DNA from: Herminiimonas arsenitoxidans
GTDB taxonomy: Bacteria; Pseudomonadota; Gammaproteobacteria; Burkholderiales; Burkholderiaceae_D
Reading direction: 5' to 3'
NCBI RefSeq assembly: GCF_900130075.1
Contig: NZ_LT671418.1
Span: forward strand, 806,001 to 870,000
DNA length: 64,000 nucleotides
Shown piece after piece: positions 1 to 64,000 of this stretch. Numbering within the stretch: position 1 is the stretch's first letter; each line of letters begins with the position of its first letter. A model generated the notes under the pieces. That model ran no database searches. It was not told where the DNA came from and saw only the letters and a list, made by a program, of their open reading frames with translations. Position numbers and translations under genes: made by a program.

Positions 1-361
1 AGAACTTGACGAAGCTGGCGGCGTAGCCAACTTCGCCCAATGCTTCGGCAAGAGGTTTGCCTTGTTCCAGCACCATGGTGTGAGCGATGGCCGGCGCATG
101 CGCTTCGATCAGATCGAACCAGCGCTCCAGCAGTTTGCTGCGCTCTGCTGCCGTCCGTGCTTTCCAGGAAGGCAGTGCCACACGCGCAGCCTCAATAGCT
201 TCGACAGTGTGTGCGGCGGAGGCCATAGGCACGCGTGCCACCAACTCTCCTGTAGCAGGATTGTTCACAGCGATGATCCGACCGTCGCTATGGGACAAGG
301 GACTGCCATTGATGACACCCCACCCGTACTTCTCGGACAGTGAAACAAGATTCAAGCGCAT
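1..361 (-). CDS. NAD-dependent aldehyde dehydrogenase, succinate-semialdehyde type (N-terminal part, runs off window)
   Basis: The reverse strand reads from an ATG at 361 without a stop to the left edge, giving about 120 residues. The sequence has the start of the aldehyde dehydrogenase fold: an INGSP segment, a NPATGE segment, then AAIEAARVALPSWKA-like text and the EQGKPLAEALGEV motif. That combination is typical of the succinate-semialdehyde dehydrogenase (GabD) branch. The catalytic Cys and Glu lie beyond the window. The ATG overlaps the stop of the upstream reductase gene by 10 bases, so the two are one operon and probably translationally coupled. It would oxidise an aldehyde made by the upstream reductase or decarboxylase-like partner; the true substrate cannot be read from this fragment. 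Confidence 0.85.
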   Translation of the reverse strand, partial: MRLNLVSLSEKYGWGVINGSPLSHSDGRIIAVNNPATGELVARVPMASAAHTVEAIEAARVALPSWKARTAAERSKLLERWFDLIEAHAPAIAHTMVLEQGKPLAEALGEVGYAASFVKF

Positions 362-1224
362 GATGACTTGCCAACGAACTTGTAGAGTTCGGTGTGATCT
401 GCCTTGGGTCCCAAGGTCTGCGAAGCGTCGGCTGTCATGGCATTTACCTTCTGCGCCAAGTCCATCGGTAGTTGCATGGACTTGCCCAGCGCTGCTGCAA
501 TACCAACGTCCTTGGATTGCAAGGCCAGCGAGAACCCCGAGTTGAAGGCGTCATTCAGCATGAACTGATGCGCCTTGTTTTCGGTGGTGTTGTTCTTGCC
601 AGTCGAAGCGTTGATGACATCAACAATGGTGTTCGCATCGATGCCGAATGCTGCACCAACGTGAATGGCTTCAGCGGTAGCGATCAGCGCTGCTGCAGAC
701 ACGTAGTTGTTGAGCGCCTTCAAAGCATGGCCGGAGCCAACCGGACCGACATAAGTAATGGCTTTGCCCATCACTTCGAGTATCGGTTTTTGCTGTTCGA
801 AAACAGCCGGGTCGCCACCTACCATGATGGCCAGCGTGCCATTGACGGCTTTCTTCACACCGCCGGAGACGGGTGCGTCGATCAGCGCAATGCCCCGCTC
901 TTGCAAAGAAGCTGCCAACACTCTCGTTTTGATCGGATCAGCCGAGCTCATCTCGATGATGCAGCTGCCCGCTTTTAAATGCGGTGCCAGATCGCTCACC
1001 ACCGCATCGACGATGTCGGAGTTCGGCAACATGGTGATAAGCACATCGCAATCCGCGAACGATGCATTGTTGTTGGCGACCACGGTACCTGAGTGTGAGG
1101 CAGCGAAATTTACTTCGACATCGTGGTTTGCATCTTTCACCACGAGTTGGTGGCCTGCTGCGTGCAGCAGATGGGCCATGGGCGTACCCATCATCCCCAG
1201 GCCAATAATTGCAATGCGACTCAT
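352..1224 (-). CDS. 3-hydroxyisobutyrate dehydrogenase-family NAD(P)-dependent reductase
   Basis: A 290-residue beta-hydroxyacid dehydrogenase. Residues 5-13 carry the Rossmann GLGMMG nucleotide-binding loop, residues 116-122 the DAPVSGG substrate-binding motif, and Lys169 in GHALKALNN is the expected catalytic lysine of this family. Family members interconvert a hydroxyacid and the corresponding semialdehyde (3-hydroxyisobutyrate, tartronate semialdehyde, threonate derivatives); the sequence does not say which. A longer frame begins at TTG 1242, but the ATG at 1224 is preceded by an AAGGGG ribosome site at good spacing, so I chose it. It sits between the carboxymuconolactone-decarboxylase-like gene (14 bases upstream) and the aldehyde dehydrogenase (10-base overlap), an operon that turns a small hydroxyacid or aldehyde into an acid. 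Confidence 0.88.
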   Translation of the reverse strand: MSRIAIIGLGMMGTPMAHLLHAAGHQLVVKDANHDVEVNFAASHSGTVVANNNASFADCDVLITMLPNSDIVDAVVSDLAPHLKAGSCIIEMSSADPIKTRVLAASLQERGIALIDAPVSGGVKKAVNGTLAIMVGGDPAVFEQQKPILEVMGKAITYVGPVGSGHALKALNNYVSAAALIATAEAIHVGAAFGIDANTIVDVINASTGKNNTTENKAHQFMLNDAFNSGFSLALQSKDVGIAAALGKSMQLPMDLAQKVNAMTADASQTLGPKADHTELYKFVGKSSCA

Positions 1225-1238
1225 GTTCGGCCCCTTGC

Positions 1239-1637
1239 TCAAATGTCCATCTCTTTAAACACTTCCGATGCGACACGGAAGGAGTCGATGGCTGCCGGCA
1301 CACCACAGTAGATGGCTGCTTGCAGGAATACTTCCTTCACTTCGTCCTTGGTCAAACCGTTGTTGATGGCGCCGCGTACATGCAGCTTGAGTTCATGTGG
1401 ACGATTGAGTGCTGTGATCATCGCGAGATTGAGGAAAGAACGAGTCTTGCGATCCAGCCCTGGGCGGTTCCACACATCGCCCCAGCAGTATTGGGTGACC
1501 AACTCTTGCATATCGATGTTGAAATCGGTTGCGTTCTTGATCGAAGTATCGACGTACGCGGCACCCAGCACCTCACGGCGGGTAGCCAAACCTTTATCGA
1601 AAAGTTCTTGGTTCTTTGGTGCGTATGGACGTGTCAT
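1239..1637 (-). CDS. Carboxymuconolactone decarboxylase (CMD/AhpD-like) family protein
   Basis: 132 residues matching the gamma-carboxymuconolactone decarboxylase family in length and in the helical core (NRPGLDRKTRSFLNLAM, then ALNRPHELKLHVRGAINNG, then EVKEVFLQAAIYCGVPAA). The true PcaC enzyme acts in protocatechuate breakdown, but no other pca gene is nearby, so this is probably a paralogue serving a different catabolic route with the two dehydrogenases downstream. The start at 1637 has a good AAGGAG-type ribosome site. It is the first gene of the operon and faces the GntR regulator across about 160 bases holding a palindromic operator. Function beyond the family is unknown. Confidence 0.85.
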   Translation of the reverse strand: MTRPYAPKNQELFDKGLATRREVLGAAYVDTSIKNATDFNIDMQELVTQYCWGDVWNRPGLDRKTRSFLNLAMITALNRPHELKLHVRGAINNGLTKDEVKEVFLQAAIYCGVPAAIDSFRVASEVFKEMDI

Positions 1638-1695
1638 GTAAGGCTCCTTGATTGAAATATGAGAATGAATGTTCGCTGCTACGTTTTGGAATATA

Positions 1696-1712
1696 TCAGA
1701 TTGTCTGACAAT
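1696..1712. promoter_or_regulatory. Probable FadR-type GntR operator
   Basis: Two overlapping inverted repeats, TCAGA-TTG-TCTGA (1696-1708) and ATTGT-CTG-ACAAT (1700-1712), lie in the AT-rich interval between the divergent operon and its regulator. The core TTGTCTGACAA fits the TNGTNNNACNA pattern known for FCD-domain GntR proteins. Its position between both starts fits control of the operon and autoregulation. Binding is inferred. Confidence 0.7.
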
Positions 1713-1797
1713 AATACATAATATTATCTACAATTAATCAAACGACTATCTGTTTGTGGGATAATGTTTCCCTGTAAGAATCTAGTGGGATTGCCTA

Positions 1798-2463
1798 ATG
1801 AATCAGATGCTGCGTGTTCCGCGCGAAGAGACTTCCCTGCGTGAGAGAGCCACACAAACCCTGCGCAAAGCCATACTTGATGGGCACTTCGCCCCTGGGC
1901 AAAAGCTCTCCGAGCGGGAGCTTTGTGAAGACTTGGATGTAAGTCGCTCGTGTGTACGCGAGGCGCTGCAACACCTTCAGGCCGAAGGCTTGATCACCAT
2001 TATTCCGCACCGTGGCCCAGAGGTCACCACCATCTCCGCGCAGGAAGTACGCGACATCTACGAGGTACGTGCCAATCTCGAAAGCCTTGCGGGTCGAAAT
2101 TTTGCAAACAATGCCTCACCTGAACAGATCCAGGCATTGAGGGCGAAGTTGACGGAGTTGGCGGAACCGGATGTTGCGGAAGACAGATCAACCATGTTGA
2201 CTGTGAAGAATCAGTTCTACGACATTCTTATCGAGGGCTGCGGCAATCTGGTAGCAGGTCAAATGCTCCAGCAACTCAATAATCGCGTGACGGTGCTAAG
2301 ACGTATTTCCATGTCGCAGCCTGGCCGCTTCGCAAACACGCTTAAAGAGCTTGATGCCATCGTCACTGCCATTGAAAATCGCGATGGCGATACGGCAGCA
2401 CGTCTGTGTGCCGAACACGTACAAAAGGCCGTGGACAATGTGCTGCGTAGCATGCAGGCGTGA
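1798..2463 (+). CDS. GntR-family transcriptional regulator, FCD (FadR-like) subgroup
   Basis: 221 residues. The N-terminal winged helix (about 13-75) has the GntR signature: LRKAILDGHFAPGQKLSERELCE, then VSRSCVREALQHLQAEGLI. The remainder (about 85-215) is an all-helical FCD effector-binding domain with the YEVRANLESLAGR and CAEHVQKAVDN segments. Such proteins usually repress a neighbouring catabolic operon and are released by a carboxylate ligand. It is divergent from the three-gene dehydrogenase operon and the palindrome at 1696-1712 lies between them, so that operon is the obvious target. The ligand is not predictable. Confidence 0.9.
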   Translation: MNQMLRVPREETSLRERATQTLRKAILDGHFAPGQKLSERELCEDLDVSRSCVREALQHLQAEGLITIIPHRGPEVTTISAQEVRDIYEVRANLESLAGRNFANNASPEQIQALRAKLTELAEPDVAEDRSTMLTVKNQFYDILIEGCGNLVAGQMLQQLNNRVTVLRRISMSQPGRFANTLKELDAIVTAIENRDGDTAARLCAEHVQKAVDNVLRSMQA

Positions 2464-2554
2464 ATTATCGAAGCGACGAAAATTTAAGCAATCGCATTTC
2501 AAATTAAGCACCGTCGATTAATGCAATGTCCGCGTTCGATCCATAAAGGACACC

Positions 2555-3156
2555 ATGGATAGCAAGACACTGACCGCCTACGATTTAGATGCAGCGTCTT
2601 ACGCAGACGACTGGCTTGCGCAACCAGCACCTGAAGATATGTATGCGTTGCTTCAGCAGTACTTCTCGCAAGGTCCTACTGCGGATATTGGTTGTGGTGC
2701 TGGGAGAGATACTTCCTGGTTGAATAAGCACGGTTATCCTGCCATCGGATATGACGCTTCTTCTGGTTTATTGAACGAAGCACGCCAACGTTATCCCGAC
2801 CTTACTTTTGCTTCCGCAACCCTGCCCGGCCTGAATGAGCTGGGCACTCAACAGTATCAAAATGTACGTGCGAAACAGTCATCATGCATCTAGAGCCGCA
2901 AGATATACCGGCAGCGACAAAACGTTTGCTCGACATATTGAAAATCGGCGGCATCTTGTACCTTAGCTGGCGTGTCACTCAGGGCACTACACAACGCGAC
3001 AAACACGAACGTCTGTATGCCGCTTTCGATGAAGCATTGGTGTTAGATGCATGCGAAGGCCAAGACATTTTATTCAATCGTAAAGAGACTAGCTTGTCGT
3101 CGGCAAAGACTGTACAGCGCTTAATCGTAAAGAAAATAAAGCGCTGCTCGCTTTAA
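2555..3156 (+). pseudogene. Class I SAM-dependent methyltransferase, split by a one-base frameshift
   Basis: The first frame (2555-2893) encodes the N-terminal half with motif I, ADIGCGAGRD, and the acidic Asp of strand 2 (IGYDAS). It then ends in a junk tail after QQYQNV. From about 2869 the other forward frame continues the family sequence as CETVIMHLEPQDI and runs to 3156, including the LKIGGILYLSWR strand typical of these enzymes. Restoring one base at 2867-2868 (for example GTA-C[T]G-TGC, reading V-L-C) joins the two halves into about 200 residues of normal family length. Both halves look otherwise intact, so this is either a recent pseudogene or a base-calling error. The substrate is unknown. 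Confidence 0.8.
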
Positions 3157-3239
3157 ATTCAAGCATGAGAGTCTGCTTCTGGCCGAAAGGAATACTCAGC
3201 TTTCGACCAAAAGCAAATTAACGATGCAAGACTATTTAC

Positions 3240-5282
3240 TTAGAAACGCACGCGCATGCCAGCGTATGCCGAGCGTCCCGGTTGCGGGAAACCGTAGGCA
3301 GTTGCGTAGTCACGATCAAACAAATTGTCTATGCCAACGTACAATTGCGTCTTCTTGTCGATGTCATAGCTCATACGTGTGTTAACTAGGACATACGAAG
3401 GCAATTCCGCAGAGCGCAGCGTACCGGTACGTGAATAGTAAGTCTGGTCAGTTACATACAGCAAGCTACCAAACCACGACAGCTTATCAGTCAGCGGTTG
3501 CCATGCATCCAGCGTCAGGCGATGACGCGGCAGGTATTGCAATGTGCGCGACTCTGCATTCACCAGATTCTTCGCGCTCAGGTAGGTATAACCTGCGCTG
3601 ATTGTGCCCTTGCCAATTGCTGTGCGCGCCAATACTTCCAGACCGGTGTTACGGAAACGATCCTGATTCTGCTGAATACTGTTGCTGTCCGGCTGGATGA
3701 AATTACGGATCGCAGAATTGAATACTGTTGCATCTACCGTGGTCTGCGTACCCGCTTTCCAGACCACACCGATTTCAGCCGTGGTCGATTCTTCCATCTT
3801 CAGATTAGGATTGCCACGCGAGCTCTCATACAACTGCGTCAGGCTCGGCGCACGCGCCTTGCGTGACAGACCACCTTTGAGACGCCAAGCCGGATCGACG
3901 TCTATATAGCCACTCAAAGCAGCAATCGGAGCCGACTGATCACTGCCACCATCGTCACGACGCTGGCTTACCCAGCCTGCGCCAGCAGTGATGCCGCTGA
4001 TGTCGTTAATCTTGTAGGCGGCCTCAGCACTGAAGGTATCAACATGAGTCTGCTGACTGAAATTGAGCGCACGGATGTTGAAGGTACCGGCACCACCACC
4101 GCCACCTCCGCCGCCCCCACCACCTCCCCCGCCACCGCCGCCACCAGCGGCGACGTCACGGATGCGGCCGTTTTCGCCATAGCTGTCGCGGCGAGTATCT
4201 ACAGCAGCACTCAGCGTCAGGCGATCGGTCGCCAGATGTTCGACTTGCAGGTGATAACCGAGACTGCGGCTGTCTGATGTTTTATCAAAGCCACCACTAA
4301 TCCGGTTGCTTTGCAAAAGCGCATAGTTGGAACCATCGAAACGACGTTCATCCTGACGCAACTGGCTCGCATAAATCCAGCCACGCAAACGGGTGCGATC
4401 AGTAATTGCCCAATCAGCGGAAAGCTGTGCTGACAGTTGTGAAATATTGTCGTAGCGCTCGTAACGCGGCACTTGCGCAAAGGCGTCAGTGCTTGGATAG
4501 ATGCCCGGTGGTTTGCCCTGGCTACCATCGCCGGCATTGATGCCCAGACCTATTTTCAAATCGCGATTGACCTGATAGCCGAAGTTACCGGTGACGGTCA
4601 TGCTATCCAGATCGCTGTTGCGACGTTTGCCACGTGGCTGCTCGGCAGTACCGGCGTAATCGGTGGACAAGCGGGTATCGCCATGTTCCTGATGATCGGC
4701 GGAGATGAACCAGTCCAGCGCACCAGCCTGGCCACCAACACTGGCGCTGACTGCGCGCGATGCATTGGTGCCAAAACGTGCATCAACATTCGCCGTCGTG
4801 TGATCTGCGTTACCGCGACGCGTAATGACGTTGATCACGCCAGCAGTGCCACCTTCACCATAGAGTACGGATGAAGTCGCACTGCGCACCACGATTTCAT
4901 CGATTTGCGTCACAGGTATTAATGCAGGATTGAACTGGCCATCGGCATTCGAGTTAACCGGTATGCCGTTCACCAGCAATTTAATCTGACGTGTGCGTTG
5001 TCCGCGCATGTCGATGCGTGGCGAACCTTCACCGCCGGTGCGGATATTCAAGCCAGGTATCTGTGCCAGTGCTTCGTCCAGCGTACGTGCACCGCGACGC
5101 TCGATATCCTCGGCACTGATGCGCCAGACGGTAGTGGATTTTTCAGCGACGTCAGCTTGCTGGCTACCGGCAACTTCAATCTGGCCCAGTGTGTATGCTT
5201 CGTTATCGGCAAATGCCTGCGTGCCGAAGGCGCAACTAGCTAACCCTGCTATCAACAAGGAATGGCGTGCGGGTTTCTTCAT
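3240..5282 (-). CDS. TonB-dependent outer-membrane receptor with an 18-glycine run
   Basis: 680 residues. A Sec signal peptide ends near AQAFA (about residue 25), followed by a TonB-box-like segment. The plug domain comes next, with DEALAQIPGLNI, RIDMRGQ, LLVNGIPV and SSVLYGEGGTAGVINVITRRG. The beta barrel ends in the canonical C-terminal Phe (GMRVRF). It resembles BtuB/CirA-type receptors. Residues 380-397 (codons 4092-4145) are 18 consecutive glycines written with all four Gly codons, probably in a surface loop. It follows an S-component-like membrane gene in the same orientation, separated by a hairpin and a ModE-box-like palindrome at 5295-5316. The ligand is unknown: a metallophore, corrinoid or metal chelate would fit the family. 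Confidence 0.88.
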   Translation of the reverse strand: MKKPARHSLLIAGLASCAFGTQAFADNEAYTLGQIEVAGSQQADVAEKSTTVWRISAEDIERRGARTLDEALAQIPGLNIRTGGEGSPRIDMRGQRTRQIKLLVNGIPVNSNADGQFNPALIPVTQIDEIVVRSATSSVLYGEGGTAGVINVITRRGNADHTTANVDARFGTNASRAVSASVGGQAGALDWFISADHQEHGDTRLSTDYAGTAEQPRGKRRNSDLDSMTVTGNFGYQVNRDLKIGLGINAGDGSQGKPPGIYPSTDAFAQVPRYERYDNISQLSAQLSADWAITDRTRLRGWIYASQLRQDERRFDGSNYALLQSNRISGGFDKTSDSRSLGYHLQVEHLATDRLTLSAAVDTRRDSYGENGRIRDVAAGGGGGGGGGGGGGGGGGGAGTFNIRALNFSQQTHVDTFSAEAAYKINDISGITAGAGWVSQRRDDGGSDQSAPIAALSGYIDVDPAWRLKGGLSRKARAPSLTQLYESSRGNPNLKMEESTTAEIGVVWKAGTQTTVDATVFNSAIRNFIQPDSNSIQQNQDRFRNTGLEVLARTAIGKGTISAGYTYLSAKNLVNAESRTLQYLPRHRLTLDAWQPLTDKLSWFGSLLYVTDQTYYSRTGTLRSAELPSYVLVNTRMSYDIDKKTQLYVGIDNLFDRDYATAYGFPQPGRSAYAGMRVRF

Positions 5283-5294
5283 AATGACTTTCTG

Positions 5295-5316
5295 GTTATA
5301 GCTGGTTGAATATAAC
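5295..5316 (-). promoter_or_regulatory. ModE-box-like palindrome upstream of the TonB receptor
   Basis: GTTATA, ten bases, TATAAC, with the right arm extending to TATAACGAT, ends 13 bases before the receptor start. From memory, the E. coli modA operator has the same layout (GTTATA-N10-CATAAC, with an ATCGTTATA-type half-site). The ModE-like gene at 7131-7571 makes this assignment attractive. It is a motif match only. Confidence 0.55.
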
Positions 5317-5321
5317 GATAA

Positions 5322-5349
5322 ATAAATACCAGCTCTGAAAAGGCTGGTA
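5322..5349 (-). terminator. Hairpin with T-rich tail between membrane protein and receptor genes
   Basis: TACCAGC (5327-5333) pairs with GCTGGTA (5343-5349) around a 9-base loop. On the reverse strand the stem is followed by TTTATTT. It lies after the membrane-protein stop (5372) and before the receptor start, so it may end or attenuate the upstream transcript, leaving the receptor under its own promoter. Confidence 0.55.
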
Positions 5350-5371
5350 CCGGAACTACTGGAAAAACAGG

Positions 5372-6001
5372 TTAATGACGACGCTTGCGGCTGCTACCCA
5401 AATAAAGCAGCAATCCCAGGAAGGCACCCACAGCACCGAACAGCGCATGGGTAGAAAGCGGATAGCCGATACCGTTGATGAGTGAACCGAACGCTATCTG
5501 GCCGGCACTCATGCTGTTGAAAATATTACGTGTCAATGGCGCGATCATATGTGTCAGGGCACCAACGACAGGCAGCCAGATGAAATAAGGCAGTAAGGAG
5601 CGTATGCGTGCATCAGGACGGAAAACCAGTGCATCGACGATGCAGCCCTGCAGGAAGTAAGTCAGCATCTGCGCAGATTTTCCATCCAGCCCGATGCCAC
5701 CCGCATAAATACAAGCGGTGGTTGCGGCACCAAGGCCGACCACCATGCCCGCTGCTCCGCGGTTGGAAAGCAAACGTGCCAGTATCAACAGCGTAAACCA
5801 TTCCATGCCGTGATAGCCAGGCATGCGCAGTGGAATACGGAACGATTGATGCAGCACCGCCGCCAGTGCACCAACGCCCAGCAAAAGTATCAGTTCAAGT
5901 GCGAGCGGATATTTATCAGCCTGCTCGCGGGTACCCGGCCAGCTAAAAGCGCTTGACGTAGTTTTTGGAAGCTGCACGCCATCCGTTGAAATCGTTTTCA
6001 T
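5372..6001 (-). CDS. Small integral membrane protein, possibly an ECF-type S component
   Basis: 209 residues with five or six hydrophobic segments: about 33-54, then a segment starting WFTLLILARLL, the glycine-rich GMVVGLGAATTACIYAGG, YFLQGCIVDALVF, FIWLPVVGALTHM and a final FGAVGAFLGLLLYL. A conserved-looking RIPLRMPGYHGMEW motif precedes the second segment. The size and glycine-rich helices resemble the substrate-binding S components of energy-coupling-factor transporters, but I cannot place it firmly and no EcfA/EcfT genes are in the window. The start at 6001 has a GGAG ribosome site seven bases upstream and overlaps the preceding gene by 59 bases, so translation is probably coupled. Context suggests an inner-membrane import step paired with the TonB receptor. 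Confidence 0.6.
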   Translation of the reverse strand: MKTISTDGVQLPKTTSSAFSWPGTREQADKYPLALELILLLGVGALAAVLHQSFRIPLRMPGYHGMEWFTLLILARLLSNRGAAGMVVGLGAATTACIYAGGIGLDGKSAQMLTYFLQGCIVDALVFRPDARIRSLLPYFIWLPVVGALTHMIAPLTRNIFNSMSAGQIAFGSLINGIGYPLSTHALFGAVGAFLGLLLYLGSSRKRRH

Positions 6002-6767
6002 CTGCTTTCTCCACTAATAAAGTTGCTTGCCCCTGCAAGAAAACCGCGCGCGGCCATTCACCCAGATCGATGCGATCCTCTGCGGCGATCACTACCTCAG
6101 GTCCCTGCTTGCTTTGTACGGTCACACCCGTTGCCTGCTCAAGTGCACCTGCCGTCCATAGTTCGCAAGACAGACCGCGCAGTTGCTTGAGCCAGAGGAA
6201 GCGACCATCACATCCACTTGCATTCAGTCCCACCGCCGCGAGCGCACCTATCACGCCGCCATGCGTTCCAGTCAGCCCGGCCATGTCTATCTCATATCCG
6301 ACGATCAGCTTGCGTGCGTCGGCTTGCTCCAGCACCTGCTCCTTGGCTGCACGTCCGAACTGCTGGACGACCTCAGGCAAATCCTTGCGCTGTACCAGCA
6401 CGGTGCCGGCATCCGAACCTTCTGCGCTTTCTTCCAGCAGGTAGCGACAGGTGTAATCAAAGACCGTTTGACGATCGACTATCGATTGCAGAACCAGACA
6501 GGCCGAGCTGTTGTGCGAGGTATAAGGAATGCGCGGATCAACCAGCAACTGATGACGCGTGATGGCCTTGACCTCGGCGATGCCAGCCTCTGCCATGCGC
6601 AGGGCCAACTGCCGCGCGAGAAAACCGGTGCCGCGCGATGTCAGGTTGTCGGTGTCATCGATGGCCAGCAGCCAATCGTTCTCATGCGGCGGCGACCAGC
6701 GTTTGCCTATCGCATCCAGCGCGCGCCAATGCGCTTCATTGATCGGGTCTGCGCCGTATGCTTTCAT
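5943..6767 (-). CDS. TiaS-like protein with IDDTD nucleotide-binding motif
   Basis: 274 residues. LLAIDDTDNLTSRGTGF (about 33-49) closely resembles the IDDTDS motif of the archaeal tRNA(Ile2) agmatinylcytidine synthetase TiaS, a kinase-like ATP-dependent enzyme. A second conserved region has GYEIDMAGLTGTHGGVIGALAAVGL. The OB-fold and zinc-ribbon parts of TiaS are absent, and bacteria decode AUA with TilS, so a tRNA role is doubtful. The open frame extends upstream to 6893, but the ATG at 6767 has an AGG ribosome site and lies just after a palindromic operator, so I chose it. It overlaps the downstream membrane gene by 59 bases. Function unknown; an ATP-dependent step on an imported or exported small molecule is one guess. 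Confidence 0.6.
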   Translation of the reverse strand: MKAYGADPINEAHWRALDAIGKRWSPPHENDWLLAIDDTDNLTSRGTGFLARQLALRMAEAGIAEVKAITRHQLLVDPRIPYTSHNSSACLVLQSIVDRQTVFDYTCRYLLEESAEGSDAGTVLVQRKDLPEVVQQFGRAAKEQVLEQADARKLIVGYEIDMAGLTGTHGGVIGALAAVGLNASGCDGRFLWLKQLRGLSCELWTAGALEQATGVTVQSKQGPEVVIAAEDRIDLGEWPRAVFLQGQATLLVEKADENDFNGWRAASKNYVKRF

Positions 6768-6787
6768 CTTTGGTTTACCTGAAAAAG

Positions 6788-6814
6788 TCGATATGGTACA
6801 TAACGACATATCGA
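6788..6814. promoter_or_regulatory. Perfect palindrome upstream of the TiaS-like gene, ModE-box-like
   Basis: TCGATATG (6788-6795) and CATATCGA (6807-6814) are exact inverted repeats 11 bases apart, ending 21 bases before the start of the TiaS-like gene. The arms fit the ATCGNTAT half-site I recall for ModE boxes, although the spacing is one base longer than at 5295-5316. It is a likely operator for the nearby ModE-like regulator. Confidence 0.55.
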
Positions 6815-7130
6815 TTGCGCAATACCCAAACGAAAATAACGCTACGTAACTGTTGTCTATACGCAATAGCGTGCGCGGAAAATCTCTACGCAATTGGTGG
6901 TGGCGACGGACTAAAAGCGATGCTGTAGCGACTTATTGCCGCGGCCGGCCAAACTGGGAACAGCTATGCCGATCAACAGAGGGCTGAGTTTTGGAAAGAC
7001 GAGTTCATCTTGAGAATCACGAGAGCGCTGAACAAAGGCAATCGTCTGTTCAGCGGATTCTGTGTTGAGTATGGTGGGATATGAGCGATACAGCTGTCAG
7101 GTGGAATAGCGCGCTTTGCACTGCGCAAAG
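6815..7130. other. Intergenic stretch between TiaS-like and ModE-like genes
   Basis: No convincing gene. On the reverse strand an open frame from about 7099 to a stop at 6911 reads like protein (an SAEQTIAFVQRSRD segment, then PSLAGRG) but has no start codon or ribosome site. It may be a gene remnant or a repeated intergenic sequence. The promoter of the TiaS-like operon should lie at the left end. Confidence 0.4.
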
Positions 7131-7571
7131 TTAATCTTTTTCCGCTTCTGCCATCGAAGCCAGTTGCACCAATCGCGCCAGCTCTATCGATGCAGCCGTG
7201 TTAATACGCGCCTCCAAAGCTGAATAGGTAGAAAGTATGTCGTCCCCGAGTTCAGTAAGACGAGCCCCTCCCCCTCCTTTTCCGCCTTTGACTGTTGCAA
7301 CGACTGGTTTGCCAAATCCCTGATTCAAGGATTCAATAACGAGCCATGCATTTTTATATTGCATACCAAGGGCACGCGCCGCTGCGGATATCGAATTCAA
7401 CTCAGAGATTTTTCTAAGGAGCTCAATTTTTCCTGGGCCGATAGAAATTGAATTACCTATAAAAATACCGGGGCGAATAATCGCAACTTCGTCCCTACGC
7501 TTACGACCAGGCTTTGCATCCGATACATCAGCGATGTCTGATTTGTTTGCCTGCTTTAGCTTGGATTGCAT
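7131..7571 (-). CDS. ModE-family winged-helix regulator without a molybdate-binding domain
   Basis: 146 residues. After a basic, disordered N-terminus of about 40 residues comes the ModE/LysR-type winged helix. Its features are GPGKIELLRKISELNSISAAARALGM, then YKNAWLVIESLNQGF and the glycine-rich wing KGGKGGGGARLTELG, the ModE hallmark. The C-terminal Mop/TOBE domains that bind molybdate in E. coli ModE are missing, so it is a DNA-binding-only form and must sense its signal differently or act constitutively. It is in the same orientation as the TiaS-like/membrane/TonB genes, and two ModE-box-like palindromes (6788-6814 and 5295-5316) precede those units, which are its probable targets. Confidence 0.85.
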   Translation of the reverse strand: MQSKLKQANKSDIADVSDAKPGRKRRDEVAIIRPGIFIGNSISIGPGKIELLRKISELNSISAAARALGMQYKNAWLVIESLNQGFGKPVVATVKGGKGGGGARLTELGDDILSTYSALEARINTAASIELARLVQLASMAEAEKD

Positions 7572-8004
7572 TTTTTAATATGAGGTTTTCAGAGCGTCCA
7601 TTGTATTTGCACTTGATTAGGAATGGAAATGACTATCGGCCTATGGAAACAACTTTTAACCTAGCGCTGACATCCACTTTCGACTCAAAGCGGATATTCG
7701 AAATAATTTAAGTGACCTCTTCAGATTGCAAATTTATCATCACATCTTTAATATATCCGCACTCCATAATCATGGCCCTGCTGTTGGCCGGTTGCAGATA
7801 TTCCAGAGCTGTCACACACAGAAGTTACCGAAAGTCTGGTTAAGTCAAATCTGCGCTCAGCCCAAGCTTCTTCAGCACGAAAGCGCCGCGGCCAGCCACT
7901 GATGGCGAGTCATCTTCGGCGAAGCGGCGAACTAAAACGAGGACTGGAATTCCGGGCATATTCATTTCCCTGGGTAAAAATTTAAAGGTTCCCGCGAGGC
8001 TGCG
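7572..8004. other. Intergenic stretch, mostly empty
   Basis: No supported gene. A 39-codon reverse-strand frame at 7840-7959 (ending AFVLKKLGLSADLT) lacks a good ribosome site. It shares a short SxAGRG-coding patch with the open frame at 6911-7099, so both may be copies of a repeated intergenic sequence. A promoter for the GGDEF gene should lie near the right end. Confidence 0.35.
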
Positions 8005-9270
8005 GTGGAAGTGTTCGCTCCCGATGACATGCTTCCCGACTATTTATGCAAGCTGTCCAGGGGGCTGCGTTTCAGACGCTTATTTTTGAGAGTACAGCTA
8101 GTGCAAAAAATCGACGTCTTTTCCCTGTTTGTCGCCATGACACTCAACTTATCCATCATGGCAGTGGCGCTGCCTTATTTCATGGGCCGGGTGAATCGTG
8201 CCGCGCGGTACGCGCAAACCGGGGTCGTGCTGCAAACAGCTGGCTGGATTTGCCTGTTTTCGTCGAGCACCTTCGAACGAGGTGGATGGGCCGACCATCT
8301 GCTATCGACTCTCGCGATGGGCTGTGTTTCGAGTGGCATGGTGTTCAACGCCATGGCTTTTCAAATATGGTGCGGCCGCAAGGTAAGCGTGCGCGCACCG
8401 ATCGCCATTGCCGTATTAATGACTGTCGGCTACAGCATCGGTTTTTCCGATTATCCGTTCCGGGTGGGGTGGGCCAACGCCCTACTGGCCTTGCAGATCG
8501 CCACGGTAGTGGTTGAGCTATGTCGGCCGCCGCAGGTGGCAGTCGGACGCTGGCGCTGGCTCTTGGCCATTTGTCTCACCATACAAATGATAGTGTTGGC
8601 CTGCCGGGCCGTGCTTGGTGCGTTTTACACCGCCGAGTTCCCGAATTTCTTTGGACCGTATCTGGTCAACCAAGTGTTTGCATTGTCGTCGAATTCGATG
8701 ATGGTGATGTCGGTGGTGGCCATCCTCCTGGCTCACCGCGACGAAGCGGCCCGCGAACTGGAACGGCTGGCCATGCTGGACGGCCTGACTGGTGCATTGA
8801 ATCGTCGCGCCTGGCTGCTACAGTCCGGCATCGACCTCGCTAGCAGCGTGCGTTACCGGCAGCCCATTGGCCTGTTGATGCTTGATCTCGACTATTTTAA
8901 GCAAATCAACGACACGCACGGCCATGCCGTTGGCGACCACGCACTCCAACTTTTCGTGACCGGATTACGAGCAGTCAGCCGCGCCGGTGACGTGTTCTGC
9001 CGTTATGGCGGTGAGGAATTCTGTGTCCTGCTCAAATGCGCCGACTTTGCCTCGGTGATGGCGTACGATCAACGCATGCGCCAGTGGCTGGCAGAGCACT
9101 CCCCCCAAGAGTTGGGATTCAAGCTTTCTTATAGCGCCGGCATTGCCATGCGCGTGCACGAGGGCGACACCATCGACACCATGCTACAACGAGCCGACGT
9201 AGCCCTGTACGAAGCTAAGTCGCAAGGACGTGGCTGCACGCTTGCCAGCTCGATGCGGCTCAGCGCCTAA
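8005..9270 (+). CDS. Membrane-bound diguanylate cyclase (GGDEF)
   Basis: 421 residues from a GTG start preceded by GAGG; the exact start is uncertain and an ATG at 8029 is possible. The N-terminal half has several hydrophobic helices (from FSLFVAMTLNLSIMAVALPYF to SMMVMSVVAILLAHR). The GGDEF domain (about 250-415) has DGLTGALNRRA, the metal-binding LDLDYFKQINDTHGH and an intact GGEEF at 335-339. RAGD five residues upstream is a full allosteric I-site. It should make cyclic di-GMP from two GTP with product inhibition. It stands alone between unrelated genes. The signal sensed by the membrane domain is unknown. Confidence 0.9.
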   Translation: MEVFAPDDMLPDYLCKLSRGLRFRRLFLRVQLVQKIDVFSLFVAMTLNLSIMAVALPYFMGRVNRAARYAQTGVVLQTAGWICLFSSSTFERGGWADHLLSTLAMGCVSSGMVFNAMAFQIWCGRKVSVRAPIAIAVLMTVGYSIGFSDYPFRVGWANALLALQIATVVVELCRPPQVAVGRWRWLLAICLTIQMIVLACRAVLGAFYTAEFPNFFGPYLVNQVFALSSNSMMVMSVVAILLAHRDEAARELERLAMLDGLTGALNRRAWLLQSGIDLASSVRYRQPIGLLMLDLDYFKQINDTHGHAVGDHALQLFVTGLRAVSRAGDVFCRYGGEEFCVLLKCADFASVMAYDQRMRQWLAEHSPQELGFKLSYSAGIAMRVHEGDTIDTMLQRADVALYEAKSQGRGCTLASSMRLSA

Positions 9271-9333
9271 GTCGTCCACCTGTGCTATCCCTAACAGCAT
9301 AGCGAGACAGGTGATATATACCCAAAGGCGCGG

Positions 9334-9924
9334 TCAGCCCTTGCTCTTCTCTATCTTCATTTTGCGCAGCAGCTTGGCCAAACCTGCGCCATGCACCAGA
9401 CGCATCTTGTTCTCTACCGCAAACTGCATCGCATTCTGGGTGAAATCGCCAGCAGTGATATAGAAGCAATCGTGCGCGGCCTTGGCTTCTTTCGCTTTGC
9501 ACAAATCACGCAAAGGCTCGACGCCGGTACTTGCTGCCTTCCAGCGTTTGCAACTCACAAGCGCAGTACGTCCCTCGCTCGTGATGGAGAAATCAGCTTC
9601 TGGCAAATCGATGCGCTTGACGACAAAGCCATCTTTTTCCAAAGCCTTTTCGATCTCCACCGAAAAATCGCGCCATGACATCGCACGTACAGCAGTCAAT
9701 ATTTCTGCCACACGTGCATTACTCGGCTTACCCCACTGGCGCCACAAAGCCATCATGCTCACGATCAGGAAAGGCATACCGGCAAACACGCCATAACCCA
9801 CGTACTTGGGCGGCATAATGGCCACTGCAATCAAGGCAATTGCAAGCGCTATCGCAGCACTAACCCACCACGGCGAGCGCAGCAGCAAGGCAAAGATCGA
9901 ATTTTGAGCCATTTTGAATTTCAC
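9334..9924 (-). CDS. Membrane-anchored Mrr-type restriction endonuclease-fold protein
   Basis: 196 residues. Two hydrophobic segments (about 15-35 and 42-62) are followed by a soluble domain with the Mrr-catalytic layout: WRDFSVEIEKALEKDGFVV, then ADFSI (metal-binding Asp), then ALVSCKRWKA (the SxK form of the D-QxK nuclease motif) and FYITAGDFTQNAM. The GTG start at 9924 has a GAGGTGA ribosome site at good spacing, better than the in-frame ATG at 9912. No methyltransferase or specificity gene is near, so classical restriction is unlikely; membrane-tethered Mrr-fold proteins may act in DNA repair or defence. Confidence 0.75.
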   Translation of the reverse strand: MKFKMAQNSIFALLLRSPWWVSAAIALAIALIAVAIMPPKYVGYGVFAGMPFLIVSMMALWRQWGKPSNARVAEILTAVRAMSWRDFSVEIEKALEKDGFVVKRIDLPEADFSITSEGRTALVSCKRWKAASTGVEPLRDLCKAKEAKAAHDCFYITAGDFTQNAMQFAVENKMRLVHGAGLAKLLRKMKIEKSKG

Positions 9925-10118
9925 ACGTCACCTCATAGTTTTCTTTGGCACGCATAATAACGCAGTTCGATTGTGCGACCGAGATTCGCTCCTTCGTTAC
10001 ACAAGACAATCTTGTTGATACATCATCTTCGAATCTCTCTGGCCAACTAACAGGAGCATGAACAGAAACCGGTTCCGATGTAAGCTTGAGCCTTGCTTAA
10101 GCTGATCGGTACCCTTGC

Positions 10119-10685
10119 ATGAAAAATGACATTGCTCCCCTCACCTACAAAGACCGTATTCACCAGGAACTGGACAAACTCGGCATCTCGTTGGAATTGA
10201 TTGCGCAGAAGCAATTGCCTTTTTATGCAGAAGCGGAGGAGCTGACCATCGCCGAGACAGATGCCGATGGCCGCGAATACCAGATGACGCCAGCCACCGC
10301 GCAGGCGTGGGCCGCGATGAAGCAAGCTGCTGCGCAAGATGGTGTCGTACTGGAAGTGGTTTCTGCTTTTCGCTCCATTGAACGTCAGATAGCGATCATT
10401 CAATACAAGCTGGATCGCTACATGCCAATGGAAAAAATCCTGACGCTGAGCGCGCCACCCGGCTATAGCGAACATCACACCGGCCGCGCCATTGATATCA
10501 ATACACCGGGCTGTATGGCGACCGAAGAAGAGTTTCAGGATACTGAAGCATTCCGCTGGTTAAGCACCCATGCGAATCGCTTCGGCTTTACCTTGTCTTA
10601 CCCACGCGATAACACGTTGGGTTTCATTTACGAACCTTGGCATTGGTGTTTTCAGCCGTCTGAAACAAATACACAAACTGAATAA
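10119..10685 (+). CDS. VanY/DdcY-family D-Ala-D-Ala carboxypeptidase-like protein
   Basis: 188 residues. The M15 metallopeptidase motifs are complete: SEHHTGRAIDI supplies the first zinc His and Asp, and EPWHW near residue 176 supplies the catalytic Glu and last His. VVSAFRSIERQ is the usual VanY strand. These enzymes trim the terminal D-alanine from peptidoglycan stem peptides. No signal peptide is visible, so it is cytoplasmic or exported in an unrecognised way. No vancomycin-type regulator is nearby; a cell-wall recycling role is more likely than resistance. Confidence 0.85.
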   Translation: MKNDIAPLTYKDRIHQELDKLGISLELIAQKQLPFYAEAEELTIAETDADGREYQMTPATAQAWAAMKQAAAQDGVVLEVVSAFRSIERQIAIIQYKLDRYMPMEKILTLSAPPGYSEHHTGRAIDINTPGCMATEEEFQDTEAFRWLSTHANRFGFTLSYPRDNTLGFIYEPWHWCFQPSETNTQTE

Positions 10686-10710
10686 ATCAATTCCGCTCGC
10701 ATCCATATCT

Positions 10711-11592
10711 CTACATCTTCTGCTGCAAAAACTCCAGGAAGCAACTGATGCGTCGTGAGAGCTGCGTATTGCGGTAGTAGACCGCGTGGATGGGACGACG
10801 ATAACCGGTATAGGCGTTTTCCAGCACGCGCACCAAACGACCGGCAGCAATATCTTCTTTCGTCATGAAGTCAGACAGGCAAACGATGCCTTGTCCGGCC
10901 ACAGCCAACGCACGCAAGGTCTCACCGCTGGACGCAAACATCACAGGACTGACAGTAAAAGTTTCACCGCCCTCATGTCGTAACGGCCAGGTATTACCCA
11001 GTTCGTATTGCAGGAAGCCCAAGGTTTGATGCGCAGCCAGATCTTCCGGTTTCTGTGGCACACCGTGTTGCTTAAGATAAGCAGGACTGGCCAGAATCGC
11101 CATCGCACTTGGGCGCAATGGGCGGGCATGCAACGTGGAGTCAGCTAACTCACCGACACGGATAGCAATATCGGTACGATGCTCCAATAGATCGGCGATC
11201 TGATCATTGCTCGTCAGCTCCAGCGTGATCTCCGGATACAAGGTGCGGAACTCGCCTACATGCGGCACTATCGCATGCAGAATAAATGGCGATGCCGCAT
11301 CGATACGCAAACGCCCGCTCGGCCTTTGGCGACGCACGCGTATGGATTCCTCCGCCTCATCCATCGCGGCCAGGATGGTCCTCGCCTGTTTCAGCAATAG
11401 CTGACCTTCATCAGTCAGCTCCATTCGGCGCGTGGTGCGCGTCAGCAAGGTGGTCGCCAGTTTTTCTTCCAAACGTGACAAAGCACGGCTCACTGCCGAC
11501 GTGGTTTGCCCCAGATGCTGAGCCGCAGCGCCCAAAGTGCCGCTGTCGATGACAGCGACAAAGGTCTTCAAATCGTCTGAATTAATGTCCAT
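10711..11592 (-). CDS. LysR-family transcriptional regulator
   Basis: 293 residues. The N-terminal winged helix has DLKTFVAVIDSGTLGAAAQHLGQTTSAVSRALSRLEEKLATTLLTRTTRRMELTDEG, here read in parts. The effector domain follows from about residue 90. It is divergent from the NAD-dependent epimerase-like gene at 11755, and an inverted repeat with a T-N11-A core lies between (11673-11692), so that gene and itself are the likely targets. The inducer is unknown. Confidence 0.9.
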   Translation of the reverse strand: MDINSDDLKTFVAVIDSGTLGAAAQHLGQTTSAVSRALSRLEEKLATTLLTRTTRRMELTDEGQLLLKQARTILAAMDEAEESIRVRRQRPSGRLRIDAASPFILHAIVPHVGEFRTLYPEITLELTSNDQIADLLEHRTDIAIRVGELADSTLHARPLRPSAMAILASPAYLKQHGVPQKPEDLAAHQTLGFLQYELGNTWPLRHEGGETFTVSPVMFASSGETLRALAVAGQGIVCLSDFMTKEDIAAGRLVRVLENAYTGYRRPIHAVYYRNTQLSRRISCFLEFLQQKM

Positions 11593-11672
11593 TGTTGAAT
11601 TTAAAGCAAATATTATTTGATAGTACAGCTATTTTTCTCAACAATAAATGCCTGCATAGTGTGGTCATCTGC

Positions 11673-11692
11673 TTTCAAGCACATGTTTGAAA
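11673..11692. promoter_or_regulatory. Candidate LysR operator
   Basis: TTTCAA, eight bases, TTGAAA forms a 20-base inverted repeat between the LysR gene and the divergent epimerase gene, matching the T-N11-A pattern of LysR boxes. Motif match only. Confidence 0.5.
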
Positions 11693-11754
11693 CCGTATCG
11701 GAACATCATCAACTTGCGGTGAATGCAGCAGTCAACCAATAAAAAGGACACATC

Positions 11755-12654
11755 ATGAAGATATTCGTTACAGGCGCAGCAGGCTATATCGGCGGTTCAG
11801 TCGCAGCACGTTTGCTGAAGGAAGGTCATACAGTGCGCGGTCTGGTACGCAAGCAGGACCAAGCAGATCGCATCAAACAACTCGGCATAGAACCAGTCAT
11901 CGGCACCTTGGAAGATGCTGAACTCCTGGCGCGTGAAGCCAAGCAAGCCGATGCAGTCATCAATGCCGCCAGCTCCGATCATCGCGCCTCGGTGGAAGCG
12001 ATGCTGGATGCGCTGGCCGGCTCCGGCAAAGCGTTTATTCATACCAGTGGCTCCAGCGTGGTCGGCGACGATGCACGCGGCGAATGGAAGTCAGACAAGG
12101 TCTATGCGGAAGACACACCAGTTACCGTCGTACCAGAAAAAGCAGCCCGTGCCTCGCTAGACAAACTGATCCGTGATGCAGCACAACGCGGCGTACGTTC
12201 CGTCATTCTGTGCAATACGATGATCTACGGCACCGGCCTCGGCGCCAGTGCGAACAGCGTGCAGATCCCGCCACTGGTCGCACAAGCGCAGAAGAGCGGC
12301 ATCGCACGTTACGTCGGACAAGGCGTCAACGTCTGGTCCAACGTCCATATCAAGGATGTGGTCGAGCTGTATCTGCTCGCATTGAAAAACGCACCAGCCG
12401 GTTCATTCTATTTTGTAGAAAACGGCGAAGCATCGTATGCCGACATCGTCACTGCCATCGCCAAACGTTTGAATCTGGGCGCGCCGCAATCATGGCCAGT
12501 GGACGAAGCCATCAAAGAATGGGGTTTCGGTCATGCTGTGTATTCCTTCGGCTCCAACAGCCGCGTCACCGCTGATTTGGCGCGCAAGGAATTGGGTTGG
12601 AAGCCGACGCATACTTCGGTCTTCGACTGGATCACAAACGATATGAAGGTTTAA
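11755..12654 (+). CDS. NAD-dependent epimerase/dehydratase-family protein (extended/atypical SDR)
   Basis: 299 residues. The N-terminus has the GAAGYIG dinucleotide-binding loop (about 7-13) of extended short-chain dehydrogenases, and the family layout continues with INAAS, HTSGSSVVGD and VILCNTMIYGTG. The usual YxxxK pair is not evident near the SGSS strand, so it may be an atypical SDR (NmrA-like or a sugar/aldehyde reductase). It is divergent from a LysR regulator that probably controls it. The start at 11755 follows an AAAGGA ribosome site. The substrate is unknown. Confidence 0.82.
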   Translation: MKIFVTGAAGYIGGSVAARLLKEGHTVRGLVRKQDQADRIKQLGIEPVIGTLEDAELLAREAKQADAVINAASSDHRASVEAMLDALAGSGKAFIHTSGSSVVGDDARGEWKSDKVYAEDTPVTVVPEKAARASLDKLIRDAAQRGVRSVILCNTMIYGTGLGASANSVQIPPLVAQAQKSGIARYVGQGVNVWSNVHIKDVVELYLLALKNAPAGSFYFVENGEASYADIVTAIAKRLNLGAPQSWPVDEAIKEWGFGHAVYSFGSNSRVTADLARKELGWKPTHTSVFDWITNDMKV

Positions 12655-12671
12655 GCAAAGCAGCTTGCAGG

Positions 12672-13577
12672 CTAATCCTTCAATTGCTCCAAGCGCTGAC
12701 GTAAAAAATCACGCAAGCTGACCACGGCAGGCGACAGCATCAGACGATGCGCGCATACCAGGTTCAGCGGAGCAAGCTCGCCCTGATAGTCGACCAACGC
12801 GGCTATCAGGCGACCTTTCTTTAAATCCTGGCTAATATCCAGTCGCGATTTATACGCCAATCCATTCCCCGCAATCGCCCAACGCCGCACCAGATCGCCA
12901 TCGTCGCTGACTCTATCGCCGTGCACGGTCACTGCCTCCATCTTCTTGTTGCGATGAAAAGACCAGCGTTCATGTACCGTTTCTCCCAACACAAAACGCA
13001 AACAGTTATGCGCCTGCAGGTCAGCGAGTTTTTTCGGAGCTGCATGCTTCTTGAAATAATTCGGCGACGCACACAAGACACGACGATTGTCCGGTGCCAA
13101 CGGCAAAGCCACCATGCCGGAATCTTCCGGTTCGCCATAACGTATTGCTACATCGATAGTCTGTCGGTACAGATCCGCCAAGCGATCACTGATGCGTATG
13201 CGGAATCGAATGCCGGGATGCAATGTCTGAAATTCATCCAGCCACGGCAACATCACATTGCGCCCCAGATCCGATGGGATAGATAAATTCAAATCACCAC
13301 TAATCGATTGCGTATCACGCGCCACGCTAGCTGCGCCCTCTTCCAATGCCAGCAGCACCTCGCGTGCATGCACCAGATAACGTTCGCCATCTGTCGTCAG
13401 ACGCAGGCTACGTGTCGAGCGCACAAACAGGCGCGCACCCAATGCCGTCTCCAAACGTTTGAGCGCAGCACTCGCAGCAGCAGGTGCCATATCCAATTCA
13501 CGCGCGGCAGCAGACAAGCCGCCGCAATCGGCGGCGCGGACAAACAACATCAAATCCTCGATACGCGGTATTTTCAT
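12672..13577 (-). CDS. LysR-family transcriptional regulator
   Basis: 301 residues. The N-terminal helix-turn-helix has LMLFVRAADCGGLSAAARELDMAPAAASAALKRLE, and the effector-binding domain begins near residue 90 (SGDLNLSIPSDLGRN). It belongs to the group usually placed beside an oxidoreductase it controls. It is divergent from the zinc-type quinone reductase-like gene at 13701, with nested inverted repeats between. The ligand is unknown. Confidence 0.9.
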   Translation of the reverse strand: MKIPRIEDLMLFVRAADCGGLSAAARELDMAPAAASAALKRLETALGARLFVRSTRSLRLTTDGERYLVHAREVLLALEEGAASVARDTQSISGDLNLSIPSDLGRNVMLPWLDEFQTLHPGIRFRIRISDRLADLYRQTIDVAIRYGEPEDSGMVALPLAPDNRRVLCASPNYFKKHAAPKKLADLQAHNCLRFVLGETVHERWSFHRNKKMEAVTVHGDRVSDDGDLVRRWAIAGNGLAYKSRLDISQDLKKGRLIAALVDYQGELAPLNLVCAHRLMLSPAVVSLRDFLRQRLEQLKD

Positions 13578-13584
13578 TTTATTT

Positions 13585-13617
13585 TTGAAAGTGATAGTTG
13601 ATTCAACGTATTTTCAA
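13585..13617. promoter_or_regulatory. Nested inverted repeats between LysR and oxidoreductase genes
   Basis: Outer arms TTGAAA (13585-13590) and TTTCAA (13612-13617) enclose a perfect GTTGA-T-TCAAC palindrome (13597-13607). This is the expected place for the LysR operator; binding is inferred. Confidence 0.45.
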
Positions 13618-13700
13618 TAAAGAGAATATAGCGGAAACTGCACGCATAGTGCTGACAAGTCAGAAGTCGCCAGCCAACCATTTCAAAAAGGAAGATTCAA

Positions 13701-14705
13701 ATGAAAGCCATCGCATACAAAAAGGCATTGCCGATCAGCGACGACAACGCACTGCTCGACGTTACGTTGCCAGATCCAATCGCAACGGGACGCGACCTGC
13801 TGATTGAAGTCAAAGCGATTTCAGTTAATCCCGTCGACGTCAAAGTACGCAGCAGCGCCAACCCACCGGACGGTGAATACAAAGTCATTGGCTGGGATGC
13901 CGCCGGTGTCGTGCGTGCAGTCGGCGATGGCGTCACCTTGTTCAAACCGGGTGATCGCGTTTTTTATGCAGGTTCGCTGACGCGTCCCGGCACCAATAGT
14001 GAATTGCATCTGGTCGATGAACGCATCGTCGGCCGCATGCCGGGATCGCACACTTTTGCAAAAGCTGCGGCATTGCCATTGACGTCCATCACTGCATGGG
14101 AATTGCTGTTCGACCGTCTTGGCATCACACCGCAATCAACGGGTGCGCTGCTCGTCATCGGTGCTGCTGGCGGCGTTGGTTCTATCCTCGTCCAACTGGC
14201 GCGCAAGTTAACCGGCCTCACCGTTATTGGGACCGCATCACGTCCGGAAACTGAACAATGGGTACGCAACCTGGGCGCGCATCACGTTATCGACCACTCC
14301 CAACCTTTATCGAAAGAGCTGAAAAAAATCGGCATCGATAACGTGCAATATGTCGCCAGCTTGAACCAGACCGATCAGCATTTTGCCGAGATCGTTGAGT
14401 CGATTGCGCCTCAAGGAAAATTTGCATTGATCGATGATCCGGCATCACTCGACGTCGTGAAGTTGAAGCGCAAGAGCATATCCTTGCATTGGGAATTCAT
14501 GTTCACCCGCTCCATGTTCGCGACACCCGACATGCGAAAGCAGCACGACTTGCTGAATGAAATCGCCCGCCTGATAGACGCCGGTACAATCAAGACCACG
14601 ATCGCGGAAAACTTCGGCACCATCAACGCTGCAAACTTGCGTCGTGCACATACGCTTTTGGAAAGCAATACCTCTAAAGGAAAAATCGTACTCGAAGGAT
14701 TCTGA
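13701..14705 (+). CDS. Zinc-type alcohol dehydrogenase / NADPH:quinone reductase-family protein
   Basis: 334 residues of the medium-chain dehydrogenase superfamily. The N-terminal GroES-like fold carries AISVNPVDVKVR and VIGWDAAGVVRAVGDGV; the Rossmann part has LLVIGAAGGVGSILVQLARKL (about 150-170). The zinc-binding cysteines of true alcohol dehydrogenases are absent, as in the ZADH1/quinone-reductase branch. It probably reduces an enone or quinone with NADPH. An AAAGGAAG ribosome site precedes the ATG. The divergent LysR gene is its probable regulator, and two hairpin terminators follow it. Confidence 0.88.
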   Translation: MKAIAYKKALPISDDNALLDVTLPDPIATGRDLLIEVKAISVNPVDVKVRSSANPPDGEYKVIGWDAAGVVRAVGDGVTLFKPGDRVFYAGSLTRPGTNSELHLVDERIVGRMPGSHTFAKAAALPLTSITAWELLFDRLGITPQSTGALLVIGAAGGVGSILVQLARKLTGLTVIGTASRPETEQWVRNLGAHHVIDHSQPLSKELKKIGIDNVQYVASLNQTDQHFAEIVESIAPQGKFALIDDPASLDVVKLKRKSISLHWEFMFTRSMFATPDMRKQHDLLNEIARLIDAGTIKTTIAENFGTINAANLRRAHTLLESNTSKGKIVLEGF

Positions 14706-14753
14706 AGAAATTTTAAGAAATGAAAAAAGATCCGCATCGATCTTCGTCTTCAT

Positions 14754-14779
14754 AAAAAGATAGAACGATCTGTCTTTTT
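14754..14779 (+). terminator. Hairpin terminator
   Basis: AAAAAGATAGA pairs with TCTGTCTTTTT around ACGA (one T-G pair), ending in a T run, 48 bases after the oxidoreductase stop. Confidence 0.6.
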
Positions 14780-14807
14780 CGAGCGATTTTAAAGTATCAA
14801 AAAAACA

Positions 14808-14837
14808 AGCATCCGCTAGCTACGGATGCTTTTTTTA
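14808..14837 (+). terminator. Rho-independent terminator
   Basis: AGCATCCG (14808-14815) and CGGATGCT (14823-14830) form a perfect 8-bp stem with a 7-base loop, followed by a T run from 14831. It is a second terminator after the oxidoreductase gene. Confidence 0.8.
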
Positions 14838-15251
14838 CGCCATTTACGCACGTATTTTTCGCTAAATAATTCATCAATAAAATCTAAATTTTCTTTCGAA
14901 AATTTCTTCTTTTTTTACTCTGAAAAATTCTATTTCTACTTATCGAACTGCCTATTGATATAGCAGTCTGTACACAAGAGAAATATTCGCATCATCCTCC
15001 TTTTCTTCAATAAAAAAGCTGCCAAAAACCGCCATGCATGGCTGTCTGAAGTAGACAAGGTTTTGTCGTAAAGAAAAAAGTTGCGCGACCTATTATCAAT
15101 CCAATCCAAATGAAACCAGACAAGCGCTGGCGCAAATGGATTAACCCGACTGACAGATATCGGAATCACTTTTTTGATGATCTCTGTCAGCCGGGACCAT
15201 ACGAACGAGACATCAAGGTACTGACACCCACCATATTCAGGAGAATCAAAA
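14838..15251. other. AT-rich intergenic stretch
   Basis: No supported gene. The only sizeable frame (reverse, 14936-15169) has no family features or ribosome site. The right end must hold the promoter of the Gly-rich protein gene, whose ATG is preceded by AGGAGAA. Confidence 0.5.
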
Positions 15252-15854
15252 ATGAAACGTCACATCATTGCAGTAGCCATTACATCAATGTTCGCTGTCG
15301 CAGCATTTGCTGGTGGTAATGGCCCACCTCCTCCATCACACATGCCAACGACAACAGCTGGTGTAAGTGCCGTTTCAACTGGCGGCAATGGCGGCGGCGG
15401 CGGTAGCGCAACCTCAGGAAATGTCACTGGCGGCGCAACCAACGGGGGCAATGCCAGCGGTGGCAATGCCTTTCAAATCAACAACGGTGGTCCAGCAAAC
15501 ACAGGCGGCAACTTTACGGCCACAGGCAGTACCAATTCAACCGGCGGTGCAACCGCAGCCAACACCAGTAGCAACGCAAGCGGTAGCGGCGGCGGCAGTT
15601 GGGGTCATAAAGGTAGTGGCGCTAAATCGGGACCAGCAGGCACGACGCAGGGCCTCAACGGTAATTCTGTGGCCGTAGGCGGACAAACAAATGCCTCCAC
15701 CGGTGATGCCAGCTCAGGCAGCAATAACGGCAACTACGCTGGCGATGGAAAATCGGTAACGATAGGTGGCGATACCAAGAGCGGTGCAGCATTCGGCGGC
15801 AATGGCGGCGCTGGCGGCAACTCTGGTGCTGCTGCATTTTCGCTTTCCCATTAG
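15252..15854 (+). CDS. Exported glycine/asparagine-rich protein
   Basis: 200 residues. A short Sec signal peptide (KRHIIAVAITSMFAVAAFAGG) leads into low-complexity sequence dominated by Gly, Ala, Asn, Ser and Thr. It is built of loose TGGNxx and SGGN repeats and carries no cysteine. No enzyme motif is visible. The composition suggests an extracellular matrix, surface-layer or biofilm protein, but that is inference. It is followed about 100 bases later by a second exported Gly/Ser-rich gene in the same orientation. The AGGAGAA ribosome site supports the start. Confidence 0.72.
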   Translation: MKRHIIAVAITSMFAVAAFAGGNGPPPPSHMPTTTAGVSAVSTGGNGGGGGSATSGNVTGGATNGGNASGGNAFQINNGGPANTGGNFTATGSTNSTGGATAANTSSNASGSGGGSWGHKGSGAKSGPAGTTQGLNGNSVAVGGQTNASTGDASSGSNNGNYAGDGKSVTIGGDTKSGAAFGGNGGAGGNSGAAAFSLSH

Positions 15855-15951
15855 TCGTTACGCAACCGACTACTGCTAAGGCAATCCGAAAGACAGGGGG
15901 AGAGCAATCTCTCTCCCTGAATTTCAAGAAACATAATGTGATGGAGTCGCC

Positions 15952-16680
15952 ATGAAAAGCAAAATTCTAGGTGTGCTGGCAGCCTCAATGTTCTTCGCCT
16001 TGCCAGCGTGGTCGGGAAACATGCATAACGGCTCCGGTTCCGGTTCATCTTCATCGTCCTCCGCAACAGGTGGCGCAGGTGGCGCAGGTGGTTCAGCAAC
16101 CGGCGGTTCAGCCACTGGTGGCTCTGCAACAGGTGGTTCTGGCGGCGCATCGAATGTAAACGTTTCAGTGAATTCAGGTTCTGGTAGCGGCGCATCACCA
16201 GCCGCAGTCGGACCAGTAGGTGCTCCCGGCAGCAGTGCCAACAATACGATGGCTACAGTCGATTACGGTGGCAGCTATACCGTCAAAAACGTACCTAGCA
16301 CGATTGCACCAGCATTGACGACCACACTTTCCGACACTTGCATGGGATCAGTATCGGCTGGTATATCAGCCGTTGGCTGGGGTCTGTCAGGTGGTACGAC
16401 TATGGTTGATGAAGCGTGCGTACGTCGTCTTGATTCACGTGAATTCCGTGCGATGGGATTAAATGATGTAGCACTCGCACTGCTATGCCAAAGCCCTGCC
16501 AATCGCAAAGCTGTTGAAGCAACTGGACGCACTTGTCCAGGCACGCAACCAGCTCAAGCAAAAGCTCCGGAACAAGGTGTAACAACCTATTCAGTCAACT
16601 CGCCACAATCGTCCGATGAATATACCGATCCTATCGTTCGCAGACGTATGGGACTGCCTGATTTATCAGCAACAAAATGA
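15952..16680 (+). CDS. Exported Gly/Ser-rich protein with conserved cysteine domain
   Basis: 242 residues. The signal peptide ends near ALPAWSG. Residues about 24-65 are a Gly/Ser-rich linker with tandem SATGG repeats. The C-terminal half is ordered, with VPSTIAPALTTTLSDTCMGS, then GWGLSGGTTMVDEACVRRLDSREFRAMG and ALLCQSPANRKA, a four-cysteine pattern. I recall similar domains in phage and plasmid-borne exported proteins but cannot name the family. It lies directly after the other Gly-rich gene, so both probably act together at the cell surface. The start follows a GGAG-like site. Confidence 0.72.
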   Translation: MKSKILGVLAASMFFALPAWSGNMHNGSGSGSSSSSSATGGAGGAGGSATGGSATGGSATGGSGGASNVNVSVNSGSGSGASPAAVGPVGAPGSSANNTMATVDYGGSYTVKNVPSTIAPALTTTLSDTCMGSVSAGISAVGWGLSGGTTMVDEACVRRLDSREFRAMGLNDVALALLCQSPANRKAVEATGRTCPGTQPAQAKAPEQGVTTYSVNSPQSSDEYTDPIVRRRMGLPDLSATK

Positions 16681-16736
16681 GATCTACTTTTCCGACGGTG
16701 TTGATGCGATAGAGAAAAGAAAGCAAAGGTCATGCG

Positions 16737-16994
16737 ATGAAGAAAGCAATAACCAGCGATCAAATCGCAGCAGCCTTGAAACAAGAGGAATTGGGCATGC
16801 CATTGAAAGATGTGATTCGACAAGCAGGTGTATCCGAACACACTTTTCTTGACTGGAAGAAACGTTATAGCGTCATGCCCGGCTTCCCTCATGATTTGAA
16901 ATGTCTGCAAGAAGAGAACATCAAGTTGAAACAAATCGTCGCTGAACTTGCTTTGGAAAATGCGCGTTTGAGAGACAAATTAAAAGAAAAATGA
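16737..16994 (+). CDS. Orphan IS3-type transposase OrfA-like HTH protein
   Basis: 85 residues. The N-terminal helix-turn-helix (TSDQIAAALKQEELGMPLKDVIRQAGVSEHTFLDWKKRY) and the C-terminal coiled coil (about 58-83, leucine-heptad pattern) are those of IS3-family OrfA (IS407-like group). No OrfB integrase frame, terminal inverted repeats or target duplication follow, so it is either a remnant or a domesticated DNA-binding protein. The coding frame is undamaged. It sits 56 bases after the Gly-rich exported gene on the same strand and may share its transcript. Confidence 0.75.
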   Translation: MKKAITSDQIAAALKQEELGMPLKDVIRQAGVSEHTFLDWKKRYSVMPGFPHDLKCLQEENIKLKQIVAELALENARLRDKLKEK

Positions 16995-17014
16995 CCATCC
17001 GAAATAACAGTTTA

Positions 17015-17049
17015 ATGACAGTGTCATGAAAATTTAAAGGCACTGTCAT
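17015..17049. repeat. Inverted repeat after the orphan OrfA-like gene
   Basis: ATGACAGTG (17015-17023) and CACTGTCAT (17041-17049) are perfect 9-base inverted repeats 17 bases apart. The left arm also forms TGACA-G-TGTCA by itself. It could be a binding site for the OrfA-like or GlxA-like protein, or a weak terminator; there is no T run. Confidence 0.5.
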
Positions 17050-17227
17050 CAAGCTTTTGAAAATGCAGAAATTAAATATTTTCTTTAAGCACATTTTAAG
17101 TTTGTAGTCGCAGCATCAGTATTAGACAGCGCCGATATTTTCTTTGAAACAATATGTTTCCCTGAAGAAATGAGCGCTCGATCAGCAAGCGATGGTAATA
17201 AAAATAGCAGCTTGATTGGAGATAAAA

Positions 17228-18355
17228 ATGGAACGGATGTCCTTCAAAATGCCGGCTCTGACCGACAACAAAAGATCCATCAAACATGTAGGCATTATTG
17301 TTTTCGAAGGGGTGATATTGGCGGACGTTATCGGCGCAGCAGATGTATTCGGCGTTGGTGACAAATTGATCTCTTCCGTCTTTGCTGGCGAGACAGGTTA
17401 TGCAATCTCCTTGTTATCGCTGTACGGCGGCATCGTACGATCTTCTGCCTCTGTCGAGATCATGACCTTGCCATTAACCTCCCATGATCCACAGTCATTT
17501 GATACCTTGCTGATCGCGAGTGGAACAGGCAATTTCAATGCATATCTCGAACCAGGCTTGATCGAATGGCTGCAAAAAGCGAAAAATAAAGTTCGCCGCA
17601 TAGGCGCGATATGCACAGGCGTATTTGTCATGGCAGCCGCTGGCTTGCTTGACAATCGTCGTGCCACTACACATTGGGCTCTACAGGACAAGTTGATACA
17701 CGAATTCCCGCAGATCAAGGTAGAACGAGAAGCGATGATGACGGAAGACGATGGGATTTTTACCGCTAGTGATGTCGGCATGGCTTCAGACATGGCACTC
17801 AGTTTTCTCGAAAACGACCTTGGTGTCAGCGTTGCCAAACGCGTCGCAGACAGTCTGGTTGTTTGTCAGCGTCGCCGCGACAACCCAACGGCAGTTCGTC
17901 CAGTGCGCTTAACTGAAACCTGCAAGAACAATAAAATCCAGCAAGCATCACGCTGGTTTATTGATCACATGGCAGAGCCGATCAACATCATTAACGCAGC
18001 TAATTTTGTATCGATGAGCGAGCGGAATTTTCAGCGTCAGTTCAAACGAGAGACTGGATGGACGCCACATGAATTTTTGTTACACCTCAGACTAGAGGCT
18101 GTACGACAGCAATTGACCGAAACGGATTTACCAGTCGATAAAATTGCTCGGCGCTGTGGTTTTTTAAATGGCGAACACGTATCAAAATTATTCCGAAAAC
18201 ATCTCTCGATTTCTCCTTGCGAATACCGCAGAAACGAAAGATCTGTACAAAAACAATTACTCTCTACGACACCACCGCAAGAACATCAATATGATGTCAG
18301 CCATCATCCTTGCGAATCGCCACAGCCAACAGCATCGTGTTCAATAAGATATTGA
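17228..18355 (+). CDS. GlxA-family transcriptional regulator (DJ-1/PfpI domain plus AraC HTH)
   Basis: 375 residues from the ATG at 17228, which has a GGAG ribosome site seven bases upstream; the longer frame from TTG 17216 contains that site. Residues about 20-185 are a DJ-1/PfpI-like domain with the nucleophile-elbow Cys in GAICTGVFVMAAAGLLDNRRATTHW. Residues about 235-335 hold two AraC helix-turn-helices (INAANFVSMSERNFQRQFKRETGWTPHEFL and VDKIARRCGFLNGEHVSKLFRKHL). A tail of about 45 residues rich in Gln, His and Pro follows, longer than usual. It probably activates nearby or distant genes in response to a small nitrogenous metabolite, as GlxA relatives do; the target is not evident. Confidence 0.87.
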   Translation: MERMSFKMPALTDNKRSIKHVGIIVFEGVILADVIGAADVFGVGDKLISSVFAGETGYAISLLSLYGGIVRSSASVEIMTLPLTSHDPQSFDTLLIASGTGNFNAYLEPGLIEWLQKAKNKVRRIGAICTGVFVMAAAGLLDNRRATTHWALQDKLIHEFPQIKVEREAMMTEDDGIFTASDVGMASDMALSFLENDLGVSVAKRVADSLVVCQRRRDNPTAVRPVRLTETCKNNKIQQASRWFIDHMAEPINIINAANFVSMSERNFQRQFKRETGWTPHEFLLHLRLEAVRQQLTETDLPVDKIARRCGFLNGEHVSKLFRKHLSISPCEYRRNERSVQKQLLSTTPPQEHQYDVSHHPCESPQPTASCSIRY

Positions 18356-18415
18356 ACTGCTGCCTGCCGTGACGTTTCTGGTACTGCTCAAACTAATTGA
18401 GTAATGATAAACGCG

Positions 18416-19111
18416 TTATTTCAACGCGCCGAATACCTTGCCCAGAATTGCGCTACCGGAACCAACAGGATCAGCACGAATGGCTTTTTCTTCCTCGGCG
18501 ATCATTGTGTACAAGCCATCCAGTGCGCGCTTGGTTACGTAACCTTCTACGGTCGTTTCATCTTTCGATACCAAGCCGCTAGAACCAGCCTTACCCATCA
18601 CAGCGTTGTACTGCGCTGAGAGGCCGTTCTTATCAGTGATCTTCTTCACCACAGGCAGGAATTGCTCGTTCAATGGCGTCGCTGTTTTTTGGCGGAAGAA
18701 ATCAGTAACTGCGGTATCGCCGCCAGTCAAAATATTTTTAGCATCGGTGACCGACATCGACTTGACTGCATTCAGCAATAAAGGCTTGGCCAGAGAGACT
18801 GCAGATTCTGCGGCGTGATTCATCGATACCGTCAGCTCATCCACTTTCTTACCTTGCCCTGTCATGCGCAGGATAGGCATCGCTTTTTCCATCACGCTAG
18901 GCACGCCAATTTTTACTTTTGGATTATTCAGAAAACCGTTCTCTACACCCAGTTTGGACACAGCAACTGTGGCACCTTTTTCCAGTGCCGCCTTCACGCC
19001 GCTGGATGCATCCGTGTTACTGAGATCACTCAAGGACAAGGCAAAAGCAGCGGAAGCGATCAAGCCCAACGAGACTGTTAGAGCCGTTTTAGAGAAATGA
19101 TGAATAGACAT
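18416..19111 (-). CDS. Exported DUF4197 protein
   Basis: 231 residues. A signal peptide (to about AAFALS) is followed by a helical protein of the DUF4197 family: LSNTDASSGVKAALEKGATVAVSKLG, FLNNPKVKIGVP, then ALDGLYTMIAEEEKAIRADPVGSGSAILGKVFG. It is widespread in Proteobacteria as a periplasmic protein of unknown function. A strong GAGGAGG ribosome site precedes the ATG. It lies just downstream of the exported DNA ligase gene on the same strand (about 45 bases), possibly co-transcribed. Confidence 0.85.
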   Translation of the reverse strand: MSIHHFSKTALTVSLGLIASAAFALSLSDLSNTDASSGVKAALEKGATVAVSKLGVENGFLNNPKVKIGVPSVMEKAMPILRMTGQGKKVDELTVSMNHAAESAVSLAKPLLLNAVKSMSVTDAKNILTGGDTAVTDFFRQKTATPLNEQFLPVVKKITDKNGLSAQYNAVMGKAGSSGLVSKDETTVEGYVTKRALDGLYTMIAEEEKAIRADPVGSGSAILGKVFGALK

Positions 19112-19156
19112 GGTGCCTCCTCAATAAATAACGATGAATGGAATAATGCACTCTTT

Positions 19157-20128
19157 TTATTTCAACGACGTGTTGTTTACTGCATTTAAATCATCACGAC
19201 TACGCACAAAGCTGGCAAAACGTGGAATGCCACTGTCATTCAAACCTCGGTAACGATACGTCACCAAACTACCAATGGGCGGTGGCGCCTCTCTTTGCGC
19301 ATCGCTCAATCCGGTACCCAGTTTAAAACGTTGTCCTGTTGCTGTCTCTACCAATAATGCACCAAGCCGTCCTTGATGCTTACCTTTTCCCGGCACATAG
19401 GCAATAACTTTGGCTTCTGCATCTTCATGCAATTTAACTTTGAGTAAATCATCATTACGTTCAGCACGATACAGCGAAGAGCCACGGTGCAGCATTAATC
19501 CTTCTCCTCCCTCCTTCGTCGTCACTTTCAACAACTGCTGCAAAGCACGATGGTCGCTTACCTTGAATTGCTTGACAGCCTGCACCCATGGCAAAGCCAA
19601 TTTGTTCACCGTGGATTGCAATACAGGCAAACGTTGATCGAAGCTTCCTGCATGTGCAGGTAGATCAAACACCATGAAACGCATTCTGCGCCAGGCAGCA
19701 TCATCAGGCACTTGACGACGTGCGGTAGAAACCGCCTCAGAGAATTTGCCGCGCCCTGCCCACAACTCGCCGTCTAATGGCATCTTCGGCCAGCCTGCAA
19801 TAAACCATGCGGGTGGATGAATAAGCTCACCACCACGCGTCAGCAATTTCTCGCCATCCCAATAAGCGCGTATGCCATCGTATTTTTCGCTCACCCAGTA
19901 ATCGTTCAAATCAACGCCGGGATGATAGGCGTTCGCCAGCATGACGGGAGCGGGATTACTTTGTCCCTGCGCCGATGAGAACGAGGCAAGGAAGACGAAG
20001 GCAAGCGCACATACAGCGATGCGCAATATCACCTTCTTTATATGAAAGGAGTCATTTATAGAGTTACTGTAGGAAAAGGCCATTGTGCGTTTGGAAGAAA
20101 ACATCGTTAAGAAGAGATCACTCTGCAT
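19157..20128 (-). CDS. Exported ATP-dependent DNA ligase (LigE type)
   Basis: The catalytic core has motif I EKYDGIRAYW (the Lys that takes AMP), LDGELW (motif III-like), GEGLMLHR and LLKVKLHEDAEAKVI (motifs IV-V), followed by a small OB domain. Length and domain content match the LigE group, which lacks accessory domains. A hydrophobic segment (RIAVCALAFVFLASFSSAQG) ahead of the core is a Sec signal peptide, as in periplasmic LigE, suggesting a role in nick sealing of DNA during uptake. The annotated start (20128) leaves an overlong pre-signal stretch; a later start, such as the Met of MAFSYS or the TTG just before RIAVC (with AAGG upstream), is plausible. Confidence 0.85.
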   Translation of the reverse strand: MQSDLFLTMFSSKRTMAFSYSNSINDSFHIKKVILRIAVCALAFVFLASFSSAQGQSNPAPVMLANAYHPGVDLNDYWVSEKYDGIRAYWDGEKLLTRGGELIHPPAWFIAGWPKMPLDGELWAGRGKFSEAVSTARRQVPDDAAWRRMRFMVFDLPAHAGSFDQRLPVLQSTVNKLALPWVQAVKQFKVSDHRALQQLLKVTTKEGGEGLMLHRGSSLYRAERNDDLLKVKLHEDAEAKVIAYVPGKGKHQGRLGALLVETATGQRFKLGTGLSDAQREAPPPIGSLVTYRYRGLNDSGIPRFASFVRSRDDLNAVNNTSLK

Positions 20129-20298
20129 GATCGATATTTACTTAATATTATCGCAACAATCGTTCCTTGGACATTTCGCTGGCATCTCATCCCATTTTGA
20201 AGATAGAGGTAACATGAAGCAGCCTAGGCAATAGCCACGAACACCCATCATTAATTAGCTCACAGACCTTTCATATCTTCAACGAAGGATTCAATACC

Positions 20299-21093
20299 AT
20301 GAACATCGATCTCTCCGGAAAAACTGCCATCGTCACCGGCTCCACGGCCGGCATCGGTTACGCCATCGCCAAAGGTTTGGCGCAAGCCGGTGCTGAAGTC
20401 ACCGTCAATGGTCGTACCGCAGCAGCTGTTCAACGTGCTGTCGCTCAATTGAAGGCTGAAGTACCAGAAGCAGAAATTCTGGGGATCGCGGCCGATGTCG
20501 GCACCGCAGATGGCTGCGCGATTCTGGTCGAGGCACAACCGGCTACCGATATCTTGGTCAACAATGTCGGCATCTATGGCCCACAGGATTTCTTCGATAT
20601 TCCGGATGAGGAATGGTCACGTTTCTTCGAAGTGAATGTGATGTCAGGCGTGCGCCTATCCCGCGCTTATCTTCCCGGCATGGTGCAACATCAATGGGGA
20701 CGTGTGATCTTCCTGTCTTCAGAATCAGCGTTGAACATTCCAGCAGACATGATTCATTATGGCTTCACCAAGACATCGAATCTATCGATCTCGCGCGGCT
20801 TGGCCAAACGCGTCGCCGGCACCGGCGTGACCGTCAACGCGATACTGCCCGGCCCTACTTTGTCGGATGGCGTGGAAGCGATGCTGAAAACAGAACAGCT
20901 TGCCAGTGGAAAAACGATGGAAGAAACCGCGGCCGCATTCGTGATGAAGCACAGACCTAGCTCCATCATCCAGCGCGCAGCAACCGTGGAAGAAGTGGCA
21001 AATCTGGTTGTCTACACCGCATCCATGCAAGCGTCCGCCACAACAGGCGCCGCACTCAGAGTTGATGGTGGCGTAGTCGATACATTGGCTTGA
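20299..21093 (+). CDS. Short-chain dehydrogenase/reductase
   Basis: 264 residues. The TGSTAGIGYAIA cofactor loop sits at about 14-25, NNVG at about 92, the catalytic Ser in FLSSES and the YGFTK pair complete the SDR active site, and GPT follows the NAIL strand. It resembles FabG-like oxidoreductases of broad substrate range. It stands alone with its own ribosome site (AAGGA) and is convergent with the efflux operon, separated by a strong hairpin. The substrate is unknown. Confidence 0.88.
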   Translation: MNIDLSGKTAIVTGSTAGIGYAIAKGLAQAGAEVTVNGRTAAAVQRAVAQLKAEVPEAEILGIAADVGTADGCAILVEAQPATDILVNNVGIYGPQDFFDIPDEEWSRFFEVNVMSGVRLSRAYLPGMVQHQWGRVIFLSSESALNIPADMIHYGFTKTSNLSISRGLAKRVAGTGVTVNAILPGPTLSDGVEAMLKTEQLASGKTMEETAAAFVMKHRPSSIIQRAATVEEVANLVVYTASMQASATTGAALRVDGGVVDTLA

Positions 21094-21112
21094 TTTAATA
21101 CTTGAACCAATA

Positions 21113-21156
21113 AAAATGCCACGCCGACTGGAACTATGCGTTCCAATCGGCGTGGC
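21113..21156 (-). terminator. Strong terminator after the efflux operon
   Basis: GCCACGCCGA (21118-21127) and TCGGCGTGGC (21147-21156) anchor a stem of about 17 bp. On the reverse strand it is followed by a TTTTTA tract, so it ends the efflux operon, and it may also stop the convergent SDR transcript. Confidence 0.8.
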
Positions 21157-21175
21157 AACAATGCGACTTTCTGAC

Positions 21176-22623
21176 TTACTGCTTGGCTGCTAGAGCCACA
21201 CCTTCTTTAGCTGGTATCGGATCCCAACCACCGCCCAGCGCACGTATCAATCCAACCGATGCAACTGCACGCTGACCTGTGCTGCGTATCTTCGAACGTT
21301 GTGATGACAAGCTGGAACGCTGCGCATCAATCACTTCGAAATAACTGGCCGAACCATAGCGATAACGTGAGTCAGCCAGACGCGTTGCGAGCTGTGCCGA
21401 TTTGACCGCTTGATCTTCAAATTGAATCTGTCTATCCAGCGTGCGCAATGCACTCAGGTTATCTTCAACATCCTGAAAACCGACCAATACTTGCTGTCTA
21501 TAGTTGGCAACCAGTGCTTCGTAATTGGCATCCGCACGTTCCAGATTCGAGCGATTACGGCCACCATCGAACAGCGGCATGCTCAACATGGTGCCGACCA
21601 CAGGTCCCAACATCCAGCTACGGCTGGACCATTTGAACAAATCGCGTAACTCATTCGATTCGTAACCAGCAGATCCTGTCAGCAACAGTTTCGGAAAGAA
21701 TGCCGCCTTCGCTGCACCTATACGTGCACTGGATGCAGCCAGTTGACGCTGTGCCTGTGCAATATCAGGACGACGCTCCAGCAGATCGGATGGCAAGCCA
21801 GCCGGCACATTGACGATAGGTGCGGCCAATGGTGCCACTGCCAAAGTGAATTCGGCCGGAGCCTTGCCGAGCAAAATCGCCAGCGCGTGATCACGTTGCG
21901 CACGTTGACGCTTCACGCCTTCCAACTCGGCGCTGGTGGTTGCCCATTCCGTCTTGGCCTGCGCGACATCCAGCTCACTGGTATCACCGGCATCGAATCT
22001 GCGCTGCGTCAGATCCAATGCTTCCTGCCGCAAAGCGACCGTTTTCTGCAATACATCCAACTCGGAATCCAGCGAACGTATCGTGAAGTATTGCTGCGCC
22101 ACGTCGGACTGCAAAGCCAGCAAGACCGAGCGATACGCCGCTTCCTGCCCTTGTGCATCCAGTCTGGCTGCACGACTCGCGTCGGACAAGCGACCAAACA
22201 GATCAACTTCATAAGAGAAGCTCAAAGGTGCGCTGTACTGCGTAGAGATCGATTGGCTGTTGCCGGTACGTGTAGGGCCGACACCAACATCCACTTGCAC
22301 GCCGCGATCAGCATTAACGACGCCCGCAGCAGCACGTGCATCTTTCACACGCGCCAGAGCCATCGCCAGATTCAAGTTCGCGTTGCTGGCTTCCACAATC
22401 AGGGCACTCAAATTGTCATCGCCAAACACTACCCACCATTCGCCTCTGTCTTTGCTATCGGCCGGCATAGCCAGCTTCCATGCGCCATCCAGTGCTTCTG
22501 CCTGTTCACGATATTGCGTAGGCAAATCCAGTTTCAGTTGCTCTGGTGGTTTGGCCGTCGAGCAACCGGCCAACACCAGCGCAGCTACCAGCGTGGTCAG
22601 GGATAAATTAAATTTCGTCATCA

Positions 22624-22624
<1 letters not shown>
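21176..22624 (-). CDS. Outer-membrane factor of RND efflux system (OprM/NodT family lipoprotein)
   Basis: 482 residues. The lipobox LVLAGCS gives lipid attachment at Cys20. The duplicated TolC-like repeats are visible: the N-terminal half has LALARVKDARAAAGV and SYEVDLFGRLSDASRAARLD, and the C-terminal half LLERRPDIAQAQRQLAASSARIGAAKAAFFPKLLLTGSAGY. It forms the trimeric outer-membrane exit duct of the tripartite pump. The RND gene stop overlaps its first ATG (TAATGATG); the second ATG at 22621 has the better GAGGTG spacing. Last gene of the operon, before a strong hairpin terminator. Confidence 0.92.
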
Positions 22625-25842
<3,218 letters not shown>

Positions 25843-25897
25843 TTCAGTTTTTCTTCTTAAATGTGGGGAGCGGAGTCAGCTACTGTCGGGTTCCGAT

Positions 25898-27124
25898 TTA
25901 GTTGACTGCGCTGGAAGCTGCCTGCCCTGCCGGCTTCACTGTATTTGCACTGGCCACACGTGCATCCATCTTCACGACTTCCGGTGTAACGGTGTCATTC
26001 GGGCGTATGCGTTGCAAGCCGTTGACGACGATGCGCTCATCCTTTTGCAAGCCGCTACGCACGATGCGCAAACCGTCAACGATAGGACCCAGGCTGACCG
26101 GACGATAGATCACCTTATTATCGGCACCGACTACCATCACGTATTTCTTGTCCTGATCGGTACCGACTGCCTTGTCGTCAATCAACAAGGCATTCTTCGC
26201 GTTTGCATCACCGGTGCGTACCCGTGCATACATGCCTGGTGTCAACGTGCCATCTTCGTTATTGAATACAGCGCGTACACGTATCGTGCCGGAACCGGTA
26301 TCGAGACGGTTATCGAAAGACTTCACATTGCCGTTGCGCGGATAACCTTCTTCACTGGTCAAGCCGATGGAGACCGGAATCTTGTTGACACCACTATTAC
26401 CAACCGTGCCATTACCGGCGTAACGAATATAAGTAGGTTCATCGATTTCGAAATTGACATAGACCGGCGATACAGAAACGACGGTAGTCAGCGTCGGTGC
26501 AGTCGGGCCAGTCGCAACCAGGTTGCCCACCGTAATTTCTGCACGCGAGACGCGACCAGCTACCGGTGCGGTGATTTCGGTGTATTGCAGGTTCAGGCGT
26601 GCAGTCTGTACGGCAGCATCGGCGGCTTTCAGATTGGCATCGGCTTCCTGGTAGGCGTTTTCACGCGTATCCAATTCACGCTGTGCCACCGCACGTTCTT
26701 CCAGCAAGCGTTTGGTACGATCCAATTCTGTTTTGGATAAAGCCAAACGTGCAGCGGCACCGGCACGCGCTGCTTCGGCACGCGCAAGTTCGGCTTTATA
26801 AGGACGTGGATCGATGGTGAACAGCAAAGCGCCCTTCTTCACCAATTGCCCTTCCTGAAAATGCACGACATCTATCGTGCCGGAAACCCGTGGGCGAATT
26901 TCAACACGCTCAACGGCTTCGACGCGACCGGAAAAATCATCCCACTCTGTTACTGAGCGTTCCAACACATTGGCGACTGTTACGCCAACCGCTGCAGGCG
27001 CTGCAACTGGCGGTTTTTCTGCGCGACCAGTCAGAGAAATTGTCGCCGCGCCGGCGATGATGAGGATGCCCGCGGCAATCGCGATGGTACTGCGGGAAAA
27101 ACGTGGTGTAGTTGATACTTTCAT
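25898..27124 (-). CDS. RND efflux membrane-fusion (adaptor) protein, AcrA/MexE-like
   Basis: 408 residues from the ATG at 27124, chosen because AGGGA lies six bases upstream; earlier in-frame ATGs exist at 27130 and 27151. An N-terminal hydrophobic anchor or signal (STIAIAAGILIIAGAATISL) is followed by the lipoyl half-motif EIRPRVSGTIDVVHFQEGQLVKKGALLFTID, an alpha hairpin (about 100-165) and the matching second lipoyl half TEITAPVAGRVSRAEITVGNLV. It links the inner-membrane pump to the outer-membrane duct. First gene of the operon. Confidence 0.93.
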   Translation of the reverse strand: MKVSTTPRFSRSTIAIAAGILIIAGAATISLTGRAEKPPVAAPAAVGVTVANVLERSVTEWDDFSGRVEAVERVEIRPRVSGTIDVVHFQEGQLVKKGALLFTIDPRPYKAELARAEAARAGAAARLALSKTELDRTKRLLEERAVAQRELDTRENAYQEADANLKAADAAVQTARLNLQYTEITAPVAGRVSRAEITVGNLVATGPTAPTLTTVVSVSPVYVNFEIDEPTYIRYAGNGTVGNSGVNKIPVSIGLTSEEGYPRNGNVKSFDNRLDTGSGTIRVRAVFNNEDGTLTPGMYARVRTGDANAKNALLIDDKAVGTDQDKKYVMVVGADNKVIYRPVSLGPIVDGLRIVRSGLQKDERIVVNGLQRIRPNDTVTPEVVKMDARVASANTVKPAGQAASSAVN

Positions 27125-27278
27125 TTTCATTCCCTGAAATGTGATCTGCAAAAAGATGATCTGTAAGAAATAATGCTTGCCACTAATTGGCTAATGTTTG
27201 AACCGATACATGCGTAAGCATCAACATCGCGATGCAGCTCCCCCGCGGCGAGATGTTTTCAGCGCAGTTATAAAATCG

Positions 27279-27314
27279 ACAAAAAATGCGGATTGCCAGC
27301 CAGCATCCGCATTT
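27279..27314 (-). terminator. Terminator of the 60-residue exported protein gene
   Basis: AAATGCGGAT (27284-27293) and ATCCGCATTT (27305-27314) form a perfect 10-bp stem. On the reverse strand the stem runs into a T tract. It separates the small gene from the efflux operon. Confidence 0.75.
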
Positions 27315-27345
27315 AGTGGCATCATGTCGGTCTTGTGCATGACTG

Positions 27346-27528
27346 TTAGCGCTTTGCCGCTACCGATTGCCCAAAGTTACCAAGCGATACCGTCGCACCA
27401 GCCAGCACGCCACCACCTGTCAAGGCACTGTCGTAAATCATGTCTTGCAGCGCGTCGTTATGCATCGCAGCAGACAATGCGAAGGTACTGGCAGCAATAA
27501 TGGTGATTTGATAGAGACGGTTTTTCAT
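27346..27528 (-). CDS. Small exported protein of unknown function (60 residues)
   Basis: From the ATG at 27528 the protein begins KNRLYQITIIAASTFALSAAM, a clean signal peptide, followed by about 38 mostly small and polar residues (DALQDMIYDSALTGGGVLAGATVSLGNFG). The open frame continues upstream to 27660, but that part looks random. The ribosome site is weak. It lies between the RND efflux operon and the TetR regulator, ends in its own terminator, and its promoter region is shared with the TetR gene. Regulation by the same TetR protein is likely. No family recognised. Confidence 0.6.
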   Translation of the reverse strand: MKNRLYQITIIAASTFALSAAMHNDALQDMIYDSALTGGGVLAGATVSLGNFGQSVAAKR

Positions 27529-27654
27529 TTGGCACACTCGCTTTTGATTACACAGACAAAAAATATTGATAGATAGAAACTGAGACAAAAACCAAAACGG
27601 CGTTTTGCCTAAAGCAACGCAATAAAAATATTTCCGATTCATGTCACTTTTATA

Positions 27655-27676
27655 TTTCATAGCGATCGCTATGAAA
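27655..27676. promoter_or_regulatory. Perfect 22-bp palindrome, probable TetR operator
   Basis: TTTCATAGCGA is followed directly by its exact reverse complement. A degenerate second copy (CTATCGATCGCTATGG, 27724-27739) overlaps the TetR start codon. The two sites fit autoregulation plus control of the divergent small gene and, perhaps, the efflux operon. Confidence 0.75.
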
Positions 27677-27735
27677 GTATGATGTGACTGTATATTGCTT
27701 GTCTTGAGCTGTCAAGGTGTTTACTATCGATCGCT

Positions 27736-28365
27736 ATGGAAATGGAAAACAAATCCGAAAAGCCGCGCAAAAAAACCGGCCGCCCCCTCTCTTTTGATAG
27801 GGAAACGGCTCTGGAGCGCGCAATGTTGGTATTTTGGCGTTATGGCTACGAAGCCGCATCGCTGAGCGAACTGACATCTGCCATGGGCATTACACCGCCC
27901 AGCCTGTACGCTGCATTCGGCGACAAGGAACAATTGTTTCTTGAAGCGGTAGAGCGTTATTCAACGAAAAGCTGCGATGCCCTGCAATGCCTGTTTGATG
28001 AGGCGCCAACCGCACGCGACGCCATCGAGCGCTTATTGCAAAGCAGTGCCATCGACAATACCTGCCCTAGCCATCCGCCCGGCTGCCTGGTTGTCACGTC
28101 CACCACCAATTGCTCCGCCTCGGCCGAACACGTGCAAAGCGCAATGACAGAGCGCCGCGATAACGTGGAAGTCATGATCAAGACCAGAATCGAGCAAGGT
28201 ATGGCTAAAGGCGAATTGCCACCCGGCACCGATGCCAGCGCCCTCGCCAGTTTTTACGCCACGGTGATACAGGGAATGTCGACGCAAGCCAGAGATACCG
28301 GCGATCGAGATAAATTGCTCGCGATTGCTTCTGCCGCAATGCGCGCCTGGCCTGTCACCAAGTAG
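27736..28365 (+). CDS. TetR-family transcriptional regulator of the efflux locus
   Basis: 209 residues. The N-terminal helix-turn-helix is typical: RETALERAMLVFWRYGYEAASLSELTSAMGITPPSLYAAFGDKEQLF. The C-terminal ligand domain includes the PPGCLVVTSTTN segment characteristic of one TetR subgroup (AcrR/YxaF-like). It is divergent from the small exported gene and the RND operon, so local repression relieved by a pump substrate is the simplest model. The palindrome at 27655-27676 and its partial copy at the start codon are its likely operators. Confidence 0.9.
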   Translation: MEMENKSEKPRKKTGRPLSFDRETALERAMLVFWRYGYEAASLSELTSAMGITPPSLYAAFGDKEQLFLEAVERYSTKSCDALQCLFDEAPTARDAIERLLQSSAIDNTCPSHPPGCLVVTSTTNCSASAEHVQSAMTERRDNVEVMIKTRIEQGMAKGELPPGTDASALASFYATVIQGMSTQARDTGDRDKLLAIASAAMRAWPVTK

Positions 28366-28412
28366 TACAACGGACTGTTAGTCCCGTCGTTTAGAAATCC
28401 ATCGAAGACGAA

Positions 28413-29018
28413 CTAGAAAGAAGAGCCTGCCGTTTGCAAAAACGCACGCTCTTCTTCTGTCGTTTCACGTCCCAGAATCGCATTCCGATGCGGAAAGCGA
28501 CCAAAACGCGCAACGATATCGCGATGCCGAATCGCAAATTGCACAAAGCCGGCAAAGGTTTTTTCTTCTGCAGTCGGTACATCACGCAGCAATTGCTCAT
28601 ATAAAGCTACCGAGCGTTCTTGATGCGCAATGTTCTCGGAGTGTTCGAGCGGAAGATAAAGAAAAACGCGTTCGATAGGTCGCAACGCCTGATCGAAGCC
28701 ATGATCAAGTCCAATCAGGCTCCATTGCAAAGCCAGAGGATCGAATGCAAAAGAAGTCGACAAGCCGCGATACATATTGCGAGGGAATTGATCTGTCAGC
28801 AGAATCAGCGCAAGCAAACCACGTGGCGTCGCTGCCCATATATCCAACTCACCATTCGCTGCTGCCAAAGTAGATTCTTGAAAGCGATCGCTGATCGTCT
28901 GATCAACCGCCGTATCCTTGGACCACCAAAGCTTGCTTTGTTGTGCGGCCGCTTTGGCATCGTCCTGGTCCGTGCCAAACCAGAACTCAAGTATCGACGT
29001 TATCGTTTCTACCGACAT
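28413..29018 (-). CDS. DUF924 family protein
   Basis: 201 residues matching the DUF924 family throughout: ILEFWFG at the N-terminus, LWWSKDTAVDQ, the core ALILLTDQFPRNMYRG, then ERVFLYLPLEHSE, FAIRHRDIVARFGRFPHRNAILGRETTEEE. The fold is TPR-like and all-helical; the biochemical role is unknown. An AAGGAG-type ribosome site precedes the ATG. It is followed at its 5' side by the yjfB-like gene on the same strand. Confidence 0.9.
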   Translation of the reverse strand: MSVETITSILEFWFGTDQDDAKAAAQQSKLWWSKDTAVDQTISDRFQESTLAAANGELDIWAATPRGLLALILLTDQFPRNMYRGLSTSFAFDPLALQWSLIGLDHGFDQALRPIERVFLYLPLEHSENIAHQERSVALYEQLLRDVPTAEEKTFAGFVQFAIRHRDIVARFGRFPHRNAILGRETTEEERAFLQTAGSSF

Positions 29019-29088
29019 ACCTGCTCTCCTTGTTCCAAAAATCGTGTCGCTATAGTCGCATAGCTTCTACCGATCTGGAAGTCGGTGA

Positions 29089-29277
29089 TCAGGCTTTGGT
29101 ATTGATGTTTTGACCTATATTCGCAGGCAGATTCACTTTCGGGATCGCATCGATCAAGGTCGTTGCCATCGCACTCTGGATATCCATCGCCTTTTTGAAT
29201 ACTGTCAGAGACACGTCACTATTCGTGCGCTGCTGCGCCATGCTGGTCGCCAAACTTGCAATATTGCTTACGTCCAT
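29089..29277 (-). CDS. YjfB-like putative motility protein
   Basis: 62 residues beginning MDVSNIASLATSMAQQRT and ending NIGQNINTKA, matching the short YjfB family found near flagellar and chemotaxis genes in many bacteria. It has a FKKAMDIQSAMATTLIDAIP helix. GAGG lies six bases before the ATG. No flagellar gene is near, so it may be an unlinked member of the flagellar regulon. The molecular role is unknown. Confidence 0.8.
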   Translation of the reverse strand: MDVSNIASLATSMAQQRTNSDVSLTVFKKAMDIQSAMATTLIDAIPKVNLPANIGQNINTKA

Positions 29278-29434
29278 ATTCGCCTCAAATCAATACGCCG
29301 GGAATGACGCTTCTCTTATTCTTATCGGCAGATATTCCGAATTCTTTACAAATATCACTTTGTCATATTTTGGCGTCATACTAGCTTGACTATATTTTCG
29401 CCTTGTCGGCTCCCATACAGAGAATGCAATAGTG

Positions 29435-30811
29435 ATGCACATTCGATTCCTTATTCGACCAGCTCTGATCGCGCTGTGCCTCTCGCTCACGGCTTGCGCC
29501 TCGCTGCCTGATGTACGCTATTTAAAAACATCATTGACACCGCAAGACTCCATCACGATACAAACCAGCCAAGGCAATCTATCCAAACAAAAATCAGAAT
29601 CCTTGCTGGCAAAACGCTTGCGTAGCGACAATGTCAAATTGCCTGAATTGGCAGCGCTGGAAGAAGCCGCGACCGGCAGTCCACTCATCGCAGGCAATAA
29701 ACTCACGCTGCTGAATGACGGCCCAGAAACAATGGCAGCCATGCTTGCTGCCATCAAAAATGCTAAAAATCACATCAATCTGGAAACCTATATTTTCAAT
29801 CAAGATGCCTTGGGCAAGGAGTTCGCGGAACTACTGATGCAGAAGCAGCGCGAAGGTGTACAGGTCAACATTATTTATGACAGCATAGGCTCCATCGGCA
29901 CACCACCAGAATTTTTCCAGCAACTGCGCGACAGTGGAATCAACTTACTCGAATTCAATCCAGTCAATCCATTCAAGCAGCTCTTCTCCTGGCATTTGAA
30001 TAATCGCGATCATCGCAAGATTCTAGTCGTCGATGGCGTGATTGCATTCACCGGCGGCATTAATATCACCAGCGATTACTCATCCAAATCACTATTTCGT
30101 TCACGTAAAAAAGACAATGTCGATCTAGGTTGGCGTGATACGCATATACAAGTAGAAGGACCCGCAGTCGCGTCGTTCCAATGGCTATTCATGCAAACAT
30201 GGGTAAGTCATAAGCCAGATAATCTCGCTGAACGGAATTACTTCCCGCCGTTAAAACCCATGGGCAAAAAAATCGTGCGCGTCATCGCCAGCGTACCCGA
30301 CGGTGATTACGCAGTGTACAAAGCCTATGTGCTCGCGATGCAGGAAGCAAAAGTATCCATACACGTTACCAATGCTTACTTCGTTCCGGATGTGCAATTG
30401 ATACAAGCGCTTACCGATGCAGCCAAGCGTGGTGTCGATGTGAAGATGGTATTTCCCGGCATCTCTGACGCGGGACTGGTTATGCATGCGGGACGTTCGT
30501 TTTATACCGAGTTGCTTGCTAGCGGCGTACGCATATTTGAACTACAAGCATCGGTACTGCACGCAAAGACTGCCGTCATCGATGGTTATTGGTCAACCGT
30601 TGGTTCCACCAATCTCGATATGCGCAGCTTCTTGCACAATAACGAAGTCAATCTGATTACACTGGATAAGAGTTTTGGCGATGTAATGGAAAGTGCATTC
30701 AACGAAGATTTGAGTAACTCAGTAGAAATCACTGCTGAACAATGGGCGCAACGTCCGTTCTCGGATCGCATGCGCGAGTGGATGGCGCGACGTTTGGAAT
30801 ATTGGTTATAG
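29435..30811 (+). CDS. Phospholipase D-family cardiolipin synthase-like lipoprotein
   Basis: About 458 residues. The lipobox LSLTACAS near residue 22 marks it as a lipoprotein. Two HKD motifs are intact: HRKILVVDG with a following GGIN, and VLHAKTAVIDGYWSTVGSTNLD. Length and arrangement fit the cardiolipin synthase group; such enzymes join two phosphatidylglycerols or PG and PE. The lipid anchor, instead of N-terminal membrane helices, is like ClsC/YmdC-type proteins. A GTG at 29432 is also possible as start. It is a single-gene unit ended by a strong bidirectional terminator shared with mqo. Confidence 0.88.
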   Translation: MHIRFLIRPALIALCLSLTACASLPDVRYLKTSLTPQDSITIQTSQGNLSKQKSESLLAKRLRSDNVKLPELAALEEAATGSPLIAGNKLTLLNDGPETMAAMLAAIKNAKNHINLETYIFNQDALGKEFAELLMQKQREGVQVNIIYDSIGSIGTPPEFFQQLRDSGINLLEFNPVNPFKQLFSWHLNNRDHRKILVVDGVIAFTGGINITSDYSSKSLFRSRKKDNVDLGWRDTHIQVEGPAVASFQWLFMQTWVSHKPDNLAERNYFPPLKPMGKKIVRVIASVPDGDYAVYKAYVLAMQEAKVSIHVTNAYFVPDVQLIQALTDAAKRGVDVKMVFPGISDAGLVMHAGRSFYTELLASGVRIFELQASVLHAKTAVIDGYWSTVGSTNLDMRSFLHNNEVNLITLDKSFGDVMESAFNEDLSNSVEITAEQWAQRPFSDRMREWMARRLEYWL

Positions 30812-30884
30812 AAGTGTCGTCATCAAGTTCGCTTCGACAACGTCAAATCATTCCAAGTAAGTTCACATCGATTACCTCAAAAAA

Positions 30885-30917
30885 AATCCTACTCATTTTC
30901 ATGAGTAGGATTTTTTT
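30885..30917. terminator. Bidirectional terminator
   Basis: AATCCTACTCAT and ATGAGTAGGATT form a perfect 12-bp stem with a TTTC loop, flanked by an A run on the left and a T run on the right. It lies between the convergent cardiolipin synthase-like and mqo genes and can end both. Confidence 0.9.
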
Positions 30918-30983
30918 ATAACGATTGCTCAATCTTGAGTGCCAACTATACGACTCGAGGCTCAAGTATCGAACAAGTAAACA

Positions 30984-32618
30984 TCACAGTGCCAGATCAG
31001 CAGGCTCATTCTTAGGTTGTCGCGCAGGTGCAGCCTGTGGAACCACCGTGCGATCAATTGCAGGAGGCGGTGTCAACTGGAGAATCTGGCTGGTATATAC
31101 CCATTCCTGATAAACCTTATCAGGGCTGTCGTTGAGCTTGGTGCCGTAGCTCGGAACAATCTGGCGTATCTTGCTCTGCCAAGCAGGTGTCGCGACCTTA
31201 TCCTTGAACACTTTTTCAAGCACGTTCAGCATGATAGGAGCTGCAGTCGATGCACCAGGAGAAGCACCCAGCAAACCTGCGATGCTGCCATCCTTGGAAC
31301 TAACAACCTCGGTGCCCAATTTCAGCTCGCCGCCCTTTTTCTCATCGCGTTTGATGATCTGTACGCGCTGACCGGCTTGCCACAAACGCCAATCTTCTTT
31401 TTTCGCATTCGGGAAATATTCCTGCAATGCTTTCAGACGATCGTCGTCAGACAACATCAGTTGACCAGCCAGGTATTCAACCAGTGGATACTGCTCAACA
31501 CCAACTCGCACCATAGGCCAAACGTTGTGCGTAGTCGCGCTCGTGAACAGATCCAGATACGAACCTTCCTTCAGGAACTTGGTAGAGAACGTTGCAAATG
31601 GTCCAAATAAAATAACGCGCTTGCCATCCAGTACACGCGTATCCAGATGCGGAACCGACATCGGAGGAGCACCGACTGATGCCTTGCCATACGCTTTGGC
31701 TAAATGGCGTTCAGCAATAGCTGGGTTATCGGTAACGAGGAAGGAGCCACCAACAGGGAATGCACCATATTCATTGGCTTCAGGAATGCCTGACTTTTGC
31801 AGCAAGTGCAAAGCACCGCCGCCAGCACCGATGAACACGAACTTGGCATCAGTTTGTGTCTTCGTGCCATCCTTCAGATTCTTGTAAGCAATACGCCATG
31901 TGCCATCCGCATTACGCGTGATGTCTTGCACTTCGCTGGAAAGCTTCAGGGAGAAATTCGGTTTCGTTTGAAGCGTGCCGACGAACTGGCGTGTGATCTC
32001 GCCAAAGTTCACGTCCGTGCCGATAGGTGTCCATGTAGCAGCGATCTTTTGATTCGCTGGACGTCCTTCCATCATGAGCGGAACCCACTTCTTGATTTGC
32101 TCAGGATCTTCAGAGTACTGCATGCCTCTGAATAAAGGGCTGGCTTGCAACGCTTCGTAGCGTTTCTTCAAATATTTGGTGTTCTCGTCACCCCACACAA
32201 AACTCATGTGCGGCGTTGAATTGATGAAGGAGCGAGGATTTTTCAAGATACCGTTCTTGACTTGCCATGCCCAGAATTGGCGTGAAATCTGGAACGCTTC
32301 GTTGATTTCGATAGCCTTGGCAATCTCGACCTTGCCGTCTTTGTTTTCCGGCGTGTAGTTCAGTTCGGCTAAAGCTGAGTGACCGGTACCTGCATTATTC
32401 CAACCGTTCGAGCTTTCCTTGGCAACACCATCAAGTCGCTCGACCATTTCCATGGACCAGGTTGGCTCCAACTCATTGAGCCAAATACCCAAGGTTGCAC
32501 TCATGATGCCGCCGCCGATGAGCATGACATCTACTTTTTTGACTTCTGCTGCATGCACAGGCATGACAACCAGAGACAAAGCAAAAGCCAATAAGGCAAG
32601 GTAGTTTTTTTTAAACAT
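30984..32618 (-). CDS. mqo: Malate:quinone oxidoreductase
   Basis: 544 residues, closely matching Mqo: FAD loop [21 protein letters not shown], then [65 protein letters not shown], and the C-terminal [16 protein letters not shown]. It oxidises malate to oxaloacetate and passes electrons to the quinone pool. An N-terminal signal-like segment (to VHAAEV) is present, as I recall for E. coli Mqo too, so it is not odd by itself. The C-terminus is a Pro/Gln-rich tail ending in DLAL. Single-gene unit. Confidence 0.96.
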
Positions 32619-33109
32619 TATTTAATCCACGTTCATTAAAAATGACATCCATTTTTCATGCTCGCTATGTAACGGTGTACGTGGCATAGAAAACATGAGG
32701 ACATAGTCTGATCATCAGAGTACTGATGCAGCAAGTCACAGGAGCACCACGAGAGTCAAATGCGACCAAATCGTGATCAATTAGGCAATCAATTTCCGAG
32801 TGGAAACTCGTCTTAATATAGACGTGCATAATTTTACTACCACTTCAACTTTTGCTGAAGGATCAACAAAGTTTTCGCTGAAAACCGCTAGCCTGCGAAC
32901 AGTCACGCCATCCGGCAATTAACATCCGCAGCCCTAAGTCCAGGTCAAACGAAGACTCATCGAAGCTTCACCTCAGGTATCGCCAAAATATTACTCAGCC
33001 CCATTTAATTGCTCTTTAGGTGAGTCAAAGTCTGATAACTTAGAGCCAAGCCGGAAAGATTTGATTTCACGTTTGATTCGTATTTTTACAATCCGATCAA
33101 GGAAGTCGC
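32619..33109. other. Intergenic region between mqo and DUF2252 gene
   Basis: No gene found in 490 bases. It must carry the divergent promoters of mqo and of the DUF2252 gene; a TACAAT near 33087 is a possible -10 element for the latter, without a well-spaced -35. No RNA structure I can recognise. Confidence 0.4.
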
Positions 33110-34330
33110 ATGAAAGTCGTCAATCGCATACGCAAGGCAAATCAAGGGCGTGATCCGGAACGACTCGCGATGAAGTACGCCGCGATGCGTACTGACGCAT
33201 TCGTATTTTTGCGTGGAACTTGCCACTTGTTCTATGACCGACTACCTAAGAGCGGGATGTTTAAATCGTCACCTTTGGTCTGGTGTTGCGGCGATTTGCA
33301 TATCGAGAATTTAGGTAGCTACAAAGGTGATAACAGACTCGCTTATTTCGATATCAATGATTTCGATGAAGCCGTACTCGCTCCAATACCGTGGGAACTA
33401 TCTCGACTGATAGTCAGCATACTCGTCGGCGTTCCCTTACTTGGTTTGTCAAATACGGATGCAAATATCCTTGCCCAAGAATTTATAACTGCCTACGTCG
33501 ATGCACTCGCCACAGGCAAAGCCAGATGGGTAGAAAGAGAAACTTCTTCCGGCTTAGTTCGTGAGCTGCTAGAGCAAGTACGCCTACGCTCACGACTCGA
33601 CTTCCTGAACAAGAGAACACAAAATAAAAAAGGCCAACGCCATTTTCGCGTCGATGGAAAAAAACTATTACCGATTTCAGATATAGAGCGACATCAGATC
33701 CATCGCTTTATGCAAAGCTTCGCGCGAACGCAAGATAAGCCGGAGTTTTACAAGGTCATTGATATCGCACGTCGCGTTGCTGGAACAGGGAGCCTTGGTG
33801 TTGCGCGTTATGCGATTTTGGTGGAAGGAAAAGGTTCGCCTAATCAAAACTATTTGCTCGACTTGAAGCAAGCCCTACCCTCATCTATCGCAAAGCATTT
33901 AGAGCATCTTCAGCCCAAATGGAAAAGTCATGCAGAGCGTGTCGTCACGTTACAGAAAAGAATGCAGGCAGTTTCCATCGCCTTCTTGCACGCAGTTGAA
34001 ATTCAAGACCAGCCCTATGTCTTGCGCGCTTTACAGCCAACGGAAGATCGCGTCCCGCTCACAGGCCAAGAACATCACATCGATCATTTAATCGGTGTTG
34101 TCAAAGTGATGGGGGAATGCGTAGCATGGGCACAATTACGTAGTTCGGGACGTGAAGGTTCAGCGATCGCTGACACGCTCATTGATTTTTCAGGACGGAA
34201 AAAATGGCGTAATAATTTGCTTTCCATTTGCCATGAACTCGCAGATCAAGTCCAAGATGACTGGCGTACATATTGCGAAGCATACGATGCCGGCTTGTTT
34301 GGCCCTGGTGAAGATTCTTTAAAACGGTAG
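33110..34330 (+). CDS. DUF2252 family protein
   Basis: 406 residues of the DUF2252 family: RTDAFVFLRGTCHLFYDRL, WCCGDLHIENLGSYKG (kinase-like HxxN pattern), YFDINDFDEAVLAPIPWELSRL, then VARRVAGTGSLG and LLDLKQALPS. The HxxN and DFD elements recall aminoglycoside-phosphotransferase-like kinase folds, so an unknown phosphotransferase activity is possible. AGGA precedes the ATG. Its stop overlaps the start of the MgtC-like gene by one base, indicating a two-gene operon. Confidence 0.88.
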   Translation: MKVVNRIRKANQGRDPERLAMKYAAMRTDAFVFLRGTCHLFYDRLPKSGMFKSSPLVWCCGDLHIENLGSYKGDNRLAYFDINDFDEAVLAPIPWELSRLIVSILVGVPLLGLSNTDANILAQEFITAYVDALATGKARWVERETSSGLVRELLEQVRLRSRLDFLNKRTQNKKGQRHFRVDGKKLLPISDIERHQIHRFMQSFARTQDKPEFYKVIDIARRVAGTGSLGVARYAILVEGKGSPNQNYLLDLKQALPSSIAKHLEHLQPKWKSHAERVVTLQKRMQAVSIAFLHAVEIQDQPYVLRALQPTEDRVPLTGQEHHIDHLIGVVKVMGECVAWAQLRSSGREGSAIADTLIDFSGRKKWRNNLLSICHELADQVQDDWRTYCEAYDAGLFGPGEDSLKR

Positions 34331-35094
34331 TGCTAACCAACTCACTTATGTCTTCATTCGATCACGCTTTTTCCGTGTACTGGTCAGGGCCCATCCTGGA
34401 TGCCAGCATTCACCTTTGCTTTACGTTATTAGCGGCCTTGATACTGGGAGCATTAGTAGGCTACGAACGTTTTTATCATGGCCATGCGGCAGGTATGCGC
34501 ACCTATGGTGTGGTTTGCATGGCATCAGCAGCGTTGGTTGCTGTTCTTGGGCACCCGGATGTCTGGTTTGGTGCGCGTTCTACGCTGATCGCAGCACCTG
34601 ATCCTACGCATGTGATTCAGGGCATAGTGACCGGCATTGGATTCCTGGGCGCGGGCGTGATCGTACATGAGCAATATTCAACACACGGACTCACCACGGC
34701 AGCCTCCATTTGGGCATCTTCGGCAATCGGGATTTTAGTGGGACTTGAACTCTACCCTGCCGCCATCGGTCTTTCATTACTGTCTAGTGCCTGCATGGCT
34801 TACGGCAGCAAGTTTGAAAATCTATTACCTTCGCAAGAGGGAATTGCTGTTGTCTTGGAGTTCAATCATGACGAAGTTCCTGATACAGATGTGCTGTATC
34901 AATTCGCTAAATCGCACGGATATGTGATTGCCCAACAATCACTGTCTGTAATCCAAAGTGATCATAAAATTGAATGGCGTTTTATTGCCACTATGGTCAG
35001 CCACACGCGTGGAGAAGCGATTACTCAGTTGACCCAGCAACTGAAAGAAATCAAAAATCTTACGGGATTCCAGCTCACTCACGCACGAAACTAA
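34330..35094 (+). CDS. MgtC/SapB family membrane protein
   Basis: 254 residues. The N-terminal membrane domain has four or five helices with the MgtC signature: LILGALVGYERFYHGHAAGMRTYGVVCMASAALVAVLG, then GIVTGIGFLGAGVIV and GLTTAASIWASSAIGILVGLELY. The C-terminal part is a soluble ACT-like domain (from about 170). MgtC relatives in pathogens modulate F-type ATPase under magnesium starvation; here the role is unclear. The GTG at 34330 overlaps the upstream stop; an ATG at 34348 is an alternative. Neither has a strong ribosome site, consistent with coupling. Confidence 0.88.
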   Translation: MLTNSLMSSFDHAFSVYWSGPILDASIHLCFTLLAALILGALVGYERFYHGHAAGMRTYGVVCMASAALVAVLGHPDVWFGARSTLIAAPDPTHVIQGIVTGIGFLGAGVIVHEQYSTHGLTTAASIWASSAIGILVGLELYPAAIGLSLLSSACMAYGSKFENLLPSQEGIAVVLEFNHDEVPDTDVLYQFAKSHGYVIAQQSLSVIQSDHKIEWRFIATMVSHTRGEAITQLTQQLKEIKNLTGFQLTHARN

Positions 35095-35237
35095 AGCAAG
35101 TATCACTAAGGGAGATATCCAATCGACTGGGTATCTCTCGCAATACCATCAGACGCTATCTGCGTCGCTACATCATCGAACCAGCCTATCTTGATCGCTG
35201 GATCTTATATGAGTGCATTGTTCTTAATCGAACTTGA
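35091..35237 (+). pseudogene. Fragment of IS21-family transposase (IstA N-terminal HTH)
   Basis: A forward frame right after the MgtC-like stop reads SLREISNRLGISRNTIRRYLRR followed by EPAY, the DNA-binding helix-turn-helix of IS21 IstA. Only about 35 recognisable codons remain; the DDE domain, istB and terminal repeats are absent. The frame is open back into the MgtC-like gene, and no own start is visible. It is a decayed insertion sequence. Confidence 0.7.
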
Positions 35238-35262
35238 GACGAGTAGCGCTTCAAGCGTTTTC

Positions 35263-35622
35263 TCAAACCTGCTGACAAAAGCGTAGATGATTACCAAACG
35301 GATCGGCAATATCCATCATGCGGCCCCAAGGTAAATCTTGTACGCCAGGTTTTGCATACTTGTAATCCTTGTTTAAAAGTTCCGTGTGCAAGGTATTAAT
35401 ATCATCAATAGGAATGAAAATCGCGGAGCCTGGCGTTGCATCGCCATGATGTTCGCTCAGATGCAAAATCAAATCCGAGCGCTTTATTTGCAGATATAAA
35501 GGGAAGTTATCCCCAAAGTGATGTTCCCAATCAGTTGTGAAGCCGAGAAAATCGAGATAAAACTCTTTCGCTTTGGCTTCGTCAAAGATGCGAATGATGG
35601 GAATGGCGGAGGATATTTGCAT
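35263..35622 (-). CDS. Glyoxalase/VOC-superfamily protein
   Basis: 119 residues with the beta-alpha-beta-beta-beta module of the vicinal oxygen chelate fold: IPIIRIFDEAKAKEFYLDFLGF, then LYLQIKRSDLILHLSEHHGD, then LPWGRMMDIADPFGNHLRFCQQ. It resembles the glyoxalase/bleomycin-resistance group. It could bind and neutralise a drug or carry out a metal-dependent lyase step; the sequence does not decide. It stands alone next to katG, divided from it by a hairpin. Confidence 0.82.
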   Translation of the reverse strand: MQISSAIPIIRIFDEAKAKEFYLDFLGFTTDWEHHFGDNFPLYLQIKRSDLILHLSEHHGDATPGSAIFIPIDDINTLHTELLNKDYKYAKPGVQDLPWGRMMDIADPFGNHLRFCQQV

Positions 35623-35682
35623 GGCAGTTCATCAGGATTATACGAATGGCGATTATGGCTGATTTTTAATTGCGTACAAATT

Positions 35683-35723
35683 AAAAAGCGATGCACCCAT
35701 GACAGATGCACCGCTTTCATTTT
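35683..35723 (-). terminator. katG terminator
   Basis: AAAGCG-A-TGCA (35685-35695) and TGCA-C-CGCTTT (35707-35717) form a stem with one mismatch. On the reverse strand it is followed by TTTTTAATTT, 37 bases after the katG stop. Confidence 0.7.
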
Positions 35724-35753
35724 TTCAACTCAGTCTAACTAGTCAAGATACCG

Positions 35754-38529
<2,776 letters not shown>

Positions 38530-40080
38530 TTGACCAAGCAACCCTCTCCCACAAGCCCTGTAGCAAAGAAGCACTCGCTCAAACGCGCTGCGCTTGCATT
38601 TGGCATCCTGGTGACATTTTTCTTTGTCGCGTTCATGGTGTGGAATAGCTGGAATGCGCGTGTCACGGTGCTGCGGCAGGCAGAGACATCCACCACCAAC
38701 ATGACGCGCGCATTGGCACAGAACGCCAACGACATCATAGGCAGTGTCGATAATGTGATCGTCGGTCTGGTCGAAATTCTGGAAACAGAAAAACTGGATG
38801 CGCCTCATCTCGAACGCATACATCAATTCATGCAACAGCGCGTATCAGAAATCCCCCTCTTACACGGGCTCTTTGTCTATGACGAAACAGGGCGATGGGT
38901 GGTCAATTCGCAGCAGGAGCTGATGAAGCACTTGAATAACGCGGATCGCGAATACTTCATCTATCACCGCAACTCCAGCGATCGCGGCCCGCACATCGGC
39001 CCACCTGTACGCAGCCGTTCAACCGGCGACTGGATAGTCACCATTTCACGCAGATTAAATCACCCCGACGGCAGCTTTGCCGGCGTCATGTTGGCAACCG
39101 TCGAAATGGCTTATTTCAGATCTTTTTATGAGAGTTTTGATATTGGGAATTCAGGTGCGATCGTACTATTAAGTGACACCGGTACCTTACTCGTACGTAA
39201 TCCATTCAATGAAGAAATCATCGGTAAAGACTTCTCAAAAGGCCCGCTTTATCAGGAGTATCTGTCCAACGGACAGCCTTCAGGGAGCGCGATGCTTGTA
39301 GCCAAAGTCGACAATATCGAACGTTTGTACAGCTATCGTCATCTCGACGCCTATCCCCTTATTATTTCGGCCGCCTTATCGAAAAAAGAAATTCTTGCCA
39401 ACTGGCGGCATCAAACCATGCGATTGGCAGCAGGCGCCAGTTTGGTGATTGCTTTACTCTGGTTCCTGGGATTGCGTCTGGCACGTCAGATCGCCATAGA
39501 AGAACAAACCCAAACTGAACTGGGAAAAGCAAAAGAAGATCTGGAAAGAAAAAATGAAGAGCTCGCCGCATTGGCGCTACAAGATGGCTTGACTGGCCTG
39601 GCAAACCGCCGTCGATTCGACGTGGCACTAGAGGCAGAATATGCACGTGCCATGCGCAACGCAGAACCGCTTGCGCTGATCATTCTTGATGTCGATCGCT
39701 TCAAACAGTACAACGACACTTACGGCCATTTGCAAGGTGATGAATGCCTGAAAAAAATTGCGCAGGCATTGATGTCCATACCTGCACGTCCTGGCGATCT
39801 GGTTGCACGCTACGGTGGTGAAGAATTTGCAGTATTACTCCCCGCCACCAGTGCCCACGGCGCAGTCTCGGTCGCAGAACGGATACGCTGCGCAGTCCTT
39901 GATCTAGGACTCACGCATACATCTAACGCAGGCGGCATCGTCAGTATCAGTGCCGGCGCTGCAGCCATCACGCCCCTACGCAACAGTACCCCTCAGGATT
40001 TGATACGTATCGCAGACAAGGCGCTGTATGTGGCCAAGGCAGAAGGCCGCAATCGCGTGTCGTTGAGTGAGACGACATAA
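38530..40080 (+). CDS. Sensor diguanylate cyclase (dCache-like plus GGDEF)
   Basis: About 516 residues from TTG 38530. The open frame extends to ATG 38311, but a perfect -10 box at 38497-38502 falls inside that extension and the first membrane helix (AALAFGILVTFFFVAFMVW) follows 38530 closely, so I prefer the short form. A periplasmic Cache-type sensor lies between two helices (VYDETGRWVVNS, DREYFIYHRNSSDRGPHIGPPVRS). The GGDEF domain has DGLTGLANRRRF, LDVDRFKQYNDTYGH and an intact GGEEF (429-433) with RPGD as I-site. It makes cyclic di-GMP in response to an external ligand. The start is uncertain. Confidence 0.85.
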   Translation: MTKQPSPTSPVAKKHSLKRAALAFGILVTFFFVAFMVWNSWNARVTVLRQAETSTTNMTRALAQNANDIIGSVDNVIVGLVEILETEKLDAPHLERIHQFMQQRVSEIPLLHGLFVYDETGRWVVNSQQELMKHLNNADREYFIYHRNSSDRGPHIGPPVRSRSTGDWIVTISRRLNHPDGSFAGVMLATVEMAYFRSFYESFDIGNSGAIVLLSDTGTLLVRNPFNEEIIGKDFSKGPLYQEYLSNGQPSGSAMLVAKVDNIERLYSYRHLDAYPLIISAALSKKEILANWRHQTMRLAAGASLVIALLWFLGLRLARQIAIEEQTQTELGKAKEDLERKNEELAALALQDGLTGLANRRRFDVALEAEYARAMRNAEPLALIILDVDRFKQYNDTYGHLQGDECLKKIAQALMSIPARPGDLVARYGGEEFAVLLPATSAHGAVSVAERIRCAVLDLGLTHTSNAGGIVSISAGAAAITPLRNSTPQDLIRIADKALYVAKAEGRNRVSLSETT

Positions 40081-40180
40081 GCCTTTGAGCGCTTAAACCA
40101 CGTTTACCGCTGCATAGAAAATTGGCCTCGTGCCTGATGGCTATCATGCAAGGGCAAGTTAGCTATGCCTTATACGCCGT

Positions 40181-40882
40181 TCAGACTCCCAACCATTCCT
40201 GTCTGATTGCGGCATCTGCCTGCAAGGCTTGCGGCGTTCCCTCAAACACGATTTTTCCGTGTCCCATCACATAGACGCGTTGCGAGATTTCCAGCGCAAT
40301 CGCGAGCTTCTGTTCTATCAGCAAAACCGATACGCCGCGCTTCACCAGTTCTTTCAAGAATTCAGCAACCAAGGCCACCATTTGCGGTGCCAAGCCTTCG
40401 GTTGGTTCGTCAATCATGATCAAATCGGGATCACCCATCAGCGTGCGGCACAAGGCTAGCATTTGCTGCTCGCCGCCAGAGAGCACGCCAGCTTGCACAT
40501 GCTGACGTTCCTTCAAGCGCGGAAACAGTTGGTACATATCGTCTGTCGTCCAGCGCGATTGCGTGCCCTTCTTTTCACCAAGCAAAAGGTTTTGCGCAAC
40601 CGTCAGCGTTGGAAAGATATCGCGGCTTTCCGCCACATAGCCCAAACCCTTGTGTGCAATTTGGAAGGTTTTCAGGCCAAGGATTTTTTCACCTTTAAAG
40701 CGTATCGAGCCCGTCGCGGCTACCAAACCCATCGCCGCTTTTACCGTAGTGGAACGCCCTACGCCGTTGCGTCCCAGCAGACTGACTATCTCGCCCTGAT
40801 TGATGACAAGATCAACGCCATGCAGCACATGACTCTTGTCGTAAAAGGCATTCAGATTTTTGATTTCCAGCAGCGCGCTCAT
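40181..40882 (-). CDS. Branched-chain amino acid-type ABC transporter ATPase 2 (LivF-like), Walker A Lys replaced by Arg
   Basis: 233 residues of the LivF/UrtE group. The signature LSGGEQQMLALCRTLM, the Walker B DLIMIDEPTEGLAP and the switch region (LIEQKLAIAL) are intact. The Walker A loop reads GRNGVGRSTT: the lysine that contacts ATP phosphates is Arg43 (codon CGT). The partner LivG has a normal loop. Relatives with Arg here may exist in some LivF lineages; asymmetric ABC dimers can work with one degenerate site. The gene overlaps livG by four bases (ATGA) and is last in the operon. Confidence 0.88.
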   Translation of the reverse strand: MSALLEIKNLNAFYDKSHVLHGVDLVINQGEIVSLLGRNGVGRSTTVKAAMGLVAATGSIRFKGEKILGLKTFQIAHKGLGYVAESRDIFPTLTVAQNLLLGEKKGTQSRWTTDDMYQLFPRLKERQHVQAGVLSGGEQQMLALCRTLMGDPDLIMIDEPTEGLAPQMVALVAEFLKELVKRGVSVLLIEQKLAIALEISQRVYVMGHGKIVFEGTPQALQADAAIRQEWLGV

Positions 40883-41646
40883 AGTGCACCTGCCGTTGTG
40901 ATCGTGTTGCCCAGATAGGCTTCCTGTACCAATGCGTTATTGCGAATATTGCCCGGCGTATCGCAGGCAATGATTTCACCATATACCAGCACCGCAATCT
41001 GATCTGCCAGGCCAAACACCACATCCATATCGTGCTCGACCATCAACAAGGTTTTGCCTACTGTTACCTTGTGTATCAACTCGACTGCCGCATCAGATTC
41101 AGAACGACTCATACCCGCAGTTGGTTCATCCAGCAAAATCACATTCGCCCCACCGGCGATCGTGATACCGATTTCCAGTGCGCGCTGTTCTGCATACGTT
41201 AGTAAATCAGCTTCGACATGACGACGCGCCTGCAAACCGATTTCTTCCAGCACATGCTCCGTGCGTTCGTTCGCATCTTTCAAACCATTCAGTCTTTGCC
41301 AGAATGAATAGCGATAACCAAGTGACCACAGTACAGCGCAACGCAGGTTTTCATACACACTCAGGCGATGGAAGATATTCGTGATCTGGAAGCTGCGCGA
41401 CAAGCCGAGTCGATTAATTTCATAAGGCTTGCGTCTGACGATGCTTGAACCATTCAACAAGATATCGCCGCCAGTAACTGGAAAACGGCCAGAGATCAAA
41501 TTGAACAAGGTCGATTTACCCGCGCCATTCGGCCCTATCAAAGCGAAGCGTTGACCTTGCGGCAACTGCAAATTGACGCCGCGTATGATTTCCGCCTTGC
41601 CAAAGCTCTTGTGTACATCTATCAGTTCAAGTGCAAAGCTGCTCAT
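40879..41646 (-). CDS. Branched-chain amino acid-type ABC transporter ATPase 1 (LivG-like)
   Basis: 255 residues. Walker A is GPNGAGKST, the signature region TYAEQRALEIGITIAGG is of the LivG form, and Walker B is NVILLDEPTAGMS. It carries the extended helical region usual for LivG (FHRLSVYENLRCAVLW). It should pair with the LivF-like subunit to power import. It overlaps both neighbours by four bases, so all subunits are translationally coupled. Confidence 0.92.
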   Translation of the reverse strand: MSSFALELIDVHKSFGKAEIIRGVNLQLPQGQRFALIGPNGAGKSTLFNLISGRFPVTGGDILLNGSSIVRRKPYEINRLGLSRSFQITNIFHRLSVYENLRCAVLWSLGYRYSFWQRLNGLKDANERTEHVLEEIGLQARRHVEADLLTYAEQRALEIGITIAGGANVILLDEPTAGMSRSESDAAVELIHKVTVGKTLLMVEHDMDVVFGLADQIAVLVYGEIIACDTPGNIRNNALVQEAYLGNTITTAGAL

Positions 41647-42917
41647 GATTGCACCTGCTGCATATTTTCAATTTCAAGATGGACTGCGCTCCACGTACTT
41701 CGCAATTTCCCACGCACACGCAACCATGCTGAGAAACCAATAACGATCAATGCAACAGCCCACAGCCAGCCGCGCATTCCTTCCGCATCGATCATCAAGC
41801 CAAAAAAATTCACCACGCTACCGTGTGCTGCGTCCATGGTCAGGTGATACAGCATCTCGACCATCAGCACGAAACCGCATGTAATCAATAACCAGACCAG
41901 CGCTGCGATCGCAAGCTGCGGCAGCAAGGGTTGAAATTGCCCATACTTCACCAAACGCACCATTTGCATGATCACGCCCGCAATTCCTCCAGGCGCAAAC
42001 ATCACGATCAAAACGAAGAAGACACCCAGATAAAGCTGCCATGCACTCGTGTAATTGGACAGCACTACAGTCAAAAACACGCCAACTATCGTGCCCAGAA
42101 TAGGACCGAAGAAGAAACCGATACCACCGATGAAAGTGAATAGAAGAATGAGGCCGGAACGCAAAGCGCTCACATTCTCGGCACTGACGATTTCAAAATT
42201 GATCACCGTCAAACCACCAGAGATACCGGCAAAGAATGCCGACAGCATGAGCGTCATATAACGCACCCATTGCGGATCGTAACCAACAAATTCCGCACGT
42301 TCAGGATTGTCGCGTACTGCATTCATCATGCGACCCAGCGGCGTTTGCGTGTATGCAAACATCGCTACCGTACTGATAAACAACCAGAATGCGATCAGGT
42401 AATAGACCTCTATCTGCGGGCCGTAAGTGATACCGAAGAAAGGTTGACCTATCACGCGATTCGTGAAAATTCCACCCTCACCGCCGAAGAAGCCAGGAAA
42501 CATCAGTGAACAGGCGAAAACCAGCTCCACGATACCCAGCGTAATCATGGCAAAGGTAGTGCCTGATTTTTTCGTCGTGACGTAACCGAACAGTGCACCA
42601 AAGAAAAGTCCGGCAATCCCGCCGACCAAAGGAATCAGCGTGATCGGAATAGACAAGCTGCCTGCCGTCGCCAGATTGATCGCATGGATAGCGCAAAACG
42701 CGCCCAATCCTGAATACACCGCATGGCCAAAGGACAGCATGCCGCCCTGCCCCAACAGCATGTTGTACGACAAGGCAAAAATAATGAAAGTGCCCATCTG
42801 GCACAACACCGATAGCGATGCGCCTTTGCTGAAGACTAAGGGTGCAATCAACAGGATGAGTGCGAAACCGCCCCAGACTATCCAACGGCTGATATTGAAA
42901 GATGTACGCACGCTCAA
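41643..42917 (-). CDS. Branched-chain amino acid-type ABC transporter permease (LivM-like, C-terminally extended)
   Basis: 424 residues. The LivM core has FALSYNMLLGQGGMLSFGHAVYSGLGAFCA, TTKKSGTTFAMITLGIVELVFA, AVRDNPERAEFVGYDPQWVRYMTLMLSAFFAGISGGL and GGIGFFFGPILGT. About 100 further residues follow, with two more membrane segments (LVWLLITCGFVLMVEMLYHL, WLWAVALIVIGFSAWL), longer than the usual LivM. It forms the translocation pore with the LivH-like subunit. Four-base overlaps on both sides. Confidence 0.92.
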   Translation of the reverse strand: MSVRTSFNISRWIVWGGFALILLIAPLVFSKGASLSVLCQMGTFIIFALSYNMLLGQGGMLSFGHAVYSGLGAFCAIHAINLATAGSLSIPITLIPLVGGIAGLFFGALFGYVTTKKSGTTFAMITLGIVELVFACSLMFPGFFGGEGGIFTNRVIGQPFFGITYGPQIEVYYLIAFWLFISTVAMFAYTQTPLGRMMNAVRDNPERAEFVGYDPQWVRYMTLMLSAFFAGISGGLTVINFEIVSAENVSALRSGLILLFTFIGGIGFFFGPILGTIVGVFLTVVLSNYTSAWQLYLGVFFVLIVMFAPGGIAGVIMQMVRLVKYGQFQPLLPQLAIAALVWLLITCGFVLMVEMLYHLTMDAAHGSVVNFFGLMIDAEGMRGWLWAVALIVIGFSAWLRVRGKLRSTWSAVHLEIENMQQVQS

Positions 42918-43861
42918 GATTCCCGCGTACCCAACAAGCCCTTAGGCCTGAAGATCAAAATAAGCACTAACAAGAGATACGGCAAGATAGGTGCAATCTG
43001 CGAAATCGTCAGCTTCATCACGCTATAGCCGAATGTCGTTTCATTCACGTTCACACCGAGCGGCGCCAACACATTCAGCAACGAGTAATCCAGCGCAACG
43101 GCAAACGTTTGCAACACGCCTATCAACAGTGAAGCCAACAATGCGCCGCCCAGCGAACCCATGCCACCCACGACGACGACAACGAAGATGATGCTGCCAA
43201 CGGCATGTGCCATATTCGGCTCGGTCACGAAGGCATTGCCGCCTATCACACCAGCCAAACCCGCCAATGCGCAACCACCGGCAAATACCCACATAAATAC
43301 ACGCGGTACGTTATGACCAAGCGCCTCGACCATCTGCGGATGCGTTAATGCCGCCTGTATCACTAAGCCTATGCGGGTACGCGTCAAGGTAATGTAGATC
43401 GCCAGCAGCATCAGGATGGCAATCAGCATCATGAAGGCGCGATAAATCGGGAAGGTGGTGGTGTACAGCGTGAAGAGCGAACCTTGCAGTTCTGCCGGTA
43501 TCTCGTAAGGCACGGCGACACGGCCCCAGATCAGTTGCACTACTTCGACGATCACATACGACAAACCGAAAGTGAACAGCAACTCGGGAATCTGCCCGTA
43601 CTTATGGATGGTGCGCAAGCCGTAACGCTCGACCAGTGCACCGAGCAAACCAACCGCCAGCGGTGCCAGCACCAACGCCGGCCAGAAACCCGTGACCGTA
43701 CTAATGCTATAGGCGAAGTACGCACCTATCATGTAGAAGCTGGCATGCGCGAAATTCAGTACGCCCATCATACTGAAGATAAGCGTCAGCCCAGATGAGA
43801 GCATGAACAACAGCAATCCGTAGCTCAAACCGTTCAGCAATGAGATCAGCGTAAATTCCAC
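42914..43861 (-). CDS. Branched-chain amino acid-type ABC transporter permease (LivH-like)
   Basis: 315 residues with the LivH layout: LLNGLSYGLLLFMLSSGLTLIFSMMGVLNFAHASFYMIGAYFA, then RPLG-less core VERYGLRTIHKYGQIPELLFTFGLSYVIVEVVQLIWG, then VVVVGGMGSLGGALLASLLIG. It has about eight membrane helices. It lies 97 bases after the substrate-binding protein gene and overlaps livM by four bases. Confidence 0.92.
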   Translation of the reverse strand: MEFTLISLLNGLSYGLLLFMLSSGLTLIFSMMGVLNFAHASFYMIGAYFAYSISTVTGFWPALVLAPLAVGLLGALVERYGLRTIHKYGQIPELLFTFGLSYVIVEVVQLIWGRVAVPYEIPAELQGSLFTLYTTTFPIYRAFMMLIAILMLLAIYITLTRTRIGLVIQAALTHPQMVEALGHNVPRVFMWVFAGGCALAGLAGVIGGNAFVTEPNMAHAVGSIIFVVVVVGGMGSLGGALLASLLIGVLQTFAVALDYSLLNVLAPLGVNVNETTFGYSVMKLTISQIAPILPYLLLVLILIFRPKGLLGTRES

Positions 43862-43958
43862 AACTCTGCTCTCTCCTGTTCGATCACGGATGGACGAGAT
43901 CGATTTGTCGTTGATATTCTGGAAGGAAAGATGTCCTGCGGTGCAGACATCACGTTAA

Positions 43959-45194
43959 TTAGCGTGGCCGTTTCATCTGACACGATGTCGGCTGTGCCGC
44001 CACATAAGCATCGATCTTTTGATCGGTGCGCCAGCCATAACCGGTATTTTCCTGATCGAACTTCACATCGGTTTTGTTCTGCTTCACCCAGGTTGCAATA
44101 TACAAGGGTTGTTGCGCCTGATGATCGGATTTGCGCATCTCCACATCGCCGTTCAAGCTTTTTACTTTCATGCCTTCCATCGCCAACGCCACTTTCAATG
44201 GATCGGTCGAGCCGGCCTCCTTGAATGCCTTGCCCAGCATGGCCATCACTGTATAGGACGCCATCGCGTAATAATCATCGTTATATTTCTTCTTGAAATT
44301 CTCGATGATGTCCTTGCCCGCATAGCTCTCGTTATTCAAGTTCCAGTAAGCCACGTACTTGACGCGATCCAGTCCGGCTGCACCCATGGCAGTCGGCACA
44401 CCGGTCGTCGCAGCGTAGAAGGTATAGAAATTGGCTTTCAGATCCGCATCCCGCGCAGCCTTGATCAGCAAAGCCAGATCGGCGCCCCAGTTGGCGGTAA
44501 TGATCGTATCTGCGCCAGAAGCCTTCATCTTCGCCACATATGGTGAGAAATCCTTTACCTGCCCGATAGGATGCAGATCGTCACCGACAATTTGCACATC
44601 CGGTCGCTTGCGAGCCATATAAGCGCGAGTTGAACGCGAGACTTCCTGACCCAGTGCGTAATTCTGTCCGATGACGTAAATCTTCTTGATCTTCGGATCT
44701 TTGGCGATGAAGGTGGTCAGCGACTCCATCTTCATTTCCGAGTTCGCATCGAAGCGAAAATGCCAAAAGCTGCATTTACTGTTTGTCAGCGCGGGATCAC
44801 CAGCCGAATGATTCAGGAACAGTACTTCCTTGCCCGGATTGCGCTCATTGTGTTTATTCACCGCATCGATCAGCGCCAGTGCGACACCAGAACCATTACC
44901 TTGCGTAATGTAGCGATAGCCCTGATCGATTGCAGACTTCAACTGAATCAGTGATTCCTGCGGACTACCCTTGTTATCGAAGCCAACCACCTCAACTGTA
45001 TTACTTCCGCCCCATTGTTTTTCATTCGATAGCTCTGCCAGCATCTGGAAGCTACGCAACAGATTTTGACCGACAGGCGCAAATGGTCCTGAGAGTGGAT
45101 CGATGAAAGCAATCCGAACATTTTCCGCCAGCGCGTGGGAAGCAGAAAATGAGAAGGCAGCGGTCAGGAGAAGAGAAGAAACGCGAATAGTCAT
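43959..45194 (-). CDS. Branched-chain amino acid-type ABC transporter substrate-binding protein
   Basis: 411 residues. The signal peptide ends at SHALA. The periplasmic-binding fold type I follows with VRIAFIDPLSGPFAPVGQNLLRSFQMLAE, then VVGFDNKGSPQESLIQLKSAIDQG and GADTIITANWGADLALLIKAARDA. It captures the ligand and delivers it to the LivHM-like permeases. The NHSAGDPALTN segment and C-terminal part do not let me choose among branched-chain amino acids, aromatic acids, urea or amides. It is the first gene of the operon, divergent from selO. The 97-base gap to livH may allow higher expression of this subunit. Confidence 0.9.
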   Translation of the reverse strand: MTIRVSSLLLTAAFSFSASHALAENVRIAFIDPLSGPFAPVGQNLLRSFQMLAELSNEKQWGGSNTVEVVGFDNKGSPQESLIQLKSAIDQGYRYITQGNGSGVALALIDAVNKHNERNPGKEVLFLNHSAGDPALTNSKCSFWHFRFDANSEMKMESLTTFIAKDPKIKKIYVIGQNYALGQEVSRSTRAYMARKRPDVQIVGDDLHPIGQVKDFSPYVAKMKASGADTIITANWGADLALLIKAARDADLKANFYTFYAATTGVPTAMGAAGLDRVKYVAYWNLNNESYAGKDIIENFKKKYNDDYYAMASYTVMAMLGKAFKEAGSTDPLKVALAMEGMKVKSLNGDVEMRKSDHQAQQPLYIATWVKQNKTDVKFDQENTGYGWRTDQKIDAYVAAQPTSCQMKRPR

Positions 45195-45424
45195 TGATTA
45201 CATGCCATTTGTACAAGAGTGATGGTTTTATACCATAAACATGGGATATTTGATTTGCCCAAGGGCAAGGGCTTGGCAATTTGCTCCCAGATACATCTCA
45301 TTCTCTCTTCTCTGTCAAAATACGCGTTTTACGCTCGCAGCTATATGCGCAGCAGACAAGCACATACGCACTCCATGCCGATCGACAATACGCGATTGAT
45401 CACGCAGATGCTCAAGGAATTTAG

Positions 45425-46939
45425 ATGAATGCCCCAAAACCGCCGTACCCCACCGATCACATGAGCAGCATGGACAATTTACCGATAGGTAATTCATTTG
45501 CAGCCTTGCCACCGGCGCATTACACCGCATTGATGCCTACGCCTTTACCGAATCCGTATCTGGTATGCGCCAGCGCATCGACTGCGGCATTGATAGGGCT
45601 GGATTTTTCCGAAGTCGACACTGAGGCCTTTATTGAGACCTTCACTGGCAATCGGATCTTAGATAATTCAAAACCATTGTCGGCCGTCTATTCGGGCCAT
45701 CAATTCGGCGTCTGGGCTGGCCAACTGGGCGATGGTCGCGCCATTTTGCTCGGCGATGTTCCTGCACCCAATGTTTATCCATCCGGCAGGCTTGAATTGC
45801 AATTGAAAGGTGCGGGATTGACGCCTTACTCGCGCATGGGCGATGGCCGCGCAGTATTGCGCTCGTCGATACGCGAATTCCTCTGTTCGGAAGCGATGGC
45901 AGCACTGGGCATCCCCACCACGCGTGCGCTCTGCGTCACCGGCTCGGATCAAATCGTCATGCGTGAACAACGTGAAACCGCTGCCGTCGCCACCCGCGTG
46001 GCACAAAGCTTCGTGCGTTTCGGCTCCTTCGAACATTGGTTCTACAACGAAAAACACGACGAATTAAAGACGCTGGCCGATTATGTCATCGATAATTTTT
46101 ACCCAGAATTTCGTAGCAGCGACAATCCATACAAAGCCTTGCTGACCGAGGTAACGCTACGCACTGCACAGATGATCGCGCACTGGCAAGCCGTCGGCTT
46201 TATGCATGGCGTGATGAATACCGACAATATGTCTATCCTCGGCCTGACGCTGGATTACGGCCCGTTCGGCTTCATGGAAGCATTCAATGCCACGCACATT
46301 TGCAATCACACTGATCAACAAGGTCGTTACTCATATGCACGCCAACCGCAAATCGGCGAATGGAATTGCTACGCATTAGGCCAAGCCTTGCTGCCGTTGA
46401 TAGGCGACGTGGATGAAACGCAAGCTGCCCTCAGAATTTACAAGCCGGCGTTCGCAGAAAAATTTGAAGAACTCATGCGTGCAAAACTCGGTCTGAAGAC
46501 CAAGCAATCTGATGACAGAAAGCTGTTCGACGGATTATTTGGCATCTTGCAAGAAAGTCATGTCGACTTCACGACTTTCTTCCGTCAACTAGGCAATGTA
46601 CAAATCGCAGACAGCGAAACGCAAGAGCCTTTACGCGATCTATTTATTGACCGCGCCGCCTACGATGCCTGGGCGCTACAATACGGCGCACGCTTGCAGC
46701 AGGAAAACAGCATAGACAGCGAGCGCAAGCTTGCAATGGATGCGGTCAACCCAAAATACATCTTGCGCAACTACCTCGCACAAGTCGCGATCGAAAAAGC
46801 GCAGAATAAAGACTTCTCTGAAGTACAAAAACTACTGCAAGTGCTGGAAAAACCGTTTGACGAACAGCCGGAAAACGAGAAATATGCCGCCTTACCGCCC
46901 GACTGGGCCAACGATCTGGAAGTGAGTTGTTCATCATGA
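45425..46939 (+). CDS. selO: Protein adenylyltransferase SelO
   Basis: 504 residues of the YdiU/SelO pseudokinase family: [88 protein letters not shown] (family catalytic loop) and the C-terminal VSCSS. SelO transfers AMP from ATP to Ser/Thr/Tyr of redox proteins and responds to oxidative stress; in selenoprotein versions the penultimate region carries Sec. The stop overlaps the msrB start (ATGA), so the two are translationally coupled, linking AMPylation with methionine sulfoxide repair. Confidence 0.95.
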
Positions 46940-47343
46940 TAGACAAAGTAATCAAAACCGACGCCGAATGGCGCGCCATGCTGGATGACGAAGAATATGA
47001 CGTCACACGTCATGCTGCGACCGAAGCCCCCTTCACCGGACGCTATTGGGATCATCATGAATTCGGCATCTATACCTGCGTCTGCTGCAATACGCCGCTG
47101 TTCGCATCCGACACCAAATTCGATTCCGGCTGCGGCTGGCCCAGCTATTTCAAGGCGCTGAACCCGGCCAACGTCAAAGAAAAAATTGACCGCGCCTATG
47201 GCATGATCCGCACAGAAGTCATCTGCAATGTATGCGATGCACATCTGGGTCACGTCTTCAATGACGGCCCGCCACCAACCGGCCTGCGTTACTGCATCAA
47301 TTCTGCATCGTTACGCTTCGATCCAGCTCCCGATTTGAAATAA
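46936..47343 (+). CDS. msrB: Peptide-methionine (R)-S-oxide reductase
   Basis: 135 residues from the ATG at 46936, which shares ATGA with the selO stop; the frame also opens at TTG 46927 but that lies inside selO. Zinc ligands C48/C51 and C97/C100, the GCGWPSYF motif (Cys66 as possible recycling residue) and the catalytic Cys120 in [12 protein letters not shown] are all present. It reduces methionine R-sulfoxide in proteins using thioredoxin. Second gene of the selO-msrB-yciB-bolA run. Confidence 0.96.
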
Positions 47344-47355
47344 GGCTATGTTGAA

Positions 47356-47976
47356 ATGAAATTCCTGTTCGATCTATTCCCCGTCATTCTCTTCTTCGGC
47401 GTCTTTAAATGGGGCGAAGGTAATACCGAAGCAGCGCAAGCCTTCGGCCAGCAATATCTGTCGGGCGTGGTTTCCGATGGTCTGGTGACTGCAACGCAAG
47501 CACCTATCCTGCTGGCAACTGCCATCGCCATCATTGCGACCGTCTTCCAGATCGGCTACCTGATGGCAAGAGGTAGAAAAATCGACAAGACCTTGTGGCT
47601 CTCACTCGCCATCATCGTCGTCTTCGGTAGCGCCACGATTTACTTCCACAATGAAACCTTTATCAAATGGAAGCCAACCGTTCTTTACTGGTGCTTTGCT
47701 GCGGCCCTCTTGTTCAGCCAGATTTTCCTCAAGAAAAACCTGATTCGCTCCATGATGGAGAAGCAAATGTCCTTGCCGGAAGGCATCTGGCATCGCGTTA
47801 ATTTGTCCTGGGTTGCCTTTTTTATCACGATGGGCTTGATTAATCTGTATGTCGCCTTCAACTTCTCTACCGCAACTTGGGTAAATTTCAAGTTGTTCGG
47901 TGGCATGGGATTGATGATTGCTTTCATCGTTGTACAAAGCCTGCTCTTGTCTAAACACGTGAAAGAACCGCAATGA
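47356..47976 (+). CDS. yciB: Inner-membrane septation protein A (YciB)
   Basis: 206 residues, usual length. It starts [18 protein letters not shown], has five or six membrane helices and the family segment [26 protein letters not shown] followed by [29 protein letters not shown]. YciB acts in cell-envelope synthesis and division, interacting with elongasome and divisome proteins in E. coli. It starts 12 bases after msrB and overlaps bolA by four bases. Confidence 0.95.
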
Positions 47977-48242
47977 GTACAAGGATGGACACCATTCGAG
48001 CAAGGTTGATGGAAACTTTTACGCCACTGGAATGTCAACTGGAGGACGAATCCGCATTGCATGCTGGTCATGCAGGCGCGGCCTCTGGTGGTGGGCATTT
48101 CCGGCTGCGTATTATTTCCACGCAATTTGAAAAGCAGAGCCGTATAAATCGCCATCGGCTGGTGTATGATTGTCTCGATGACATGATGCACAAAGAAATA
48201 CATGCATTAGCCATTACTGCTTTAGCGCCATCCGAAGTCTGA
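47973..48242 (+). CDS. BolA family protein
   Basis: 89 residues: [41 protein letters not shown], then [25 protein letters not shown], the complete BolA fold with the invariant His of the C-terminal helix region. BolA proteins work with monothiol glutaredoxins in Fe-S trafficking and affect cell shape under stress. The start overlaps the yciB stop (ATGA). A second in-frame Met five codons in is an alternative start. Confidence 0.93.
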
Positions 48243-48302
48243 CGCGCGCCAAAAATTAATAGCTGTCACTCTCTAATAAAATAACTTCCATTAGGAAAAT
48301 AT

Positions 48303-49082
48303 ATGACCTTAAAACCTGCTCATTTGCTGGCCGCTTTAATCGTATCAGCAGCATTGCCTGCGATGGCACAAAACCTGGCAGTCGTGAATGGCAAACCTAT
48401 CCCGTCGTCCCGTGCAGATGTCATGATCAAGCAAATGACCTCACAAGGTCAGCAAGATTCGCCTGAACTGCGCGCGATGGTCAAGGATGAACTGATCAAC
48501 CGTGAAATCCTGGTGCAAGAAGCCGATAAATTGGGGTTGAACGCACAAGCCGATGTCAAAAACCAGATCGAAATCGCACGTCAATCGATCCTGATCCGCG
48601 CACTGGTGACCGACTATCTGAAAAAGAATCCAGTCAAGGATGCCGACATCAAGGCTGAATATGACCGTTTCAAAGCACAAGCTGGCGACAAGGAATACCA
48701 CGCTCGTCACATTTTGGTTGAAAAAGAAGATGAAGCAAAAGCGATCATCGCTAAGCTGAAAGCCGGCGCCAAATTTGAAGATCTGGCCAAGCAATCGTCA
48801 AAAGATCCTGGTTCCGCAGCAAATGGCGGCGATCTGGATTGGGCTTCCCCAGCTTCTTTCGTGAAACCGTTCTCGGACGCGATGATTGGACTGCAAAAAG
48901 GTCAATTGCTGGAAACCCCAGTTAAAACCCAATTCGGTTACCACGTCATCAAACTCGACGATGTACGCACAGCAAAAGTACCAACATTGGAAGAAGTAAA
49001 ACCGCAAATCGCTGAATCGCTGCAACAGAAAAAACTGCAAGCATTCCAGCAACAATTGCGTGCTAAAGCGAAGATTCAGTAA
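48303..49082 (+). CDS. Periplasmic parvulin-type peptidyl-prolyl isomerase
   Basis: 259 residues. The signal peptide ends near LPAMAQ. The N-terminal SurA-like chaperone part is helical (to about 130). The parvulin domain (about 135-225) shows YHARHILVEKEDEAKAIIAKLKAGAKFEDLAKQSSKDPGSAANGGDLDW and FVKPFSDAMIGLQKGQLLETPVKTQFGYHVIKLDD. It should assist folding of exported proteins. It follows bolA by 60 bases and ends in a clear terminator, closing the selO run. Confidence 0.94.
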   Translation: MTLKPAHLLAALIVSAALPAMAQNLAVVNGKPIPSSRADVMIKQMTSQGQQDSPELRAMVKDELINREILVQEADKLGLNAQADVKNQIEIARQSILIRALVTDYLKKNPVKDADIKAEYDRFKAQAGDKEYHARHILVEKEDEAKAIIAKLKAGAKFEDLAKQSSKDPGSAANGGDLDWASPASFVKPFSDAMIGLQKGQLLETPVKTQFGYHVIKLDDVRTAKVPTLEEVKPQIAESLQQKKLQAFQQQLRAKAKIQ

Positions 49083-49097
49083 TCTTCCTTGGGTATG

Positions 49098-49127
49098 AAA
49101 AAAAGCGCTCTTCGGGGCGCTTTTTTA
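49098..49127 (+). terminator. Rho-independent terminator
   Basis: An A run plus GCGCTC pairs with GGGCGC and a T run around TTCG (one T-G pair), 16 bases after the parvulin gene stop. Confidence 0.88.
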
Positions 49128-49165
49128 TTGCTTGATGTGTTTTAGTTTATTGGCATTGATGCTGT

Positions 49166-49703
49166 TCTTTCTTCGATCATACTTGCTATGCCGGGGGTAG
49201 CCCGGCGGCTACTCACTTTTCTTGCTTCGCCAAGAAAAGTAAGCAAAAGAAGGCGACCGCGAAGCCGCTGCCCCTTCGGGGTTCCCGTCTGTACAGGGCA
49301 AAAAATGGGAAGCGAACGAAACTCGCTACGCTCAGACAACGTTCACTTCTTGATCCATTTTCTGTCCTGCACAAACGGCAGCGTCAGAGCGGGTTATTTC
49401 CACCGCTTCTTTGAGTCACTTACTCAGTTTGAAGCGACAAAGCTGTTGCTGTTGTCGCTGTTTTTGAAGTTCCGCATGTGACGTTGCCAAGGCAAGCAGT
49501 CGTCAGGCGGATAAAGGGCGCAAACATGTTTGAGCGCAGCGAGTTGGTTTGCGACCCCGACTGATGATTGCTTGTCTTGGGCACCCGCTTTAGCGGGCAA
49601 CGGCTTTTGCGTCGCCTTCTTTTGCTTACTTTTCTTGGCGAAGCAAGAAAAGTAAGCGGCTGCCGGGCCGCCCCCGGCAACCCAAGCATCCTCGAAGAGA
49701 GGA
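49166..49703. repeat. Two inverted copies of a dispersed intergenic repeat
   Basis: About 90 bases at 49166-49258 reappear as the reverse complement at 49611-49703, with few differences in the core. The core of each arm is ACTTTTCTTG-CTTCGC-CAAGAAAAGT, itself a hairpin, followed by AAGCAAAAGAAGGCGAC. The outer ends share a TCTTCGA and a GCCGGGGG block. Inside, a CTCGCT-CGCTCA block also occurs in both halves, so each half may be a unit of about 170 bases. No transposase is present. Short frames inside are products of the repeat and are not genes. Confidence 0.8.
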
Positions 49704-49812
49704 CAACATCAGCAATAACCAAAACCCAAACAAAAAAATGCCGCCCAGTCAAAAACTGAACGGCATTTTCAAAGTATCTGCACCTCAGTGCAAACCACAC
49801 AAAACTACTCTA

Positions 49813-52800
49813 TCAACCAATCCACTTACGCGCATTACGGAACATACGCATCCATGGTGAATCCTCGCCCCAAGCCTCAGGATGCCAGCTCTGCTGCACG
49901 CTGCGGAACACACGTTCTGCATGCGGCATCAACACGGTAAAGCGGCCATCCGGCGTGGTCACCGAAGTGATGCCTTGCGGTGAACCGTTAGGATTGTATG
50001 GATAGGTTTCTGTCGCACGCCCCTTGTTGTCAACAAAGCGCATAGCTACCAACGCTTCATCGATATTGCCAGTCAGCGAGAAGTCCGCATAACCTTCACC
50101 GTGTGCAATCGCAATCGCGCTTTGTGTACCCGCCATGCCATTAAAGAAGATAGATGGGGAATCCGCCACTTCGACCATAGAGAAGCGCGCCTGGAACTGT
50201 TCAGCCTTGTTACGTGTGAACTTAGGCCATGCTTGTGCGCCAGGAATAATCGATTTCAGATTACTCATCATCTGACAGCCGTTACAGATACCTAATGCGA
50301 AAGTATCCTGACGGCTGAAGAAGGTCGCGAATTGCTCAGCCAACTGGATATTGAACAGAATCGTTTTAGCCCAGCCTTCACCCGCACCCAGCACGTCACC
50401 ATAAGAGAAGCCACCGACAGCGATCACGCCTTTGAAATCGCTCAGATGTGCACGACCAGTAATCAAGTCGCTCATGTGTACGTCAACTGCGGTAAAGCCC
50501 GATTTGTGCATCACATACGCTGTTTCGATATGCGAGTTGACGCCCTGCTCACGCAGTATTGCCACTTTAGGACGCACGCCGGTCGCAATATATGGTGCTG
50601 CGATATCTTCCTGCGGATCGAAAACCAATTTAGGCGTAATGCCTGGATCGAGCTTGTCGAGAATACGATCGTATTCTGCATCAGCACAATCAGGGTTGTC
50701 GCGCAGGCGCGCGATACGCCAGCTGGTTTCGCTCCAGAAACGATGCAGATCAATACGCGACTGGCTGTAGATAGCCTTGGCGTCGCGTGTGAACTCGATC
50801 ATGTCATTGCCGTTTGGCTTACCGATGATATGACTGCACGCACCCAGATTGTATTCACGCAGCACGTTCATCACGTCCGATTTCTGCTCTGCACGTACCT
50901 GAATCACAGCACCCAGCTCTTCGCTGAACAAGGCGCGCAAAGTCAGATCGTTGCGACGCTCGGCCACTTGCGTCGCCCAGTTTTTCGCATCGCCGCCATC
51001 GCTGGCGTGTTCACCTTCCAGCGTCAGGATATCCAGATTGACCGACAAACCACTGTGACCGGCAAAAGCCATTTCGCACAAGGTGGTGAACAGACCACCA
51101 TCAGAACGATCATGGTAGGCCAGCAGTTTGTCTTCCTTGTTCAGGCGCTGGATCGCGTTGAAGAAACCTTTCAGATCTTCTGCGCTATCAACGTCTGGCG
51201 TCTCATTACCGATTTGCTGCATGACTTGTGCAAAGCACGATGCACCCAAACGATTCTTGCCACGTCCCAGATCGATTGCGATCAAAACGGTGTCGCCGGC
51301 ATCAGTACGCAATTGCGGCGTCAACGATTTACGTACGTCATACACTGGTGAAAACGCAGACACGATCAGCGACACTGGAGAGATAACAGCTTTATCTTCG
51401 CCCTCATCTTTCCATGTGGTGCGCATAGACAGCGAATCTTTACCGACTGGAATGCTGATACCCAAGGCTGGACACAACTCCATGCCAACTGCTTTGACGG
51501 TATCGAACAAAGCAGCATCCTGTCCTGGCTGACCGCATGCGGCCATCCAGTTGGCGGAGAGTTTGATATCGGAGATATCGGCAATCGGCGCTCCCGCAAT
51601 ATTGGTTAGCGCTTCGCCCACGGCCATGCGACCGGACGCAGCAGCGTTGATGACAGCCAGCGGTGTACGCTCACCCATCGCCATCGCTTCACCCAGATAA
51701 CCTTCAAAGCTCATCGTGGTAACAGCGCAATCGGCGACCGGTACTTGCCATGGACCGACCATTTGATCGCGCACAGTCGTGCCGCCAACAGTACGATCAC
51801 CAATCGTGATCAGGAAGGATTTATCTGCAACTGTAGGCAGACGCAAAACGCGTATCGATGCTTCCAGCAAATCGATACCGGTGACATCTATCGCAGGAAA
51901 ATCCTGCTGCACGTGCTGCACGTCACGATGCATTTTTGGCGGTTTGCCCAGCAATACGTCCATCGGCATATCGACTGGATTATTGCCGTTTTCAGGATCG
52001 ATCACTTTCAGTTGACGCTCTTCCGTCGCTGTGCCGACCACTGCGAACAAGCAGCGCTCGCGCTCACACAGATAAGTGAACTGCGGCAGGCTTTCCGGTG
52101 CAATCGCCAAGACATAACGCTCTTGCGATTCGTTACTCCAGATTTCCTTAGGAGCCATGCCGCTCTCTTCCAGCGGGACTTTACGCAAATCGAAAATCGC
52201 GCCGCGTTTGGCGTCGTTGGTGATTTCCGGGAAGGCATTCGATAAGCCACCAGCACCTACGTCATGGATCGACAAAATCGGATTGGCGTCTTGCATAGCC
52301 CAACAAGCATTGATGACTTCTTGCGCACGACGTTCCATCTCTGGATTACCGCGTTGTACCGAATCGAAATCCAGATCAGCAGTATTGGTACCGGTCGCCA
52401 TTGACGACGCAGCGCTACCGCCCATGCCGATGCGCATGCCTGGACCGCCAAGTTGAATTAGCAAACTACCGACTGGCAAATCATGTTTTTTCGTATGGTT
52501 GGCGGCGATGCTACCGATGCCGCCGGCGATCATGATCGGCTTGTGATAACCGTTGACCGAGCCCGCTACGTTTTGTTCGTAGGTACGGAAGTAACCACCG
52601 AGATTCGGACGACCGAATTCGTTATTGAAGGCTGCCGCACCGATAGGACCTTCGACCATGATTTCCAATGGCGACGCGATACGGTCTGGCTTGCCATAAG
52701 CTTGCGATGACGCAGCGCCTGCGGCCGATGTAGTTACATCGTGATCGTTTTCCCATGCCTGCACTGCATCCGGCAGCATCAGGTTGGAAACAGTGAAACC

Positions 52801-53823
52801 GCTCAAGCCTGCTTTAGGCTTGGCGCCGCGACCTGTTGCACCTTCGTCGCGGATTTCACCGCCCGCACCTGTCGATGCACCCGGGAATGGCGAGATGGCA
52901 GTCGGATGATTGTGCGTCTCAACTTTCATCAAGATATGCGTCAACTCTTCCGACGTTTCGTATACGTTGCCGCTTGCTGCGCCACGTGGATAGAAACGTG
53001 TAACCGTTGCGCCTTCGATGACGGACGAGTTATCGCTATACGCCACCACGGTGCCGCGCGGCGCCAGTTGATGCGTATTCTTGATCATTGCGAACAGGGA
53101 TTTATCCTGCTTCACGCCGTCGATCGTCCAATCAGCATTGAAGATTTTATGACGGCAATGTTCGCTATTGGCTTGCGCGAACATCATCAATTCAACGTCA
53201 GTCGGATTACGCTTGGCAGTGGTAAACGCTGCCAACAGATAATCGATTTCATCGTCAGACAATGCCAGACCGAGCTCAGTATTGGCGTTGACCAATGCGT
53301 CTTTGCCGCCTTTGATCAAATCAATGAAGGCCAAAGGTTTTGCATCCAGCTCACCGAACAAACCAGCCGCCTCATCCGCGCTGCGCAATACCATTTCGGT
53401 CATGCGATCATGCAGCAAGGCTTGCACTGCTGCGATGCTGTCATCCGACAGTTTTTTCGCGCCGCCGAGCAAGCCTGATTTCAGGTGCACGACATAAACA
53501 ATACCGCGCTCGATACGGTGAATATCGGCCATCCCGCAGTTATGTGCGATATCGGTCGCCTTGCTGGCCCAAGGTGAAATCGTGCCGAAACGTGGGATAA
53601 CGACAAACTCATCGCCTTCCAGCTTCGCTGTGAACGGTTCGCCATAGGTCAGCAGAGCATCCAGACGTTTGATGTCATCCGGCGAAAGCTGCGCAGCGGA
53701 ATCAACAAAATGCAGGAAACGTCCAGTGACGCCGACTATGGCGTGATCGACTTGTTGCAGTTGGGTTAAGAGGCGTTCGGTACGAAAAGCAGACAGGGCG
53801 TTGGAACCTGGCAAAATCAGCAT
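49813..53823 (-). CDS. purL: Phosphoribosylformylglycinamidine synthase
   Basis: 1336 residues, the large single-chain form. The order is N-terminal PurS-like domain, linker, the two synthetase halves (with [25 protein letters not shown] segment, [56 protein letters not shown] region) and the glutaminase domain with nucleophile Cys near 1179 in [10 protein letters not shown]. It converts FGAR, glutamine and ATP to FGAM in purine synthesis. No other pur gene is adjacent, so it is a stand-alone unit. The inverted repeat lies immediately downstream. Confidence 0.97.
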
Positions 53824-54020
53824 GGCGAGAAGGTAGTTGATGCGAAAAAACGGACAGATACGGCCGCCATCCCGCGAGTTAAATCAGAAAGCATGATTAT
53901 ACCGCGACACGCTCCCCAGACTGCCGAAACCGAAGCCAAACATTGGGTAAAAATGCAATAAAGGGCCACATTCGCATGTAGCCCTTCATCTTGTACCAGC
54001 AATGAGCTGTTATCTATCTG

Positions 54021-54425
54021 TTAATTCCATCTGCCGGAACGACCACCTATGCTGAAGCGCCCTGCTCCCAGGCACACCAGTGCCAGCGCGGTAATCAGGT
54101 ACATGCCTTGCAATTCCAACGCCCAGCCACCTTGGTCATTCAAGGTTAAAAACTGCTTGGTATGAACCAAAAAGATGGCAAAAACCATATTGCCAGCAAT
54201 GATCAGCGCCGCCACACGCGACCAGATACCAACGATCAATAGGATAGGCGCGACCACTTCACCCAAATACACCAGATAACCAATTGCCGCTGGCAAGCCT
54301 GCACTGGTCGCCACACTGATGACAAATGCAGGTCCTGCAATAAGTTTTGAAATACCGTGCAGCAGTATCAGTCCACCCAACACCAAGCGCAAAAGTAACT
54401 TTCCAAGATCGTCAGTATTCTGCAT
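54021..54425 (-). CDS. DoxX family membrane protein
   Basis: About 134 residues with four membrane helices: LGKLLLRLVLGGLILLHGISKLIAG, AIGYLVYLGEVVAPILLIVGIW, VAALIIAGNMVFAIFLV and LQGMYLITALALVCLGAGRF. It is of the DoxX type, associated with quinol or sulfur redox in a few cases and mostly uncharacterised. Two close ATGs exist (54434 and 54425); the second has AAGGA at better spacing. It lies between purL and an AI-2E-family gene on the same strand. Confidence 0.88.
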   Translation of the reverse strand: MQNTDDLGKLLLRLVLGGLILLHGISKLIAGPAFVISVATSAGLPAAIGYLVYLGEVVAPILLIVGIWSRVAALIIAGNMVFAIFLVHTKQFLTLNDQGGWALELQGMYLITALALVCLGAGRFSIGGRSGRWN

Positions 54426-54556
54426 GTTGCTCATCCTTGTTTAGGTTGATGATAGGTAGAATGATGAGACGTCTCACCATCCTGCCGGGCATATTGCTAT
54501 GAATATAATACGCCTGCATTTGAGCAATGTGGCAAGTCATTCAGACAACAATGCAG

Positions 54557-55732
54557 CTATTCACCCAGCAATTCTGCAACCGCTTGCAAACCATCGATAT
54601 GCTCGGATATCACCTTGATGATGACGATGATGGGAATGCCAAGCAACATGCCCCATACGCCCCAGAGCCACGCCCAAAACAACAGAGAAACGAATACCGC
54701 AGCAGCATTCATCTTGGCGATACGCCCTGTCATCCATGTCGTCACGAAGGTACCAACAATTGTTGCAATCGCCAGCGTCGCGCCGCCAACTGCCAGGACA
54801 GATGAAAACGTCCCAAACTGCATGAATGCTGTTACCCCAGTCGCAGCCACAATCAACAGCGGCCCGAAATAAGGAATGATGTGCAGAAAGCCTGCCGCAA
54901 CCGCCCATGCACCCGCATTTTCCAGACCGATCCAGCGCAAAGCGATCCATACCAGCAAGCCGAACAAAACATTGGTCACCAACAGCATGAACATATAGTT
55001 CTGAATCGACTTATTGATCGCATCCAGAATATGCACTGTGATCTTGCGGGACGATAAGGAACGGCCACTGATTTTCACTAGCTTTCGTCGGAAGGTATCG
55101 CCTGACAGCAAAAAGAAAAACACCAGAAACACCACCATCACCGTTTGACTCAAGAATCCAACCGCGCCCATCGATCCGGCCCATAACCACTGGCTCAGAT
55201 TAAAAACCGATTGCTCAGTCGCCGAACTCTTGATCACAGGCCGTACACCGGCGGCTTGATTGGTTGCCTTTTCAATTTCCGTTGCTGCTGCCTGCATTTG
55301 TTGAATTGTGCTGGTCTGCCCTTTCTGTAAATTTTTCAGTGAGCGTGACAATTTTTGCGTCGCTGTCGGCAAGCTGACCAGTATCGAATTGAACTCATCG
55401 CGCAAATTATTTGCCGTTAATAATGCACTGCACAGAATCGCAACAATCACCAGTGACGTTCCCAGCAAACGCGGGATGCGTATGCGCTCCAGCCAGACAA
55501 CCAATGGGTTCAACGTATACGCAATAAAAATACCGAATAACAGCGGGATAAAAAAGGCATGCGCAACAGAAAGTGCGAAGACAAACGCCACGATCGCAAT
55601 AATCGTCAGCGCCACACCGCGCGAATTAACGGGCAGATGAATGACTGTCGTCGTACCGGTCTGATTAACTGGTATGCCAGCAACGACATCAGTGCTCTGT
55701 GACGCCACCGGATCTATATTTTTATCAGTCAT
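54557..55732 (-). CDS. AI-2E family (PerM-like) transporter
   Basis: About 391 residues from ATG 55732 (MTDKNIDP). The open frame continues to 55834, but that part looks non-coding. It has seven or eight membrane helices with the family features FALSVAHAFFIPLLFGIFIAYTLNPLVVWLERIRIPRLLGTSL, a long periplasmic helical loop, and the C-terminal FLHIIPYFGPLLIVAATGV and WGMLLGIPIIVIIKVI. Relatives export small molecules or act as sodium/proton antiporters; the AI-2 label is by name only. Confidence 0.88.
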   Translation of the reverse strand: MTDKNIDPVASQSTDVVAGIPVNQTGTTTVIHLPVNSRGVALTIIAIVAFVFALSVAHAFFIPLLFGIFIAYTLNPLVVWLERIRIPRLLGTSLVIVAILCSALLTANNLRDEFNSILVSLPTATQKLSRSLKNLQKGQTSTIQQMQAAATEIEKATNQAAGVRPVIKSSATEQSVFNLSQWLWAGSMGAVGFLSQTVMVVFLVFFFLLSGDTFRRKLVKISGRSLSSRKITVHILDAINKSIQNYMFMLLVTNVLFGLLVWIALRWIGLENAGAWAVAAGFLHIIPYFGPLLIVAATGVTAFMQFGTFSSVLAVGGATLAIATIVGTFVTTWMTGRIAKMNAAAVFVSLLFWAWLWGVWGMLLGIPIIVIIKVISEHIDGLQAVAELLGE

Positions 55733-55978
55733 TTTGTGTTTGGGGGAATGGCGCAATGAATAAAGCGCGCCCTTAAAAATTGAAGAGAAGAATGAAAAAG
55801 ATTGTCCCACATGCATTTCAATCACGCACCGCAATTTCTATGTATGAAGACGCATCATTGCCCTATGTACGATAACGTACGGACAACAAGTTGCTCATCG
55901 TTTACCTTACAAAGGAAGGTGAATATCTGCATGCATAAGTGCAGGCACATTTATGAACCTAATCAAAAAGGAGATCTC

Positions 55979-56128
55979 ATGCTCTATACCATTGCTGTTG
56001 TACTCGTTATCCTGTGGCTGGTCGGTTTGGTCAGCTCCTATACGATAGGCGGTTTCATCCATATTCTGCTGGTCATCGCTATCGTGATCGTATTACTGCG
56101 CATCATCAGCGGCCGCAAGCCTTTGTGA
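55979..56128 (+). CDS. lmo0937-family small membrane protein (49 residues)
   Basis: MLYTIAVVLVILWLVGLVSSYTIGGFIHILLVIAIVIVLLRIISGR, shown here in part, has two hydrophobic helices separated by a glycine-rich turn and a basic end. It matches the lmo0937 family of short membrane proteins found in many bacteria and often induced by stress. AAAAGGAG lies six bases before the ATG, and a strong terminator follows. Function unknown. Confidence 0.85.
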   Translation: MLYTIAVVLVILWLVGLVSSYTIGGFIHILLVIAIVIVLLRIISGRKPL

Positions 56129-56185
56129 CGACTTAGGCGCCCCCTTCAGATCGTGTCACATCTATTGATCTGAGGCATTTATCCG

Positions 56186-56217
56186 AAAAAGCCGTGCCAG
56201 TTTGGCGCGGCTTTTTT
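56186..56217 (+). terminator. Rho-independent terminator
   Basis: AAAAAGCCG-T-GCC and GGC-G-CGGCTTTTTT form a stem with one wobble around AGTTT, ending in T residues, after the small membrane-protein gene. Confidence 0.88.
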
Positions 56218-56415
56218 ATTGTCCGATGACATCGTCACTCTCTGTTTTTATGCAAGCAAGCGTCCGAATCCTCATATAGCTTGTGTCAAACCACAGATAA
56301 ATCCCGCTTTACAACCATTTTCCAACGTTTTTTCAAAAATTTGCATTGCTACTGCTGGTGTCTATATGTATCCGCTTGGTAACATGATGGGCTAATTCTG
56401 GGAAGGATAGAAGTA

Positions 56416-57660
56416 ATGCAAGTAGCGGTTATCGGTGCAGGTGTCATTGGGGTAAGTACCGCCTATTTTTTGGCTGAAGCAGGACACGAAGTTGTCGTCA
56501 TAGAACGCCACAACAATGTGGCAGAAGAAGCCAGCTTTGGCGATTCCGGCATTCTGGCTCCCAGCAGCATCGCACCGTGGGCAGCGCCTGGTGTTCCGCG
56601 CTCCCTTCTCTCCTATCTACTGAAAGCAGAGTCGCCATTAGCGCTCAATCAGATGTGGAAGCCTTCCATGCTGCGCTGGATGCGCCGTTGGTTGAAAGAA
56701 TCCAATCTGGAGCGCTATCGCATCAATCGTGAACGCATGCAACGCATCGCGTTTTACAGCCGCGACCTCATGCAGCAACTGCGTGAACAGCACCAACTGG
56801 ATTACGAACAAACTCCCGGCTATCTGCAATTGTTTCGTTCTGAGCAGGATTTGCGACTTGCACAAACCGCATTCGACTTCCTCACTGAATTCAACATCCC
56901 GCACAATGCACTCACTGCGGCCAATGCACATGCGCTAGAACCTGGACTCAATCCCAATACACCGCTTGCCGGCGGTTTGTATTTGCCAGAGGACGAATCC
57001 GGTAATTGCCCGCTCTTTACGCGCCAGATTCGCGCTCTTGCGCAAGCCATGGGTGTGGAGTTTCACTTCGGCAGCAAGGTCAATACAATCCAGCAATCCG
57101 AGCGCGGCGTAGTCATGCAGATCGATGACCGCAGCTTTAGCGCAGATAGTGTCGTCCTCGCGACTGGCACAGACAGTGCAAAGCTACTCGCACCGCTAGG
57201 ATTGCATCTCCCGCTTTGTGCTGTAAAAAGTTATTCCGCCACGACGACTATCCGCAATTTTGAATCCGCACCGGTCGCAGCCGTCATGGATGAAACCTAC
57301 AAGGTCGCCATCACGCGCATGGGCAAGCGCATCCGTGTCGCAGGCACAGCCGAATTGGGATCATCGACACAAGAGTTGCGTCAGTCCGCATTAAACACCT
57401 TGCTGAAAGTTGGATACGACTGGTTCCCCGATGCCTGCAATTACAACACGGCGGCATTCTGGTCAGGTACCAGCCTGATGTTGCCGGATGGCCCACCAGT
57501 CATCGGTGCCACCTCGGTCAGAAACGTATTCGTCAATATCGGCCACGGCTCTACGGGCTGGGCGATGGCAGCAGGATCAGGCAAAGTGTTGGCCGATATC
57601 ATCTCTGATCGCACACCCGATATCGATATCGATGGCTTAACGCCTTTACGCTATCGGTAA
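56416..57660 (+). CDS. D-amino acid dehydrogenase-like FAD oxidoreductase (DadA family)
   Basis: 414 residues. The N-terminal FAD loop VIGAGVIGVSTAYFLAEAGHEVVVIER is followed by GDSGILAPSSIAPWAAPG, typical of DadA small subunits. The C-terminal region has FWSGTSLMLPDGPPVIGATSVRNVFVNIGHGSTGWAMAAGSGKVLADI. It should oxidise D-amino acids (D-alanine first) and pass electrons to the respiratory chain. GGAAGG precedes the ATG. Neither dadX (racemase) nor the regulator is adjacent. Other DAO-family oxidases cannot be excluded. Confidence 0.88.
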   Translation: MQVAVIGAGVIGVSTAYFLAEAGHEVVVIERHNNVAEEASFGDSGILAPSSIAPWAAPGVPRSLLSYLLKAESPLALNQMWKPSMLRWMRRWLKESNLERYRINRERMQRIAFYSRDLMQQLREQHQLDYEQTPGYLQLFRSEQDLRLAQTAFDFLTEFNIPHNALTAANAHALEPGLNPNTPLAGGLYLPEDESGNCPLFTRQIRALAQAMGVEFHFGSKVNTIQQSERGVVMQIDDRSFSADSVVLATGTDSAKLLAPLGLHLPLCAVKSYSATTTIRNFESAPVAAVMDETYKVAITRMGKRIRVAGTAELGSSTQELRQSALNTLLKVGYDWFPDACNYNTAAFWSGTSLMLPDGPPVIGATSVRNVFVNIGHGSTGWAMAAGSGKVLADIISDRTPDIDIDGLTPLRYR

Positions 57661-57742
57661 TTAATACGGATGTAATTGGTCTAAAATCAAATGCGCCAGC
57701 GATCGCCGATGCCATCGCACTCATTTGATTGCAGATCCGAAC

Positions 57743-59272
57743 ATGACCGACATCCATACGCTTTACACCGTTGCCGACATTCGCAAGATAGAACAAGCGG
57801 CGCTCGCGACACTTCCCTCTTACACCTTGATGCAACGCGCCGGCAAAGCGGCCGCAGAATTTGCCTACACGCTGCAACAAGAGCGTGACAAGGCAGGTCG
57901 CATTCTGGTTTTGGCTGGCCCTGGCAATAATGGTGGCGATGCGCTTGAGGCTGCCAGCCAACTAGCAAATGCCGGTTTAAATGTCTCTATTTTTCTCGCA
58001 GCTAATGCCGAGAATCTCCCTGCCGATGCACAACAAGCATTGAAGCGCGCCAAAAGTGGCAAAGCAACATTTCTTGAAACCGTCGATACTGCTGCACTGA
58101 ACACGACTGATTGGGCGTTGGTCATTGATGGTCTATTCGGCATCGGCCTCACACGTGCAATCACAAACGATACGCATGATTTAATCGCTGCCATCAATAC
58201 TTTATCCTGCCAGATACTCGCACTGGATGTGCCTAGCGGATTAAACGCAGACACCGGTGCCATCGTCGGCGAAGATGCCGGCATCGCGATTCAAGCAACG
58301 CATACCATCACTTTTATCGGCAACAAACCTGGCTTGCACACATGCGAAGGACGCGATCATGCTGGTGAAGTCAGCGTAGTCGATCTGGATATTGCAGAGG
58401 ATTTGTTCCTGCCATCGCGCATGCAATTAAGTCGTACCGAATTGTTCTGCGCAACACTCCGCCCCAGACGACACAATTCCAATAAAGGCAGTTACGGCGA
58501 CGTCAGCATACTCGGCGGCGCACATGGCATGGTCGGTGCAGCCGTACTCGCCGCGCGCTCTGCCACCAAATGTGGCGCCGGACGTGTGTTTATCGCCAGC
58601 CTGGCGGAATCAATTACTTATGACAACCAGCAAGCCGAGCTGATGTGCCGCTTGGCAGGCAATATGGATTACGAGAGCACGACAACAGTCGCCGGCCCCG
58701 GATTAGGAACATCGCGACCAGCACACGATTGTCTTACCAGAGCAATCCTTGCCAATACACCTCTCGTACTGGATGCCGACGCCTTGAATCTCATCGCGGT
58801 CGAATCCGGCTTGCGACAAAAGCTACTGTTACGTCACGCATCTACAATCTTGACGCCGCATCCACTGGAAGCCGCGCGTCTGCTTGGTATCACAACGCAA
58901 CAGGTACAAGCAGACCGCCTTGCTGCAGCACGCACTCTGGCTGCGACATTCCACGCGACAACAATATTAAAGGGTTCTGGCACGGTGATCGCGACACCTG
59001 ATGGCGACATCGTCATCAACACCACGGGCAATCCAGCATTGGCAACGGCAGGTTCTGGCGATGTATTGGCAGGCTTATGCGGCGCTTTGCTCGCGCAGAA
59101 TTATCCGGCGTGGGAAGCTGCCGTGGCCGCAGTATGGCTGCATGGCAAAGCAGCGGATGAGTTAGTGGAAAACGGAGTCGGGCCGATAGGCCTTACCGCT
59201 AGCGAGCTGATTCCTGAAATTCGCTCTATCTTGAATCGTCTGGTTTATGCAAAACCAGCGCAGATAAATTAG
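57743..59272 (+). CDS. nnr: Bifunctional NAD(P)H-hydrate epimerase / ADP-dependent dehydratase
   Basis: 509 residues from the ATG at 57743; a TTG at 57725 in the same frame is less likely. The N-terminal epimerase domain (about 1-215) has LAGPGNNGGDALEAA, and DVPSGLNADTG. The C-terminal dehydratase (about 230-505) has GSYGDVSILGGAHGMVGAAVLAARSATKCGAGRV, GPGLGT, LDADALNL and the ATP/ADP site GNPALATAGSGDVLAG. It repairs hydrated NADH and NADPH. Its stop overlaps the convergent ybbA stop by four bases (TTAG). Confidence 0.95.
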   Translation: MTDIHTLYTVADIRKIEQAALATLPSYTLMQRAGKAAAEFAYTLQQERDKAGRILVLAGPGNNGGDALEAASQLANAGLNVSIFLAANAENLPADAQQALKRAKSGKATFLETVDTAALNTTDWALVIDGLFGIGLTRAITNDTHDLIAAINTLSCQILALDVPSGLNADTGAIVGEDAGIAIQATHTITFIGNKPGLHTCEGRDHAGEVSVVDLDIAEDLFLPSRMQLSRTELFCATLRPRRHNSNKGSYGDVSILGGAHGMVGAAVLAARSATKCGAGRVFIASLAESITYDNQQAELMCRLAGNMDYESTTTVAGPGLGTSRPAHDCLTRAILANTPLVLDADALNLIAVESGLRQKLLLRHASTILTPHPLEAARLLGITTQQVQADRLAAARTLAATFHATTILKGSGTVIATPDGDIVINTTGNPALATAGSGDVLAGLCGALLAQNYPAWEAAVAAVWLHGKAADELVENGVGPIGLTASELIPEIRSILNRLVYAKPAQIN

Positions 59273-59952
59273 ACCAGACGTCCGGCCGCAATCGTGATCG
59301 TTCGTTTGCACAAAGCGGCAATCGAGGGATCATGTGTCACCAACACCAGTGTCGATGCGCGCTCGCGATTCAATTCGAACATCAACTGAATCACCGACGC
59401 GCCTGTTGCAGCATCCAGACTGCCGGTAGGCTCATCGGCAAACAGTAGTGGTGGTTCGCTCACAAATGCACGCGCTAGTGCTACACGTTGCTGCTCGCCG
59501 CCGGACAGATATTTTGGATAATGCTTCAAACGGCTGGCCAGGCCAACACGTGCCAGCATGGCCTCAGCCTTTTCCTTCGCCTTGTTATCACCACGCAACT
59601 CCAGCGGCAACATGACGTTCTCTACCGCATTCAAATGTCCCAGCAATTGAAAAGATTGAAAGACAAAACCTAGCCTGGATTTACGTAATCCGGCACGACC
59701 ATCCTCATCCAATGCGAAGATATCGGTGCCATCCAGTTTGACTGTCCCCTCTGAGGGCGCATCCAGTCCGGCCAGCAAACCAAGCAAAGTAGACTTGCCC
59801 GAACCGGACGCACCAACGATAGCAAGCGTGTCGCCCGCTTGCACGGTAAAATCAACAGCTTGCAGAATGGTCAGTTCGCCAGTCGCATCGGCCACACGTT
59901 TAGTCAGGTTGAGCGCTTCGATTGCAGGATACAAAGTAGAGGATTCAGACAT
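59269..59952 (-). CDS. ybbA: ABC transporter ATP-binding protein, YbbA (LolD-like)
   Basis: 227 residues from ATG 59952; the frame also opens with TTG at 59967. Walker A is GASGSGKST, the signature is [15 protein letters not shown], Walker B is [12 protein letters not shown]. It is of the MacB/LolD type, and the gene lies head to head with tesA as in E. coli, so ybbA is a fair name. The usual FtsX-like permease (YbbP) is not next to it. The start codon interleaves with that of tesA in the bases CATG, and neither choice has a strong ribosome site. Confidence 0.9.
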
Positions 59953-60601
59953 GCCGATTGATTTCAAGTTTTCGTATCAGGTGGGAAAAGTATTGCGAGC
60001 TATTGCATTGATTGCACTCGCATCGTTCACAATGAGCGCTTATTCTGCATCAAAAACCATACTCGTGCTCGGTGACAGCTTATCCGCAGAATATGGCCTG
60101 CAACGTGGCGAAGGCTGGGTCAATCTGCTGCAGGAAAAACTGGCCGCAGAAAAAATCAGCGCATCCATTATCAATGCCAGCATCAGTGGTGAAACAACCA
60201 GTGGCGGCAAGACACGCTTGCAAACATTACTCGATAAATATCAACCTGCTATCGTCGTGATTGAGCTTGGCGCCAACGACGCATTACGCGGTTTATCGCT
60301 CATTTCGACCCAGTTGAATTTACGCGGCATGGTAACAGAGGCCAAGAATGCAAAAGCCAAAGTTCTGTTGGTCGGCATGCAGATACCGCCTAACTACGGC
60401 ACCGATTACACACGACAATTCGCCGACCTGTTTCCTAAAATTGCCAAAGATACAAAATCTGCACTCGTGCCTTTCATGCTGAAAGATGTCGCCGACAAAC
60501 CAGCACTCTTCCAGGCCGATCGCATGCATCCCGCAGCAGAAGCACATCCCATCATACTCAACAATATCTGGCCGCAACTGAAGCCATTGCTCACAAAGTG
60601 A
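59951..60601 (+). CDS. tesA: Multifunctional arylesterase/thioesterase/lysophospholipase TesA
   Basis: 216 residues. The signal peptide (VLRAIALIALASFTMSAYSAS) is followed by GDSL block I, ILVLGDSLSAEYG with the nucleophile Ser43, block III GANDALRG and block V DRMHPAAEAH supplying Asp and His. It hydrolyses acyl esters and acyl thioesters in the periplasm. AGAGGA lies six or seven bases before the ATG at 59951. The divergent neighbour ybbA starts in the same four bases; selU follows four bases after the stop. Confidence 0.93.
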   Translation: MPIDFKFSYQVGKVLRAIALIALASFTMSAYSASKTILVLGDSLSAEYGLQRGEGWVNLLQEKLAAEKISASIINASISGETTSGGKTRLQTLLDKYQPAIVVIELGANDALRGLSLISTQLNLRGMVTEAKNAKAKVLLVGMQIPPNYGTDYTRQFADLFPKIAKDTKSALVPFMLKDVADKPALFQADRMHPAAEAHPIILNNIWPQLKPLLTK

Positions 60602-60605
60602 ATAC

Positions 60606-61676
60606 ATGAAGAAGTACCCCGCCCTGCTCCCTTTTGCTGAATTATTGCCGACGCTGGAGCAGTTCGATGCCGTCATTGATGTCCGCAGTCCCAGCGAATT
60701 CGCACTGGATCATATTCCTGGCGCGATCAATTGTCCGGTGCTGGATGATGAAGAGCGTCATCGCGTCGGTACGATGTATAGGCAAATCGGTTCTTTTGAA
60801 GCAAAGAAAATTGGTGCCGCGCTGATTGCACACAACATTGCTAGGCATATCGAAACGCAATTCAGAGACAAACCACAAGACTGGAAGCCTCTGATTTACT
60901 GCTGGCGCGGCGGCAATCGCAGCGGTGCCATGGCACTCATACTGGCACGCATTGGCTGGCCAGCAGTGCAGCTAGACGGTGGCTACAAGGAATATCGTCG
61001 TTATGTGAATACCGAATTGGCAGAACTGCCATCGCGCTTCACGTTTCAGGTTATTTGCGGCCCGACCGGTAGTGGTAAAAGTCGTTTGTTGCAAACACTA
61101 GCTCGCAACGGCGCTCAAGTGCTTGATCTGGAAAAACTGGCATCGCATCGCGGCTCCGTACTCGGCAATTTACCAAGTGAAGCACAACCATCGCAGAAGA
61201 AATTCGAAAGTGACATCTGGCAAACATTGCGCCAATTCGATCCTCAGCAAGTCATCTACATAGAATCAGAAAGCAAAAAAGTCGGCGATCTGCGCGTCCC
61301 CGATGCCTTGATAGAGAGCATGCGCAAATCCAAGTGTATTGCTCTCAACCTAAGTCACGACAATAGAATCAAGTTACTCATGCAGGATTACTCACATTTC
61401 CTCAATGATCCAACCCTGCTGAATACGCAACTTGCCTGCCTGGTACAACTCCACGGTCGTGAAAAGATCGCACTATGGCAAGCAATGGCTTCCAATCAAG
61501 AGATGGAAAAACTGGTCGGCGAATTACTACGTGATCACTATGACCCTGCATACAGTCGATCAATCGAGAGAAATTTTGTGCATGTGAAGGACGCACAGCA
61601 AATCAATCTATCGGGATTATCTGACGCCGAGTTCAATACTGCAGCAGAACAAATCAGCTTACTGGCACCAACATAA
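60606..61676 (+). CDS. selU: tRNA 2-selenouridine synthase
   Basis: 356 residues. The rhodanese domain (about 10-138) has DVRSPSEFALDHIPGAINCPVL and the catalytic Cys99 in YCWRGGNRSG. The P-loop domain has CGPTGSGKS (about 151-159). It geranylates and then selenates 2-thiouridine at the wobble base of some tRNAs (also called MnmH/YbbB). It needs selenophosphate from SelD, which is not in this window. It starts four bases after tesA and ends at a bidirectional terminator. Confidence 0.95.
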   Translation: MKKYPALLPFAELLPTLEQFDAVIDVRSPSEFALDHIPGAINCPVLDDEERHRVGTMYRQIGSFEAKKIGAALIAHNIARHIETQFRDKPQDWKPLIYCWRGGNRSGAMALILARIGWPAVQLDGGYKEYRRYVNTELAELPSRFTFQVICGPTGSGKSRLLQTLARNGAQVLDLEKLASHRGSVLGNLPSEAQPSQKKFESDIWQTLRQFDPQQVIYIESESKKVGDLRVPDALIESMRKSKCIALNLSHDNRIKLLMQDYSHFLNDPTLLNTQLACLVQLHGREKIALWQAMASNQEMEKLVGELLRDHYDPAYSRSIERNFVHVKDAQQINLSGLSDAEFNTAAEQISLLAPT

Positions 61677-61704
61677 TCTTCTGATCACGGGTACAACGCA
61701 TAAT

Positions 61705-61732
61705 AAAAAAGCCGCTTTTCAGCGGCTTTTTT
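61705..61732. terminator. Bidirectional terminator between selU and ppiD
   Basis: An A run with GCCGCT pairs with AGCGGC and a T run around TTTC. The stem is perfect and serves both convergent genes. Confidence 0.9.
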
Positions 61733-61760
61733 ATTGAATGCACCTCAGTGCATAAAGTCT

Positions 61761-63674
61761 TTATTCCACAGTATCTGTCTTGGCGACAGCTGGCTTAAGA
61801 ATTTTCACTTTGGCTTTTTGTTTCAAGACATCGATATATGCCTGCATCTCTTCCTGAGCCAACGCTGCAGTGATTTGCTGCTTCTCGGCTTGACGCTTGG
61901 CATCATCGACCTTCGTCGGTTGTACCACACGCACGATGCGCAATACACCGTAACCTTGATTCGGCACTTCAACGCCAACATACGCAGGCAACTTACTGGT
62001 GTCCGCTTTCATCACTGCCAGGAACAAAGCTGGATTCACGCCTTGGCTTTTCGCACGCGATACTGTTTGCGTTGCCGAGAAACCAGTCGCATCATCCTTC
62101 GCTTTCAACTCAGCCAATTTCGTTTCGCCCGCTTTTTTAGCCAGAGCAGTAGCTTCAACCTGAATGACGCGATCACGTACTTGCGCCTTCACTTCTTCGA
62201 AAGGACGCTTGCTTGCAGGCTTGTACTCAATTACACGACCAGCGATCAGCGTATTTGGCGCAACTTCCACTGCTTCCGTATTGCGTTTATTTTTCAACGA
62301 ATCTTCGGAGAACAATGCAGCCAGGAATTTCTGATTATTGAACGGTGCAGTCGGTGCAATAGCAGGATTCGGTTGGCGCGACAGATTGTTAGCTGTTTCA
62401 ATTTTCAGCTTCAGTTTGTCAGCCACTGTTTTCAGGCTATCAGCTTGTTCGTAAACCGTATTGTTGAAAACATCTGCGGTTTCCGCATATTTCTTGGTGA
62501 CTAATTGTTTTCTGATTTCATTGGCGATTTCGCCTTTGACTTCATCCAGAGATTTGGTCGATGCCGGTTTGATCGCCGTTACTTTGATGATGTGGAAACC
62601 GTAATCCGATGGCACCAGATCGCTCAACTCGCCCTGCTTCAATTTGAAAGCAGCATCTTCAAATGGTTTGACCATCATGCCTTTGCTAAAAAAGCCGAGA
62701 TCGCCACCACGTTCTGCAGAACCTGGATCGTTCGAATTCTCTTTCGCCAGCTTGGCAAATTCAGATGGATTCTTGCGTAGTGTTTCCAGCAATTTCTCTG
62801 CTTTGGCTTTCGCTGCGGCTTTATCTGCATCAGATGCATCTTTATTCACGGCAACCAGAATATGGCTGGCACGACGCTGCTCATCCACGCCATAGTGTTT
62901 TGCGTTTTGCTCGTAGTACGACTTGATGTCCGCATCGCTCACATTGATTTGCGAAGCAAGCGCATCAGCCGTCAGCACTACGTATTCCGCCTTCACTTCT
63001 TCTGGCACGGAAAACTCATTGCTCTTGTCGTAATACGCTTTGAGCATGTCGTCCGTCACCTTGACTTGTGAAGCATAGTCAGGTGCCTTGAATGTCAGGT
63101 ATTGCACTTCGCGCTCTTGCTCGCCCAGCTCAGACAAACGCTTGGCCAGTGAGTCCGGCGCAAAAGCTGTTGCTTGAATCGCCGCATTGACTTGCTGCAT
63201 GGTCAAGTCATGACGCAAATTGCTTTCATACATTGTTGGCGTCATGCCTTGCGCTGCCAACAGTGTTTTGTATCGTTCTATATCAAACTTGCCATCGGCT
63301 GTGGTCAAGCCCATGCCCATAATGGTTTGTTGCAAGGTTTGATCCGAGACGGATAATTTTTCACGCTTGGCTTCGGCTGCCAACACACGTTGTGCAATCA
63401 GATTTTCCAAAACTTCTTGTTTCGCTTCTGGCGTATCGAACATCTTCGGATCGAATTGCTCGCCAAACATTTGGCGGAAACGCTCCATCTGGTCGCGTTG
63501 CGCCGCATCCCATTCTGGTTGCGTAATCGGCTGACCATCAACTTTTGCAACGGTCGTGGAAGAGTCGCCCATACTGGTGTAGCTCTCCAATCCGAACAAT
63601 GCGAACGAAGGGAAAATTACCAGCAGCAGCAGAAACTGCATCAGACGTTGGTGGGTGCGAATGAAATCAAACAT
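61761..63674 (-). CDS. ppiD: Peptidyl-prolyl cis-trans isomerase D
   Basis: 637 residues. An N-terminal membrane anchor (LMQFLLLLVIFPSFALFGLESY) is followed by the SurA-like N-domain with VDGQPITQPEWDAAQRDQMERFRQMFGEQFDP. The parvulin domain (about 265-360) has RRASHILVAVN, NDPGSAERGGDLGFFSKGMMVKPFEDAAFKLKQGELSDLV and YGFHIIKV. The C-terminal part is a second helical and parvulin-like region. It helps folding of outer-membrane proteins from the inner-membrane side. It lies downstream of two tRNA genes but is separated from them by a terminator. Confidence 0.95.
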   Translation of the reverse strand: MFDFIRTHQRLMQFLLLLVIFPSFALFGLESYTSMGDSSTTVAKVDGQPITQPEWDAAQRDQMERFRQMFGEQFDPKMFDTPEAKQEVLENLIAQRVLAAEAKREKLSVSDQTLQQTIMGMGLTTADGKFDIERYKTLLAAQGMTPTMYESNLRHDLTMQQVNAAIQATAFAPDSLAKRLSELGEQEREVQYLTFKAPDYASQVKVTDDMLKAYYDKSNEFSVPEEVKAEYVVLTADALASQINVSDADIKSYYEQNAKHYGVDEQRRASHILVAVNKDASDADKAAAKAKAEKLLETLRKNPSEFAKLAKENSNDPGSAERGGDLGFFSKGMMVKPFEDAAFKLKQGELSDLVPSDYGFHIIKVTAIKPASTKSLDEVKGEIANEIRKQLVTKKYAETADVFNNTVYEQADSLKTVADKLKLKIETANNLSRQPNPAIAPTAPFNNQKFLAALFSEDSLKNKRNTEAVEVAPNTLIAGRVIEYKPASKRPFEEVKAQVRDRVIQVEATALAKKAGETKLAELKAKDDATGFSATQTVSRAKSQGVNPALFLAVMKADTSKLPAYVGVEVPNQGYGVLRIVRVVQPTKVDDAKRQAEKQQITAALAQEEMQAYIDVLKQKAKVKILKPAVAKTDTVE

Positions 63675-63721
63675 GGCTAACCAATCACAGACAAAGCGCG
63701 ATCAATACGTCGCATATATGA

Positions 63722-63749
63722 AAAAAGGCGAACTCTCGTTCGCCTTTTT
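63722..63749 (-). terminator. Terminator after the tRNA genes
   Basis: AAAAAGGCGAAC and GTTCGCCTTTTT pair perfectly, just downstream of tRNA-Asp on the reverse strand and before ppiD. Confidence 0.85.
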
Positions 63750-63755
63750 GGTTTT

Positions 63756-63832
63756 TGGCGGAGTGGACGGGACTCGAACCCGCGACCCCCGGCGTGACAG
63801 GCCGGTATTCTAACCAGCTGAACTACCACTCC
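63756..63832 (-). tRNA. tRNA-Asp (GTC)
   Basis: The reverse strand folds as a complete tRNA: acceptor GGAGTGG/CCACTCC, D arm with AGCTGGTTAGA, anticodon loop CTGTCAC with GTC, T arm GGGTTCGAGTCC, discriminator G and an encoded CCA (77 bases in all). Confidence 0.97.
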
Positions 63833-63868
63833 TAAACTACTTGATGTTTATTTTGCGAGTTTGACTGA

Positions 63869-63944
63869 TGGTGGGTGCTGACGGGGTCGAACCGCCGACC
63901 TACGCCTTGTAAGGGCGCCGCTCTACCAACTGAGCTAAGCACCC
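63869..63944 (-). tRNA. tRNA-Val (TAC)
   Basis: The reverse strand folds as a complete tRNA: acceptor GGGTGCT/AGCACCC, D arm AGCTCAGTTGGTAGAGC, anticodon loop CTTACAA with TAC, T arm GGTTCGACCCC, discriminator A and an encoded CCA (76 bases). Probably co-transcribed with tRNA-Asp 36 bases downstream. Confidence 0.97.
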
Positions 63945-64000
63945 AAATCTTTGCTTAACCAGACAAACATACAGCGTTGTCACCACGCCGCAAAAGAAAT

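Follow-up and report, generated by a model that had tools for sequence, protein, structure and literature searches.

A ModE-box-associated gene set with a TonB-dependent receptor and a TiaS-like protein is conserved across several phyla and linked to molybdenum and tungsten

What might a cell import through an outer-membrane receptor whose gene lies beside a ModE-like regulator and a relative of an archaeal tRNA-modifying enzyme? In the window (the whole stretch of 64,000 nucleotides of Herminiimonas arsenitoxidans DNA that we analysed), four such genes lie on the minus strand, as the preliminary description had proposed. The TonB-dependent receptor (3240-5282, 680 aa) has both a plug domain and a barrel domain (PF07715, 2.5e-22; PF00593, 1.5e-30), and a predicted loop in it carries a run of 18 glycines (residues 380-397, positions 4092-4145). 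A six-helix membrane protein resembling the S-components of ECF transporters (5372-6001, 209 aa) overlaps by 59 nt (5943-6001) with the frame of a TiaS-like IDDTD protein (5943-6764, 273 aa), which is related to the TiaS kinase domain and predicted to act as an ATP-dependent kinase. The fourth gene encodes a ModE-like winged-helix regulator (7131-7571, 146 aa). We did not find this gene set described in the literature that we searched, in keeping with the earlier impression that it was new.

The arrangement recurs well beyond this genome. In 74 out of 80 public loci from several phyla, the membrane gene directly follows the TiaS-like gene, and the linkage on which the preliminary description had staked its reading was thus retained. 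In 71 of these 74 loci the two aligned frames share 31-58 nt; the membrane profile may start slightly upstream of the true start, by a few codons, and real overlaps can be somewhat shorter. A receptor homologue was present at 46 of the 80 TiaS-like loci and at none of 40 control stretches, which came from carrier genomes, were at most 16 kb long and were mostly contig starts. The receptor joins the pair in many Proteobacteria and Bacteroidota, and tungstate ABC transporters do so in Chloroflexota. Among 149 Bacteroidales genomes, 22 had a match to the membrane gene, one of them a weak fragment; the other 21 all fell within the 24 carriers of the TiaS-like gene. Our alignments A1, A2 and A3 comprised 24 of 120, 57 of 62 and 55 of 72 available sequences, respectively, each plus the window. 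The four neighbouring genes are a gene set conserved across several phyla.

The regulator had been described as a ModE-type DNA-binding protein without Mop domains, and this assignment held. Its product matches the ModE DNA-binding model TIGR00637 with 86 bits (E 1.5e-24), below the 98.5-bit cut-off; the full-length ModE of the same genome scores 89.3 bits with the same model. The full-length protein also matches TIGR00638, and no Mop match was found in the 146-aa regulator. We aligned the regulator with this full-length ModE and with the ModE-like neighbours at loci L010, L029, L030, L045 and L065.

Both palindromes reported earlier proved to be exact. Because homologues of the TiaS-like protein begin near ATG 6764, although its frame starts at TTG 6893 in the list of open reading frames, box 1 (TCGATATG-N11-CATATCGA, 6788-6814) was placed 23 nt upstream of the TiaS-like gene. 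Box 2 (GGTTATA-N10-TATAACG, 5294-5317, with the exact palindrome at 5295-5316) precedes the receptor ATG by 12 nt and follows the end of the membrane gene by about 55 nt. For the palindrome at 5295-5316, 0.02 occurrences were expected in the window at one mismatch or fewer and one was found; for that at 6788-6814, the figures at three mismatches or fewer were 0.30 and two, respectively, box 1 itself being the sole exact match in the 3.78-Mb genome. Against the derived motif CGNTATR-N10/11-YATANCG, box 1 has no mismatch and box 2 has one mismatch to the N10 form. This motif gave 17 matches in the 80 loci (1.18 Mb), compared with one for all other spacers from 4 to 19, and control DNA (0.52 Mb) yielded a single match, with spacer 18. 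At 12 of the 17 strict matches, the box stands at the start of a TiaS-like, ModE-like, lipoprotein or receptor gene; six of the 17 fall inside a greedily called open reading frame, 27-231 nt past its first possible start, and seven, in other loci, lie 43-63 nt past the membrane gene. Oxalicibacterium faecigallinarum (L005) and O. solurbis (L006) have exact spacer-11 boxes close to the start of the TiaS-like gene. Loci L010, L011, L015, L016 and L030 have boxes on both the TiaS-like and the receptor side, the first box of L030 with two mismatches, and at L045 a box with one mismatch overlaps the earliest start available to an AOR frame. Since they are conserved in relatives, the palindromes are more than chance. 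That both are conserved ModE boxes, as their likeness to such sites had suggested, is well supported by this footprinting; they are putative sites of a ModE-family protein. A scan for sigma-70 promoters found three, compared with 4.6 expected.

The core CGNTAT...ATANCG resembles the E. coli-type consensus ATCGNTATATA-N6-TATATANCGAT as given in the excerpted text of PMC545781, and related boxes, with two mismatches to the derived motif, precede both the full-length modE-modABC genes of this genome and a second receptor unit (receptor/ModA-like). The set differs from a ModE regulon in that it has no molybdate ABC transporter, its local regulator lacks Mop domains, and its putative targets encode an outer-membrane receptor, an S-component-like protein and a kinase-like protein. 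ModE proteins consisting of the DNA-binding domain alone are described for sulfate reducers, whose Desulfovibrio sites differ from ours (consensus CGGTCACG-N14; excerpts of PMC545781); a receptor, S-component and TiaS-like set does not appear in those excerpts. A tungstate-responsive regulator family is also in print (Kazakov et al., 2013). The regulator studied here would belong among such lone-domain proteins by its architecture. The published tungstate-responsive regulators, too, are reportedly Mop-less.

Genes for molybdenum and tungsten metabolism surround the set. Any of seven Mo/W markers lay beside 45 out of 80 loci, compared with 1 out of 40 control stretches. The neighbours include TupA (TupA-type binding proteins at 28 of the 80 loci), WtpA (at nine), AOR, ModE-type and PBP-type regulators and the molybdenum storage protein; MoaC, MoaD, MoaE, FdhD and permease neighbours were assigned by visual inspection of their sequences, and one of these was the seed of the MoaC marker. 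In the Bacteroidales sample, an AOR-type (tungsten-enzyme) gene was present in all 24 carriers, two of which (G608 and G629) are weak matches, compared with 37 out of 125 other genomes. Without these two and five genomes from our own list, the counts were 17 out of 17 and 39 out of 127, respectively. In a class-level sample, AOR occurred in three out of four genomes with the TiaS-like gene, the fourth being the genome studied here, in which we found no AOR, compared with 49 out of 365 others. It was also present in 38 out of 50 carriers chosen from the 80 loci and thinned by eye. The link of the gene set to molybdenum and tungsten is well supported. Narrower accounts fared worse: AOR as an obligate client was rejected, being absent from all 13 genomes of the genus and from 12 of the 50 carriers; MoaC was present in 49 of the 50 carriers, which argues against compensation for lost Moco synthesis; and a TupA-like gene does not track the system within the genus, being present in 10 of 13 genomes and lacking in the carrier G099.

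The TiaS-like protein, which the preliminary description had called an IDDTD protein, has the IDDTD kinase domain with Thr18. TiaS itself, the archaeal tRNA-Ile2 agmatinylcytidine synthetase, is a protein of about 420 aa, whereas the profile match of the bacterial protein, found here in a Mo/W context, is to its first approximately 150 residues. This match extends to residue 151 in 4rvz and to residue 171 in 3au7, where residue numbers are higher by 20, and a structure alignment continues to residue 405 yet pairs just 151 residues. Scores were 20.3 bits against TiaS_TCKD (cut-off 27) and 29 bits against full-length TiaS (NF040849, cut-off 600). Because only the kinase-domain part of TiaS matches, a role in tRNA modification is weakened; in bacteria, TilS serves the tRNA position that TiaS handles. 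The nearest NCBIfam relative is methanogenesis marker protein 11 (TIGR03280; 40.7 bits, E 1.5e-10), far under the 255.8-bit cut-off. That protein is known from methanogens, which use tungsten or molybdenum enzymes; we know of no function for it. We infer from the retained domain that the TiaS-like protein is a kinase. The bacterial branch of this kinase domain is large, with at least 6,290 matches among 8,000 scored candidates. For the membrane protein, nothing exceeded the Pfam or NCBIfam cut-offs, and its six-helix, S-component-like fold is supported by computation less firmly than the other folds. An EcfT/CbiQ partner module was absent from 22 of 30 chosen carriers, the genome studied here among them; solitary S-components exist.

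Taken together, the gene set probably brings in something that Mo/W enzymes need, and scarcity of molybdenum or tungsten probably induces its genes. The reading that we prefer, to which we give an even chance, is an uptake route for Mo/W scarcity in which a receptor, a solitary S-component and a trapping kinase handle an organic, Mo/W-linked ligand. ModE-family regulators would occupy the boxes, which precede the start codons by 12-23 nt, and would repress the genes when the metals are plentiful. Under scarcity, the receptor would capture the ligand, with TonB powering its entry into the periplasm; the S-component-like protein would then take the whole ligand or just its organic moiety through the inner membrane, and the TiaS-like kinase would use ATP to phosphorylate it, leaving it trapped or activated for building the tungsten or molybdenum cofactor. 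The earlier guess of uptake of a metal oxyanion, for example as a molybdophore, is strengthened by the neighbours and the co-occurrence and shifts towards tungsten.

Another possibility, unlikely in our view, is that tungstate or molybdate, whether free, polymeric or chelated, comes in through the receptor and then enters the cell via TupABC, WtpABC or ModABC. The TiaS-like and membrane proteins would have a connected but distinct task, for example to recycle the chelator. The TupA-type and WtpA counts given above fit this account, as do the Chloroflexota loci that link the pair to TupA/WtpA-type transporter genes (permeases named by eye), and the poly-glycine loop would offer an oxyanion many backbone NH groups. 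Against it, TupA or WtpA was in the flank examined of only 3 out of 24 loci titled Bacteroidota, and it is the membrane gene and not an ABC importer that consistently accompanies the TiaS-like gene. The pair might instead be an intracellular maturation pair that modifies tungsto- or molybdopterin, the receptor being merely co-regulated, which we regard as rather improbable. Chloroflexota loci do carry the pair without the receptor, moaC-like and moaE-like genes (named by eye) adjoin it in L011, L015 and L016, with a PF01967 match fitting the position in L011, and TiaS chemistry activates a base carbonyl; but the receptor has its own ModE box and adjoins the pair in Proteobacteria and Bacteroidota (the 46 loci above), and S-component-like folds are transport folds.

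Very improbable is a ligand unrelated to either metal, such as a corrinoid, an iron chelate or another vitamin, with the ModE-like gene an accidental neighbour. The best family scores of the receptor are indeed BtuB-like and siderophore-like, its best PDB match is the colicin I receptor, and a source labels several of the homologues listed as cobalamin or B12 receptors. The preliminary description had allowed for the receptor falling into such a known ligand class, but no ligand-class cut-off was reached among the 25 best NCBIfam family scores; the BtuB-type model TIGR01779 gave 155 bits (cut-off 599.7). A scan of window positions 1-16000 gave no Rfam match and hence no cobalamin riboswitch there, and a B12 receptor was rejected on these grounds. 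The boxes and the Mo/W co-occurrence, moreover, recur across phyla, and the set has another regulator and other neighbours than B12 uptake by BtuB and the solitary S-component BtuM. We also considered, as a doubtful reading, a salvage route for the Mo/W cofactor, in which extracellular pterin cofactor, possibly lacking its phosphate, would be taken up by the receptor and S-component and rephosphorylated by the kinase. If this were true, TiaS, methanogenesis marker protein 11 and the TiaS-like protein would form one kinase family for base- or pterin-like rings, and the poly-glycine loop would represent a novel type of element for binding an oxyanion or cofactor.

On the preferred reading, tungsten-linked nutrients may pass the outer membrane by way of this set. 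The TupABC and WtpABC transporters, which neighbour the same gene pair in Chloroflexota and in some Proteobacteria and Bacteroidota, are known to cross the inner membrane only; the set described here has in addition a receptor in the outer membrane and a kinase-like protein. Mod, Tup and Wtp, the importers of tungstate and molybdate that the literature extracts name, are ABC transporters. For tungsten we found no outer-membrane route, and TonB goes unmentioned in the tungsten papers in which we looked for it. For molybdate, Pseudomonas aeruginosa is reported to have a route with a type VI-secreted ModA and the outer-membrane protein IcmP (PMC11734730, citing other work); by that description, in excerpt, it differs from ours in that no TiaS-like or S-component-like gene is named. 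The set is thus a concrete candidate across several phyla, and its promoter boxes make regulation testable at once. It also gives a first functional context, molybdenum and tungsten, to the mostly unnamed bacterial branch of the TiaS kinase domain, as well as to a membrane protein family that lacks a name. The set may also be relevant to methanogenesis marker protein 11.

The glycine run is not a fixed feature of the receptor: runs of 10 or more (11-35 consecutive glycines) were present in just 12 of 53 receptor frames from the loci, a count that includes the window and leaves out window copies and loci fetched twice, and the Bacteroidota frames listed had runs of three or fewer. Slippage of DNA as the sole cause was rejected for the window, where the tract mixes GGT, GGC, GGG and GGA; the codons of the L005 and L030 runs are more regular. 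Among 101 homologues found with the part of the receptor preceding the tract, runs of six or more occurred in 9 of the 29 nearest, compared with 0 of the 72 others (Fisher 5e-6), and runs of 10 or more in just two of the 29. In 8 of the 12 frames with long runs, the glycines stand just after an IRDV motif.

All four genes of the set were found on the minus strand, in agreement with the preliminary description of them as same-strand: a TonB-dependent receptor (3240-5282), a six-helix membrane protein that may resemble an ECF S component (5372-6001), a TiaS-like protein and predicted IDDTD kinase (5943-6764), and a ModE-like regulator lacking the molybdate-binding Mop domain (7131-7571). The TiaS-like and membrane reading frames share 59 nt. 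The source genome is a single contig of 3.78 Mb, and the closest named matches to the TiaS-like protein, among those listed, came from Oxalicibacterium species (80 and 69% identity). Nearby on the plus strand (2555-3156), a SAM-methyltransferase-like gene is seemingly split into two overlapping ORFs and is likely decayed.

We examined the best 80 loci from a genome scan that gave 562 TiaS-like protein relatives; their record titles name Proteobacteria, Bacteroidetes, Chloroflexi, cyanobacteria, Acidobacteria and others. Using profile models, the membrane gene was placed directly 3' of the TiaS-like gene at 74 of the 80 loci, a positive outcome for the check on conserved linkage, and the aligned frames overlapped by 31-58 nt in 71 of these 74 pairs. 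A homologue of the window receptor was present at 46 loci but at none of 40 control stretches from carrier genomes (those with a TiaS-like match; stretches of at most 16 kb, mostly contig starts). Many Bacteroidota loci carry a lipoprotein-like gene between the membrane gene and the receptor. At the Chloroflexota loci of the 80-locus set, no receptor homologue was found, and many have tungstate-type ABC genes. In a sample of 149 genomes from one Bacteroidales order, 24 had TiaS-like matches and 22 had membrane-gene matches; apart from one weak fragment, the membrane-gene matches (21) all fell in TiaS-like carriers. The system is patchy among relatives: it occurs in 4 of 145 genomes from the family and in 4 of 369 from the class, each count including the source genome.

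At several Chloroflexota loci (L014, L020, L023, L034, L059, L062 and others), lipoprotein-like genes adjoin the TiaS-like/membrane pair. The longer form (~490 aa) has an Oxidored_molyb domain; the shorter (150 aa) has no Pfam match and no conserved cysteine beyond the leader. These are possibly surface binding proteins. The record of L013 is titled as a Klebsiella pneumoniae MAG, yet the locus and the TiaS-like protein it encodes look like those of environmental gammaproteobacteria; the title is possibly a labelling or binning error.

Neighbours of the TiaS-like genes pointed to molybdenum or tungsten (Mo/W). They included WtpA, which at 288 bits cleared its cut-off of 242.75; TupA-type proteins, which at 232 bits fell short of theirs (400); aldehyde ferredoxin oxidoreductase (AOR, a tungsten-type enzyme); and PBP-domain regulators, for which the top NCBIfam match, below cut-off, was a molybdopterin biosynthesis protein. 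A molybdenum storage protein homologue (L012:904-1731; 2ogx_B, E 3.7e-76) adjoins or lies near the TiaS-like gene there and in L020, L027 and L046. One or more of the seven Mo/W markers scored were present at 45 of 80 loci but in just one of the 40 control stretches (Fisher 6e-10), and AOR in 24 of 24 Bacteroidales carriers versus 37 of 125 non-carriers (Fisher 1.8e-11), both p-values being inflated by shared ancestry. AOR genes were also present in 38 of 50 chosen carriers, and in three of four class-sample carriers versus 49 of 365 others. The exception is the source genome, which has modE-modABC, a lone TupA-like gene and a formate dehydrogenase operon including an FdhD-like gene, named from its sequence.

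We identify the window palindromes, box 1 (6788-6814) and box 2 (5294-5317), as predicted ModE boxes; they resemble the E. coli-type consensus (PMC545781). Across the 80 loci (1.18 Mb), we counted matches to CGNTATR-N-YATANCG with every spacer length between 4 and 19: spacer 10 gave 15 matches, spacer 11 two, and the remaining spacers together one. Because this motif was built from the very loci in which it was counted, once the window boxes were known, the spacer comparison serves as its control. Read backwards, it gave no match at spacers 10 and 11, and 0.52 Mb of control sequence held a single match, at spacer 18. Among the 17 matches at spacers 10 and 11, four lie 20-119 nt 5' of the TiaS-like profile match (L005, L006, L016, L084) and seven 43-63 nt 3' of the membrane gene, at the start of the lipoprotein or receptor unit (L010, L026, L029, L030, L045, L070, L073). 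One lies 15 nt 5' of a ModE-like gene (L045), and five lie 629-915 nt 5' of the TiaS-like gene, adjoining a divergent gene (L039, L041, L065, L067, L078). That gene (~545 aa, cluster c16) is a possible further regulon member in Bacteroidota. The window agrees with this pattern, box 1 being 5' of the TiaS-like gene and box 2 ~55 nt 3' of the membrane gene. Palindrome conservation was borne out by boxes at both positions in L010, L011, L015, L016 and L030; the pre-receptor box was not found in L005 and L006, and boxes were absent or only weak in L004, L007, L008, L009, L013, L017 and L018.

Allowing up to three mismatches, the box 1 pattern occurred at 28 places in the source genome versus 9 for its backwards control. 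One place is just 5' of the full-length modE-modABC, and another separates a receptor/ModA-like unit from a second Mop-less ModE-like gene; each has two mismatches to the derived motif. In that region (C1:2472914-2476614; L106 4915-8615), the receptor scored 265 bits with TIGR01783, above cut-off, and has a ModA-like protein downstream and the ModE-like gene divergent, with the ModE-type box between them. This is a candidate for another ModE-controlled outer-membrane unit.

Given that the receptor is present where an outer membrane must be crossed, and given the constancy of the TiaS-like/membrane pair, a single import route is the simplest model. The receptor would perform the outer-membrane step, the S-component-like protein would act as the next carrier, and the predicted kinase would then trap or activate the ligand, with repression through the ModE boxes while Mo/W is in good supply. 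The ligand may be a metal chelate or a pterin cofactor, among other compounds. MoaC was found in 49 of 50 carriers, and de novo Moco synthesis thus appears to be present, so the route would supplement it rather than replace it.

Among the matches listed in the open-access literature searched, no title or abstract opening describes this gene set; subscription journals fall mostly outside that scope, and absence from print is therefore unproved. Term searches of main text returned neither TiaS nor TonB in papers on tungsten oxidoreductases classified by gene neighbourhoods (PMC13328260), tungsten cofactor maturation (PMC13197769) and a tungsten-dependent archaeal lineage (PMC9246946). A paper on marine TonB-dependent transporters names tungstate once, as an ABC substrate (PMC3400609), and another covers Tup genes and, separately, an iron-related receptor (PMC12226641). 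PMC11734730, citing others, describes molybdate delivery in P. aeruginosa via a secreted ModA together with IcmP, a protein of the outer membrane; a step that takes molybdate across this membrane is therefore not new as such.

The window receptor contains 18 consecutive glycines in the loop following residues GRIRDV. Of the 53 receptor ORFs at TiaS-like loci, 12 contain runs of 11-35 glycines, which in L005, L006, L007, L009, L018, L019 and L050 are in the same place. Among homologues found via the part before the tract, runs of at least six glycines occurred in 9 of the 29 nearest receptors versus none of 72 more distant ones. Two receptor sequences at contig ends (P0241 and L019) stop within the glycine run, which means that the tract may interrupt assemblies and that counts of it may be too low. 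One possible meaning is that the loop would bind anions. In the receptor at L069:7911-10484 (minus strand), a run of 35 consecutive glycines lies elsewhere in the protein than the other runs do, which suggests that the tract arose repeatedly.
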